Positions 1 to 64,000 of a DNA stretch of 64,000 bases are shown piece by piece. Each line of letters begins with the position of its first letter. Position 1 is the stretch's first letter. Source of the DNA: Acorus gramineus (lineage: Eukaryota > Streptophyta > Magnoliopsida > Acorales > Acoraceae). The stretch is taken from NCBI GenBank assembly GCA_030737835.1, contig CM060847.1, positions 11,484,704 to 11,548,703 of the forward strand, written 5' to 3'. The notes below the pieces were generated by a model. That model did not search any database. It saw only the letters and a program-made list of their open reading frames with translations, and was not told the DNA's origin. A program made the translations under genes and the position numbers.

Positions 1-1092
1 AGTAATTCGGTTCAAAGTAGTGGAAACTGATCAGTACTTGCAAACTCAAGTGAGAAAACACAAGAATAAATAATTTGAATGCGCGCATGCATGATCTGTT
101 TTAACACAACTGACTCCTACTAGTTCAAAAGGAATTCCTGTGTGTTGTCAAATTTTTTATTTATTTTTAAGGGAGTGTTTGGTTTTATTCATAGGAAGCT
201 TATCCTCTAAGGCTGGTTAATTTGACAACGGATTAAGTTTTTCAGATACATTGTCTTAATTTAAAGAACAAAAAGTTAATTCATCAATTTTATTTTTTTT
301 TAGATTTAACTAAAAATGAAGATAAATATTATTTCATATTTCAGGTTAAAAAATTTTTATTTTTATTTTAAAATTAAGACATTTTTTTTATATTTTTTTA
401 TGAGTATTTTTTTATAGTCAAGCAAAATAAGATGTTCTTCTACTATTTATCTCATAGCCATAACGATATAATTAAAAATACTATTTAAAATGAATAAATC
501 GGTCCCCAAGGAACAACTGTGATGCTTTACAAATTTCACAAAATTCCTCATAATGATAATGAATAAAATCAAATCAAAAGAGCAAACAATATATATATGA
601 AATAGAGGAAAGAAGGGGAGATGGAGAGGATTATATCTGGTTGAAAGAAAAAAAAATCTGAAGAGAAGACGGAGAAGGAGAAGGAGAAGGAGAGAGGCCA
701 GTGTTTCGATTTTAGCTTTTCTTTGGGTACTGGATGACTGGTTACCTGATTTGGTTTTTTAAAAATCTTTCACCGTTTGATCACTGAACTCTAATCGAAC
801 GGTTGGGAAATTAAACCGCATGTCTGCGTAGCCCGTATGAAATCACGCCCGGCGGCCCGGGGATAAGGATGCTATGCGAAGTGGCCCCTTATTTAATTAA
901 GCAGTTGACTTCGGTCGGCGTTACAGTCATGATGAGTCCCCGTCACTTCTATCACACTCATTTCATTATTCTCTTTCCACAAGCGTGTTTAGATTCCAAA
1001 GAAAGTGGTACTTCTAGAGCAAGAGAGAGATTATACAAAATGCCTTCCAATCTTCCTCCTTCTTGTTCTAGCTTGTTATCTCTTCGGTCCAA
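1..1092. other. AT-rich upstream region, no gene seen
   Basis: I find no convincing gene here. About 165-480 is AT-rich and resembles, in diverged form, the Tourist-like element at 62476-62774 (shared stretches around the words for 'aaaaagtt..ttcatcaatttt'). The last 120 bases resemble the upstream region of the LRK10L gene at 22172: a block around 977-998 matches 21995-22020. This suggests the old promoter/5' leader of the dead ectodomain exon that follows. The short open frame at 869-1096 covers this leader and is not a credible protein. Confidence 0.5.
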
Positions 1093-1694
1093 ATGAGTTA
1101 TAATTTATTCTTCTTCTTCTTCGTGTTGTTATCAGATGCAGCTTAATTACTTACCTGAGCCCGGACCCTTGCAAGCCACAGACATGCGGAGGAGGTCTCC
1201 AAGACATCACTTAAAGAGTCAGCCCGGCCTCCTACTGCGGAGTTCCGGATTGCAAACTCTCCCAATTCTTCGATGGGGGTGACTGCGCGCATTATATATC
1301 CCCGACAGAACCTCACGTTTCCGGTTCCGTTTCAGTTGAACTCCAAAAACACCAATCTTACATTCTTCGTCGATTGTAGTTCTAGCTTGGTTGGCCAATT
1401 CACCCCGATTTGTCCCGGTGTGTTAGCCGCTCTGGATATTGAGCCCAAGGACCACTGTGAGTCGTCTTTTGTTGCACCGGTTTGAAGGCCAGACACTAAA
1501 AGGAAAGGACGAGGACGTGATTATTCGCAGTTTTTGAAAGATGGGTTCTGGATTGGGATACGTACGAGAACATGCATTGATGTGTGCGTGCGCAGTGGCG
1601 GGCGATTGGGTATAACGTCTCGACTGCCAACGTCGTCTGTCCTTGCGAGGATCGGATCCATTTCATTGAATGCTTTCCACACTCATCAAGCAAG
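1093..1694 (+). pseudogene. Dead LRK10L ectodomain exon (first exon)
   Basis: This is a decayed copy of the first exon of an LRK10-like receptor kinase, closest to the exon at 22172. An ATG at 1093 begins a Phe-rich signal-peptide-like stretch, but a TAA stop follows within about 20 codons. The conserved 'CKPQTCGG' coding block survives in one frame. About 110 bases are missing near 1262 compared with the 22172 exon, and further frameshifts separate the later pieces. The C-terminal WAK-associated part (Cys-rich, 1550-1690) is still recognisable. The exon ends at a GC rather than a GT splice donor (AAG|GCAATC). No kinase exon follows before 12361, which belongs to another gene. This is a clear pseudogene. 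Confidence 0.85.
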
Positions 1695-1749
1695 GCAATC
1701 TAGCTCTGCCCATCTTTTACTTTCTTGATTTACAGCTTTCTTACATCAT

Positions 1750-2265
1750 CAATTAGACGGACCTACTTGTATGTTTGTCAATTATCTGAAAATATATTCG
1801 ATTCGCATCCTATCCAAATTTGTATTCTAAAATTTACAAAATCGTTGATATCCGAAAAATCCTTATTTGTATCTAAATTTTTTTTAGATTGGATATGGAT
1901 TCGATTTGAAATCTGAAAAAATAACTGTATCTGAAACATTATTATATAATCATATTTTTAAGATTAGTATGAGTTTTATTTTTTTATTTACAATAAAACA
2001 TGTAATGTTTTATGTGTATACTTATAATTTTATATTTTATATTATTTAATTATTAGATTGTTTTTTACATATTTTAGATATTAGATATATAATTTTTATT
2101 TTTGAATATCGGATAGTCATTTTAAATTTTTGGATATTTTGGATAATTATATGTATTCGAATCCGAATTTTTGAATCGAATACAGATACTTACTTTTAAT
2201 TGGATATCAGATACATATATTTTTTTGAGTATCCAATTAAGATATGGATGAGCGAACTCGCTCCA
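1750..2265. repeat. AT-rich dispersed repeat with 'ggatat' words
   Basis: This AT-rich block has recurring ggatat/gaatccga-type words near both ends in opposite orientation (1795-1910 and 2105-2250). It looks like a degenerate inverted-repeat element inserted in the intron just after the dead ectodomain exon. I could not fix its ends or a target duplication. Confidence 0.35.
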
Positions 2266-2279
2266 TTAGCAGGTTTAAT

Positions 2280-4660
2280 TTTGGTTGAGATTTTTAAAAT
2301 ACTAAAATTAAAAGATTGGGAACTTGGAGTTATAGATATAGATCTCCTTTAGCAATGGGTTTTGGGTTTCGCGGGAACTTGAACTCATTTCCAAATATTA
2401 AAAAAAGCTGTCTAACACCTCTTTCTAAACGATTGGCCAAAAGTTAGCTAGTGTTTTCCAAATTAGTAGAGAGATAATTATTTCTGACAAAGTCAGTAAT
2501 TAAAGTCTAAAGAATTTAATAATTAATTAAATGATTGGAAATGATATTTTCGATAAAGATTTGTTCTTTTGAAAAATATGTATCAAACATTTGATATTGG
2601 AAACTTAAGAATTACGTAGGCCGTATATTGAATATTATCATGTCCATTTTAAATAATGCTTTGTTACTTAAATCACTTTAGTCCGTCATTAACACACAAT
2701 TCACCTCTTTTCTAATGTTTGAAAACCTGGACTGGACCGGTTTAATTTTTGGTCCGGTTAATTAAACCCCTAAACTAGTCTGTGTGTAAAACCGAGCTAA
2801 AACAAGAAAACTGATCAACCCGCCGGTTTTATAAAACCGCAGACGGGTCAAACCGTCTGGGTTTGCCTCCCCATCAAAATGTTTATTAAAATTTCAAAAA
2901 GCCCCCCAAAAGTCGCTTTTTCAGTTTTTCACTTTTTCTTTAAAAGTTAAAAGTTAGGGTTTGCCGCCATTTGCATTCAAAGAACTAAGGGTCCGTTTGA
3001 AAAAACACTGATTGAAAAGTAACTTTTGGAATAAAGCTGCTTTTTAAGATGATTTTAGACCTTGACTTTTTTAGAATGTTTTTTTTTTTTAATTCAGGAA
3101 TCAATATTTAAAAGGAGTTTAATATTTGGCAGAGAAAGCTACTTTTCAATTCAAAAAATCGATTCTGACAAAAAAAAAAACGTTGTTTTTGAGCTTTTCA
3201 AAACATAGATTTCGAGAGAAAAATTAAAATGAATCTACCTTCCGATTCTGCAAAAAACTGTCCCGTTTAACAGTACTATTTTAACTTTTCAAAAAATAAA
3301 AAACGCACCCAAACGTGCAACCAAATGTGGCTCAAAGAAGAGAGCAAAATTGTTGGTTTTGCTTTTTAATGGTACGAATCCAATCATCGATCTCACACTG
3401 TTTTTTTTATGGTGTTTTTTGTTTTTCATTCATATCTTTCACTCTTTCTTCCGGTGAAGCCTATATTATGTAGGGAATTGGAACTAATTTTTTTGGTTGT
3501 TTTTTGTGAAGATGGTGTGGGGACCGTCTATTGTTGTATACTTGTATCATTGATTCATTGTATATTTGATTTGTATGTTCTGTTATTTTTTTTTGCTTTT
3601 GACTGTTCATTGTATAAAATATAAACCATTCCAAAAGCTCTGTCTCTATTTTTGGTGCAATATTTGTTTGTTTAAACTTTTAATGGTTCTCTTAAGATGT
3701 ATTTGTTTTAAAAAATTGTTACATTGTAATCTCTTGTTTATTTTTTATTTCTTGTTAACATAAAAAAACCTTTAAAATGTCAAAATATATTTTGATGATT
3801 GGTTTTTGTCTTGTAGTTTTATTTACAGATTTAATATTACTAATGATTAAAAAGAAAGTGATTGGAACTTAAGAAGTTTTCTACAAAATATATATATTTT
3901 TTTAAATTATAAAGCACGAACTATTCAGACATGTTCTCTTACAAAATTGAGTTATATTATTTTATTTATGTTTAGCTTGTGATATTTATTTATTGGATGC
4001 ATTTTTAAACATCCTCTTACAAATTGTAAAATAGTAGTTTAATTATGTCATCTTATAAATTATAAAATATTGATTAATTTTGAATTATTCATATATTTAT
4101 TATGTCATGATGATGTCACTGTTCAATTCCAGTTAACTCGACCGTTGAATTAGTGAACCATGACCTATTCATTTTTCCAATTCAATAAACGGTTCAGTTT
4201 TTAAAACATTGCTCTTTTCATTATATTTTCTTTCTTTTTTTTCTGTTTAAATTCCCCTTTCACTTCATTTCATTTTTTTATATCGTATCGTGTTTGAATC
4301 TTTCAAACTCTTTTGCAATATGTTTGTTTATTTTTTCTCCTCAAAATGCCTTTCTCGGTCAATATTGAATCCTACAACTTGATTTTTCAGAGTTTGATAT
4401 TGGGGTGAAGGTCTAAGCATGAATTTCATGAATCTTTTTTTCATACACTTCCAATTTCTGTGCCAAGTTATCTCTGTTGTACCAACCTCAACCCTAGAAA
4501 CTGAGTACAACTTTTCAGAATGTTCAAAAAGTTTGACGGTTAAATACCTCCCATACATATCGAACCAACATATATACTTCAATTCATTGGACTTTATGTT
4601 TAGTACCTTTGGAATCTCGGTAGCTATTGAGTTTGGATGATTTATCACACTTCAACATTG
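2280..4660 (+). pseudogene. Intron remnant of the dead LRK10L locus
   Basis: Two blocks, 2535-2712 and 4212-4660, match the first-intron sequence of the other LRK10L loci (23440-23700, 37910-38330). One block carries the 'caaacattgatattgg' motif and the other the run before 'tcaatattgaatcct'. They are split by the hAT element at 2713-4211. The intron therefore outlived its kinase exon, which is absent. The open frames around 4328-4648 lie in this intron and are not genes. Confidence 0.65.
2713..4211. mobile_element. Non-autonomous hAT-type element, 1.5 kb, 8-bp TSD
   Basis: The element starts TAATGTTTGAAAACCTGGAC and its far end, read in reverse complement, starts CAATGTTTTAAAAACTGAAC, so the termini are imperfect inverted repeats. 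It is flanked by the exact 8-base duplication CTCTTTTC at 2705-2712 and 4212-4219, which is the target-site length of the hAT superfamily. It interrupts the intron of the dead LRK10L locus. The interior has only short frames (3409-3624, 3566-3763), none resembling a transposase, so it is probably non-autonomous. Confidence 0.85.
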
Positions 4661-5338
4661 CTATTTATAATTTAAAATAAAAAATAAAATCAGATAGCAA
4701 ATATATATCTTTCTTTAAAAAAAAAAAAAAATATATTGTTATTTATTCTTCATCAAAACAGATCAGAACAATCCTAAATTGATTTTCTCTCTGCTTACCT
4801 AATTTGGTGAGCTGTATCATATATCAATCAATCTTTCCTTGACTTTCTAGTTCCATGAAAGATAAAAGAAAAAAAAGCTTTTTGTTACATATTGCTAGTC
4901 AAAAAAGTGGTTGAACATGGAAAATAAAAGGTCACGTAGAAGTTGAGAACTTGAAAAGTTCGTGGAACAAGAAAAATGCCCCTACTCTTGTTTCATAAAC
5001 AAAAAAAAATTAACATGATGAATAAAGTTAAATAATAATAACATAATAGTTAAAACTCCGCAGAATGTTCAAAAAACAATTTTGAAAGAGTTCAAATTAA
5101 AGTTTTTATCACGAGGCAAACCAAAGAAAAAGAAACAAATGAATACATAATGCCCCATGTTCCACTTCTTTAAAACCAACAAATAATCTCCATGGATCAA
5201 AACAGAAGTCAATACTTTTTTTAAAATAAACCCCATAGGAAACTTAAAAGACAACCTTGTAAAGCCAGCGAGTAATTAAACATGACAGAATAATAAAACC
5301 CAACACTTTCAAGAATGACTTTAACATTGATATTTATA
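4661..5338. other. Intergenic, no gene seen
   Basis: AT-rich sequence with homopolymer A runs (4718-4731). Short frames on both strands show no family features. I see nothing else I can support. Confidence 0.4.
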
Positions 5339-6576
5339 CCTCCTTACGTGAAATATCATTCTGGCAGTTTTTCAACTTTTTCTTTTTTCGATCAGAACCG
5401 CTAAAATTTCAAACTTTTAGCCATCATCATGAGCTTGAGGATTTCCGATTGAAAATCTAGGTGCATATTATGTGTCCTGGTGCCATTTCAAGCCACTCAT
5501 CGAATTCCGGTAACGTTTCAAAATTTCGCAGTTCCGAATCGTATCCGGGTTTTGACCAAGCAAAAAGTCATTGGGAGACTTGACTTGGTCAATGTTGACC
5601 CTTGACTTGGTCAAAATATTTTGTTTTCTAGTGTGGTTAGGTTGACCCAAGTCAAAGTTCACCTAAACCTAACCTAACCTAGCTTAACCTAATTAATTTC
5701 TAAGTGTGTGAGTGTGTGTGGTGTGTGTGTGTGCTTAAATGAAGTCCACGCCCAAGAATAGTTGCCCTATTCATCATCTTCCTCTCTCACGCTCTTTGAT
5801 CTAGCTAGAGTGGAAGAAAAGAAAAACCCTAGAAGGAGAAAAGGAAGGTGAGGACCCAATCTATCTTTCCATGGTCTCGGATTTCCATTCCCCTTGGTTT
5901 TTCCTCCTCTCATGGCCCCTTTTTACCTCTGTTTTCAGCCCCTCTTTGGCTGAGAAGAGGTCTTGGTAGTGGTGGCTTTGGTGGTGGCAAATCGGTGCGC
6001 GAAGAGCACCCGAAGATCGGTGCGCGCGGGCACGCGGGAGCGTGCGTGCGAGCGTGCGGCGTGTCTGGGCGTGCGGGTAGAGGTGCGGCAGCGCGCTTGG
6101 GCGCACGGGCTGGGGCGCGGCAGTGCGCCCGGGGCACAGCGGTCACACGATGACCCGGGTATTGGTGAGTGGGATAACCCAACCCAGTTGGGAGGCGTTC
6201 GATGCACGTAGGGGTGCATTGCCCTCCCCTAGGGCACCATAATTGCATATTAGATAGTATTAATTGTAAACTATGCAGTAATTAAACATGAGAGAATAAT
6301 AAAACCTAAGCATCTTAGTTATGCGCCGTGGAGGAATTCTGAAGAATTCATGACATTTGTAGAGTTGAGATCGGTGTCGGTGGATCCAAGTGGATCGTAT
6401 CCGTGTGGGTAGGCTGTTTCTCTTCCCTTCGTTGGATCCGTGTAGGGACTCCTCAGCGTTAGACAGGCCGTGAATCGTGGGAGTAGACCAGGCGAGCTAC
6501 GGTGTGGAGGAGAGGCTATCGGTGGACCAAGGGTGATTAACAGCCTAGTCAGTCCCAAAAGACCATGTCACCAGCT

Positions 6577-6609
<33 letters not shown>

Positions 6610-6860
6610 GGTGGGTCGGCGATGTAGCGACCCAGTGTAGTTGTTGCCACTTAGAGACTATAAATGATTTGAGGTTAATATGAATTGTGATGCATGGGTT
6701 GTGCTATTCACTGAGCGTGTGGCTCACCCCTCGCATATATTTTTCTCCAGTGATATCTGAGTCGGATCTGAAGGAGGAGCTCCCCGAGGCCCATCAGCAG
6801 TAGCGGAGCAGCGTCACGCTCTGCGAGTGAGAGGCCATCAGCCCTCCTTACGTGAAATAT
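5339..6860. mobile_element. GC-rich insert flanked by 18-bp direct repeats (probably retroelement-derived)
   Basis: The 18-mer CCTCCTTACGTGAAATAT occurs at 5339-5356 and again at 6843-6860, bracketing about 1.49 kb that is much more GC-rich than its surroundings (especially 5960-6200). A second, shorter similarity links 5268-5306 and 6276-6312 (both contain 'taattaaacatga'). The interior has (GT)n near 5705-5732 and five GAGGGT units near 6580-6610. The block around 6710-6760 resembles plant LTR-retrotransposon ends as I remember them, but I find no clean TG...CA termini. The overlapping frames on both strands (5848-6248) are a GC effect. Confidence 0.45.
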
Positions 6861-7249
6861 ATACCTTATTAATTTTTTTTTTATATTTGTTAAAATTGGT
6901 TCCATTCAATTTGAAATGCAATAATTTATATTTTTTTATCAAAACATATACCTTATCAAATGAGATTTATATTTTTAAAAAAATTAAAACAATTAAAGCT
7001 ACATTTGGGGGTGTACAAAGCATTATTTAAAATAAAAAACTCCATTTGACATGAGAGCATTGACTGGATCAATGATTATAATATAAAAGATATAGTTAAA
7101 AGTGCAATAAAAAAAAATATCCAAGATTGTTTACACAAATTGCTTTTAAAAGATTTGAAATTTACAGAGACTAAATAACGCATCTGATCATCCTGTAGTC
7201 CCCTGGTAATGTTCAATTACTGAGAACAGCATGCGAGTTTAGCCAAGCT

Positions 7250-7665
7250 CTGTGGAGCCTTTACAGCTGATCTGTAGTGTTTTTGTTTGGAAGAATGTAG
7301 TCAATTCATAACTGATCATAAAAAGTTAGTAAGGTCCGAACTAGATTGTGTATCAAAGATGAGGAACAGAGTGGACTCTCAAATGTTCTCAAAATAAAAT
7401 CACTGTCCACGAAGATTACCCCATTCGCTGATCTGGAGAGTTCAAAGAAATAAATAGGAGATTTGAATTTCTGATCTCCTTCACACTATCCTGAATTTGA
7501 GGAGGCCCAATTCCATTTCCTTGCAGAAGTGTAATTAATGTTTCCCACTCTCAGCCTTGATTGGCCAAGAGACCTTGCAGATATGAGAGCTAAACGAATA
7601 GCCTCCATTTCTTTCTTCAGTGGAGAGGACCACAACCACCAACGACATCCCGCTCCAAGAACTGT
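7250..7665 (-). pseudogene. Possible degenerate LINE-type RNase H fragment
   Basis: Read on the - strand, broken frames give a stretch like 'EMEAIRLALISARSLG', then 'LLQGNGIGPPQIQDSVKEI', then 'SNLLFISLNSPDQRMG'. This order and spacing recall the C-terminal RNase H (RVT_3) region of plant LINE-type retrotransposons. There are stops and frame changes throughout, so it is dead. The assignment rests on pattern memory only and could be wrong. Confidence 0.4.
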
Positions 7666-7666
7666 A

Positions 7667-8036
7667 AGCCCCCATTTAGATAAAAAAATTAAGTAATGAT
7701 GAGGTTTATGATTATTTTAATATAAATAAAGATAAAGTGATTTTGTGTTTGGTTGTATTTTGAATTATTTTCGTTGAAAACATAATAATAAAATTTTGGT
7801 TGTTTAGGTAAAATGTGAATAAGGTATGGATAATGATTTATAAAAGATGAACAAATGATAGAAGTTGATTTATAAGAGGCAGTGACAGTTGATTTGAAAG
7901 AAAGTCTACATATTCTTTTGGGTTGAATAACCTGGAATAACATAATTCCAGGGGTAGCTATATACATATACTACTTTATATCAGTTTATTTTAACATACA
8001 AATTCTCATTTATTCCAGTTATCTAAACAGTCTTAA
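7667..8036. repeat. MITE-like element (dispersed family M1)
   Basis: This is an AT-rich element with imperfect inverted ends (CCCATTTAGATAA near 7671, TTATCTAAACAG near 8018). Its interior shares the words 'gttgatttgaca', 'aattattctcgtt' and 'aaaatgtgaataa' with copies near 16090-16550, 18605-19050, 29185-29580, 33640-34070, 37430-37800, 44400-44780 and 49440-49840. It lies just upstream of the LRK10L gene at 8363. Confidence 0.6.
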
Positions 8037-8362
8037 ACTCTTTATTCCATATTATACCAATTTATTCTACCTTCTATTCACTAAATAAAATGACAAACCC
8101 AGCTCTCGCACGGCGAGTCAATCAGTCAAGTTGAGTCAACGGCCCCACACGCTTCCATCCGTTATTACAATATATATCTCAGAGTACATATGAAGAGGAG
8201 CAGCAACTAATCTTCATCCTTATTTACATATATCCCGTCTTAGCAAATATAATTTAAGCATTCTGTAGCTTGTTGTAAGGCCCCACGAGCAATAGTAATA
8301 GGTGTGACATCAATTACCAAATAGCGCCCCCCCCCCCCCCCCCCAAATCAAAGTGACTTCCA

Positions 8363-11300
8363 ATGCAAATGTCTCCCCTGTCATCCCTTCCACTAGTACT
8401 TCTCTCAATCTCCACCATCCTTTTATCCTTCCCCTTCAACATCGACGGCCTCTCCACCCAGACCTGCCCATCTTACCCCACCTGCGGGTCCGTAGACATC
8501 CGCTACCCATTCTGGCTCATCGATCCCTCACACAACACCACCACCTCCAACTGCGGCTACCCGGGCCTCGGCCTCTCCTGCGGCAATACCTCCAAACCAC
8601 CAATTCTCCATCTCTCCAACGACAACGACCACTACGTCACCAACATTAACTACAAGCTCGCCACCCTCACCCTCGTCAACGTCGACTTCTATGGCGTACC
8701 ATGTCCCCAACCACGCCACAACCTCACCTTGGACGACGCCCATCTCTTCAGCTTCACCAAAAACGATGCAAACCTCACTTTCTTCTTACACTGCTCCCGC
8801 GCACCACAATTAGACGGAGGCTTTGAGCCGGCCTTTCTGTCTTGCATACAAAACGGCTCAAGAACGTACGCGACTCTAAAAAACTTGTCCGTGTTGGGTT
8901 CTTCTTGGAGCCTCGTTTGCAAGGACTCGATAGTGTTGTCCTCGGTCGGCAAGGGTGTGGAAGAATCGGGGCTGCCACAAAATTTTGGGTACCTTTTGTC
9001 AACCGGGTTCGAGCTTCATTGGACGACTCCCGTGGATTGCGCGAGGTGTGCGGACTCCGGCGGGGAATGCCTCCACGTGAAAGGGAGCTTCTCTGGTTGT
9101 TTGTGCGACAACGGAGAGATTCGCTTCTACAATTGTATGAACACAGGTACAATCCGATTTGGTCTCTCTCTCTCTCTCTCTCTCCCCCCCCTCTTTTTTT
9201 CTGGGCTTGTGCTTGTGTGTGAAATTAATTGGTCTTAGGCCCGTTTGGGACGAAAATTGCCTATTAACGCGATTTTTGTCTTGCCACCGCCAACGGGAGA
9301 AAAATATTTGCTTCCTTAGAACACATATTATTAAAACTTTTTTCACTCTCTTTTATTATTTTATTTTATTTTTATTTTTTTTTATTGTGAATTTGGATGA
9401 CTCACTCTAACTATGGCCCCGTTTGGGCCTGAGGCAGGGACTCCCATATCTGCCAACATAAGTTGCGATAGAGAAGAATTGTTTTCACAACTGTTCTACC
9501 GCTGACAAAAATGACATGGAAATGCCATTTCTATTGCCTTAATGCAAATACTCCTTTTTGTTTGGATGAGAGGTGGCATTCTGCCGCATTCACCAGAGCA
9601 AAATCCGTGCTAATGTGGTCCCTTACGGGGTCGACACTTAACGATCGATCTAAAAATTCCTCATACCCAATAAAAAAGAATATGGTGTGTTTTCAAACCT
9701 AAGGGCTGGTTTGATAGGGGGATAGAGGGTGAGATAAGTGATAATTGTTGAGATAAGTGAGTAAGATGACAACATATTCCTGTTTGGTATAAAAAATAAT
9801 TGGGATAAAATACGGACAGTTGTCCTAATATTGATATGAAAATGATAATATTTTGCTTCACTTAAAGGATGTCATATTTATCTCCACATTTTATTTTAAA
9901 TTTGATAAATATAAATATTAATAAAATTGATAAATATTTTATCTTTTAAAATTAAAATAATATATCTTTAAAATTTTCTTTCCCTGGGCATGTTCCTTGA
10001 GCGGGGTCAAACTTCAAAGTCGTTGTTCTCGAGAGAACAATAGTCTTCAGTAGACCCCGCTAACGTGGAATGGACTAGGAGTCAGTTGCGAGGATGAACC
10101 AGCAATTTTTTGTTTTATTTGACCATTCAACACGTCTGTTGATTGGATTTTTTTTATTTTTGTTTATTTTTACGGGGAGAAAAGCTCTCACGTGTCTTTC
10201 AAGACGTGATGTATACGTCCTCATCTAAAAAATCATTGTATGTAAATTTATCTCAATCATTTATCTAATTTAAAAATAACCAAAAATTAAATATTATTGA
10301 GATAAAATAATAATTTTAAATTGTATTTTTAGGATAAAAATAATTTTTAAATTGTAAATTTTAAGATACAAATTAAAGTTTGAATTATATTATACATCAA
10401 TATTAAATTTAGATAATATTTTAAATGTTTATTGCCACAAGATTAAAATAAAATTTAAAATTTAAAATATATTGAGATAAATTTTGAATTTTAACATAGA
10501 TCTTAAGACGTGAAAAAAAAAAAAACATAACCAAATTTCTTTTTCATAAAATTATAATAGATAACATTGAAATAAACTTAAATTTTAAAATATATAATAA
10601 AAACATACACAACTACTGCTAAAAGATTAGCTTGTGCAAATAATTTTGGGCGGAGTCAAACATGCAATTAAAAAGAACCTGAGGTCAAAAATTGATCGAG
10701 AAGATTCAACTAGTCAAAGATGCACAGGCAGTCTAATCTGGTGGGCAATGATTCCTAATATATACGAAATGCAATAAATCATGTAAGAGTCCACCATAAG
10801 TATGGAAAAAAAAACTAAAATGGAATAGTTATAGAGACCAGATCAATGGCGTTATGATCCCGCTGCCCGCAAGCAGTCCCATAGTCAAAAGATATATCCC
10901 TAGTAAAAAAAAAAACATATAATTTTTATGTAATTTAATTTTTCAGTATATATTTTATTTTTATAAAAAATTAAATATATTTATTTACAAAAAGTATATA
11001 CTATTAATAACATCAAAACACGTGGGAACCATGTACATGTGAAATAGTGCATGAGATGAGATACCTAAGAATATGTGGCTAGGGCATCTCCACTTTTATA
11101 TTCCTATTCTCTTGTATTTTTTTTAATATAATAAATAAAAAATACACCCTCTTTGGCGTGGCGGCAGTGGCGAAGAAGAATTAGTAAAATAAACCTTGAA
11201 TTCTCAAGGGAGAAGAAGTGCCACGTCTTATTTTAAATAATTCTTAAACCACAAAAAAAAACTCCTTGAAACTATTAAAAATAAAAGGTATAAGTAGATT

Positions 11301-13487
11301 CAGATGTGCACTAATTCACTGCAGCCCCGAATTTTGTGTATAAAATTGTCAACACAGTAAATATTACACCATCTTAATATGTACACTTATGTATGTAAAA
11401 AATTAACAATATATGCATTCAATTCATACGAGTACACCATTTTTTATTAAAAAAAAAATACATTTCATTAGTTAAATATTTGCTTACAAAAACAAATCTG
11501 GGTTGCAAGTGAGGTTGTAGACGATACTGAAAATATCATTCTCCTTGTTATATCCTTGTTAATTTATTAGTGTTGCTACATTTAGCCAAGAAATCCAGGC
11601 ACCATGCAGCAGCAGCCACTACACATAACATATAAACTATAAAGTGCATGTAGTTTAATATTGTATATATTATGATCCATAGACTGTGTATAAAACTGTG
11701 CATAGAAGGTCGAATCTACATAAACCAAATTATTTATATGCATTGTTTTATAAAGTGTGCACATATAGTAACACGTGCTTGTACCTGCATTGTGACTGCG
11801 TGTATCAATCATTTTATTATGTTTATTTATTAGTAGTTGATATTAAATGACTTGATCTGGACCTTGCAGATCCTAAGAAAAGAAGGATCATGTGGAAGAT
11901 TGCCATAGGTATTCGCTTAACTTTCCTCGTCTGTTTTTTTTTTAATGAACATTAGTTGAAAAAAATCAAGTATATATTTACACACTGACAACAAATCATA
12001 TGCATTGGATAAACCCAGTCCCAGGGGATTCAAGCCTCATCTGTTTTGATGATTTTCGCTACTATTTTTGTGCAATTTAAGTTTCGACAGTTTTCATTTT
12101 TTTTATATTTTCCAAGTTAATATATCAACGCCGTTTAAGCTTTATTTTTGTGCTACTATTTGTTTTATATACCCTCCAAAAAAATCAAAAAAAAAAACAC
12201 CGTTTAAAGCTGTTCATAACATCATTATATTGTACTGCGTTGCATTCTTCTGTTCCCTTAATTACGTGCCCTTTGAATGAAGCATCAATTAGTCCGAACA
12301 TCCCAAATGATTATATGATCACTATGTCTGATTATTGTTCCCTTCATACTTTACTTGCAGGAATTGCTGTTTTTGTTGTTCTATTAGTAGCAGCGTTTCT
12401 GAGAAGACGCAAATGGAAAAACTCATCAGTCTACAATATTTGTTCCATAAAGCTAAGAAAAGATGATAGTATTGACGTGGAAAAATTTATCAAGGATTAT
12501 CATTCGATGGTTTTGACTAAATTCACATACACTGATATTAAAAGAATGACAAATGGCTTCGAAGAGAAATTAGGCCAAGGTGGCTTTGGTATTGTATACA
12601 AAGGAAAACTGCCAAATGGTGAAATTATCGCAGCAAAGATCTTGGAGAATTTAGAGGACAATGGTCAGGATTTCATCAATGAAGTTGCAACGATTGGAAG
12701 GATGCACCACTTCAATATTATAAGGCTTATCGGCTACTGTTGTCAAGGCTCGAGGCGAGCTCTATTATACGAATACATGCCCAATGGATCACTTGCAGAT
12801 TTGATCTTCAATGAAGAGTTGCGACCTCGTCTAAGGCGACAGAAATTGCTCGAGATCGCAATCGGCATCGCGAATGGCATTCAATATATGCACAATGGGT
12901 GTGACACGCGAATCTTGCACCTGGATATCAAACCCCATAATGTCTTGCTAGACTTTGATTATCATCCGAAGATATCTGATTTCGGACTAGCAAAATTGTA
13001 CTCTCGAAAGAATAGTGTCGTCTCTTTGACGGGCGCTCGAGGAACGGTAGGATACATAGCTCCAGAAGTTTTTATGAGGGTTGGTGGTGTTTCACATAAA
13101 TCTGATGTCTACAGTTATGGGATGTTACTATTGGATATGATTGTAGGAAGGGAGAATGTTGGATCGGAAAATGATCGGTCAAGTGCGTTGTACTTCCCAA
13201 ATTGGATTTATTCCCAACTCGATCAGTGGAGAGAGATGGGGCTTGATAGCTCAGTAGTGGAAGAGGTAAAGTTGCAAATTGCGAGGAAGATGGTGCTAGT
13301 TGGCTTGTGGTGCGTACAGATAAATCCCTCTGATCGGCCTTCGATAAGTAGAGTGTTGGAGATGCTAGAGGGAAGTCACGAAAGCATTGACATTCCCCCA
13401 AAGCCTTTCTATGCTTCATCTCCTGGACTACAATTATTGGAGGCGCAAACTTCATCTACCTTATCTCTTACATGTGAGAGCATTTGA
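8363..13487 (+). CDS. LRK10-like receptor-like kinase, intact, 3 exons, 649 aa
   Basis: Exons by my reading are 8363-9146, 11870-11908 and 12361-13487, all GT-AG, with both introns in phase 1; total 1950 nt. Residues 1-29 are a signal peptide. About 35-110 is a GUB_WAK_bind-type Cys domain (YPFW, then CGYPGLGLSC), and about 170-255 a WAK-associated C-terminal domain ending in a Cys-rich knot. The membrane span is about 272-290, followed by RRRK. The kinase is about 329-620, with GQGGFG at 346-351, Lys367, HLD at 461-463 (non-RD), DFG at 481-483 and an APE motif. The family acts at the plasma membrane and is tied to defence and wall sensing; the ligand here is unknown. Intron 1 (2.7 kb) holds repeats. 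A 19-C run lies just before the start. Product class is sure; exact subfamily is not. Confidence 0.93.
9147..11869 (+). other. Intron 1 of the 8363 LRK10L gene, repeat-rich
   Basis: This 2.7 kb intron starts with a (TC)n then C run at 9163-9190. A Tourist-like 5' end (GGGCTGGTTTGATAGG) begins at 9703 directly after a TAA; its other end is not clear. The segment 11490-11560 ('gggttgcaagtgaggttg') resembles 17100-17160 and 20575-20610, so part of the intron shares old repeat sequence with the other upstream regions. No coding sequence is evident. Confidence 0.5.
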
Positions 13488-14130
13488 CATGTAAAGCCAA
13501 TAATTTTTCTGAGTGAAAATTTGGATGTAGCCATGTTTTCCGAATAAAATTAAACTTTTTAATGCAATGATTTATTAACTATCATATTTTTGTTATTGTT
13601 TTTCCTTTTTTTGATTGACATCCTATGAATTTGGAGAAAAATCAATATAACTTCTTGTAAACTCGTTGAATTGATGAAAAGTTTTTGTAAAATCTTGAAA
13701 ATATCCATAACTCTCTATGATTTGCATTGGTTAATTGATTTGGTCCCTAGATTAACTTCCAATTGGTTTTTGAGTTAACTCACGTGAAATTATATTAAAA
13801 TAAGCCCCTATAAAATTGATTCAACCAAAATTAATCCTCTTAATAACAAAAAGAGTGTCCGATGTTACACTCAATCTTTTTTACCGTCACAAATACAATA
13901 TTATATACCTCATTAGTCTCATATACTCATCATAACAAGGTATTTACTTGGACATTTTTTCTTTCAATGACATCATTCAATTTATTGAAATATATATTTT
14001 ATTTAAAATACACACCTCATTAAATGATGTATATATGATTTAAAAATAAAAATAAAAACATGTAAGGAATGCATTTAAGTATGTAAAAATGACTATGTGT
14101 AATATTTTCCTAACAAAAATGCCCTTGATT
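13488..14130 (+). other. 3' flank and intergenic, no gene seen
   Basis: AT-rich sequence after the stop codon of the LRK10L gene. Candidate polyadenylation words (aataaa near 13543) are consistent with its 3' UTR. I see no other feature. Confidence 0.4.
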
Positions 14131-14920
14131 CTATGAAATCCCACATTCCCTATTTCCTCTTCGTGACCAACCTTCTTCAGCTCCAACTGGAACTGGAAGC
14201 CGATGCGCGCTCTCCGTGCTCGTCTGCAGGGAGACTCGCGATGGCGCGGTCCAGACCATGCCGTACATCCCCGCGTGGCGCGTGCTGCAAGGGTCCGCGC
14301 GCGGACGTCGAGGAGACACTCTTCGTCCGGTGCCACTCTCTACTGCACCAGCGGCGATGGTGGCGACAAGCCGCTGAAGCTGGAGCCCGCAATCGTTTCT
14401 TGGTGTCTGTGCTCGCGACGACCTAAGTGCGCTCGTCAAAGAATCAATGGAGAGGAACTTTGAAGAGGTCCGGATCAAGCAGTGTGTGTGCTTCAGACTC
14501 TCCGACAAGGCAAAAGGAGGAGAGCTCGCGACTGAAATTGGGCATTCAAATAATGAAAGACGTCGGGGTCGGGATCTACGGCCACGCATAGGTGAAGCCC
14601 AACAAACACTACTCTTCCTCTCCGTCTTATTCGACCTCTTCTCTTTTTCCAACATAACCACAAACAGTTGCGCTGCGAGTTTGATCTTCGCGGCGAATAC
14701 AGGCCACTAAAAAGTAACGTCGATCGTTGGTCCATTCAGATGATGCCGATGCACTTGGAGAAAGTTGGCGACGGGTCCCAAAGTTCTGGGGAAAGAGTGG
14801 AGAGGAAGGATGGTGGATCGGCATGGAGAGGCGGGAGGAGCGTGGGCGTGGGAGGCGAGGAATGGTGGGGATTCGAGAATAGTCATAAACCCAATTTTAT
14901 GCCGGATAGAAGTCTCCAAA
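14130..14920. other. GC-rich unrecognised segment
   Basis: This block is clearly richer in GC than its flanks and has overlapping open frames on both strands (the longest 14131-14661 on -, 14668-15060 on +). None shows a domain I recognise. Frames open on both strands at once are expected from composition alone. It may be a captured gene fragment (for instance a Pack-type or Helitron passenger) or a dead gene end. I make no functional claim. Confidence 0.35.
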
Positions 14921-14949
14921 CCCCAAATAAATTATTCAATACCCATCTT

Positions 14950-16090
14950 AAGCCGAGCCGAGCTTTGACCTGCTCAGGCTCGGCTCGTTTAGCAGCAGGC
15001 TCGGCTCTACTCGGGACCAAGCTTCATTTCGTGTTAAAGCTTGACTCATTGGGCTCGTGAAAAACTCGGTTGAAGCTCGGCTCGGCTCGTTTGTTAAACA
15101 AGCCAAGCCGAATAGGCCTGTCAACGGGTCGGGTCCATACCCGGACCCGACCCGACCCGGACCCGATTACACGTGTAATATACCCGACCCGATTCGGACC
15201 CAACCCGAGTTGGACCCGACCCGGCGGACCCGAACAAACAAACGGGTCGGGTCCGGGTCTACCCCGCCCCGACCCGTTGGACCCGTTGGACCCGACTTTT
15301 TTTTTTAATATATGTTCATATATTATAAGACCATTAGTATTAGTTGATACATAATTTTATTTCTTACTTAACTTATTTTTGTATCTACAAGTTCATAAAT
15401 CATAATCATAACAAGCCTATAAATCGGTTTGTTTTGGACAATTAACTTATTAGCATTTGAATTTGTATGATTAATTAGTTTGTTGCATGATTTATGTTTA
15501 TTATTTAGCTTAATATGTTAATGTTTATTGTTTTGAATGTTGTTTAGGTTAATATTGTTTTGAATGTTGTTTAGGTTAGTTATGTTTATTATTTAGGTTA
15601 ATATGTTTTTTACGTTAGTGATTATTGTTTTGAATGTTGTTTAATAATTCATTTACTTCTTTTGAATTGTATAAAATTATATTCAAACATAGTCTCATTA
15701 ACAATAATGTTTTATTACAAAAAATTTCAAATAGAATGATAAGACAAACAAATACATGAGCTCTTCTCTTTTTTTTTTTTTTTTTTTTTACCCAACCATC
15801 CGGGTCGGGTCGGACCCGACCCGGGTCCGACGGGTCCGGGTCCGGGTCCACATTTCTCCGGACCCGTCGGGTCCTGGGTTGGACCCGGACCCGCCGGGTC
15901 CTGTCACGGGTCGGGTCCGGGTCCACCCCGACCCGATCCGGACCCGACCCGTTGACAGGCCTACCTGATACATGTGAAAGTAACATAAGTTCGGGCTCGG
16001 GCTCGGCTCGTGCTCGGCTCGTTAACCTTTTTTTTAGTTAAGTAAACGAGCTTGTCTAGGCTTGGGCTCAGCTCGTTTACCAGCCCTACT
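14950..16090. mobile_element. Outer element made of 'gctcggctcg' repeats, with a nested insertion
   Basis: Both ends consist of short GC-rich words in opposite sense: 'aagccgagccgagc' near 14950 and 15085-15110, and 'gctcggctcgtgctcggctcg' split over 15990-16025 plus 'gctcgtttaccagccctac' at 16070-16088. This resembles plant hAT-type non-autonomous elements whose ends carry repeated CTCG words. The element at 15113-15963 sits inside it. The outer left terminus and TSD are not clear. Confidence 0.5.
15113..15963. mobile_element. hAT-type inverted-repeat element, 851 bp (family H2)
   Basis: The ends are perfect inverted repeats: TAGGCCTGTCAACGGGTCGG at the left and its reverse complement at the right, followed inward by arrays of 'gacccg'. 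The interior is AT-rich and matches the element at 48573-49347 in the opposite orientation. I see no matching 8-bp flanks here, so the insertion site may have been altered. The Pro/Asp/Arg-rich frames on both strands (15057-15354, 15615-15986) come from the repeat ends and are not genes. Confidence 0.75.
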
Positions 16091-16550
16091 TAAGCCCCCG
16101 TTTTAATATAAAATAAGACTTATTCTTGAGTATATATTTATTCTGATATAAGTGAGTATAAATAAGGATAAAATGATTTTTGTGTTTGGTTGTGTTTTGA
16201 ATTATTCTCGTTATAAAATGTAAATAATAATTTTTTTGTTATTTGGGTAAAATGTGAATAAAGTATGGATAAGCATCTTTTTAAAAAAATAATGATAGTT
16301 GATTTGACATGTGATTTATTAGAGGTGATGATAGTTGATTTGACAGTGAGCCCACATATTCCTTGGATAGAATAATCTGAAATAACTTTAATTCCAGTGG
16401 TTGATTGAAATCCATATACCACTTTATACTAGTTTATTCCAACATAGTTTATCCTTGGGTATTCTATGTATCCAAATAATTAAAAATAGATGATCTGTTT
16501 TATTCTCACTTATTCATTGGATTATTCCATATCCAAACGGTTAGGAAATA
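16090..16550. repeat. MITE-like element (family M1)
   Basis: Begins 'cccccgttttaatat' near 16096 and ends 'ccatatccaaacgg' near 16540. It shares the family interior ('gttgatttgaca' twice, 'ggataaaatga'). No TSD was fixed. Confidence 0.6.
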
Positions 16551-16649
16551 TTGAGTTCAATCAATGTGCTATTCATCAGTTCACACGAGTTTCACATGTT
16601 TTCGCATGTCATTTCTTGATTGTGAAATAACATGTATTGATAGAATCCA

Positions 16650-17400
16650 GTATTGATTAGATCTCCATCTGCCTTTAACCTTATCTCAAAGAAAATTTAA
16701 TTTTATATCCAACTCAAAATAGGAATAAGATATTTCATATACATTAATATACATATTGTTTTTGCTTATACAAATATGTGTAGGTCCTTCATTTTAAGGG
16801 GTCCGATCTATAGCAACTAAACTTGGCCATCCTTGCTTAGAGGGTAAAGATCTTTCACTTTCTCAGTGATTGATGTCAAGTTGAAGGCCATTCACTCATT
16901 TGATACACTCAATACATTTTGCAGTCTCTTATATTTACATATGGTGTATAATATAATGTGATACCACACAATGTATGACTTCTATCATAGTGCATGAACA
17001 ACTATTTTTTTTTAATTTTTTTTCAAACAAATAATATACTAATGTATTTCAACGTATACTTTATTTATGTACTTCAATAGACAAGTATATATTTTTAAAA
17101 ACCAGTGTAGATTGCAAATGAGACTGCACATGGAGCTGGATATTATTTTTCTATACACAATCCTTGCATACATTTCCAATTATAATTTTTTCCTATTTAA
17201 ATATATAACTTTTTAAAATTAATTATATGAATTTTTATTTTTATAGTACAAGAATATATTCACTTTAGTTGAATAAGTACTTCATCTTCATGGTAGTAAT
17301 TGAGAAAATGTAGCGCTGCATCCATCTGTAAATTCTTTTTTTCATTTAAAAAAAAATTACAGCACACATATTTGTCTTTAATATTTGTTGAATGAGGGAT
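16650..17400. repeat. Diverged duplicate of 19560-20400
   Basis: Collinear matching words in the same order link this stretch to 19560-20400: 'tctcaaagaaaattta', 'aatatgtgtrggtccttcat', 'gggtccgat.tatagc', the 'ttgcatacattcc' run and 'tttgtctt.aatatttgttg'. They are old copies of one segment. This copy leads directly into the kinase pseudogene at 17378, while the other leads towards the live gene at 22172. It may have been LRK10L-upstream or intron sequence. Confidence 0.55.
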
Positions 17401-18530
17401 TTCTCATAAATCAGATGAATATGGTGTTAGAATTTTTGTGCATAACAAACAAATATTAGGTTAAACGCAAATTCTTATAATTATCACATCAAAAATATAA
17501 ACATCAATTATATATTAAGTCATGCATACTCTAAGATATGTATAGTAAAAGCATGAAATAAAAGAGTTAGACATTAGAAAAATGTATAAAAAAATGTGGA
17601 AGCGAGTGAAGACACTCTGTCCTCGGTGAATAAGGCCCCCTCATGCAGATGGTTGAATGTCTCTTACCACTGAGAGAGACGACCATAATGGGTTTTGTTC
17701 TTCTGGGGTGCGAGCTACGGAAGAACTACGGTGAACAGACTGCGATCCTTTCAGACGTTCGAATCAAAGAGAATAACTAAAAATTGATGATAGAAAAGTG
17801 TACTGACGCAACCCTTTCACTCTTTGAAAATGTACTTATGCATGGAATGGGTGCTTCATTTTTATCTCTTTTTTCATTCTCTTCGTGAGAACAAGAACTT
17901 GTGCTTAAATAGAAAAAGCACGGATGAAACGTTCACACATTGAAATCACACAATAATGCAAAAAACGTTTCTGTGGTAATTGACTCATTTGAAACTCGTG
18001 CATTCATTAGTAATTCATGCATTTAATTACGTGCATGCATATACAATAAACCCTAGAAACGAATGCAATTAGAGAGTCGATAACAACTCATTATGGAACA
18101 TTGAATTACGTATTTTGGTCAAAATACCAACATATAACTATGAGATGTTGTTGCTAGACATGGTTGTGGGAAGGAAGAGTGGTGAATTTGAAAATGATCG
18201 CTCAAAGTGTGTTGCACTTTCCGAATTGGATTTACATTCAACTTGATCGGTGGAAGGAGATGAAGATTGATGTATCGGTCATGGAAGAGAGGACAAGTTG
18301 CACATTGCGAGGAATTAAGATGGTGTTAGTTGGCTTGTGACGCATATAAACCCCTGTGATCGGCTTTTGGTAAGTAGAGTGTTGGAGATGCTGGAGGGAA
18401 GTCGTGAAAGCATTCAGATTAATTCCTCCAAAGCCTTTCTTTCCTTCATCTCCTAGACAATAAGGGGAGGTACACACTTCATCTGCAGATAACACAGATA
18501 CAATATCTCTTACATGTGAGAGCATGTGAC
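17378..18530 (+). pseudogene. LRK10L kinase C-lobe pseudogene, split by an LTR
   Basis: Two kinase-derived pieces are present. At 17385-17420, 'cataaatcagatg' matches the conserved HKSD codons of the other kinases, and 18133-18530 carries on from the next codons ('tatgagatgttgttgctagacatgg') to the C-terminal tail and stop region. Between them lies the LTR-like insert 17422-18132. The second piece has frameshifts and a TGA in place of the Trp codon in the 'LWC' motif (18339). Upstream kinase sequence (Gly loop to DFG) is missing. It has the same ancestry as the 24137-25254 exon. Confidence 0.8.
17422..18132 (-). mobile_element. Solo-LTR-like insertion inside a kinase pseudogene
   Basis: On the - strand the element begins TGTTGGTATTTTGACC at 18132 and ends with ...TAACACCA at 17422, the TG...CA ends of an LTR. 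It interrupts kinase coding sequence between the codons for HKSD and YGM. A TATA-like 'ctatttaagc' lies near 17910 on the - strand, compatible with an LTR promoter. No internal retroelement domains are present, so it is best read as a solo LTR. I could not see an exact 5-bp TSD ('gaata' versus 'tataa'). Confidence 0.6.
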
Positions 18531-18604
18531 ATGTAGACCGAATAATTGTTAGTGAGAAAAAATTGCATGTAGTTGTGTTTTTGAAAGCATAATATATCTT
18601 TTAC

Positions 18605-19055
18605 CCCCGTTTGAATACAAAATAGGTCACAGAATAACTTGGAATAAAGTAGAATAAGTAATTTTTTGTGTTTAGATGCAGTGAATACCCTGGGATAACC
18701 TATGCCAGAATAAACTGGTTTAAAGTGATATATAGGTTTCAGACAACCCTTGGAATTAAAGTTATTACAGATTATTCCACCCAAAAAATACGTAGACTAA
18801 CTGTCAAATCAACTGTCATTACCTCTTATAAATCACATGTCAAATCAACTACCATCATTTTTCATCTTTTATAAATCTTTATCCATACTTTATTAACAAT
18901 TTATTCAAACAACAAAAATTTTATTATTTTTTTTTTCAACGAGAATAATTCAAAATTTAACCAAACACAAAATCATTTATTTCATTGTTATGTCTATTTA
19001 TGCTGGTATAACTATATATCCTGAAATAAATTATATCATGTATCCAAACATGAGC
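18605..19055. repeat. MITE-like element (family M1)
   Basis: Starts 'acccccgtttgaatac' near 18604 and ends 'gtatccaaacatgagc' near 19040; the two ends are imperfect inverted repeats. The interior matches the M1 family in the reverse direction ('tgtcaaatcaac'). Confidence 0.6.
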
Positions 19056-19559
19056 TTAATGGTATAATAACTATAAATTTGTGTTTAAACGAAGAAGAAA
19101 TATCGATCTCTATGTATTTATTATTATTATGCCCCAACTCGATATCTCTGACCCTGCTTTAAAAGGTGCCTGACGAGGTTTTTTAATTATGATGATGATG
19201 ATGATGAGTTTCAACATTAGTTTAAAAATTCTTAGATTGATGTAGATTAATTACTGTTCGTTTGAAAATATTTAAAAGGGATGATTTCGCTTTTAATTAA
19301 GAAGAAAGTTAAAAAGTGTTGTTAAACATATTTTTAAAAAATGACTTAATTAAAAAGTTACTTTCAATTTTGAGTGTAAAAAAATTAATTTTTTAAAAAT
19401 AAAAGAAATCCGTTTTCTTAAAATCAAATCTATTTAAATTATTTTATTCAATGTCTTATTTTTCATACGTTTTTTTTAAACGGGCCTTAAATACTTCGAG
19501 AAACTCCAAGGCCCGCAACTCAAAAAAGCACGTGCTTATTGAATACCCACCTTAACACT

Positions 19560-20400
19560 CTGGCCAATCTCAAAGAAAATTTATTTTTCTTACATCAAAC
19601 TCAATAGATTAGCCTCACGAGGAGAAGATTTAATCCAGTAAAAATATATTTACTAATAAAAAAACAATAGACTGGCATCAAAATAATGAAATATTAAGTT
19701 TTGTTCCATTACGTAACAATATTTAGTGTTTTTTTAATTATTATTATAAATATGTGTGGGTCCTTCATCTTATAATTTTATGTGGGGTCCGATTTATAGC
19801 CACTGAAACTTTGGCCGGTTTCGCTTAGAGGGGTAATGGCTTTCTTAGGTAGCGTTTGGTAACACGATTATAAAATTGATTTAAAATCGTTGGGTTTAAA
19901 ATTGATTCTGTAGGAAGCTGCATTCCTCTAGCTTTTTTAAATCGCAACTTTTGAATACTATTTACCTACAATCTGTTTATAGGAAATTGCGTTACAAAAT
20001 TGTTTGATTGCACGATTGCAGAACTAGCTTCCTCCAATCATAAAAGCTGCGTAATCACGCGACCAAACTCTACCTAAAGGGAGTGATGTCCAAATCAAGT
20101 TTACTGACTCAATTTATGTTTTTGAAAAGGATGTTCTTATACACGATCATTGCATACATTCCCGATTATAATTTTTTTTAAAATAAATATATAACTTTTA
20201 AAACTTATGAATGAATATTTATTTTATAGTGAAATAATTTATTTAGTGTATCTGAAAACATAATTTGTCAAAGAAATTGAGAAAGGGATTGCACGTAACA
20301 CTGCATCCGCAGTAAATTAAATTGCTTTTTTTTTTTCAAAAAATTACATCACAAAAATTTGTCTTCAATATTTAATATTTGTTGGAAAACATTAGACATA
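19560..20400. repeat. Diverged duplicate of 16650-17400
   Basis: The partner of the segment at 16650-17400 (see there). A 200-bp insert-like stretch (19850-20080) with inverted words ('cgtttggtaacacgattataa' split, and 'cgcgaccaaactctacc') interrupts the similarity, so a small inverted-repeat element probably entered this copy only. Confidence 0.5.
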
Positions 20401-21930
20401 GCCTAGCACGAAGATTCCACATTCTTTAATCATTTTCAAGTTGAATATTTCATGTGACAATTATATTTTTTTCAATCATTTAAAATAAAATATATGTCGC
20501 AATAAAATATCTGAATACACATAAAAAAAGAATAAAAAATTATATGTTTTTGTTTCAAAGAACCACGTCCAGGTGGGGTTGCAAATCAAGGCTTGTGACA
20601 TTCTTCTATTCGTTCGTATTCAATTTTCCTTTAATAAAGAATAGATATGGAACAGGAGTGAATAAGTTTAAAAGTTAATTTGTTTTAAAGGAATAAATAT
20701 GTATAGTTATATTAAGATATAAGTGAATAAACAGCTATTCATATTTTAGACCTTTTTAGAATTGTGTTATTCTATCCATCATATTTCATCGTTACAAAAA
20801 GACACATGTCATTTTATTGCCTTTTATAAATTAGAAAATTTACATATTAAATCATTATCAACAAACATAAAAACAAACAGCGAACGTCTTATTCTATACA
20901 GCCCTATTTGAATGGAAGAATAGTGGAGGAATAAAGAAAAATAGAGGAGACCCAAACCCACTAATAAAATCTCGTTCTAAATCTATCCCAAAACCGTGAC
21001 GGGTTTACTTTTCTATCTTAAACCCATTCCAATAGATACGTAAAAAGTTTAAACCCGTCCCATCACATTTAGATCGGGTTGGGTTGGGGTGAAAATGATA
21101 TTTAAAACATGTTTTCAAATAACATTTAATATAAGCTTATTCATTTTTTATTTATTTTAAAGTCGAACATAAAAGGCAACCTTTATGTGAAATTATTATA
21201 TTAAATGTTTTGGGTATTAATTGCTTCGGGATGAGTTTGGAACGTGTTTCATTAAGTAAATCTACTGTTCATCCTAAACTCGTCGATTTTATTTCACCCT
21301 TGAAACCCGCCTCAGAACCCAAATCTAACCCGATCTGACCCAACTGGGTCTGTTGGGACAGGTATCCAAGTAGGACGTTTCAACTGTCATCCCTAAACTA
21401 GTATATTGATATTTTAGGTTCCCTCTGAAATTGTGTTATTCAATACTATCTATTTCATTGATATAAAAACAAACTCACGTATTAAATCACTCACATCTAT
21501 CAAATCATGGGCTAAAAACAAAAAAACAAAAATTGAAAGTAAAAGTGATAGACATTTTATAACGTGATCGAAACGGTTACAAAAGGTCCAAATAAAATGA
21601 AGAAAAAAAAAAAAGAGGGAGAAGAATAGGAGGTTCCCAAGCAAGAGCTTCAGATACAAACTCACCTATCCATGCCAAATTAAATTTTCAATCTTTTATA
21701 ATTTCTTGTTCACATTTTATTTATTTATTTATCAAAAACATACTCATTATCAACTGAACAATAAAAAATTTAACTATATGTTTCAATAAAAATAAGTAAA
21801 AACACACTCAAATTAAAAAATATTTATTTATCATATATATTAAAATAATTATCTATCTCGAAATACTTTCACAATACAGACGAGGCCATCATGTATATTC
21901 CCAACAATACCCAGTGATAAAAAGTTTTGG
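20400..21930. other. Intergenic repeats upstream of the 22172 gene
   Basis: No gene is seen. The stretch 20905-21400 has 'gacgggttt', 'gatcgggttgggttgggg' and 'acccgatctgacccaac' words, a degenerate relative of the H2 hAT-type ends. 21450-21665 is AT-rich with no credible protein. A GGTC/GGGT tetramer run lies at 21932-21955. Confidence 0.4.
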
Positions 21931-21959
21931 GTGGGTGGGTCGGTCGGTCGGTCCTGTCA

Positions 21960-22171
21960 CTCTCTCTCGTTAGAATTTCCTTGACTCTACTTGTCCACAA
22001 GCGCGTTTAATTTCCACCGTGATCGGTACTTCAAGAAAAATAAAGGTCTCTTTCACCAAACAAAAATAGGAAAATAAAGGTGGCGGACGTCCCGTCGCGG
22101 TAGCGGTGTCGGTGTAAAAGCTTTCCTACTCTGTCTTCCTCTTTCGTTCTTATTTCGTCTCTTCGGCCCAA
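21960..22171 (+). promoter_or_regulatory. Conserved upstream block of 22172-type LRK10L exons
   Basis: A TTGACT (W-box core) at 21981 followed by CCACAAGCGCGTTTAATTTC at 21995-22014 recurs upstream of the broken exon at 29773 (TTGACT at 29693, then the block at 29709-29733) and its copy in B, and more weakly at 977-998 before the dead exon at 1093. Conservation over dead copies only shows common descent. The W-box core is a known WRKY-binding motif, but its use here is inferred. Confidence 0.4.
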
Positions 22172-25100
22172 ATGAATCACAACCTCCTCCTCCTCTTGTT
22201 CTTCTTCTTCTTCTTCGTGTTGTTATTCAATGCAGCTTTCTCTGATTACCTGAGCCCGGACTCTTGCAAGCCACAGACATGCGGAGGTCTCCAAAACATC
22301 ACCTACCCCTTCTGGGTCGAACAGAGTCAGCCCTCCTATTGTGGAGTCCCGAATTTCAAACTCTCTTGCACCGACGACAAGGCCGTCCTCAACGTGTCCG
22401 GCGACGCCTACTACGTCCAGAAAATCTTCTACAACAACCGATCGGTCCTGCTCTCAAACACCCAATTCTTTAATGGGAGCGACTGCGCGCCTCGACACAA
22501 TCTCACGTTTTCGCCTCCGTTTCGATTGAACCCCTCCAACACATATATTCACTTGTTCGAGGGTTGTGGTTCTAGCTTGACTGGTTCACTGGGACTGACC
22601 CCGATTTGTTCTGGTGTAATAGCCGTTCCTTATGATTACCATGGGAGCTTTAATTATACAAAATTAGTGGGAGAGTGTAACTATTCGGTTGTTGCACCCG
22701 TTTGGAGTCTGGACAACGAAGAGGGCATCCACGATTACTTGCAGATTTTGAAAGATGGGTTCCTTCTGAATTGGAATACGAGCACATGTATTGATGAGTG
22801 CTTACAGCGCGGCGGGCGATGTGGGTATGACACCGCGACGAACAACGCCGTATGTCTTTGTGAGGATCGGGTCCATTTCAAGAAATGCAAAGCACGTTCT
22901 GTCTCATCAGGTAATATAGTTCTGCCCATCTTCTTACTTTTGCTTGATTTACAGCTTTCTTACATCATTAATTGGTCCTACTTTTGGTGAGATTCAGAAA
23001 TACTCTAGGCCCGTTTCAACGTGGGTTTCAAACCCCTTCTTTTTTTAAAAAGAAACCCCGCGTTTTTTAAGAGATGTTTTTAGGGAGTTTCAAATGCGGC
23101 CATTTTATTGAATAACATGCAGAAAATGCAGAGAAGCTGTGTTTATCGTCTGTTTGGATCCATGTCTGATGTTTCCACCACAGAATCTCCCCAGATGTGG
23201 ATCGAGACGGGGCCTAGGAAATTGAGAACGGGAAATTTTTGTTTTAGCTTTACTGTCATTTTGAAATTGGTTCAGGATGTTTTTGGATTGGTACTCGTTT
23301 TTAAATAGAAAAAAAAAAAAGTTACATCTTAATTAGAAGTTGTATACACTTTTTAACAAAAGATTGATCAAAAGTTATTTTTTCCAGAATTAGTGGAAAA
23401 GCAACTTCCTGCAAAGACTGTTTTGAAAAGCTTAAATCTATTTCCAAACTTGGCCTTAGATGGGGGTCTTTATTCTCTGCTAGGATGTTAATTTGGGAAT
23501 GATTGTTTTCGGCCAAGATTTGTTCTTCTGACAAATCTGCATTCAAACATTGATATAGGGAGCCTAGAAATTAAGTAGATCGTATATGGAACACCATTTT
23601 AAGGAATAATCTGTTACTTGGATCACCCTAGTCGGTCATCATACAATTCACCTCTTTTATCAGATTATCTATTTTTCCTGTTTAATTTTTTATATCGTAT
23701 CATGTTTGAACATTCATTCTCGTTTGCCATGTACATGTCATACCAGACATAACCCCTGCGTGTATATGTTGTTTATGAACTTTGCGACTATGACCTTGAA
23801 AGACCTGGATGGACGATTGCTCTTAACAAAAAAATCACTAGTCCTTGTTTCCCCTTATTTGAATGGAAAAGTTAATATATGCCATACAATTTCCAACTTA
23901 TGTGTATTAGTAGCTAATGTTAAATGCCTCTGAAACTTGCAGGAACTTCACTTGTCAGGAAGATTATTATAGGTATTTTTTGCTCTCCCTGATAGTTGTT
24001 AAATATGTGTTCTTACAATTTCATTAGAGCATCACCTTCTGTTTATCATTTGTTGAAGTTAACAGATCAATGTGGTTTAAGGGAGTTGAATGATTCCATA
24101 TTTGTTTAAATATTTTTCTTGTTCTCCAACTTACAGGAATCTCCACTATCACAGCTATCATGTTAACATTGGTAATTCTAATCGTATTCAAAAGAAGAGG
24201 TTACAATATTTTCTTCAGAAAAACAAGAAAAAATGGTAACGTTAATGTGGAAAAATTTATCAAGGACTATCGTTCAATGCTCCCAACACAATTCTCATAC
24301 ATGGATGTAAAAAGAATGACGAATGGCTTCCGAGATAAATTAGGCCAAGGAGGCTATGGCAGTGTTTACAAAGGAAAACTACCGAATGGTCAATTCATTG
24401 CAGCAAAGATCTTGGAGAAATCCAAGGACAATGGTCAGGATTTCATCAATGAAGTTGCAACAATCGGTCGGATGCATCACTTCAACATTATAAGACTTCT
24501 TGGCTTCTGTTGTGAAGGCTTGAGGCGAGCTCTAGTATATGAATACATGTCAAATGGATCACTTGGTGACTTGATATCCAATGAAGAGGTCAGATGTAGT
24601 CTAGGACAAGAGAAATTGCTCGAGATTGTTATAGGCATCGCGAATGGCATTCAATACATGCACAATGGGTGTGACACACGAATCTTGCACCTGGATATCA
24701 AACCTCAAAACATCTTGCTAGACCATAATTATTATCCAAAGATATCTGATTTCGGGCTAGCAAAGTTGTACTCACGTAAGGATAGTGTGGTCTCATTGAC
24801 AGGTGCTCGAGGGACAGTAGGCTATATAGCTCCAGAAGTTTTTATGAGGACAGTTGGGGGAGTTTCACATAAATCAGATGTCTATAGCTATGGAATGTTG
24901 TTGCTGGACATGGTTATGCGAAGGGAGAATGTTGAATTCGAAAATGATCATTCAAGTATTTTGTACTTTCCAAATTGGATTTACATTCAACTTGATCGGT
25001 GGAGGGAGATGGAGCTTGATGGGTCGGTCATCGAAGAGGTTGAGTTGCACGTTGCGAGGAAGATGGTGCTAGTTGGCTTGTGGTGCGTACAGATAAACCC

Positions 25101-25254
25101 ATCTGATCGACCTTCGATAAGTAGAGTGTTAGAGATGCTAGAGGGAAGTCATGAAAACATTGAGATTCCCCCAGAACCTTTCTTTCCTTCATCTCCTAGA
25201 CAGCAATTGGAGGTGCAAACTTCTTCTGCAGATAACATAGATGCAGTTCCCTGA
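22172..25254 (+). CDS. LRK10-like receptor-like kinase, intact, 3 exons, 628 aa
   Basis: Exons by my reading are 22172-22910, 23943-23972 and 24137-25254, GT-AG, both introns phase 1, total 1887 nt. Residues 1-24 are a very hydrophobic signal peptide. The GUB_WAK_bind-like part spans about 28-100 (CKPQTCGG, ITYPFWVE, CGVPNFKLSC) and the WAK-associated Cys cluster about 205-240. A 10-residue linker exon leads to the span at about 258-277 (ISTITAIMLTLVILIVF). The kinase carries GQGGYG, an AAK lysine, HLD in place of HRD (non-RD), DFG, APE and the terminal R of subdomain XI. It is the probable source of the kinase fragments at 28009 and 43247 ('GSHENIEIPP' shared). A plasma-membrane receptor role in defence or wall sensing is by family only. 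Confidence 0.93.
22911..24136 (+). other. Introns of the 22172 LRK10L gene
   Basis: Intron 1 (22911-23942) carries the blocks that recur at every 22172-type locus: 'caaacattgatatrgg' near 23545, the 'cacaattcacctctttt' run near 23640 and the pre-acceptor stretch. They let the dead loci be aligned even where exons are lost. The 30-bp exon 2 at 23943-23972 lies between introns 1 and 2. The short frames here are not genes. Confidence 0.6.
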
Positions 25255-25489
25255 CAGATGAGAGCATGTGACATATGAGTGAATAATTGTCAGTGAGAAA
25301 AAATGCATGCAATTGTGCTTTTCCAAAGCATAAATAATCTTCTAATGATCTACAAAATTGTGTTTAAACAAAGGAGCGATATCTGTATGTAATTTATTAT
25401 TATTATAATTATTATTATTATTATTACGTTTAATTGTACCCCAACTTGCTCTCCGACCCTGATTTAAAAGATTTTTGGTGAGTTCTTCT

Positions 25490-25525
<36 letters not shown>

Positions 25526-25635
25526 GATGATGATGTGAAGTATCAACATTAGTTAAAAAAAATCTTTGACCCTCAGACCTCGATGTAGATGGATAGGCGT
25601 CTACATTGAGAAACTCCTAAGTCCCTCAAATAATA
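25255..25635 (+). other. 3' flank with ATT and poly-T tracts
   Basis: After the stop codon there is an (ATT)n-like tract near 25405-25425 and a T run of about 30 at 25492-25522. I see no coding sequence. Confidence 0.45.
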
Positions 25636-27569
25636 TCTATGTCTATACTCTATACCACTTATAAAAGCACCGATTTTGAAAAAACATTCATTTCTTAGTT
25701 TTATCCTTTCCAATTATTGAAATTTTATCCTTGTCCATAATGACATTTAGTTTAGATATATTTATCATTTCAAATTATTAAAAATCCCTTCTTTTTTTTT
25801 TTTGTACAAAGATCTTTTAAGAGTTTTACAAAGTCTCACCCTACCTGTATATGGATTAGTACAAACATTGGGTCTAGTGACCACAAACTTAACAGAAGCT
25901 AAAGCCCAATAAATAAACCAAAACTCCCCCATCACGGGTTAAAGGGAATATAAAGGGGATATAAGGGTGGTATAAGAATGGATAGGGAAAATGACTGTTT
26001 GTTTATATAGTATAACTTAGTATTACTAAGTCAGTTTAAACGAGTATAAGAGAGTATAACAATTCTAAGTAACTTCTAGGATAAGCGATACTCAGTTTAT
26101 CTATTCTCATGGATAAGTGAGGTCCACCTACAAATAAAAAAAAAATACATCTCATCACATCAAATATCCATCAACACCTCTTATATATCAATAGGGTCCA
26201 CATGTCAAATCAATTTTTTATACTTTATTTATATTTTATTCTTCATCAACCAAACAACTCAACCTTTATTCTTATATTTTCTAATGAGGATAAAAAAAAC
26301 ACAACTAAACAGAAAATCTCTTATTCATGTAGAATTGCTATCTATACTGACATAGTTATCTATCCAGAATAACTCAACTCCTCAATTCAAACAGTGGAAA
26401 GGTTTTTTTTTCACGTATGTTCGCAGCCATGAAGGCTCGAATTCAGCCTTCCCCCGTGGGGAGGGGTGTTCTCAACCATCCGGCGAAGCCGGGCGGGACT
26501 TCAAATTCTTGAAATTCCTGACTCACAAATACATATCTTCTCTCCCCGGCGTCTCTTCCCATTAGCATCAATCCCTTCGCGTCCTACACCCCTTCATTTC
26601 CATCATTCATTTTCAATTAATTCATTAATTATGATTCGGTGAAATCAATTTTGGATAAAAAAAAATGCTGAAGCTTAAAAGTTTTAATAAATCAAAATCT
26701 GGTGATCGGGATGGACGGCCTGAATTCGGGTAAGGGCGGAGCAGAGGACGTGTAAATGAAACCAGATCGCGGGCGATCATATTGAAATCTGATCGTCGGT
26801 CTTCATTTCCTTCAGTGAGTTGCACTAGGCATAAACTTTTACTTTATAAGTGAATTACTGAATTGAATACATTAGGTTTGGGATTTCAATGTTTTGATAA
26901 ATTTTTTCCCTAATTTCAGTGAGTAGCCACAATCATAATAATTTGGCCCTTTTTATTTGTGAATTGACTCGCTTATAGAAAATTGAAATTTCTGTAAGAC
27001 TTTCTTGTGTTGTCGACGAAATTCTCATTTTATTAACTTCTTTCAGTGCTTTCTCATGATCATCAGCAAAAAAAAAAAAAAAGGGATCATTTTTGTTTCT
27101 CATGCCTATTCTACATTGCAGAGTGCTTCAAGCATCATTTCCCTATCATAAAGGCAGATGGGTTGAGGCAAATGTCCTTCCCTGCAACCGTGCCCGCATA
27201 TTAGTATACTACAGAACTCCTCCCTCCGACCAAGTGAATTCTGAAGATGGTCTGACCTTTAGAGAGGTGCTCCACTTGTTTTCTCCCTGTCTGTAATTCT
27301 TAATGTGCAATTATATTTGATAAATGATAGGGATCCCATTAGAGCAATTGCTCGGTATTTCTTCTGATCCAAATGTTCAGGTTTTGCATGGATCATCAAC
27401 AAAAGCACATTACTATTACATTATCCCCTTAGTCTATTTGGTTTTGTTTCCTCTCATTTTTACTGTTATTATGTGCTTATCATGGTAACAAAATAAGATT
27501 CCATAAACTTTGATGGCCTAGAATATTATTTGTTTTGTCAAAATAAATCCAATAGCTATGCCTGAATAA
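25636..27569 (+). mobile_element. Helitron-like sequence with captured exon-like piece
   Basis: At 25636 an A|TC boundary opens a TCTATGTCTATACTC-type start, then TATAAAAGCACCGATTTTG, the look of plant Helitron 5' ends. The same signature begins at 27570 and 42791. The right end (CTRR after a hairpin) was not identified, so the extent is uncertain. Within it, 27080-27270 looks like an exon with an acceptor-like pyrimidine/AG and a frame reading 'SFPYHKGRWVEANVLPCNR' and on to 'SEDGLTFREV', which I do not recognise. A different M1-like AT-rich repeat lies near 26000-26390. Captured host exons are typical of Helitrons. Confidence 0.4.
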
Positions 27570-28008
27570 TCTATATCTATATTTATACATATACTATCTA
27601 TAAAAACATTGATTCTGAAAAAACATTTGATTGACACTTTTACTCTTATAAAGTTTTAAAAACCCATTTTACTCTTTAACCAAAGCAAGGTTTTTTTTCG
27701 ACGTTTTTTATTTCAATACCATAACGGGTCTCTTCCTCTCCCTCCCGTCTCTTCCACTTTAAATTCTCTAAAAACCCTGTGTAGAGTTGAATTTTAAAAC
27801 CTGCCAAACCCCCAACGGACAGATCCTTCGGGTATAAGAGCCACCTCCGCCTCCAACCAGCTAGTCTCTGCCCGGTCACCTCTCCTCCTTTCTCGCATTC
27901 TCAGCTCTCTAAAATCCACAGTCACGACGAAGTGACAAAAATCCCCAATTATATTATTTATCATCAGTTATTCATCCTTGGTGTTCCTTTAGTTGCTCAA
28001 TTATTTGG

Positions 28009-28490
28009 GTTTATTGCTCCGGAAGTTTTTATGAGGAGCATTGGTGGCGTTTCACATAAATCAGATGCCTACATCTATGGGATGTTGTTGCTGGACATGG
28101 TTGTGCAAAAGGAGAATGTTGAATTCGAAAATGATCGTTCAAGTATTTTACACTTTCCAAATTGGATTTACATTCAACTCGATCGGTGGAGGGAGATGGA
28201 GCTTGATGGGTCGGTCATTGAAGAGGTTGAGTTGCACGTTGCGAGGAAGATGGTGCTAGTTGGCTTGTGGTGCGTACATATAAACCCATTTGATGGACCT
28301 TCGATAAGTAGAGTGTTAGAGATGCTAGAGGGAAGTCATGAAAACATTGAGATCCCCCCCCCCCCCCCCAAAGCCTTTCTTTCCTTCATCCCATAGACAG
28401 CAATTAGAGGTTCAAACTTCTTCTGCAGATAACATAGATGCAGTACTCCTTACTTACATATGAGATCATGTGACATATGAAAGTGAATAA
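28009..28490 (+). pseudogene. LRK10L kinase 3'-end fragment, copy A
   Basis: Kinase similarity begins abruptly at about 28009 ('IAPEVFMRSIGGVSHKSD') and runs through subdomains IX-XI into the 3' flank (to about 28490), most like 24827-25290 of the gene at 22172. The start of the kinase, its Gly loop and catalytic loop are absent. The 27932 Met precedes unrelated sequence. A run of 16 C at 28354-28369 shifts the tail out of frame, so the frame ends early at 28396. Position just inside a Helitron-like terminus suggests a captured gene end. Non-functional as a kinase. Confidence 0.85.
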
Positions 28491-28496
28491 TTGTTA

Positions 28497-29600
28497 GAGC
28501 ATCTCTAACCACACTCCATATCTATAATTTTAGAGGGTGGTGTGCTCAAATCACACTCCATATCCACCTCCATATTTGGAGACCGCCTACAAATCATCTT
28601 TTTCATTTTTTTACTTTATACATTAATTAATTCAACCTAATGTATATTTAGATCCGCTAATTCATTTTTAATAAAAGTACTATAGTTAGAAAGATCTCAT
28701 TGAGACTTTCAAAATGAGACTAATATTAAATTATTTTATAATTAATTTTAAATAAATCCTCGTATGTTTGATTATTCAATAATTATTTTATTTATTTCAT
28801 TAAAAAAATATTAATTTAAACATAATTTCAAAACCATTTAATATTAGACTCATTTTAAAGGTCTTAATAAGATCTTTTCAATGGTTTAATTTTTATATAA
28901 ATGGATTAATAATAATAATAATATTTATTAATGATTTTGTATTTTTTTTTATCTTTTTTCTATAATGATATGTATATTGAACTAATATAGTGTGTGACTG
29001 ACAAAATACAACCAAAGAGAAAATCATTTTTTTTTATCTATACCGAATTAGTTATATATCCAGGAATAATTTATGCCGCTAAATCAAATGGGGCCACATG
29101 TACTTCACTTAGGCCCCCCGCACAATAGTGAGAAGATTGTAATAGACCCGTGTTTGTTTGTTATTCAATCACCCGCCCCGTTTCGATAGAGAATCAAATT
29201 ATTATGAGGTTTATCATTATTCTTGTATAGATAAAGAATAAGTGATTTTTTGTTTGGTTGTATTTTTAATTATTCTAGTTGAGAGACGTAATAATAAAAA
29301 TTTTAGTGTTTAGGTAACCATTGATAAATTATGGATAAAATGTGATTAAGATGTAGAAAAAGATTTATAAAAAATAAAAAAAATGATTTGACATGTGAGT
29401 CTTTTATTTTATAATAAGAGGTGATAACAATTGATTTGACAGTAGATTCTACATATTCAAATAAGTTAAATAACCTAAAATAACATAATTCGCCAATATA
29501 ACAAAAATTATATTACTATTTTATACATGTAAATTCTGGATACATATTCTCATATTCCAATCATTCAAACACCTAATTTATTACTATTCCACCTTATCCC
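28497..29600. repeat. AT-rich repeats, including MITE-like blocks
   Basis: 28497-28590 starts 'gagcatctctaacca', a phrase common at ends of small plant inverted-repeat elements. 29185-29580 is an M1-family copy ('aaataatgatttgaca', 'ttgatttgacag'). No gene is seen. The counterpart in copy B is 43715-44780. Confidence 0.5.
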
Positions 29601-29772
29601 CGTTTGTTACACCCTAAGTTCTCCAACCACACATGTGAGCTTAGAACAATTGATGATGGGTTTGGTCGCCGTAGGTCATTTTCATCATTCTCCTTGACTC
29701 TTCTTTTTCCACGAGCGCGTTTAAATTCCATCGTGCTGTCCTTCTCGTTCTTGTTTCTTCTTTATCGCCCAA

Positions 29773-29988
29773 ATAAATCACAATTTCCTCCTCTTTTACT
29801 TCTTCTTCACGTTGTTATCAGATACAGCTCACTTTAATGACCTGAGTCCGGACTCTTGTAAGCCACAGACATGCGGAGGTCCCCAAGACATCACTTACCC
29901 CTTCTGGGTCGAACAGAATCAGCCCTCCTATTGTGGAGTCCCGGGATTCAAACCCTCTTGCACCGTCGACAAGGCCGTACTCGCCGTG
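29773..29988 (+). pseudogene. Broken LRK10L ectodomain 5' fragment, copy A
   Basis: This matches the first about 215 bases of the exon at 22172 (signal peptide, CKPQTCGG, ITYPFWVE, CGVPGFKPSC). The start codon position reads ATA instead of ATG at 29773. Similarity stops dead at 29988 ('gccgtg') where AT-rich sequence (tattatataaatat) begins. It keeps the upstream W-box/CACAAGCGCG-like block at 29693-29733. It is a truncated relic. Confidence 0.85.
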
Positions 29989-30434
29989 TATTATATAAAT
30001 ATAAAATAAAATATGTATATAAATATTTTATATAAATATAAAATATGTATTATGTGAAAAGGTTAAATACAATTACACTTCACATATGTTTTAAATTTCT
30101 TTAAAATTAATATATCTCATCTAATAAGATATATTCTGTTATAAAAAATTAAATATGTAATCCAATATTAAATTGCATGAGTTTATTTTTTCTATGTGAA
30201 ATTATTTTTAATGAAATACTTTTGTTTATGTGAATGTATGATGTTACATGAGATAGAATTATGCCTAAAAAAAACTGTGTGTAACATGGGTCAAATTATA
30301 TTATATGCATATTATATATGTAAGTTTCATCTGAATTTCCTGAACCATTAATATGGCAGTCCATCCATGACCGGTAACATTGACCCAAAGATCAATTCAA
30401 CTACTCCATTTCAAGTCTCAAAAATATGGGATTG
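29989..30434. other. AT-rich filler between broken and intact ectodomain exons
   Basis: Very AT-rich sequence with direct TATAAATAT words (29990-30050). No gene or clear element ends are seen. It is present in the same form in copy B at 45173-45618. Confidence 0.4.
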
Positions 30435-30665
30435 GGTTAGGTCCAACACTAGTTGGACAATTTGGCGGTTTCTGAACCATCAGATCTGATCATTTTAAGA
30501 TAACAAATTAATAATCATTTGATGTGATTACCATTTAAAGAAATAATTTAATGATAAAATATTTCAATCACAATAGCTATTAATATGTCTATCTTAATGT
30601 AATAAGATCTAACGGTTATGATCGTGTTGGACAATCAAATTGTCCAACTAATGTTGGATCTAACC
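30435..30665. repeat. Small inverted-repeat element (231 bp), copy A
   Basis: The left end GGTTAGGTCCAACACTAGTT and the reverse complement of the right end GGTTAGATCCAACATTAGTT form long (about 30-bp) imperfect inverted repeats. It ends 85 bases before the ATG of the intact ectodomain exon, so it probably forms part of that promoter. The B counterpart is 45619-45848. I saw no certain TSD. TIR length is compatible with a Mutator-like MITE. Confidence 0.65.
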
Positions 30666-30749
30666 AGTTCCCCACAAAAATAACCTAAAAAAAAAAAAAG
30701 CCTTCCCAATATTGTTTCATAATCAACACATCAAACAATCCCTCCTAAA

Positions 30750-31512
30750 ATGCATCCCCAGCTCTTCTTCTTCCTCTTCATCACCTTCTCCTTTCACCCC
30801 TGTTCGTCCCAGAAGAACAATCGGTACAAAAGCTGCGCTCCCCTTCCCTTCAGCTGCGGCAACTTCACAATAAACATAGCCTTCCCATTCACCATTGATG
30901 GAACCTCACCCGGTTGCGGATTACCTGATTTGCACCTCTCATGCCTGAGCGACAACTTAACACAGTTAATGATGAACAACGTGAGCTACCAAGTCAAGAA
31001 CATCGATTATGAGAAGCAAATCATGACCATTGCAAACATGGCTTACATCAACATAGACCAGTCCTGCTCCTACCTATACATAAACACCTCCCTCGATTTT
31101 TCGCTATTCGACTACACCGACAACGATCTCAACCTCACTTACTACGGCTGCTACTCGGCCCCGCCTAAAGTGTCGTCGTCCATTTTTCACGAGCTCTGCC
31201 ATGGAAGCGCGAATTCTCTGGACTACTATTACTTTTTGGCGGTTGAGGACGTAGATCTGTCTGAATTGTTGGGCTACTGCAATTCGAGTTACTTGGTGCC
31301 TATTCGCAAACCGTACTCTATGAATGATTTCAGTGTGGATGGTTTGATGAAGGCCTTGGAGGAGGGTTTCGATGTGATGTGGAAACCTGGGAAGGATTGG
31401 TGTGACAAATGTGTCGGATCGGGCGGTCGGTGTGGGTTTGATGAGAGCAAGCCTAACGATCCGCTCTGCCTTTGCCCGGATGGTACTTACTCAGATGCCT
31501 CATGTCATGCCG
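30750..31512 (+). CDS. Intact LRK10L ectodomain exon (exon 1), copy A
   Basis: The ATG at 30750 starts a 21-residue signal peptide (PQLFFFLFITFSFHPCSSQ). A GUB_WAK_bind-type domain follows (CAPLPFSCGNF, FPFTIDG, CGLPDLHLSC), then a WAK-associated end (LEEGFDVMWKPGKDWCDKC ... CLCPDG). About 254 residues are read before a consensus donor CCG|GTAAGT at 31512, phase 1, exactly as in the two complete genes. No own kinase exon is adjacent; the next intact exons in phase are 38459-38488 and 38644-39779. Joined to these it would give a 642-aa receptor kinase. It differs from the 22172 type and is nearer in layout to the 8363 gene. Unspliced, it would end a few codons into the intron (31547). Confidence 0.85.
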
Positions 31513-34172
31513 GTAAGTCCTTTTTTTTTCCAATCCTTTGCTTTTAATGTTGTTGTTTTTCGTTAATTAGATGTGTTGAGGGGATGAATCATTTAGATTT
31601 TGTTTGGGTAGAGGAAATGAGGTGGAACAGCAGTGGATAGGTGGAATAAAGAAAAAAGAACTGCTTGGATAGATGGATAGAATAAGGTAGTATTGATATA
31701 TCAAAATAAGAGGAATGATGGGAATCGTTTCTTTCATCTTCTTAAAAAATTCATTTAGAGAGAGAGAGGGTGGCGGCAGTGGGACGAGGATGGCGGTCGA
31801 CGGTCAGCAAAGGAGGTTTGCAGGTGGCCCTGGCACCCACCGATGCCCTCCTCCTCCCCATTCTCTTTCTTTATTTCTCTCTCTCTCTCCTTCACCACCC
31901 ACCGGCGTCACCCGGTGCCTTCCTCGAGCGCTCCTTCATTTCTTTTGGACGGTCACCCCACACCAAAATTTATTTTCAAGTCAGCCCAAACATCCTCAAA
32001 ATAATGTGGTTCCTAAAAGTCAATTCGTAATGGAAGGTCGATGTGATGTCCCCATGTGCGCATGTGTTTTTCATGAAAGGATTGACCCGGGCTGAAACAT
32101 CTGCGCCCCCCACCCCCCGGAAAATTCATATATGCCAAAGTCCTTTTTTCACACGGCATAAATCTATACTTTATTCATATATTATTCATATTTTTTACAT
32201 GAGGATGTTTTTATATCAAAAGAAAAATAAAAAAAAGTGAAAAAAAAATTCTTTTGACCATTCAAAAATCTAGTGTTTGTACTAAATATTGGAAAAAAAA
32301 AAATTTCAATCACGTTCCCTCTCCTATTTTGTTTTATTAAAAAAAGTGAAAAAAAAATTTTCCATTCTCCATGAGTGAAGATTTAAGAGAAAATGATAGA
32401 AAAGTTTTCCACCACATGCACAAACATTATGAAAGTTGGTCAACTAATAATATTTTACTTTTCCTCACTTTCTTTTTTATTCAAATCACCTCACTTTCTT
32501 TCATTTTTCTTTTAAATTTGTGCACAAATATACCCTAAGTAATCCATAATTAATCAGACAACAAAGACAACAAAAACTCGTCATAACATTTTTCAACTAA
32601 AATAACTAAAAATATAAACAAAAAATAACATACATATTTCATTGATATAGTTATCTATATATCTGAATAACCTAATTCCTTTACTTAATTAAAACAGGGG
32701 TAGAAATTTTGGTGGGGTTGTTTGAATTACCCAAGTTACTTGTTCGTCTCCCCGCTGTCCGAAAAGTTCAACACGGTTAACATCTGAAAAGTTCAACATG
32801 GTTGTAGATTAGCCATGAATGAGTTTATATATTATTACATATGTGAACAGATAATTGGTAGAGAATAGAAAACAAAATAGGTTGAAAAATGAGACTTAGA
32901 TCGATGCGTGTGTTAGAGAAGGAGAACAGGCTACCCTGACTAGGCATCCTTTAATTTCTCTCTCTGCTCTACCTTCGCCTCTGGTGTCCTCCGGCCGCCA
33001 TCTTTATTTCTTCCTTTTCTCTTTAAATATTATTTTCCTCTCTCAAGTTGACGTCCGAGTCCCACCATCTCGACTAAAAGAACTTATTCTTTATACATTT
33101 TGCTCATGTTTGGATAGTGAAATAGGAAGATGTAGGGGTGGATAGGATGAAAAATAGATAAGATGTTTATGTAGGAGTAATAACATAATATAATTAGTGA
33201 GTACGGTGACATTGAATTTTTAGTATAAGGGGTTTCACATGTAATCATCTGTAATTATCTTCTATAAATTAGAGATCTACATGTCAAATTTATTTTCAAA
33301 TTTTATTAATTCCTATCTACAATTTCAATCAAATAATTACAATAATTAAAAATATAAATAAAAAAATGTCTTATTCCACTTATTATCATCTTTTCCGTGC
33401 AATATCTAAACTAAAAAGGACGTTTAGCTCCCATTACCCAATTTTGACTTACTACAAACCCACGTGTCATCCCCTCTGGACCATATTTAAACAAAAAGGT
33501 AATTTTCAAAGACCTTTTAACTAATGCAAAGAAGTAGCCAGCTTACCTTATCATTTTCAAAAGAGAGAGAGAGAGAGAGAGATATATATATATTGGGGTC
33601 CACTCCCATTATCTATATACTTGATGACCCAGTTTAGTTTGGAACGAGAATAAGACTTATTCTTAGGTATATATTTATTCAGACTTAGATAAAGATAAAA
33701 TGATTTTGTGTTTCATAGTGTTCTGAATTATTCTCGTTGGTAAACGTAAGAATGAATATTTTATTGTTTGGATAAATGTGAATAAAGTATTAATAAGGAT
33801 TTATAAAAGGTGAAAAAATAATAATAGTTGATTTAACGGGTGATTTATAAGAGGTGATGACAGTTGATTTGACAGTGGACATACATATATTTTAGATGGA
33901 ATAACCTAGGATAACTTAAATTCTAGGGGTTGATTGGAATTCATATACCACATTTTACCAGCTTATTCTAGTATACTTTATCCCTAATTATTTTATGTTT
34001 TCAAACATTCTTTATCCCTTATTCCCCTTTGTCCGAGGTTATCCAGGGACTTATTCCCTTCCTAAACGGGGGCCTATATGAAGTGGCACAGCATGCATGA
34101 CCCCGACGTGCTAAATATGAGGCCTTTTTTAGATAGACCCCTCCTCCTCCTCTGCCTCCGCCGCCTGTTCAG
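31513..34172 (+). other. Putative long intron / intergenic, copy A
   Basis: Contains a GC-rich block at 31770-31960 with (TC)n, an AT-rich stretch with A runs 32225-32350, an M1-family copy at 33640-34070, and an (AG)n tract with (TA)n at 33561-33592. The frames at 31715-32095 are low-complexity Pro/Ser and not credible genes. The counterpart in B is 46696-49923. Confidence 0.45.
33640..34070. repeat. MITE-like element (family M1), copy A
   Basis: Left end 'gtttagtttggaacgagaat' and right end 'cccttcctaaacgggggcc'. It shows the family interior with 'gttgatttgacagtgga'. It ends about 100 bases before the ATG of the frameshifted ectodomain exon. In copy B the 3' third is shorter (deletion near 49765). 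Confidence 0.55.
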
Positions 34173-37045
34173 ATGAATCACAATCTCCAACTTCAGCTCT
34201 TCTTGTTAGGGTTCTTGTCGTTGCAGCTCCCTCTGATTACCTGGACCCGGACCCTTGCGGAGATCTCCACAATATCACCTACCCTTTCTGTGTCCAACGG
34301 AGTCAACCCCTCTATTGTGGATTCCCGTGTTTCAATCTCTCTTGCACCGAAGACAACAAGACCGCCGTCCTCACCGTGTCCGGCGACGACTATTACGTCC
34401 AGCAATTCTTCTACAACAACCGATCGGTCGTTCTCTCAAACACCCAATTATTTAATGGGAGCGACTTCGCTCCTCCCCGACACAACCTCTCGTTTTCCCC
34501 TCCGTTTCGGTTGAATAACCCCGACACCCATCTTCGCGGCGGTTGTGGTTTTAGCTTTTTGGGGCATCGTCGAAGCAGATTTGTCACGGTGTAGTAGCGG
34601 TTCCGGATGACGTTGAAATCGAAGGGTGTGATTATTCGTTTATTGCACCCATTTGGGCTCCGGGCGTCGATAAGTTAATCGATTATTATTTGCAGATTTT
34701 GAAAGCTGGGTTCTTTCTGGATTGGGATACGAGTATGTGCGTTGATGGGTGTGTACAGAGCGGCGGGCGATGTAGTTTTAACGTCTCGACGAACAACGCC
34801 GTCTGTCTTTGCAAGGATCGGGTCCATTTCCTGGAATGCTTTGGAGACTCATCAGGCAATCTAGTTCTGCCCATCTTTTACTTTCTTGATCTGCAGTTTT
34901 CTTACACCATCAATCAGACCTACTTTGGGTCAGATTTAGAATTCAAAAAAAAAAAAAAAAAAAACACTGAGACTGGTAACTGTAGATCCGGTTTGAAAAT
35001 AGGTTCGGGGTGTTTTTAGATCCGTGGGAAACGAGTTTCCGAACAAAAGCTACAAACATCTTTTAACAAACGGGTGGCCAGAAGATAGCTTTTCACAAAT
35101 CAGTAGACAGATTGTTTCTTGCAAAGTTTTAAACACGGCTTTATAAAAAAACTAAAACCCAAACATGTTTTCAAACGGAGCCTAAGGAATTTAATGGTCC
35201 AGTGGATGTTTGGTGATTATTGTGTCCGGTGAAGATTTGTTCCGTATTCAAACATTGTTATTGGGAACTTACGAATTAAGCAGATCGTATACTGAATACT
35301 GTGTGTCCATTTTAAAAAATGCTCTGTTACTTGGATCACTCTAGTCAGTCATCACACAATTTACCTCTTTTTATCATACTATCTATTTTCTGTTTACCTT
35401 TCCTTGGTTTCATATTTTTATGTGGTATCATTTTTTAATCTTCAATCTCTTTTGCAGCATGAGTGTGTACTTTTTCTCCTCCAAATGCCTTCTTGATCAA
35501 TATTGAATTCTACTAATGGATAGCGACATAAATTATTCTAGAATAGATAATTGTAGTTCTTATTTATCCCTTCTTTGAATGGAAATGTTTAGACTTGCCA
35601 ATGTTATTTCCAACTGATGTGTATTAGTAACTAATGTTAAATGGCTTTGGACCTTTGCAGGAACTTCACTTGCCAGGAAGAGTGTTATAGGTATTTCACT
35701 ATGCTTGTCTCTCTGTTCTCACTAATAATCTTTAATAAATTTGTTCTTACAATTTCATTAGAGCATCACCTTTTGTTTATCATTTGTTGAACTTAACAAA
35801 TCAAAGTGGTTTAAGAAGTTAAATGATTCCATGTTTGCTTATATCTCATAATTGTTCTCTTCACAATAAATTATAGGAATATCCACCAGTGCGGCTATCA
35901 TTATAACATTAATAATTGCATTTCTGGTCATATTCAAAAGAAAAGGTTACAATATTTTCTCCAAAGAGAGAAGAAAAGATGGTAGTGTTAATGTAGAAAA
36001 ATTTATGAAGAACTATCGTTCTATGCTACCAACAAAATTCACATACGTGGATGTAAAAAGGATGACGAATGGCTTCTGAGATAAATTAGGCAGATGAGGT
36101 TGTGGCAGTGTTTACAAAGGAAAACTACCGAGTGGTCAATTCATTGCAGCTAAAATCTTGGAGAAATTCAAGGACAATGGTCAGGATTTCATCGATGAAG
36201 TTGCAACAATCGGCCGGATCCATCACTTCAACATTATAAGACTTCTTGGCTTCTGTTGTGAAGGCTTAAGGCGAGCTCTAATATATGAATACATGCCCAA
36301 TGGATCACTTGGTGATCTGATTTCCAATTGTTCGAGATTGTTCGAGAAATTGTTCGAGAGGTTAGATGTAGACTAGGACAAGAGAAATTGTTCGAGATTG
36401 TGATAGGCAACAGAAATGGCATTCAATACATGCACAATGGGTGTGACACAAGGATCTTGCACTTGGATATCAAGCCCCAAAATGTCTTGTTAGATCATGA
36501 TTATCATCCAAATATATCTGATTTTGGGCTAGCAAAATTGTACTCGCGTTAAGGATAGTATGGTTTCATTGACAGGCACTCGAGATACAGTAGGTTATAT
36601 AGCTCTAGAAGTTTTTATGAGGAGTGTTGGTGGCGTTTCGCATAAATCAGATGTCTACAGCTATGGGATGCTGTTGTTGGACATGGTTGTGGGAAGGAAG
36701 AATGTTGAATTCGAAAATGATCGCTCAAGTATGTTGTACTTTCCGAATTGTATTTACATTCAACTCGATCGGTGGAGAGAGATGGAGCTTGATGGATCAT
36801 TCGTGGAAGAGGCCAAGTTGTGTATTGTGAGGAAGATGGTGTTGATTGGCTTGTGGTGCATACAGATAAACCCCTCTGATTGCCCTTCGATAAGTAGGGT
36901 GTTGGAGATGCTAGAGGGGAATCATGAAAGCATTGAGATTCCTCCAAAGCCTTTCTTTTCTTCATCTCCTAGACAGCGAGGGGAGCTACAAACTTCATCT
37001 GCAGATAACACAGATGCAGTACCTCTTACACATGAGAGCATGTGA
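34173..37045 (+). pseudogene. LRK10L gene, broken in ectodomain and kinase, copy A
   Basis: All three exons are recognisable: 34173-34855, 35661-35690 and 35877-37045. In exon 1 the signal-peptide frame and the Cys-domain frame (DPDPCGDLHNITYPF) differ by one base, and a second shift follows GGCGFSF near 34560. The exon ends at a GC donor. In exon 3, TGA replaces the Arg codon at 36078 and another TGA falls in the Gly loop at 36095. A threefold 'ttgttcgaga' repeat has been inserted at 36328-36360, and an extra T at about 36549 shifts the frame before the activation segment. Glu of APE is kept but Pro is Leu (IALEV). It is dead as a receptor kinase. Confidence 0.9.
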
Positions 37046-38458
37046 CGTAGCCAATATTTGTTATTGAGAAAAAAAATTGCATGTATCATAGTTGTGCTTT
37101 CCAAAGTACAGTACAAGAAATCTTGTAATGATTTAACAATTACTATCTAGTTTTCTATCGGAGTGATATATGTAATTCTTTTTTGTGCTTGATTGTGCCC
37201 CTACTTGAAAATGTAACATTCATGGGGGTTGCTTCAGAGAACACTGTGGATGAAGATGGAAACTATTCAATGACGTGTGACACAGATGATCGTCTACAAA
37301 ACTTGTGATTATATCTTATTTTATATTAGCCCCAAATTGTGTGCATCATGTAAAGATGTATTAGGGCAAACATACAAAAAACAAGAAAAACCAAAAGCAT
37401 GAGCATTCATTACAATATTTTCTATGGGCTTGTTTGGATAGAGACGTAAGCTATTATGGGATTTATACATATTCCAGAAATAAATAACTTTATCAATGGA
37501 ATAAGTGATTTTCTATTTAGTAGTATTTTTTGTTATTCGCATTAAGAAACATAGTAATAAAGGTTGAGTTGATTGGTTGATGAAGAATAAAATGTGCATA
37601 AGCTATAAAAAGTTGATTTGACATGTGGGCTCTATTGATGTATAAGAGGTGATGACATGTGATTTAACATGTGGGTCATTTTATACTAGTGGAGTAATAA
37701 CACAATTCCATGGGGGATCTGGAATATAAATACTAGCTTATTCTCACGTAATTCTGCATAGCTATATCCACTTATTCTCTCTACCCAAACACTTTTTTTA
37801 TATTTATTCTCCTCTATTCCCACCTATTTCTCCCCTGCAATCCTCCAGCATTTTTTAAAAGCGTTGTTTTTGGGGAGTTTCAAAAGCAGCCATTTTCTTG
37901 AATAAGATTTGTTCTTCTGAAGAATCAGTATTCAAACATTGATATTGGGAAACTATGTAGATCGTATACTGGATACTATCGTGTCCATTTTAGGTAATGC
38001 TCTGTTAAATCACTCTAGTCAGTCACATCAGTACACAATTCACATCTTTTTATCAGATTATCTATTTTTTCTGTTTCCCTTCATTTCATTTCTTTATATC
38101 ATATCATGTTAGAATCTTCAATCTTTTTTGCAACATGTGCATTTACTTTGTCTCCTCCAAATGCCTTTCTTGATCAATATTGAATCCTGTTATTGGATTT
38201 TTCAGGGTTTGATATTGGGGTAAAGTTCTAAGCATGAATCTTTCTATGCATGAGTCTTTTTATTAGACACTCTCAATTTCTGTGCCAAGCTATCTCTGTT
38301 GTATTAACCATAACAGAGATGGAAGATCTGGGCAGTTCTTACCAAAATATCACCTAGTCCTTATTTTTCCCTTCTTTGAATGGAAATGTTTAGATATTCC
38401 AATACCATTTCCAACTTGTGTATTTGTAGCTAATGTTAAATGGCTCTGGACCTCGCAG
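37046..38458 (+). other. Flank of the dead kinase, MITE and intron remnant
   Basis: 37430-37800 is an M1-family element. From 37850 the sequence is first-intron type ('gggagtttcaaaagc', 'caaacattgatattggg', 'tcaatattgaatcct') leading to exon 2 at 38459. No ectodomain exon precedes it, so the downstream kinase has lost its own exon 1. This intron remnant resembles 23045-23940 more than 35000-35650. Confidence 0.6.
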
Positions 38459-39779
38459 GAATTTTACATGACAGGAAGAGTATTATAGGTATTTCACTTT
38501 GCTTGTTCCTCTGTTCTTACAATTTCATTAGAGCATCACCTTTTGTTTATCATTTGTTGAAGTTAACAAATCAATGTGGTTTAAGAAAAAGGATTCCATA
38601 GATGCTTATATATTATAATTGTTCTCTTCACAATAACTTTCAGGTATCTCCACCGGTACGGTTATCATTATAACATTAGTAATTGCATTTCTGATCGTAT
38701 TCAAAAGAAGAGGTCACAATATTTTCTCCAAAGCAACAAAAAAAGATGGTAGTGATAATGTGGACAAATTTATAAAGGACTATCGTTCAATGCTCCCAAT
38801 AAAATTCTCATACATGGATGTAAAAAGAATGACGAATGGCTTCCGGGATAAATTAGGCCAGGGAGGCTATGGCAGTGTTTACAAAGGAAAACTACCGAAT
38901 GGTCAAATAATCGCAGCAAAGATCTTGGAGAAATCCAAGGACAATGGTCAGGATTTCATCAATGAAGTTGCAACAATCGGTCGGATGCATCACTTCAACA
39001 TTATAAGACTTCTTGGCTTCTGTTGTGAAGGCTTGAGGCGAGCTCTAATATATGAATACATGCCCAATGGATCACTCGGTGACCTTATTTCCAATGAAGA
39101 GGTCAGATGTAGTCTAGGACAAGAGAAATTGCTCGAGATTGCAATAGGCATCGCGAATGGCATTCAATATATGCACAATGGGTGTGACACACGGATCTTG
39201 CACCTGGATATCAAGCCCCAAAACATCTTGCTAGACTATGATTATCATCCAAAGATATCAGATTTTGGGCTAGCAAAGTTGTACTCACGTAAGGATAGTG
39301 TGGTGTCATTGACTGGTGCTCGAGGGACGGTAGGCTATATAGCTCCGGAAGTTTTAATGAGGAGTGTTGGTGGCGTTTCACATAAATCAGATGTCTACAG
39401 CTATGGAATGTTGTTATTGGACATGGTTGTTGGAAGGAAGAATGTTGAATTCGAAAATGATCATTCAAGTATGTTGCACTTTCCGAATTGGATTTTCATT
39501 CAACTCGATCGGTGGAGGGAGATGGAGCTTGATGGATCGATCATGGAAGAGGTGCACATTGCGAAGAAGATGGTGTTAGTTGGTTTGTGGTGCATACAGA
39601 TAAACCCATCTGATCGGCCTTCTATAAGTAAGGTGTTGGAGATGCTAGAGGGAAGTCATGAAAGCATTGAGAGTCCTCCAAAGCCCTTCTTTCCTTCATC
39701 TCCTAGACTGCAATGGGAGGTACAAACTTCTTCTGTTGATAACACAGACACAGTACCTCTTACACATGAGGGCATGTGA
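38459..39779 (+). CDS. Intact LRK10L linker and TM-kinase exons, copy A
   Basis: Exon 2 is 38459-38488 and exon 3 is 38644-39779; both keep phase 1 and AG acceptors. Exon 3 gives the span (ISTGTVIIITLVIAFLIVF), then a complete kinase with KLGQGGYGSVYKG, the AAK lysine, HLDIKPQN (non-RD), DFG, APE and the subdomain XI Arg, ending HEGM. No ectodomain exon of its own lies upstream. Candidate partners are the intact exon at 30750-31512 or the broken exon at 34173. Alternatively it is a kinase-only gene, but a start inside the span or at 38760 would remove membrane targeting. It runs tail to tail with the BRUTUS 3' fragment, 711 bases apart. Confidence 0.85.
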
Positions 39780-40431
39780 TGTAGCCAATATATGTTATTG
39801 AGAAAAATAAATTGCATGTAGTTGTGCTTTCCAAATTATAATTAATCTTGTAATGATTTAACAATTACTATCTTGTGTTCGAAGTGATACCTTTATGTAA
39901 TTTTTTTTTTTTTTTTTTTGTGCTTGATTGTGCCCCTACTTGAAAATGCAACATTCATGGGCGGTGCTTTAGAGAAGATTTTGGATGAAGATCGGGAGAC
40001 AAACTATTCCATGATGTGTGACACAGATGATCGTCTCCAAAACTTGTGATTATATCATATTCATTTTATATTAGCTGCAAATTGTGTGCATCATGTAAAG
40101 ATGTATTAGAGGAAACATGCAAAAACAAGAAAAACCAGAAGCATAAGCATTCATTAATTATTACAATAGTTAATAGAGGTTGAGGAAACCAATAATAGCA
40201 TTGTAGTAGCCTTTAGTGCCCTGGAAGAGAGCAACAAATATGCTGCCGGAAAGAGAAAAAAAGGCCCCGGCAAGCTCAACTATCGGTATTGTGAACTCTC
40301 ATTCGCGCAACCATGAATCGAAAATGAAAATTGAATCGAACCATGATCAAATTTACAAGCTCATCTTTTCCATGTATAATTGTTTGTGTGGAAAGGATAT
40401 TTACAAGCCCGGATAAGTCAGAAATGACAGG

Positions 40432-40462
40432 GAAAAAGAAAGAAAGAAAGAAAGAAAAAGAA
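40432..40462. repeat. (GAAA)n microsatellite in BRUTUS 3' UTR
   Basis: An A/G-rich GAAA-type tract just past the stop codon of the BRUTUS fragment. It is longer here than in copy B (53408-53431), so the two copies have already diverged by repeat slippage. Confidence 0.7.
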
Positions 40463-40490
40463 AATTAAATTCAACACAGATTCTCTTCTT

Positions 40491-42550
40491 CTATTCTGAC
40501 CTGGAACAGTCGGTCTGAGGTGTATGAGTCTTGATGACTCGCGTATTATAAGAGCCGCAAGAGCCGCATTTATGATATAACCAATGGAAGCGAGCTATTC
40601 CTTTCTTTTCACAGTCATTGCAGAGTATGTCCTGCAATGTTTGAATCCAAAATGTTAATGTTTCGGGAATGTGTGGATTTCACAAAATTCACAATGGTAG
40701 CATTTGTGCAGTAACAATACTTGGCAACGATCACGGTACTCTTCAGGTAGCACCTCTGTGGCTAGCAGAGCGTCAAGCATGCCAAAGTACACCTGGAAAA
40801 AAATTGTCATCTCGGATTTCAATAAACAATGGCAATATCTGTAGATAGTTCATGTAGCGTGCATACATGGCAAACTGAATAGGAATGATGGTAGAAAACA
40901 ATATGCAATAAAAAAAATTAATGTGGAATATATTAAGAGAGTAACGTTATGGAACCAAGACTTCAACCTGTGGTGTAAAAGTAGAATATACTTACCGCCA
41001 TATCTCCCAAGGATTTGCTGCATATTGGGCAGGTATAGTGGCTACAGGTATATGCCTGATCAAAATGAAGAGAAAAAAGATGAATGAAATCATTGTTAAA
41101 TATAAATGAGTCACTCAAACAATGGACAGGAGAAATTTATACCTGAAAGCAAGCAGAATGCATGAAATGGCCACATGGAAGGGCTCTTACTGTTGCACTT
41201 GATGTGAACAGAAAATCACAACATATTGGACAATTTGTCTCAAGCCCCTTTTCCCGGCACTTGTGCTCTACTAATTTCATTCCCAGGCAACAATTGCAAG
41301 TCATGCAATGAAAAAAATCAATTCCAAGTCCCTTCCCAAGACGACACAAATTGCAAAATGGGCAATGATAGACATTCCTAATGAAGAATATCAAAAAAAA
41401 AAAAAAATCAGTCTTGTAGAATGAAATCGAACATGAATCTTACATATCATTGTAAAAGAATAACCACGACAAGGTTCTATATGTAACAACTTCCATACGC
41501 TGTGAATAAGAATTATTGAGCAGCATTTTTTTTGGTAGAAAAATTGTTGAGCAGCATTGACTTAGGATTCATTAAATCAAATTCCGAGGCATGCAGAACA
41601 CCACCAAAATGTCATCTGATCATTATCACAATATAAACCCAAGTAATATAAAAATAGGAATTTTTCAGTTTTTAAAAGCAAACTTGCACTCATGATTATT
41701 ATTTTTTTAAAGCACAATGTAGCCAAAACTTAATGTTATGGTCAACACACTGAAACACATAATCATAATTTTTCCAGATTATATAATAGGGAGAGGTGCA
41801 TAAAGCATAGGACTGAAATGCTTTTGGATGAAAAAAAACTGGGTAGCAGATGGTGGGGAAGGGGATAAATGAAAGGATCCAGCTGGATAGACTTGGTTGG
41901 AGAGAGAGGGAGGGAGGGGCAGAGGATTTCACCGAGCAAGGTTCTCCGGAGAAGAGGAATAGCCCAACCGGAGTTGGGAGAAGAACACAATTGAAGTTGG
42001 GGTTCTTCTCGTTGGGGATATGCGTTTTGGAGGCAACAGACCACTGGACGTGCCATTTGGGCTGCAAAGCGCCCACTAAGGCCCAAATCTGTCTATGCAT
42101 AAGCAGGCAGTAGGTCTGCTCAAATGCTTAAGCAAGTGCATGACCCCCACTTGAAACGTGCTTACACGGCTTGAATTTCTAACTCTAAGAAATTCAAAGA
42201 AGAGTTTCCACTTTTCAGAGGCAACCACATATATTTTTGGAAGAGTATGAAAACAGCTAAGGAAAAGGATTTAATAGAAACAGTTGACAATGAATTATGC
42301 AATTCAATATGAGTAGGATACATACCATATAATACATACCGGACTTGGACACAATTGATATGATGTTCATTCCAGACCCTCAAACACTGCACTCATTACA
42401 TCCTGAAATGTACTACAACTAACATGCCCAATTACTTTACTGTGAAACAAGAACTTAATAAATCCTGAAAATCTCTACATTTTACATGCCCACTTTACTG
42501 CAAAACAAGAACTATCTGCGAATGGCTTTTAACATTTACAAGCAATATAG
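40491..42550 (-). pseudogene. Orphan 3' end of BRUTUS (exons 11-14), copy A
   Basis: Exons 41143-41377, 40996-41055, 40721-40792 and 40491-40631 correspond one for one in length, phase and splice sites to exons 11-14 of the full gene. They encode the second half of the CTCHY finger, the RING (NCPICC ... [15 protein letters not shown] ... CPIC) and the terminal zinc ribbon ([13 protein letters not shown]). Intron 10 is cut at 42550 where the duplication ends, so exons 1-10, all hemerythrin domains and the promoter are missing. Coding sequence is undamaged, so the copy is recent. If transcribed at all it could give a RING-only product; I treat it as a partial gene. Confidence 0.92.
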
Positions 42551-42790
42551 CTTTTTTGCCCTTAATGAGATGTCAGTATAAAAGGGCATCTCATATTATT
42601 CATTAGGCTCTAGGGTTTTTATATTCGGTGTGACCATTGTAAAAACTTCTCATTGATAGTGGATTGATCTCTGGTGTGTTCCGTGGACGTAGGCAAGATT
42701 TACCGAACCACGTAAATTTTTGTGTATTTGCTTCAATTTGTTTGTTTATTTTTTTTTATTGATTGCATCCCAAGATCCGAAATCGTAACA
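42551..42790 (+). mobile_element. Truncated copia-type LTR end at the duplication junction
   Basis: It is present only between the two copies. It carries a TATA-like TATAAAAGG at 42577, then the phrases CCGTGGACGTAGGCAAG (42681) and CCGAACCACGTAAATTTTTG (42704), which I know as typical of plant copia LTR R-U5 regions. It ends GTAACA right at the first base of copy B. The 5' part of the LTR is missing. It reads as filler DNA captured when the duplication formed, or as an LTR whose 5' part was lost in that event. Confidence 0.7.
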
Positions 42791-43246
42791 TCTATATCTA
42801 TATTTATACATATACTATCTATAAAAACATCGATTCTGAAAAAACATTTGATTGACACTTTTACTCTTATAAAGTTTTAAAAACCCATTTTACTCTTTAA
42901 CCAAAGCAAGGTTTTTTTCGACGTTTTTTTATTTCAATAGCATCACGGGTCTCTTCCTCTCCCTCCCGTCTCTTCCACTTTAAATTCTCTAAAAACCCTG
43001 TGTAGAGTTGAATTTTAAAACCTGCCAAACCCCCAACGAACAGATCCTTCGGGTATAAGAGCCACCTCCGCCTCCAACCAGCTAGTCTCTGCCCGGTCAC
43101 CTCTCCTCCTTTCTCGCATTCTCAGCTCTCTAAAATCCACAGTCACAACGAAGTGACAAAAATCACTCCTCGACAAAAATCCCCAATTATATTATTTATC
43201 ATCAGTTATTCATCCTTGGTGTTCCTTTAGTTGCTCAATTATTTGG

Positions 43247-43710
43247 GTTTATTGCTCCGGAAGTTTTTATGAGGAGCATTGGTGGCGTTTCACATAAATC
43301 AGATGTCTACATCTATGGGATGTTGTTGCTGGACATGGTTGTGCGAAAGGAGAATGTTGAATTTGAAAATGATCGTTCAAGTATTTTACACTTTCCAAAT
43401 TGGATTTACATTCAACTCGATCGGTGGAGGGAGATGGAGCTTGATGGGTCAGTCATTGAAGAGGTTGAGTTGCACGTTGCGAGGAAGATGGTGCTAGTTG
43501 GCTTGTGGTGCGTACAGATAAACCCATTTGATGGACCTTCGATAAGTAGAGTGTTAGAGATGCTAGAGGGAAGTCATGAAAACATTGAGATCCCCCCCAA
43601 AGCCTTTCTTTCCTTCATCCCATAGACAGCAATTAGAGGTTCAAACTTCTTCTGCAGATAACATAGATGCAGTACTTCTTACATATGAGATCATGTGACA
43701 TATGAAAGTG
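43247..43710 (+). pseudogene. LRK10L kinase 3'-end fragment, copy B
   Basis: The same relic as 28009-28490. Here the C run has 7 bases instead of 16, a difference of nine, so both copies end in the same shifted tail (stop at 43623-43625). The HKSDVYIYG motif is slightly better kept than in A. It lacks the catalytic part of the kinase and cannot be active. Confidence 0.85.
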
Positions 43711-44955
43711 AATAATTATTAGAGCATCTCTAACCACACTTCATATCTATAATTTTGGAGCTCAAATCACACTCCATATCCACCTCCATATTTGGAGGCC
43801 GCCTCCAAATCATCCTTTTCATTTTTTTACTTTATACATTAATTAATTCAACCTAATGTATATTTAGATCCGCTAATTCATTTTTAATAAAAGTATTATA
43901 GTAAGAAAGATCCTATTAAGACTTTCAAAATGAGACTAATATTAAATTATTTTAGAATTAATTTTAAATAAATCCTCGTATATTTGATTATTCAATAATT
44001 ATTTTATTTATTTCATTAAAAAATTAATAATTTAAACATAATTCCAAAATCATTTAATATTAGACTCATTTTAAAGGTCTTAATAAGATCTTTTCAATGG
44101 TTTAATTTTTATATAAATGGATTAATAATAATAATAATATTTATTAATGATTTTGTATTTTTTTTTATCTTTTTTCTATAATGATATGTATTGAACTAAT
44201 ATAATGTGTGACTGACAAAATACAACCAAAGAGAAAATCATTTTTTTTTATCTATACTGAATTAGTTATATATCCAGGAATAATTTATGCCGCTAAATCA
44301 AATGGGGCCACATGTACTTCACTTAGGCCCCCCGCACAATAGTGAGGAAGATTGTAATAGACCCGTGTTTGTTTGTTATTCAATCACCCGCCCCGTTTCG
44401 ATAGACAATCAAATTATTATGAGGTTTATCATTATTCTTGTATAGATAAAGAATAAGTGATTTTTTGTTTGGTTGTATTTTTAATTATTCTAGTTGAGAA
44501 ACGTAATAATAAAAAATTTAGTGTTTAGGTAACCATTGATAAATTGTGGATCAAATGTGATTAAGATGTAGAAAAAGATTTATAAAAAATAAAAAAAATG
44601 ATTTGACATGTGAGTCTTTTATTTTATAATAAGAGGTGATAACAATTGATTTGACAGTAGATTCTACATATTCAAATAAGTTAAATGACCTAAAATAACT
44701 TAACTAGCCAATATAACAAAAATTATATTACTATTTTATACCTGTAAATTCTGGATACATATTCTCATATTCCACCTTGTCCCCGTTTGTTACACCCTAA
44801 ATTCTCCAACCACACATGTGAGCTTAGAACAATTGATGATGGGTTGGGTCGCCGTAGGTCATTTTCATCATTCTCCTTGACTCTTCTTTTTCCACGAGCT
44901 CGTTTAAATTCCATCGTGCTGTCCTTCTCGCTCTTGTTTCTTCTTTATCGCCCAA

Positions 44956-45172
44956 ATAAATCACAATTTCCTCCTCTTTTACTTCTTCTTCATGTTGTTA
45001 TCAGATGCAGCTCTCTTTAATGACCTGAGTCCGGACTCTTGCAAGCCACAGACATGCGGAGGTCCCCAAGACATCACTTACCCCTTCTGGGGTCGAACAG
45101 AATCAGCCCTCCTATTGTGGAGTCCCGGGATTCAAACCCTCTTGCACCGTCGACAAGGCCGTACTCGCCGTG
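44956..45172 (+). pseudogene. Broken LRK10L ectodomain 5' fragment, copy B
   Basis: The counterpart of 29773-29988. The start position is again ATA. One extra G in 'ttctggggtcg' (near 45090) adds a frameshift not found in A. It breaks off at the same base before AT-rich sequence. Confidence 0.85.
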
Positions 45173-45618
45173 TATTATATAAATATAAAATAAAATATGT
45201 ATATAAATATTTTATATAAATATAAAATATGTATTATATGAAAAGGTTAAATACAATTACACTTCACATATGTTTTAAATTTCTTTAAAATTAATATATC
45301 TCATCTAATAAGATATATTCTGTTATAAAAAATTAAATATGTAATCCAATATTAAATTGCATGAGTTTATTTTTTCTATGTGAAATTATTTTTAATGAAA
45401 TACTTTTGTTTATGTGAATGTATGATGTTATATGAGATGGAATTATGCCTAAAAAAAACTGTGTGTAACATGGGTCAAATTATATTATATGCATATTATA
45501 TATGTAAGTTTCATCTGAATTTCCTGAACCATTAATATGGCAGTCCATCCATGACCGGTAACATTGACCCAAAGATCAATTCAACTACTCCATTTCAAGT
45601 CTCAAAAAAATGGGACTG

Positions 45619-45848
45619 GGATAGGTCCAACACTAGTTGCACAATTTGGCGGTTTCTGAACCATCAGATCTGATCATTTTAAGATAACAAATTAATAATC
45701 ATTTGATGTAATTACCATTTAAAAAAAGAATTTAATGATAAAATATCTCAATCACAATAGTTATTAATATGTCTATCTTAATGTGATAAAATCTAACGGT
45801 TATGATCGCGTTGGACAATCAAATTGTCCAACTGATGTTGGATCTAAC
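45619..45848. repeat. Small inverted-repeat element, copy B
   Basis: The copy of 30435-30665, with a few substitutions in both inverted ends. It precedes the ectodomain ATG at 45933 by about 85 bases. Confidence 0.6.
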
Positions 45849-45932
45849 ATGTTCCCCACAAAAATAACCTAAAAAAAAAAAAGCCTTCCCAATATTGTTT
45901 CATAATCAACACATCAAACTATCCCTCCTAAA

Positions 45933-46695
45933 ATGCATCCCCAGCTCTTCTTCTTCCTCTTCGTCACCTTCTCCTTTCACCCCTGTTCGTCCCAGAAGAA
46001 CGATCGGTACAAAAGCTGCGCTCCCCTTCCCTTCAGCTGCGGCAACTTCACAATAAACATAACCTTCCCATTCTCCATTGATGGAACCTCACCCGGTTGC
46101 GGATTACGTGATTTGCACCTCTCATGCCTGAGCGACAACTTAACACAGTTAATGATGAACAACGTGAGCTACCAAGTCAAGAACATCGATTATGAGAAGC
46201 AAAACATGACCATTGCAAACATGGCTTTCATCAACATAGACCAGTCCTGCTCCTACCTATACATAAACACCTCCCTCGATTTTTCGCTATTCGACTACAC
46301 CGACAACGATCACAACCTCACTTACTACGGCTGCTACTCGGCCCCGCCTAATGTGTCGTCGTCCATTTTTTACGAGCTCTGCCATGGAAGCGCGAATTAT
46401 GTGGACTACTATTACTTTTTGGCGGTTGAGGACGTAGATCTGTCTGAATTGTTGGGCTACTGCAATTCGAGTTACTTGGTGCCTATTCGCAAACCGTACT
46501 CTATGAATGATTTCAGTGTGGATGGTTTGATGAAGGCCTTGGAGGAGGGTTTCGATGTGATGTGGAAACCTGGGAAGGATTGGTGCGACAAATGCGTACG
46601 ATCGGGCGGTCGGTGTGGGTTTGATGAGAGCAAGCCTAACGATCCGCTCTGCCTTTGCCCGGATGGTACTTACTCAGATGCCTCATGTCATACCG
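45933..46695 (+). CDS. Intact LRK10L ectodomain exon (exon 1), copy B
   Basis: Same length (763 nt), phase and donor (CCG|GTAAGT) as 30750-31512, with about ten amino-acid changes (for example CVRSGGRCGF for CVGSGGRCGF, CGLRDLHLSC for CGLPDLHLSC). All cysteines are kept. Signal peptide residues 1-21, GUB_WAK_bind-type domain, then WAK-associated end. In phase with exons 51407-51439 and 51623-52758, a joined product would be 643 aa across a 4.7-kb intron that contains a broken exon and a hAT element. Amino-acid changes with no stops hint that the exon is still under constraint, but I cannot test this. Confidence 0.85.
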
Positions 46696-48572
46696 GTAAG
46701 TCCTTTTTTTTCCAAGCCTTTGCTTTTAATGTTGTTGTTTTTCGTTAATTAGATGTGTTGAGGGGATGAATCATTTAGATTCTGTTTGGGTAGAGGAAAT
46801 GAGGTGGAACAGCAGTGGATAGGTGGAATAAAGAAAAAAGAACTGCTTGGATAGATGGATAGAATAAGGTAGTATTGATATATCAAAATAAGAGGAATGA
46901 TGGGAATCGTTTCTTTCGTCTTCTTAAAAAATTCATTTAGAGAGAGAGAGGGTGGCGGCAGTGGGACGAGGATGGCGGTCGACGGTCAGCAAAGGAGGTT
47001 TGCAGGTGGCCCTGGCACCCACCGATGCCCTCCTCCTCCCCATTCTCTTTCTTTATTTCTCTCTCTCTCTCCTTCACCACCCACCGGCGTCACCCGGTGC
47101 CTTCCTCGAGCGCTCCTTCATTTCTTTTGGACGGTCAACCGACACCAAAATTTATTTTCAAGTCAGACCAAACATCCTCAAAATAATGTGGTATGCCCAA
47201 CTCATTTTTTAATACTGTATAAATCTATACTTTATTCATATATTATTCATATTTTGTACATAAGGATGCTTTTATATCAAAAGGAAAGTGAAAAAAAAAT
47301 TCTTTTGACCATTCAAAAATCTAGTGTTTGTACTAAATATTGGAAAAAAAAAAATTTCAATCACGTTGCCTCTCCTATTTTGTTTTATTAAAAAAGTGAG
47401 AAATTTTTTTTTCATTCTCCATAATTGAAGATTTAAGAGAAAATGATAGAAAAGTTTTCCACCACATGCACAAACATTATGAAAGTTGGTCAACTAATAA
47501 TATTTTACTTTTCATATATCACTTTCTCTTTTATTCAAATTACCTCACTTTCTTTCTTTTCCTTTCAAATTTGTGCACAAATATACCATAAGTAATCCAT
47601 AATCAATCAGACAACAAAGACAACAAAAACTCGTCATAACATTTTTCAACTAAAATAACTAAAAATATAAACAAAAAATAACATACATATTTCATTGATA
47701 TAGTTATCTATATATCTGAATAACCTAATTCCTTTACTTAATTAAAACAGGGGTAGAAATTTTGGTGGGGTTGTTTGAATTACCCAAGTTATTTGTTCGT
47801 CTCCCCGCTGTCAGTTCAACACGGTTAACATCTGAAAAGTTCAACATGGTTGTAGATTAGCCATGAATGAGTTTATATATTATTACATATGTGAACAGAT
47901 AATTGGTAGAGAATAGAAAACAAAATAGGTTGAAAAATGAGACTTAGATCGATGCGTGTGTTAGAGAAGGAGAACAGGCTACCCTGACTAGGCATCCTTT
48001 AATTTCTCTCTCTGCTCTACCTTCGCCTCTGGTGTCCTCCGGCCGCCATCTTTATTTCTTCCTTTTCTCTATAAATATTATTTTCCTTTCTCAAGTTGAC
48101 GTCCGAGTCCCACCATCTCGACTAAAAGAACTTATTCTTTATACATTTTGCTCATGTTTGGATAGTGGAATAGGAAGATATAGGGGTGGATAGGATGAAA
48201 AATAGATAAGATGTTTATGTAGGAGTAATAACATAATATAATTAGTGAGTACGGTGACATTGAGTTTTTAGTATAAGGGGTTTCACATGTAATCATCTGT
48301 AATTATCTTCTATAAATTAGAGATCTACATGTCAAATTTATTTTCAAATTTTATTAATTCCTATCCACAATTTCAATCAAATAATTACAATAATTAAAAA
48401 TATAAATAAAAAAAAATGTCTTATTCCACTTATTATCATCTTTTCCGTGCAATATCTAAACTAAAAAGGACGTTTAGCTCCCATTACCCAATTTTGACTT
48501 TACTATAAACCCACATGTCATCCCCTCTGGACCATATTTAAACAAAAAGGTAATTTTCAAAGACCTTTTAAC
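46696..48572 (+). other. Putative long intron / intergenic, copy B
   Basis: Matches copy A 31513-33506. Differences include a shorter stretch near 47200. No gene is seen; frames at 46897-47391 are low complexity. Confidence 0.45.
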
Positions 48573-49347
48573 CAGGCCCGTCAACGGGTCGGGTCGGGGT
48601 GGACCCGGACCCGACCTGTGACAGGACCCGGCGGGTCCGGAGAAATGTGGACCCGGACCTGTCGGACCTAAGTCGGGTCCGGGTCCGACCCGACCCGGAT
48701 GGTTGGGTAAAAAAAAAAAAAAAAAGAGAAGAGCTCATGTATTTGTTTGTCTTATCATTCTATTTAAAATTTTTTGTAATAAAACATTATTGTTAATGAG
48801 ACTATGTTTGAATATAATTTTATACAATTCAAAAGAAGTAAATGAATTATTAAACAACATCCAAAACAATAATCACTAACATAAAAAAAATATTAACCTA
48901 AATAATAAACATAACTAACCTAAACAACATTCAAAACAATATTAACCTAAACAACATTCAAAACAATAAACACTAACATATTAACCTAAATAATAAACAT
49001 AAATCATGCAACAAACTAATTAATTATACAAATTCAAATGCTAATAAGTTAATTGTCCAAAACAAACCGATTTATAGGCTTGTTATGATTATGATTTATG
49101 AACTTGGAGATACAAAAATAAGTTAAGTAAGAAATAAAATTATGTATCAACTAATACTAATGGTATTATAATATATGAAAAAAAACAGTCGGGTCCAACG
49201 GGTCGGGGCGTGGTGGACCCGGACCCGACCCGTTTGTTTGTTCGGGTTCGCCAGGTCGGGTCCAACTCGGGTCGGGTTCAAATCGGGTCGGATATATTAC
49301 ACGTGTAATTGGGTTCGGATCTCGGACCCGACCCGTTGACAGGCCTA
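48573..49347. mobile_element. hAT-type element (family H2), 775 bp, 8-bp TSD
   Basis: Termini CAGGCCCGTCAACGGGTCGG and, reverse-complemented, TAGGCCTGTCAACGGGTCGG. The exact duplication CTTTTAAC flanks it at 48565-48572 and 49348-49355. Copy A shows the empty site once (near 33506-33513), proving a precise insertion after the segmental duplication. The interior is the reverse of the 15113-15963 element. No transposase, so non-autonomous. Confidence 0.95.
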
Positions 49348-49923
49348 CTTTTAACTAATGCAAAGAAGTAGCCAGCTTACCTTATCATTTTCAAAAAGAG
49401 AGAGAGAGAGAGATATTAGGGTCCACTCCCATTATCCATATATTTTATGACCTTGTTTAGTTTGGAACGAAAATAAGATTTATTCTTAGATATATATTTA
49501 TTCAAACATAGATAAGGATAAAGTGATTTTGTGTTTCATTGTGTTCTGAATTATTCTCGTTGGTAAACGTAAGAATGAATATTTTATTGTTTGGATAAAT
49601 GTGAATAAAGTATTAATAAGGATTTATAAAAGGTGAAAAAATAATAATAGTTGATTTAACGGGTGATTTATAAGAGGTGATGACAGTTGATTTGACAGTG
49701 GACATACATATTCTTTAGATGGAATAACCTAGGATAACTTAAATTCTAGGGGTTGATTATGTTTTCAAACATCTTTTATCCCTTATTCCCCTTTGCCCTT
49801 TGTCTGAGGTTATCCGGGGACTTATTCCCTTTCTAAACGCAGGGTGCATGACCCCGACGTGCTAAATACGAGGCCTTTTTTAGATAGACCCCTCCTCCTC
49901 CTCTGCCTCCGCCGCCTGTTCAG

Positions 49924-50606
49924 ATGAATCACAATCTCCAACTTCAGCTCTTCTTGTTAGGGTTCTTGTCGTTGCAGCTCCCTCTGATTACCTGGACCCG
50001 GACCCTTGCGGAGATCTCCACAATATCACCTACCCTTTCTGTGTCCAACGGAGTCAACCCCTCTATTGTGGATTCCCGTGTTTCAATCTCTCTTGCACCG
50101 AAGACAACAAGACCGCCGTCCTCACCGTGTCCGGCGACGACTATTACGTCCAGCAATTCTTCTACAACAACCGATCGGTCGTTCTCTCAAACACCCAATT
50201 ATTTAATGGGAGCGACTTCGCTCCTCCCCGACACAACCTCTCGTTTTCCCCTCCGTTTCGGTTGAATAACCCCGACACCCATCTTCGCGGCGGTTGTGGT
50301 TTTAGCTTTTTGGGGCATCGTCGAAGCAGATTTGTCACGGTGTAATAGCGGTTCCGGATGACGTGGAAATCGAAGGGTGTGATTATTCGTTTATTGCACC
50401 CATTTGGGCTCCGGGCGTCGATAAGTTAATCGATTATTATTTGCAGATTTTGAAAGCTGGGTTCTTTCTGGATTGGGATACGAGTATGTGCGTTGATGGG
50501 TGTGTACAGAGCGGCGGGCGATGTAGTTTTAACGTCTCGACGAACAACGCCGTCTGTCTTTGCAAGGATCGGGTCCATTTCCTGGAATGCTTTGGAGACT
50601 CATCAG
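49924..50606 (+). pseudogene. Frameshifted LRK10L ectodomain exon, copy B
   Basis: Nearly identical to 34173-34855, with the same two frameshifts (in the signal peptide and after GGCGFSF) and the same GC splice donor (CAG|GCAATC), so the damage predates the duplication. Unlike in A, an intact linker exon and kinase exon follow. Unless the shifts are assembly errors, this exon cannot supply a working ectodomain. Confidence 0.88.
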
Positions 50607-51406
50607 GCAATCTAGTTCTGCCCATCTTTTACTTTCTTGATCTGCAGTTTTCTTACACCATAATCAGACCTACTTTGGGTGAGATTTAGAATTCAAAAAC
50701 AAAAAAAAAACACTGAGACTGGTAACTGTAGATCCGGTTTGAAAATAGGTTCGGGGTGTTTTTAGATCCGTGGGAAACAAGTTTCCGAACAAAAGCTACA
50801 AACATCTTTTTACAAACGGGTGGCCAGAAGATAGCTTTTCACAAATCAGTAGACAGATTGTTTCTTGCAAAGTTTTAAACACAGCTTTATAAAAAAGCTA
50901 AAACCCCAAACATGTTTTCAAACGGAGCCTAAGGAATTTAATGGTACAGTGGATGTTTGGTGATTATTGTGTCCGGTGAAGATTTGTTCTGTATTCAAAC
51001 ATTGTTATTGGGAACTTACGAATTAAGCAGATCGTATACTGAATACTGTGTGTCCATTTTAAAAAATGCTCTGTTACTTGGATCACTCTAGTCAGTCATC
51101 ACACAATTTACCTCTTTTTATCATACTATCTATTTTCTGTTTACCTTGCCTTGGTTTCATATTTTGATGTGGTATCATTTTTTAATCTTCAATCTCTTTT
51201 GCAGCATGAGTGTGTACTTTTTCTCCTCCAAATGCCTTCTTCATCAATATTGAATTCTACTAATGGATAGCGACATAAATTATTCTAGAATAGATAATTG
51301 TAGTCCTTATTTATCCCTTCTTTGAATGGAAATATTTAGACATGCCAATACTATTTACAACTTATGTGTATTAGTAGCTAATATTAAATGGCTTTGGACC
51401 TTGCAG

Positions 51407-52758
51407 GAACTAAGTCACTTGTCAAGAAGAGTGTTATAGGTATTTCACCTTGCTTGTCCCTCTGTTCTCACTGATGATTTTTTAAATATTTGATCTTACA
51501 ATTTCATTAGAGCATCACCTTTTGTTTATCATTTGTTGAAGTTAACAAATCAATGTGGTTTAAGAAAAAGGATTCCATATATGCTTATATCTTATAATTG
51601 TTCTCTTCACAATAACTTTCAGGTATCTCCACCGGTACGGCTATCATTATAACATTAGTAATTGCATTTCTGATCGTATTCAAAAGAAGAGGTTACAATA
51701 TTTTCTCCAAAGAAACAAGAAAAGATGATAGTGATAATGTGGACAAATTTATGAAGGACTATCGTTCAATGCTCCCAATAAAATTCTCATACATGGATGT
51801 AAAAAGAATGACGAATGGCTTCCAGGATAAATTAGGCCAGGGAGGCTATGGCAGTGTTTACAAAGGAAAACTACTGAATGGTCAAATAATCGCAGCAAAG
51901 ATCTTGGAGAAATCCAAGGACAATGGTCAGGATTTCATCAATGAAGTTGCAACAATCGGTCGGATGCATCACTTCAACATTATAAGACTTCTTGGCTTCT
52001 GTTGTGAAGGCTTGAGGCGAGCTCTAATATATGAATACATGCCCAATGGATCACTCGGTGACCTTATTTCCAATGAAGAGGTCAGATGTAGTCTAGGACA
52101 AGAGAAATTGCTCGAGATTGCAATAGGCATCGCGAATGGCATTCAATATATGCACAATGGGTGTGACACACGGATCTTGCACCTGGATATCAAGCCCCAA
52201 AACATCTTGCTAGACTATGATTATCATCCAAAGATATCAGATTTTGGGCTAGCAAAGTTGTACTCACGTAAGGATAGTGTGGTGTCATTGACTGGTGCTC
52301 GAGGGACGGTAGGCTATATAGCTCCGGAAGTTTTTATGAGGAGTGTTGGTGGCGTTTCACATAAATCAGATGTCTACAGCTATGGGATGTTGTTATTGGA
52401 CATGGTTGTCGGAAGGAAGAATGTTGAATTCGAAAATGATCATTCAAGTATGTTGCACTTTCCGAATTGGATTTTCATTCAACTCGATCGGTGGAGGGAG
52501 ATGGAGCTTGATGGATCGATCATGGAAGAGGTGCACATTGCGAAGAAGATGGTGTTAGTTGGTTTGTGGTGCATACAGATAAACCCCTCTGATCGGCCTT
52601 CTATAAGTAAGGTGTTGGAGATGCTAGAGGGAAGTCATGAAAGCATTGAGAGTCCTCCAAAGCCCTTCTTTCCTTCATCTCCTAGACTGCAATGGGAGGT
52701 ACAAACTTCTTCTGTTGATAACACAGACACAGTACCTCTTACACATGAGGGCATGTGA
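51407..52758 (+). CDS. Intact LRK10L linker and TM-kinase exons, copy B
   Basis: Exon 2 is 51407-51439 (33 nt, one codon longer than in other loci, still in frame) and exon 3 is 51623-52758. The kinase is almost identical to copy A: KLGQGGYGSVYKG, the AAK lysine, HLDIKPQN (non-RD), DFG, APE. Exon 2 and upstream intron derive from the 35661-type locus, whereas exon 3 derives from the 38644-type locus; the switch is in intron 2 (51494-51541). Exon 1 could be 45933-46695 (intact) or 49924-50606 (broken). It lies tail to tail with BRUTUS, 701 bases apart. Confidence 0.88.
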
Positions 52759-53458
52759 TGTAGCCAATATATGTTATTGAGAAAAATAAATTGCATGTAG
52801 TTGTGCTTTCCAAATTATAATTAATCTTGTAATGATTTAACAATTACTATCTTGTGTTCGAAGTGATACCTTTATGTAATTTTTTTTTTTTTTTTGTGCT
52901 TGATTGTGCCCCTACTTGAAAATGCAACATTCATGGGCGGTGCTTTAGAGAAGATTTTGGATGAAGATCGGGAGACAAACTATTCCATGATGTGTGACAC
53001 AGATGATCGTCTCCAAAACTTGTGATTATATCATATTCATTTTATATTAGCTGCAAATTGTGTGCATCATGTAAAGATGTATTAGAGGAAACATGCAAAA
53101 ACAAGAAAAACCAGAAGCATAAGCATTCATTAATTATTACAATAGTTAATAGAGGTTGAGGAAACCAATAATAGCATTGTAGTAGCCTTTAGTGCCCTGG
53201 AAGAGAGCAACAAATATGCTGCCGGAAAGAAAAAAAAAGGCCCCGGCAAGCTCAACCATCGGTATTGTGAACTCTCATTCGCGCAACTATGAATCGAAAA
53301 TGAAAATTGAATCGAACCATGATCAAATTTACAAGCTCATCTTTTCCATGTATAGTTGTTTGTGTGGAAAGGATATTTACAAGCCCGGATAAGTCAGAAA
53401 TGACAGGGAAAAAGAAAGAAAGAAAAAGAAAATTAAATTCAACACAGATTCTCTTCTT

Positions 53459-56400
53459 CTATTCTGACCTGGAACAGTCGGTCTGAGGTGTATGAGTCTT
53501 GATGACTCGCGTATTATAAGAGCCGCAAGAGCCGCATTTATGATATAACCAATGGAAGCGAGCTATTCCTTTCTTTTCACAGTCATTGCAGAGTATGTCC
53601 TGCAATGTTTGAATCCAAAATGTTAATGTTTCGGGAACGTGTGGATTTCACAAAATTCACAATGGTAGCATTTGTGCAGTAACAATACTTGGCAACGATC
53701 ACGGTACTCTTCAGGTAGCACCTCTGTGGCTAGCAGAGCGTCAAGCATGCCAAAGTACACCTGGAAAAGAATTGTCATCTCGGATTTCAATAAACAATGG
53801 AAATATCTGTAGATAGTTCATGTAGCGCGCATACATGGCAAACCGAATAGGAACAATGGTAGAAAACAATATGCAATAAAAAAAATTAATGTGGAATATA
53901 TTAAGAGAGTAACGTTATGGAACCAAGACTTCAACCTGTGGTGTAAAAGTAGAATATACTTACCGCCATATCTCCCAAGGATTTGCTGCATATTGGGCAG
54001 GTATAGTGGCTACAGGTATATGCCTAATCAAAATGAAAAGAAAAAAGATGAATGAAATCATTGTTAAATATAAATGAGTCACTCAAACAATGGACAGGAG
54101 AAATTTATACCTGAAAGCAAGCAGAATGCATGAAATGGCCACATGGAAGGGCTCTTACTGTTGCACTTGATGTGAACAGAAAATCACAACATATTGGACA
54201 ATTTGTCTCAAGCCCCTTTTCCCGGCACTTGTGCTCTACTAATTTCATTCCCAGGCAACAATTGCAAGTCATGCAATGAAAAAAATCAATACCAAGTCCC
54301 TTCCCAAGACGACACAAATTGCAAAATGGGCAATGATAGACATTCCTAATGAAGAATATCAAAAAAAAAAAAATCAGTCTTGTAGAATGAAATCGAACAT
54401 GAATCTTACATATCATTGTAAAAGAATAACCACGACAAGGTTCTATATGTAACAACTTCCATACGCTGTGAATAAGAATTATTGAGCAGCATTTTTTTTG
54501 GTAGAAAAATTGTTGAGCAGCATTGACTTAGGATTCATTAAATCAAATTCCGAGGCATGCAGAACACCACCAAAATGTCATCTGATCATTATCACAATAT
54601 AAACCCAAGTAATATAAAAATAGGAATTTTTCAGTTTTTAAAAGCAAACTTGCACTCATGATTATTATTTTTTAAAAGCACAATGTGGCCAAAACTTAAT
54701 GTTATGGTCAACACACTGAAACACATAATCATAATTTTTCCAGATTATATAATAGGGAGAGGTGCATAAAGCATAGGACTGAAATGCTTTTGGATGAAAA
54801 AAAACTGGGTAGCAGATGGTGGGGAAGGGGATAAATGAAAGGATCCAGCTGGATAGACTTGGTTGGAGAGAGAGGGAGGGAGGGGCAGAGGATTTCACCG
54901 AGCAAGGTTCTCCGGAGAAGAGGAATAGCCCAACCGGAGTTGGGAGAAGAACACAATTGAAGTTGGGGTTCTTCTCGTTGGGGATATGCGTTTTGGAGGC
55001 AACAGACCACTGGACGTGCCATTTGGGCTGCAAAGCGCCCACTAAGGCCCAAATCTGTCTATGCATAAGCAGGCAGTAGGTCTGCTCAAATGCTTAAGCA
55101 AGTGCATGACCCCCACTTGAAACGTGCTTACACGGCTTGAATTTCTAACTCTAAGAAATTCAAAGAAGAGTTTCCACTTTTCAGAGGCAACCACATATAT
55201 TTTTGGAAGAGTATGAAAACAGCTAAGGAAAAGGATTTAATAGAAACAACTGACAATGAATTATGCAATTCAATATGAGTAGGATACATACCATATAATA
55301 CATACCGGACTTGGACACAATTGATATGATGTTCATTCCAGACCCTCAAACACTGCACTCATTACATCCTGAAATGTACTACAACTAACATGCCCAATTA
55401 CTTTACTGTGAAACAAGAACTTAATAAATCCTGAAAATCTCTACATTTTACATGCCCACTTTACTGCAAAACAAGAACTATCTGCGAATGGCTTTTAACA
55501 TTTACAAGCAATATAGATTATCATTATTTTTCTGAGTCTTGTTTCAGCGTAACAATCTAATGAGTTTAAAAGGTTTTACATAATATTTAACGGTATGACC
55601 ATCATAAAAATTCTTTCATTTGAAATGGACATACTCATCTCTATATTCATTTATTCAGCATGAAGTCCATAAAAAGTTGAGTAATTATAATTTGCTTTTG
55701 ATAAAATAAAAAAAAAATCTCCTCAAAACCTGCCCTTCATCAAAACAAGCTCATTTCGAAGTAAGAGTGAATAGTTTAGATGTAGCCACAGTTCATGAGA
55801 AACCATACCTCTCATCATCGAAAAATTTGCAAATATTGCAATAGTATTTTGCCATTGAAAGCCTATTGCAGGATGGGGTCTGGCAAACTGGTCCTACGGC
55901 CTGAATCTTTAGGCAATGCATACACATCATTTCTGCAGTCGCTTTCCTAGAGAAAAAAAACGCATATAATTTTGTAAAAATTGAACTTTCGACGGCATAG
56001 TTACATATGTCAAATAATTTAAAATAAGAAAATCACCTATCCATTGAATGATCACTGACTTTATCATGGCAAAATCTGCAAGTAAACAATTTCTTACAAC
56101 ATGCAGCGAGGAGTTTGCAATTTCTTTTGTAATGCTCACAACCAAACACTTGCTTCTCAGGATCTCGAAATGATGGATAACGACCCTGCACATCCTCATC
56201 ATTATCTGCCTCCTCTTTTCTTGCTTGAGGTAACTTTTGCTGAGCAGCTATCCAGCGACTGTGTGAAACACCTAGTAATTAGTTTGTGGACAGCTTATGT
56301 TTAAAAAAATAAAAAAAAGGAGAGCGAGAGAGGGGGGGGATTACAAATTATTTCCTTAAGGCAAGAACATTTTTAACACACAATCACATGCCTATTCATA

Positions 56401-59400
56401 TGCTTGGGATACCATTATGACTTACAAAGCATGTAAATACAAAGAAAAAAGGAAACCCACCTAGTCATAAGATTCTGGATAAGGTATGCTTTTCTTCGTG
56501 GATCAAGTGTTGAATCCCGAGAAACCTTCCTTATCTCAGATTCAAGTTCATTTTGATTCATCCGGAAGATATCTTTCCAACCAGGCTTGAACATTTGATC
56601 GACCTGATCCAAACTCTCTTGCATATCTGGTTCTGAAAGAAAGACAAGAAAGCATAATAATGATAGAGATGCTTATTTGTACAAAATATCAAAATCCTTG
56701 ATGGACAATTGAATTTGTTAGCCGGAGTGGGTAAGACTAAATACAAACCTTTGGAGGAAGTACTGTTTTCTGATCCAGAAGCTTGTGCAGATGTACCAGG
56801 CGTGTCCTTCCACCACTCGTTAAGCCACTCGCTGAACATTGTATTCTTTGTTGCCTGCCTCCATGTTTCCATCATTCTGTTCTGTTCTTCTTGAGTTAGT
56901 GCAGAAGTTACCCATGGCAAAATTGACTGCAGAACTTCTGCTCCTGTTGTTCCAATTATACGACCAACAATCCTATCCTGCTCCTCAACAGAAAAATGTT
57001 TGTCAAACAGTGGCCACAGCTCAAGTTCTTCCCTAAATATATGTTGATCTAGTGTCACTCTTATGGACTTGCACATGCCTTGTAGCTTTGTAGCAAGCTC
57101 ATTGTGCTTTCTAATGCAATCATCATCAAAGGAATCCAAGTAATTTGTTCTTGTATTGTCACAAGAAGAGCTGTTTAATCCATCATGAAGTTGTGACAGA
57201 TCTGAAAGAACCCCAGAAATATCTTCAAATAACTTCTCCTCCTGCTTGTGGTCAAGGGTGTATGAGTGACTCACATTATGAAGTGTTTCTTTCGATTCCA
57301 AAGCAGGAAAAACTATCTCATCCTCAGCATTACTGTGAGCCCTATAAAGGCCCCACAATAAACGAAACCTACCAAGGAATTGCCGAAGAAATTTATCATC
57401 ACACCCTATAAGCTTTCCAGACTCAACATCCAAGTATTCCAAGTCCTTACGAATGGCTTTATGAAACTTGAATATATTGTCGATAGGCCTGATTGTCTGT
57501 CCCATGTCAGATGAGCTAATGTCTATTTCCCACGTGAAGAGGCTGGAGTTGAGGGAAGGAGCAAACTGACTGTACGACAAGGAACGCAACGACTTTACAG
57601 AGGCAAGAGTATTTAATCCCAGATGACCATTGTTAACTCCTAGCCCAGGGACGCAACAAGTTTGGCCCGAGCATGTAGGCCTTTCACTCTTGATGGAATC
57701 ACAGCTATCAAATCTCTCACACGACATTGGGCCATTTGTGCATTCAACTGGCCTTCTGTCACCATCTGATTGCACAGGAGAAGTTTTTTCCTTGACGTCT
57801 AACAGAGAAGCACATGCACAGAATGGCCTACTAGAGACATCTTCGAACCCACTAATAGTTTCTTCTGAACAGATGTCATTTGCAGATAAGCATATGAAGC
57901 TTCCAGAAACTGAGGCATCTTGGAAACGACCCTTGCATGCCCAACCAGAAAATAGAGTAACCAATGCAGTTTCGGTTGTTGAAGCTGCATAGCATTTATT
58001 GGAAAAGTTAAGTTCCTCTGCAGCTTACTACAGAAAATGATATAAATAAAATAGGACATGGAGTTGGGTATAAAACCTGCCAGACGGATATTCTGAAGAA
58101 AAAATCTTGCCTCTTCTTCACTTAATGAACCCACTAACCATGGCAATACACGCTCAATCAATTTTAGAGGCATCACACACAAGCTTTGATATAGAAGTTG
58201 CCGCTGCTTTGCACGGCTGAAATGTGCCCGAGCAAGAGGAAGAACCTAACAAAGCAAGGTAAGCTACAAAATGTGCAGAAATTTCATAAAACTGAATATC
58301 AAAGAAGAAAATATCAGCAACAAAGAAAGTTTACCTCAATTTCTTCATTTTGGAAGTGCTTCTGTGTAGTATCCATAATTTGATCCGCCTGTCTATATAG
58401 CTTTGCATAAAACTCAGCTGAAGTTGAACTGGCGCCTGCATTTTGCATACTTTCAATCAAATGCCTGAAACTGTTAAATTGACTTTCTTCCTCAGCATGC
58501 TCTTGCACGAAAGAGATTTCCCCATCCACTGCTGGAAATATAACCTGGTCCTCAGCAATACTGTATGAACCAAAAGATCCATTCGTAAATGTACAAGTAA
58601 AAATAACTTTTACCTTTGCAACAAGACTAGAGAATTATTAGCAATTTATCACTGTTAATTTTTCAATTTTTGTTGTCCTTTATAATATGAAAGCATGTAC
58701 ATGAAAAGTAAAAGATAAAAAAGGAGGTTACATAAACTGATAGCCAGCAGCTAAATAAAGATCAAGAACTGCAATCATCATGGCATACATCATGGAAGAT
58801 CATCCGATTAGATTACTACGCAAAATGAATTAAAATTCATAAGACATGACCGACAAAAAACCTGCCTGTGAAAGATGCATACGTCCGCAATAAATTGCAG
58901 TCTTGCATTAAATGCTGACAAATCAGAAAAATCTCCAGAAAGTTGTATCTTCCTTGCCCCTTCTACTAAGTCAATCAACTCTTTTTTTATTGCATTATGC
59001 CAACGCAATATCTCGTTTATTGGATGAACCCCAATCGAACTACAAGAATCACAATCTGACTCCATATTTTTCCTCTTTCTTGTTCTGGTGGAATCACATG
59101 CACATGGTCTGGTCTCAATTTCATCATTTTTCATAGGTCGCTGGATTTGGACGTCTTCATCATAAGCTTCACGTGAACTCATTCCATTCTTCCCTTCCAT
59201 CCAGGCAAATATCACCTTCATTTTTTTTTCAAATATTGCAGTTAAGAAGAATGTATTAAGAGATCTTGGACAGTGGAAGATTTAAATAATAAATAAAAAA
59301 ACCTGTTGAAGAAGCTTCTCATCTGGAATTATCTTGCTTAAGCATCTAAGCATATCTTGATACTCATCAGATGATATAGAAGATGAAAGCCAAGGAAGAA

Positions 59401-62400
59401 ATTTTGCCATCATATTCACAGGGATGCTGCATATAAACTGCCAGACCAATGCAGCCTGCTCCTCGAATGAAAACTTCTCAATAAGCAATGGGAAAACCTG
59501 TTCAGAGAGCCAAAGATCACCTTAATAGGTACAGTAAATATTAAAAATGGCCCTGCGTGTCACTATTACATGTCACAATAGACTCTTACACAAAACTTCC
59601 AGTCGTGATTGAATATTTATATTTCTAACATTAACAATTACATTGTGACAGCTCATAGACTCCCATGGGCTAAAAGATGTAATATAGGCCTTCTATGGTG
59701 CACCTCTTACTTCAATTTTATACCATCAATTGATAAATCTGTAGCAGGAACTTGATGCTCCTCAATGGTATCAAGGCAAATGGAGACGGGATTAGCTGGT
59801 TGTCTTTCAAGTGTTTGGTTGCCAGTCAAATAATTCATAGACCATATGCAGGTCTGATAATAATTGAGGCTTGCAAAATACTGGAAGATTGTACTACTGC
59901 TATGATTAATAATATTTTTCACTGATCAAGTGAGAAGGTCTGCCATGCATATGGAAAGTACCACCTAGGGGGGCTCCCCTTGTTACAGAGGATCCTATTC
60001 CTACCTAAACTAGATGGGCACTTTCAATCAAAGTGTTACATTCAGCATGTTCTGTAGCTTATTTTAGTTTGTTTTTCTTATTTGTTCTTTATTTTCCTCT
60101 TCTATTTCTAGTAACATTCTTCGCTAATCATATTATGGCACATCAGGCTTTTACATTAATGTCCTTATTATTGACGTTCTCCCCTTGTCTGAAAAATCAA
60201 ATTGATGCAAGGGCTTGCACATCATTACATTCACTCTTTTTGTCCTCTCATCACTTGAATATTTTTTGGACATTTAGAAAGATAACAATCTAATTCAGCA
60301 AGGATCTTAAAAAGACATATGTTGAATATGCACATTAAAAAAATCAGTATCCAATAGAAGCATAAGTGTTATTTAGATAGCCAATGGCTCCAGCAAGCTA
60401 GCGAAGTCACAGGCCAAAATTTAACATATATGCGTTCGGTTGTGCAACTACATGTAAATTTTCATCATACAATGTAAGTTAGCCCAGTGCAGAGTCATAA
60501 ATGGAGGAAAGTAGTGTCAACGGTTTCCTATGTTCTTTAAGTGGTCAGCATTTTTCATCATTTTCTTTTCCAAGGAAATTTAGAAACTTATAGTTCCTTT
60601 TTTTATTTGTAAAAGCATGGCAGCCTCATCTACAACAAGAAAGGACAGTGCCTCTCAAGACCACAAAAGGAAAAGTAACAGAGAACAGAAGAATGTAATG
60701 CCAGGCGAGTGCCTTCAATCCACGAGACTCTTGATTGACTCAAAAAGAAAAACTTAAATCTTCCTAACCATTTCTAAATTAGGAGGGAGTACCAATCCAA
60801 GAAACTCCAAAATAAATGAAAGAGAAAACTCAAACAAAAAAAAATTATAAACATGGCCTGCTAAAAGTGAAAAAGTTTAATGCTAGAATATCAACAATGT
60901 ACAGTACAACTTGGTATAGAAACTTGAAAGGTTAACATGGTTCATTTACATTTCAAGAAACTGACATAAAATACCTGTTCCTCTTCCTTGGACATATGTT
61001 GGTTGAGTGATGTCTGAATGGCTCCTGTGCAAGAAGCCAGTTCCCTTCGAAAGCTGTCATCATATTTAATATCCTTGTTCAGCAACTCAAATAATTGATC
61101 AAAAAGCTGGCTCTCCCCCTTGTGCTCAAGAGAATATGTTTGAGCAACATTCTTAACACGCATATCCAGAGCTGGGAAGATGACCTGTAGATTGCTAATC
61201 TGAGCTGTTAGAATTACAGTTATTTATCTTCAAGCTTGTTATACAAATATCTAAATTGAACATAGGAAGGACAAGGTAAGCATAATAAGAGACATGGCAT
61301 ACAGAATACAAATGCTCCAAAACAAAAACTTAGTATTGGACACCAAAAAGTTCTCATATTGGGACGATTTGAAAGCTCTTTATTCTGGTAGGTTGACAGA
61401 CCATTAGACACCAAAAACATACCCGCTTAACTGCTCCATTGTTTGTCCATTCTGACACCCATTCTATTGAATCCAATCCATTGACACCATTCAATCACAT
61501 CCACAACAAGGTCCCACCTCGACCTCATTCTATATGTCACCCATCCAACTTTAATTCTGCTGGATCCAATCTGATTTAATCCCAATTATTATCTGATCCA
61601 ATCCTGATCCCGTTGAATCTATCTTTGGCAAGATCCACACCCCTACCTGGGCCACACATAAACCAATCTTGTTCCAGTGAATGACCCAACACTAATTTCA
61701 ACCTCATACCAAAATTAACAGAGAAACAGACTGCATTGGTACTTATGGTCTGTACCAATGTTGGCAATATATGATCCTCACGCACCCCATCCACGAGCTA
61801 GTGATTAACCCAGACCACAATCCCTGACAATCATCCAACCATCCACCAACTCCAATATGACTCCCACAACAGCAAGATCGCTCATAAAACAGTTGACCTC
61901 ACGTGGGTGAAAAAAAAATTCTAATCACGTGAATCCAGCGATCTCAAGTATTCTCTTTGATAATATCCTCAGTGTAGAATGTTTTTCTTTGGATTTTTTT
62001 TTTTTTTCATTACTAGTCAGCCAGATGCTTCAGTAGACTGCATCAGGGACAATAGCAATGAATTCCCTTAACCACTTCGGTCATATTTTTCCTCTTTTTT
62101 TTTTTGGGAGGGGACAGAGGTAAACTAGCTACCTGGTCATCTTTTTCCTTGAGAATTCTAAATTAATCTCGTCTGCCTAATCAACATAAGTGTCAAATCT
62201 TCTCCCCAATAATTATAAAATTAAAACTTTCACTACATCTCTCACATATAAATGCATTGAATAAGCAAAAGAGCTATTATCATAGTTTCCACATTACACC
62301 TCCCAAATTCTGTCAAATAGTCCTACAAATTCATTGCTGGTCATGGAATGAGGTGAAAATGGGAGAATTTCATAGATCCCAGCATTGGTGAAGAGTCAAA

Positions 62401-63921
62401 ATGTATGTGATGCATAACAAATAAAATAACTTCAACTATCAAATCTGAAAAAGAACATTGCATGTAAATCTTTTAGGGTTAGTTTCGCAAGGAGTTAAGG
62501 TTTTGAGGATAAGTTGTCCTAATTTTAGAGGATAAAAAGTTCATCAATTTTGTTCATATTTTCATTTGTCATAATTGGGATAAAAAGTGGAGATAAATGC
62601 TATCCTAGCCTTTAGATGGAACAAAGTATCATCATTTTCATTTCAAAATTGGGTCAACTGTGCGTAGTTTATCCTGATTATTATTTATACCAAACAGAGA
62701 TAAGTTGTTCTCCCACTCACTTATCCACATAATTACCACTTATCTCACCACTTATCCATTTGCCAAACCAGCCCTTAATGAAGACGAGGAAGAGAACACA
62801 GGCCACATGTTCCTCTCCTGAATGTTCGGGCAGTTTTAAATGGATGTTTGTCATCATGCTAACAGTACAAACTCATCCATAGAGAAAAGGAAGTATGACA
62901 GGACCAGCATGGATATCCAGAGAAAAACTAGAGGTACACCAAGGAATTGAAGGGCAACATTATAAGGTGGTGGCGGCGGCATTTAGTTGCAGTAAATCTT
63001 GGTATAATGGATAGATAACATGTGAGCAAACAAAGTTGTCTCCGGTATAATTTTTCAATAATACCACTTCCAGCATGTGAATGAGTGAAGAGCTTTCTAT
63101 CTAGTTAGTTTTCATATTTGAGTTCTTTATTTCTTCCAGCACTGTATCACTTTAAGTCTTATCCAATAAAATTTTGATGATACTGCCAACTTTCTGTGGT
63201 ATGCCAATTATACAAGGTTGAATAGCAAAAATTCCAGCTCAAACTGCTTTCCCCATACGCTACTATATCCTCCATATGTTTAACTTGGGAATCAAAATTC
63301 ATCACACTGATGCCAACTGCCGTTGAACTCTTTTAGTATTTCTAAGCTTTAGACATCTTCATGAAATCATGACATAACACAACCAAAATCACCAACTAAA
63401 TGTAACACCTGAATCTGGGCTAAAGTCGATGTGAAATAAATAATCCAAATCCAAAACAACCTATTACTTCCCAAATAGATCCACCAATCAAACGTAATTT
63501 TCAAATTTAACCCGAATCCAAATATCTCACACTCAGCAAATCAACTTCCACAACCAAAATTCGCTCCTTAAATCGACCAAATCATAAAAAAAAACAAAAA
63601 GCACAGACCAATCTCAAACCGTACCTCATCCTCCGCATTGCAGTGGTGCCTGTACATAGCAATCAAGAACCTATACTGCTCGAACAGCGGCTTGACGACC
63701 CCCTCCCGCGCCCTGTCCGTCGCGAACGCGATGGCCATCCGGTGAAGCCTGTCGAGCTCGGACCGCAACGCCTTGTGGAAGATAAGAAAGATCTGTATCG
63801 GCGACTCCATCGGTGACAACGAGCTCTTCAGCTCAACAGGGTCCACCGGCGCCGCCGCGGCCCCCATCAGAGCCATGACTCCGTCCCCGCGTTGAAGCCC
63901 CGTCGTCAATGGCGTCGCCAT
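53459..63921 (-). CDS. BTS: BRUTUS-type hemerythrin/RING zinc-finger E3 ligase, 14 exons, 1240 aa
   Basis: Exons: 63625-63921, 60975-61184, 59303-59497, 58866-59215, 58335-58560, 58077-58245, 56749-57984, 56461-56632, 56037-56258, 55809-55946, 54111-54345, 53964-54023, 53689-53760, 53459-53599; 3723 nt, open throughout. Three hemerythrin (HHE) domains lie at about 40-170, 290-430 and 640-790, each with His/Glu metal ligands ([39 protein letters not shown]). Then CHY finger (~975-1040), CTCHY (~1050-1110), RING (~1113-1165: CPICC...[10 protein letters not shown]...CPIC) and zinc ribbon (~1197-1230). Arabidopsis BTS has the same order and about 1250 residues. The family is nuclear, senses iron through HHE sites and ubiquitinates iron-deficiency bHLH factors. 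Intron 4 needs a GC donor. BTS versus a BTS-like paralogue cannot be settled beyond three-HHE length. Confidence 0.96.
61185..63624 (-). other. BRUTUS intron 1
   Basis: A 2.4-kb intron between the phase-0 exons 1 and 2. It contains the Tourist-like MITE and T runs near 61996 and 62095. The frame at 61576-61794 is not a gene. Confidence 0.6.
62476..62774. mobile_element. Tourist-like MITE in BRUTUS intron 1, 299 bp, TTA TSD
   Basis: Ends GGGTTAGTTTCGC and (reverse complement of the right end) GGGCTGGTTTGGC are imperfect inverted repeats, flanked by TTA at 62473-62475 and 62775-62777, the 3-bp target of PIF/Harbinger-type elements. A related 5' end starts at 9703 and a degenerate relative at about 165-480. 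Confidence 0.7.
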
Positions 63922-63976
63922 CCAAAAAAAATCGACAGAACGAATTCGAAAATTTTCAAACCCTAGCTTTCCAGAT

Positions 63977-64000
63977 CTCTCTCTCTCTCTCTCTCTCTCT
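63977..64000. repeat. (CT)n microsatellite in BRUTUS 5' leader
   Basis: A CT tract running to the window edge, 55 bases upstream of the BRUTUS ATG on the other strand (so GA in the mRNA sense). It may belong to the 5' UTR or core promoter; GA/CT tracts are common there in plants. Confidence 0.7.

Follow-up and report, generated by a model that had tools for sequence, protein, structure and literature searches.

The OAK cluster of Arabidopsis thaliana, in the parts of its published description drawn on here, is a tandem RLK array in which deletions have left gene remnants and duplication has taken place (PMC3136440). Within this cluster, an identical 2.7-kb tract that starts 13 bp before the start codon and reaches 60 bp into the kinase sequence was interpreted by the authors as gene conversion (PMC3136440). 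For LRK10L genes in Arabidopsis, a second study places just under 50% of orthogroups in the dispensable genome and attributes >40% to tandem or proximal duplication, so that copy turnover of the kind described below would be expected (PMC12382012).

The window, that is, the whole stretch of 64,000 nucleotides analyzed here (C1:11484704-11548703), contains no N and is a decaying tandem cluster of plant LRK10L/WAK-like receptor-kinase genes; genome searches covered the 398.6-Mb assembly of 137 contigs. The family was called on domain content and exon layout, Pfam PF13947, PF14380, and PF00069 all scoring above cut-off in paralog C; the same domains exceed the cut-off in copy B too, but in separate pieces. 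LRK10L is the name that we take to apply to this family. Besides the duplicated copies A and B, the cluster comprises:

About 1100-1760, degraded ectodomain
12081-13487, ORF of kinase F
18133-18600, 28012-28473, and 43250-43698, kinase fragments
22118-25254, paralog C, intact, with ORFs at 22118-22990 and 24094-25254

Paralog C shares the exon order of A and B (ectodomain, linker, kinase) and its kinase is 90% identical to that of B, but it retains an open ectodomain ORF of 290 codons (stop to stop), a kinase ORF of 386 codons, and a GT donor. More cluster members were found on contigs C6 and C43 among the best 40 of 46 candidate matches scored. A partial copy of the A/B unit lies about 0.5 Mb away at C1:12040160-12041235 (95% identity to 30676-31750). 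Nearby lies an ectodomain-bearing piece used as a comparison (L031, C1:12043200-12048200, ectodomain at C1:12043627). Its ectodomain, in a long open frame, has 74% identity to that of B, and the 5 kb retrieved gave no match to a kinase; this copy near C1:12.04 Mb was considered as a template and rejected, only the ectodomain of six query pieces having matched there.

The repeated unit, about 15 kb long (27569-42550), recurs in tandem at 42790-55516. The two copies, A and B, diverge by about 1.8% (214/11763 aligned sites), patchily along the duplication, and both repeat ends pass into sequence for which the rest of the window offers no long match. The same is true of the 239 bp that join the copies (42551-42789), which may represent a copia-type LTR end. 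Upstream in B, a transposon-like insertion of about 0.8 kb (48573-49347), absent from A, has ggacccggacccgac-type stretches near both ends. Copy A holds two units, designated A1 and A2 in order, with the following features:

34173-34855, + strand, ectodomain exon of A (GUB_WAK_bind + WAK_assoc type), pseudogenised, from frames and alignment with C and L031
35661-35690, + strand, A1 linker exon, 30 nt
35880-37045, + strand, A1 dead kinase exon with in-frame stops, frameshifts, and 26 inserted columns
37432-37836, + strand, MITE-like high-copy repeat of about 400 bp at the seam between the A1 3' flank and the A2 intron-1 remnant
37900-38458, + strand, A2 intron-1 remnant with no ectodomain exon ahead of it
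38459-38488, + strand, A2 linker exon, 30 nt
38643-39779, + strand, A2 kinase exon, open reading frame

A first-pass annotation of this DNA had described a dead kinase in A lying between the ectodomain exon and a live kinase, and this is what is found: A1 carries stops and frameshifts, and the A2 kinase ORF, like that of B, is open over 380 codons. The A1 kinase is 87% identical to that of B, and the A1 and A2 kinases are about 11% apart in substitutions. In the kinase tree, A1, C, and (A2,B) form an open trichotomy, so the tree does not polarize the direction of the event; end branches are 0.088 for A1, 0.0086 for A2, and 0.0026 for B. The A2 and B kinases differ by nine nonsynonymous and three synonymous changes (dN/dS 0.81 vs 0.23 for C-B, a non-significant contrast, p 0.13). 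Part of the A2 intron-1 remnant matches a paralog intron at 4258-4481 with 83.6% identity. The repeat at the seam, of which 2679 first-look candidate copies were found in the genome (40 of them scored), may be read as a MITE from its terminal repeats, not from a database match; its position suggests that the second unit lost its front part separately.

Copy B has a single kinase exon and is composed as follows:

49924-50606, + strand, ectodomain exon of B with the same two frameshifts as A, from frames and alignment
50607-51344, + strand, intron 1, A1-like, from mismatch counts and trees
51345-51493, + strand, tract close to neither A1 nor A2 (end of intron 1, linker exon, start of intron 2)
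51407-51439, + strand, linker exon, 33 nt, with an extra codon AAG at 51412-51414
51494-51540, + strand, run of 47 bp that A1, A2, and B have in common, uninformative among them
51567-52758, + strand, A2-like segment (end of intron 2 and the open kinase exon, 51623-52758)

To the left of the tract, B follows A1, with 15/993 mismatches over 50350-51344 (1.5%); in two bins spanning 50990-51300, A1-B differences number 2/161 and 2/151 against 20/147 and 38/151 for A2-B. The left tree (50985-51344, four rows) groups A1+B with support 100/99 and rejects A2+B (AU p 0.005). To the right, B follows A2, with 33/4026 mismatches (0.8%; 38512-42550 against 51491-55516), and the right tree (51567-51900, 11 rows) groups A2+B with support 100/99 and rejects A1+B (p 0.001). 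Across the junction the A-to-B offset falls from 15751 to 12979; B thus lacks about 2.77 kb, the part carrying the dead kinase, a size for the removed segment that agrees with the original estimate. Counts and trees for the two flanks therefore support B as a genuine recombination mosaic, in which an open kinase exon now follows an ectodomain and linker that belong to a different unit, as had been proposed.

The junction itself is less simple than first described. B had been said to follow A1 up to 51494, yet over 51345-51493 the two differ at 18/146 sites plus 2 indels (12%), a count unchanged in 5/5 alignment settings and far from the left flank by Fisher's test (p 6e-9, sites treated as independent). 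A2 is no closer, with 14/115 over 51346-51492. In bins covering 51301-51492 the counts are 20/189 for A1-B, 18/160 for A2-B, and 20/160 for A1-A2, so that here B is about as far from A1 and A2 as those two are from each other. The tract is the most divergent 190-site window among the 11763 aligned A-B sites (21 mismatches; the next best outside it has 14). Against an overdispersed negative-binomial background the tail probability of this hump is 0.0014, or about 0.08 after multiplication by 59 windows; the place was set by the junction under test, though the hump had been noticed before testing. When a copying model is given an "other" state besides the two parents, its lnL rises by 15.5, with parameters hand-set rather than fitted.

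The tree of 51345-51566 (11 rows) is a star, with end branches of 0.061 for A1, 0.049 for A2, 0.036 for B, and 0.081 for C. A1+B is preferred (69/71) and so is not rejected; the alternatives A2+B (p 0.155), A1+A2 (p 0.154), and A1+A2+C (p 0.356) also stand. On these alignments the tract is far more divergent from A1 than is the rest of the A/B pair, and the tree does not place it outside A1. A two-parent crossover leaves every segment at background divergence from one parent, which does not hold for 51345-51493. A conversion tract is expected to have a nearest relative differing from those of both flanks; here the tract is far from both flank parents, its tree is star-like, and a genome search for its donor (11 matches scored) yielded none closer than A1 (90% over 51295-51545). 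The misfit is likely explained by a tract from a third source or by gene conversion in patches.

Diagnostic sites between 51301 and 52720 were scored by taking C and nine paralogs of greater distance as outgroups, indel columns being counted singly. Sites shared by A1 and B comprise derived states at 51313 and 51394, the latter within the tract, ambiguous ones at 51341 and 51591, and ancestral ones at 51433, 52386, and 52587. Sites shared by A2 and B comprise an ambiguous one at 51305 and then none until 51567, where a 3-base deletion, followed by a substitution at 51570, provides the first shared-derived changes; derived A2+B columns number 11 in 51567-51900 and 15 in 51901-52720, with none inside the tract. 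The match to A2 had been dated from 51541, but that position, like 51554, is a change private to A1. The left switch can be set at about 51345, and the right one falls between 51493 and 51567. A ctcactgatgat-type stretch, previously taken as a mark of A1, is present in altered form in C and missing from A2 through a private deletion, and is therefore ancestral and not diagnostic. No site in intron 2 links the left part of B specifically to A1, and that link consists of the ectodomain exon and intron 1.

The phasing of informative sites that had been suggested as a check recovers A1+B on the left and A2+B from 51567, but between them B alone shows outgroup states. Against A1, A2, and C, it has the outgroup-majority state at 51383 (A in 8/9) and, further right, at 51728 (8/9), and it shares the linker AAG at 51412-51414, counted as one event, with 6/9 distant paralogs, the codon being absent from A1, A2, and C. 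Other B-only sites are ambiguous (51334, 51357) or derived in B (51425, 51824, 51875). As controls, A1-private columns match the outgroup majority in 14/109 cases to the right of 51567 and A2-private columns in 2/23 tract columns, the former showing that such matches also come by chance or parallel change. As for the crossover that had been located in about 47 bp of shared sequence, the run at 51494-51540 is real and occurs exactly three times in the window (35745, 38515, and 51494), but a single clean crossover is not borne out, the tract beside it fitting neither parent. The kinase exon contains a further stretch of 47 identical columns (51967-52013), so a run of this length is nothing special for these repeats.

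The ectodomain exons of A and B share their lesions. Relative to C and L031, both have lost a net 7 bp from the signal-peptide part (after 34217 in A; frameshift after 49968 in B) and a net 1 bp before WAK_assoc (near 34557-34562 and near 50306-50312, respectively), and in both the exon ends in a GC donor (34856-34857 and 50607-50608) where C has GT. GC donors can splice, so the donor change alone need not be fatal. A functional gene would have one open frame; in B the start codon, GUB_WAK_bind, and WAK_assoc occupy three different frames. The description of B as "healed" is therefore wrong for the gene, and B is best classed, from its reading frames, as a pseudogene with an open kinase exon, rearranged rather than repaired. 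Lesions common to both copies are most simply older than the A/B split, although later conversion between A and B could also have spread them. The ectodomains differ at 2 positions in 202 codons; over the surrounding region (A 34094-34893, B 49845-50644) 3/800 sites differ, against 157/6239 in the aligned 6.2 kb upstream, low divergence that hints at recent conversion between the copies. Values of dN/dS for the ectodomain pieces are 0.74 (A-C), 0.80 (A-L031), 0.71 (B-C), 0.92 (C-L031), and 0.28 (A-B, from 2 changes only); since open-frame copies evolve as fast as broken ones, these ratios cannot tell whether the ectodomain decayed together with the dead kinase.

The reading that we consider slightly better than even is that a two-kinase unit was duplicated and B then recombined, incorporating a tract of a third lineage and leaving a pseudogene. 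The pre-duplication unit would have looked as A does today, its ectodomain pseudogenised and its first kinase dead, followed by a second unit that is truncated at the 5' end but has an open kinase; this unit of about 15 kb would then have been duplicated in tandem. Copy B would owe its later form to ectopic homologous recombination inside the cluster, by which an A1-type 5' part was joined to an A2-type 3' part and about 2.77 kb was removed. The junction would not be one clean crossover: some 150-220 bp, beginning at about 51345 and ending between 51493 and 51567, probably derive from a third paralogous lineage and are best read as a gene-conversion tract or a template switch at this point. 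If the template were a paralog lacking the dead kinase, that kinase would be deleted in the same step; a tentative version of this, doubtful as it stands, is a single template-switch repair off a now-lost paralog, bringing in the third-lineage linker tract and taking out the dead kinase in one step from three sources. We infer loss in B as the direction, conversion as the mechanism, and a third donor.

Direction is where the first-pass annotation, in holding that A keeps the ancestral state, was plausible but incomplete: the A1 and A2 kinases (about 11%) split well before A and B (about 2%), which fits a two-kinase unit before duplication with loss in B and was counted for this model, and A therefore likely retains the earlier state, but a gain in A has also to be weighed. 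If the one-kinase B were ancestral, A would have acquired the A1 linker, the dead kinase, and the intron-1 remnant and linker of A2, about 2.9 kb in all, through ectopic conversion or unequal exchange within the cluster. A does differ from B by about 10% or more over one unbroken stretch (about 35590-38512) that is B-like on both sides, and the B linker retains outgroup states. Yet in the donor a dead kinase and a truncated second unit would already have to be joined, and a genome search for a donor of the A1 segment (46 matches) found none closer than B (86%) and A2 (84%); nor did searches of this assembly reveal another unit with two kinases or any closer donor. Direct repeats more commonly undergo deletion, and we judge a gain in A quite unlikely.

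A single unequal crossover or intrachromosomal deletion between the intron-2 copies, placed in the 47 bp and followed by later tract differences (by mutation or a separate A1/B conversion), would account for a deletion equal to the repeat spacing and for a run common to all copies, and it accords with the weak preference for A1+B in the tract and the derived site 51394 inside it. We nevertheless hold it unlikely, given a tract 12% divergent next to sequence at 1.5%, the AAG codon and the states at 51383 and 51728 that set B against A1, A2, and C, and the one more event that it requires. Very unlikely is the notion that A and B are pre-existing one- and two-kinase haplotypes brought into tandem by unequal exchange or by assembly error: a patchy divergence of about 1.8% could be allelic, but a plain false join does not explain repeat ends and a 239-bp join unmatched in the window, and the absence of N speaks against an assembly error. 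If the single template-switch repair considered above, which we hold doubtful, is what took place, the before (A) and after (B) states of one-step, three-source exon shuffling stand side by side.

No published account of this junction was recognized in the literature searched, which does not establish its absence from print. The study of LRK10L genes in Arabidopsis deals with presence/absence and duplication type rather than with junctions within genes, and its main text contains neither "unequal" nor "gene conversion" (PMC12382012). The locus is a well-resolved example of the way in which ectodomain and kinase modules are exchanged, and dead exons lost, in tandem clusters of receptor kinases; an almost identical sister copy, A, preserves the probably earlier state. 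It also illustrates that a two-parent reading of a junction can mislead if ancestral sequence retained in common and a deletion private to one parent are counted as diagnostic. As far as the published description of OAK goes, that cluster differs in having a malectin-like domain in its ectodomain, which places it in another RLK group, and in having a kinase active in hybrids, whereas the B chimera keeps a frameshifted ectodomain (PMC3136440). Like A and B, it is a tandem RLK cluster with deletion, duplication, and a conversion-type tract, and the A/B event is, by comparison, tandem-cluster turnover of a known type (PMC3136440).
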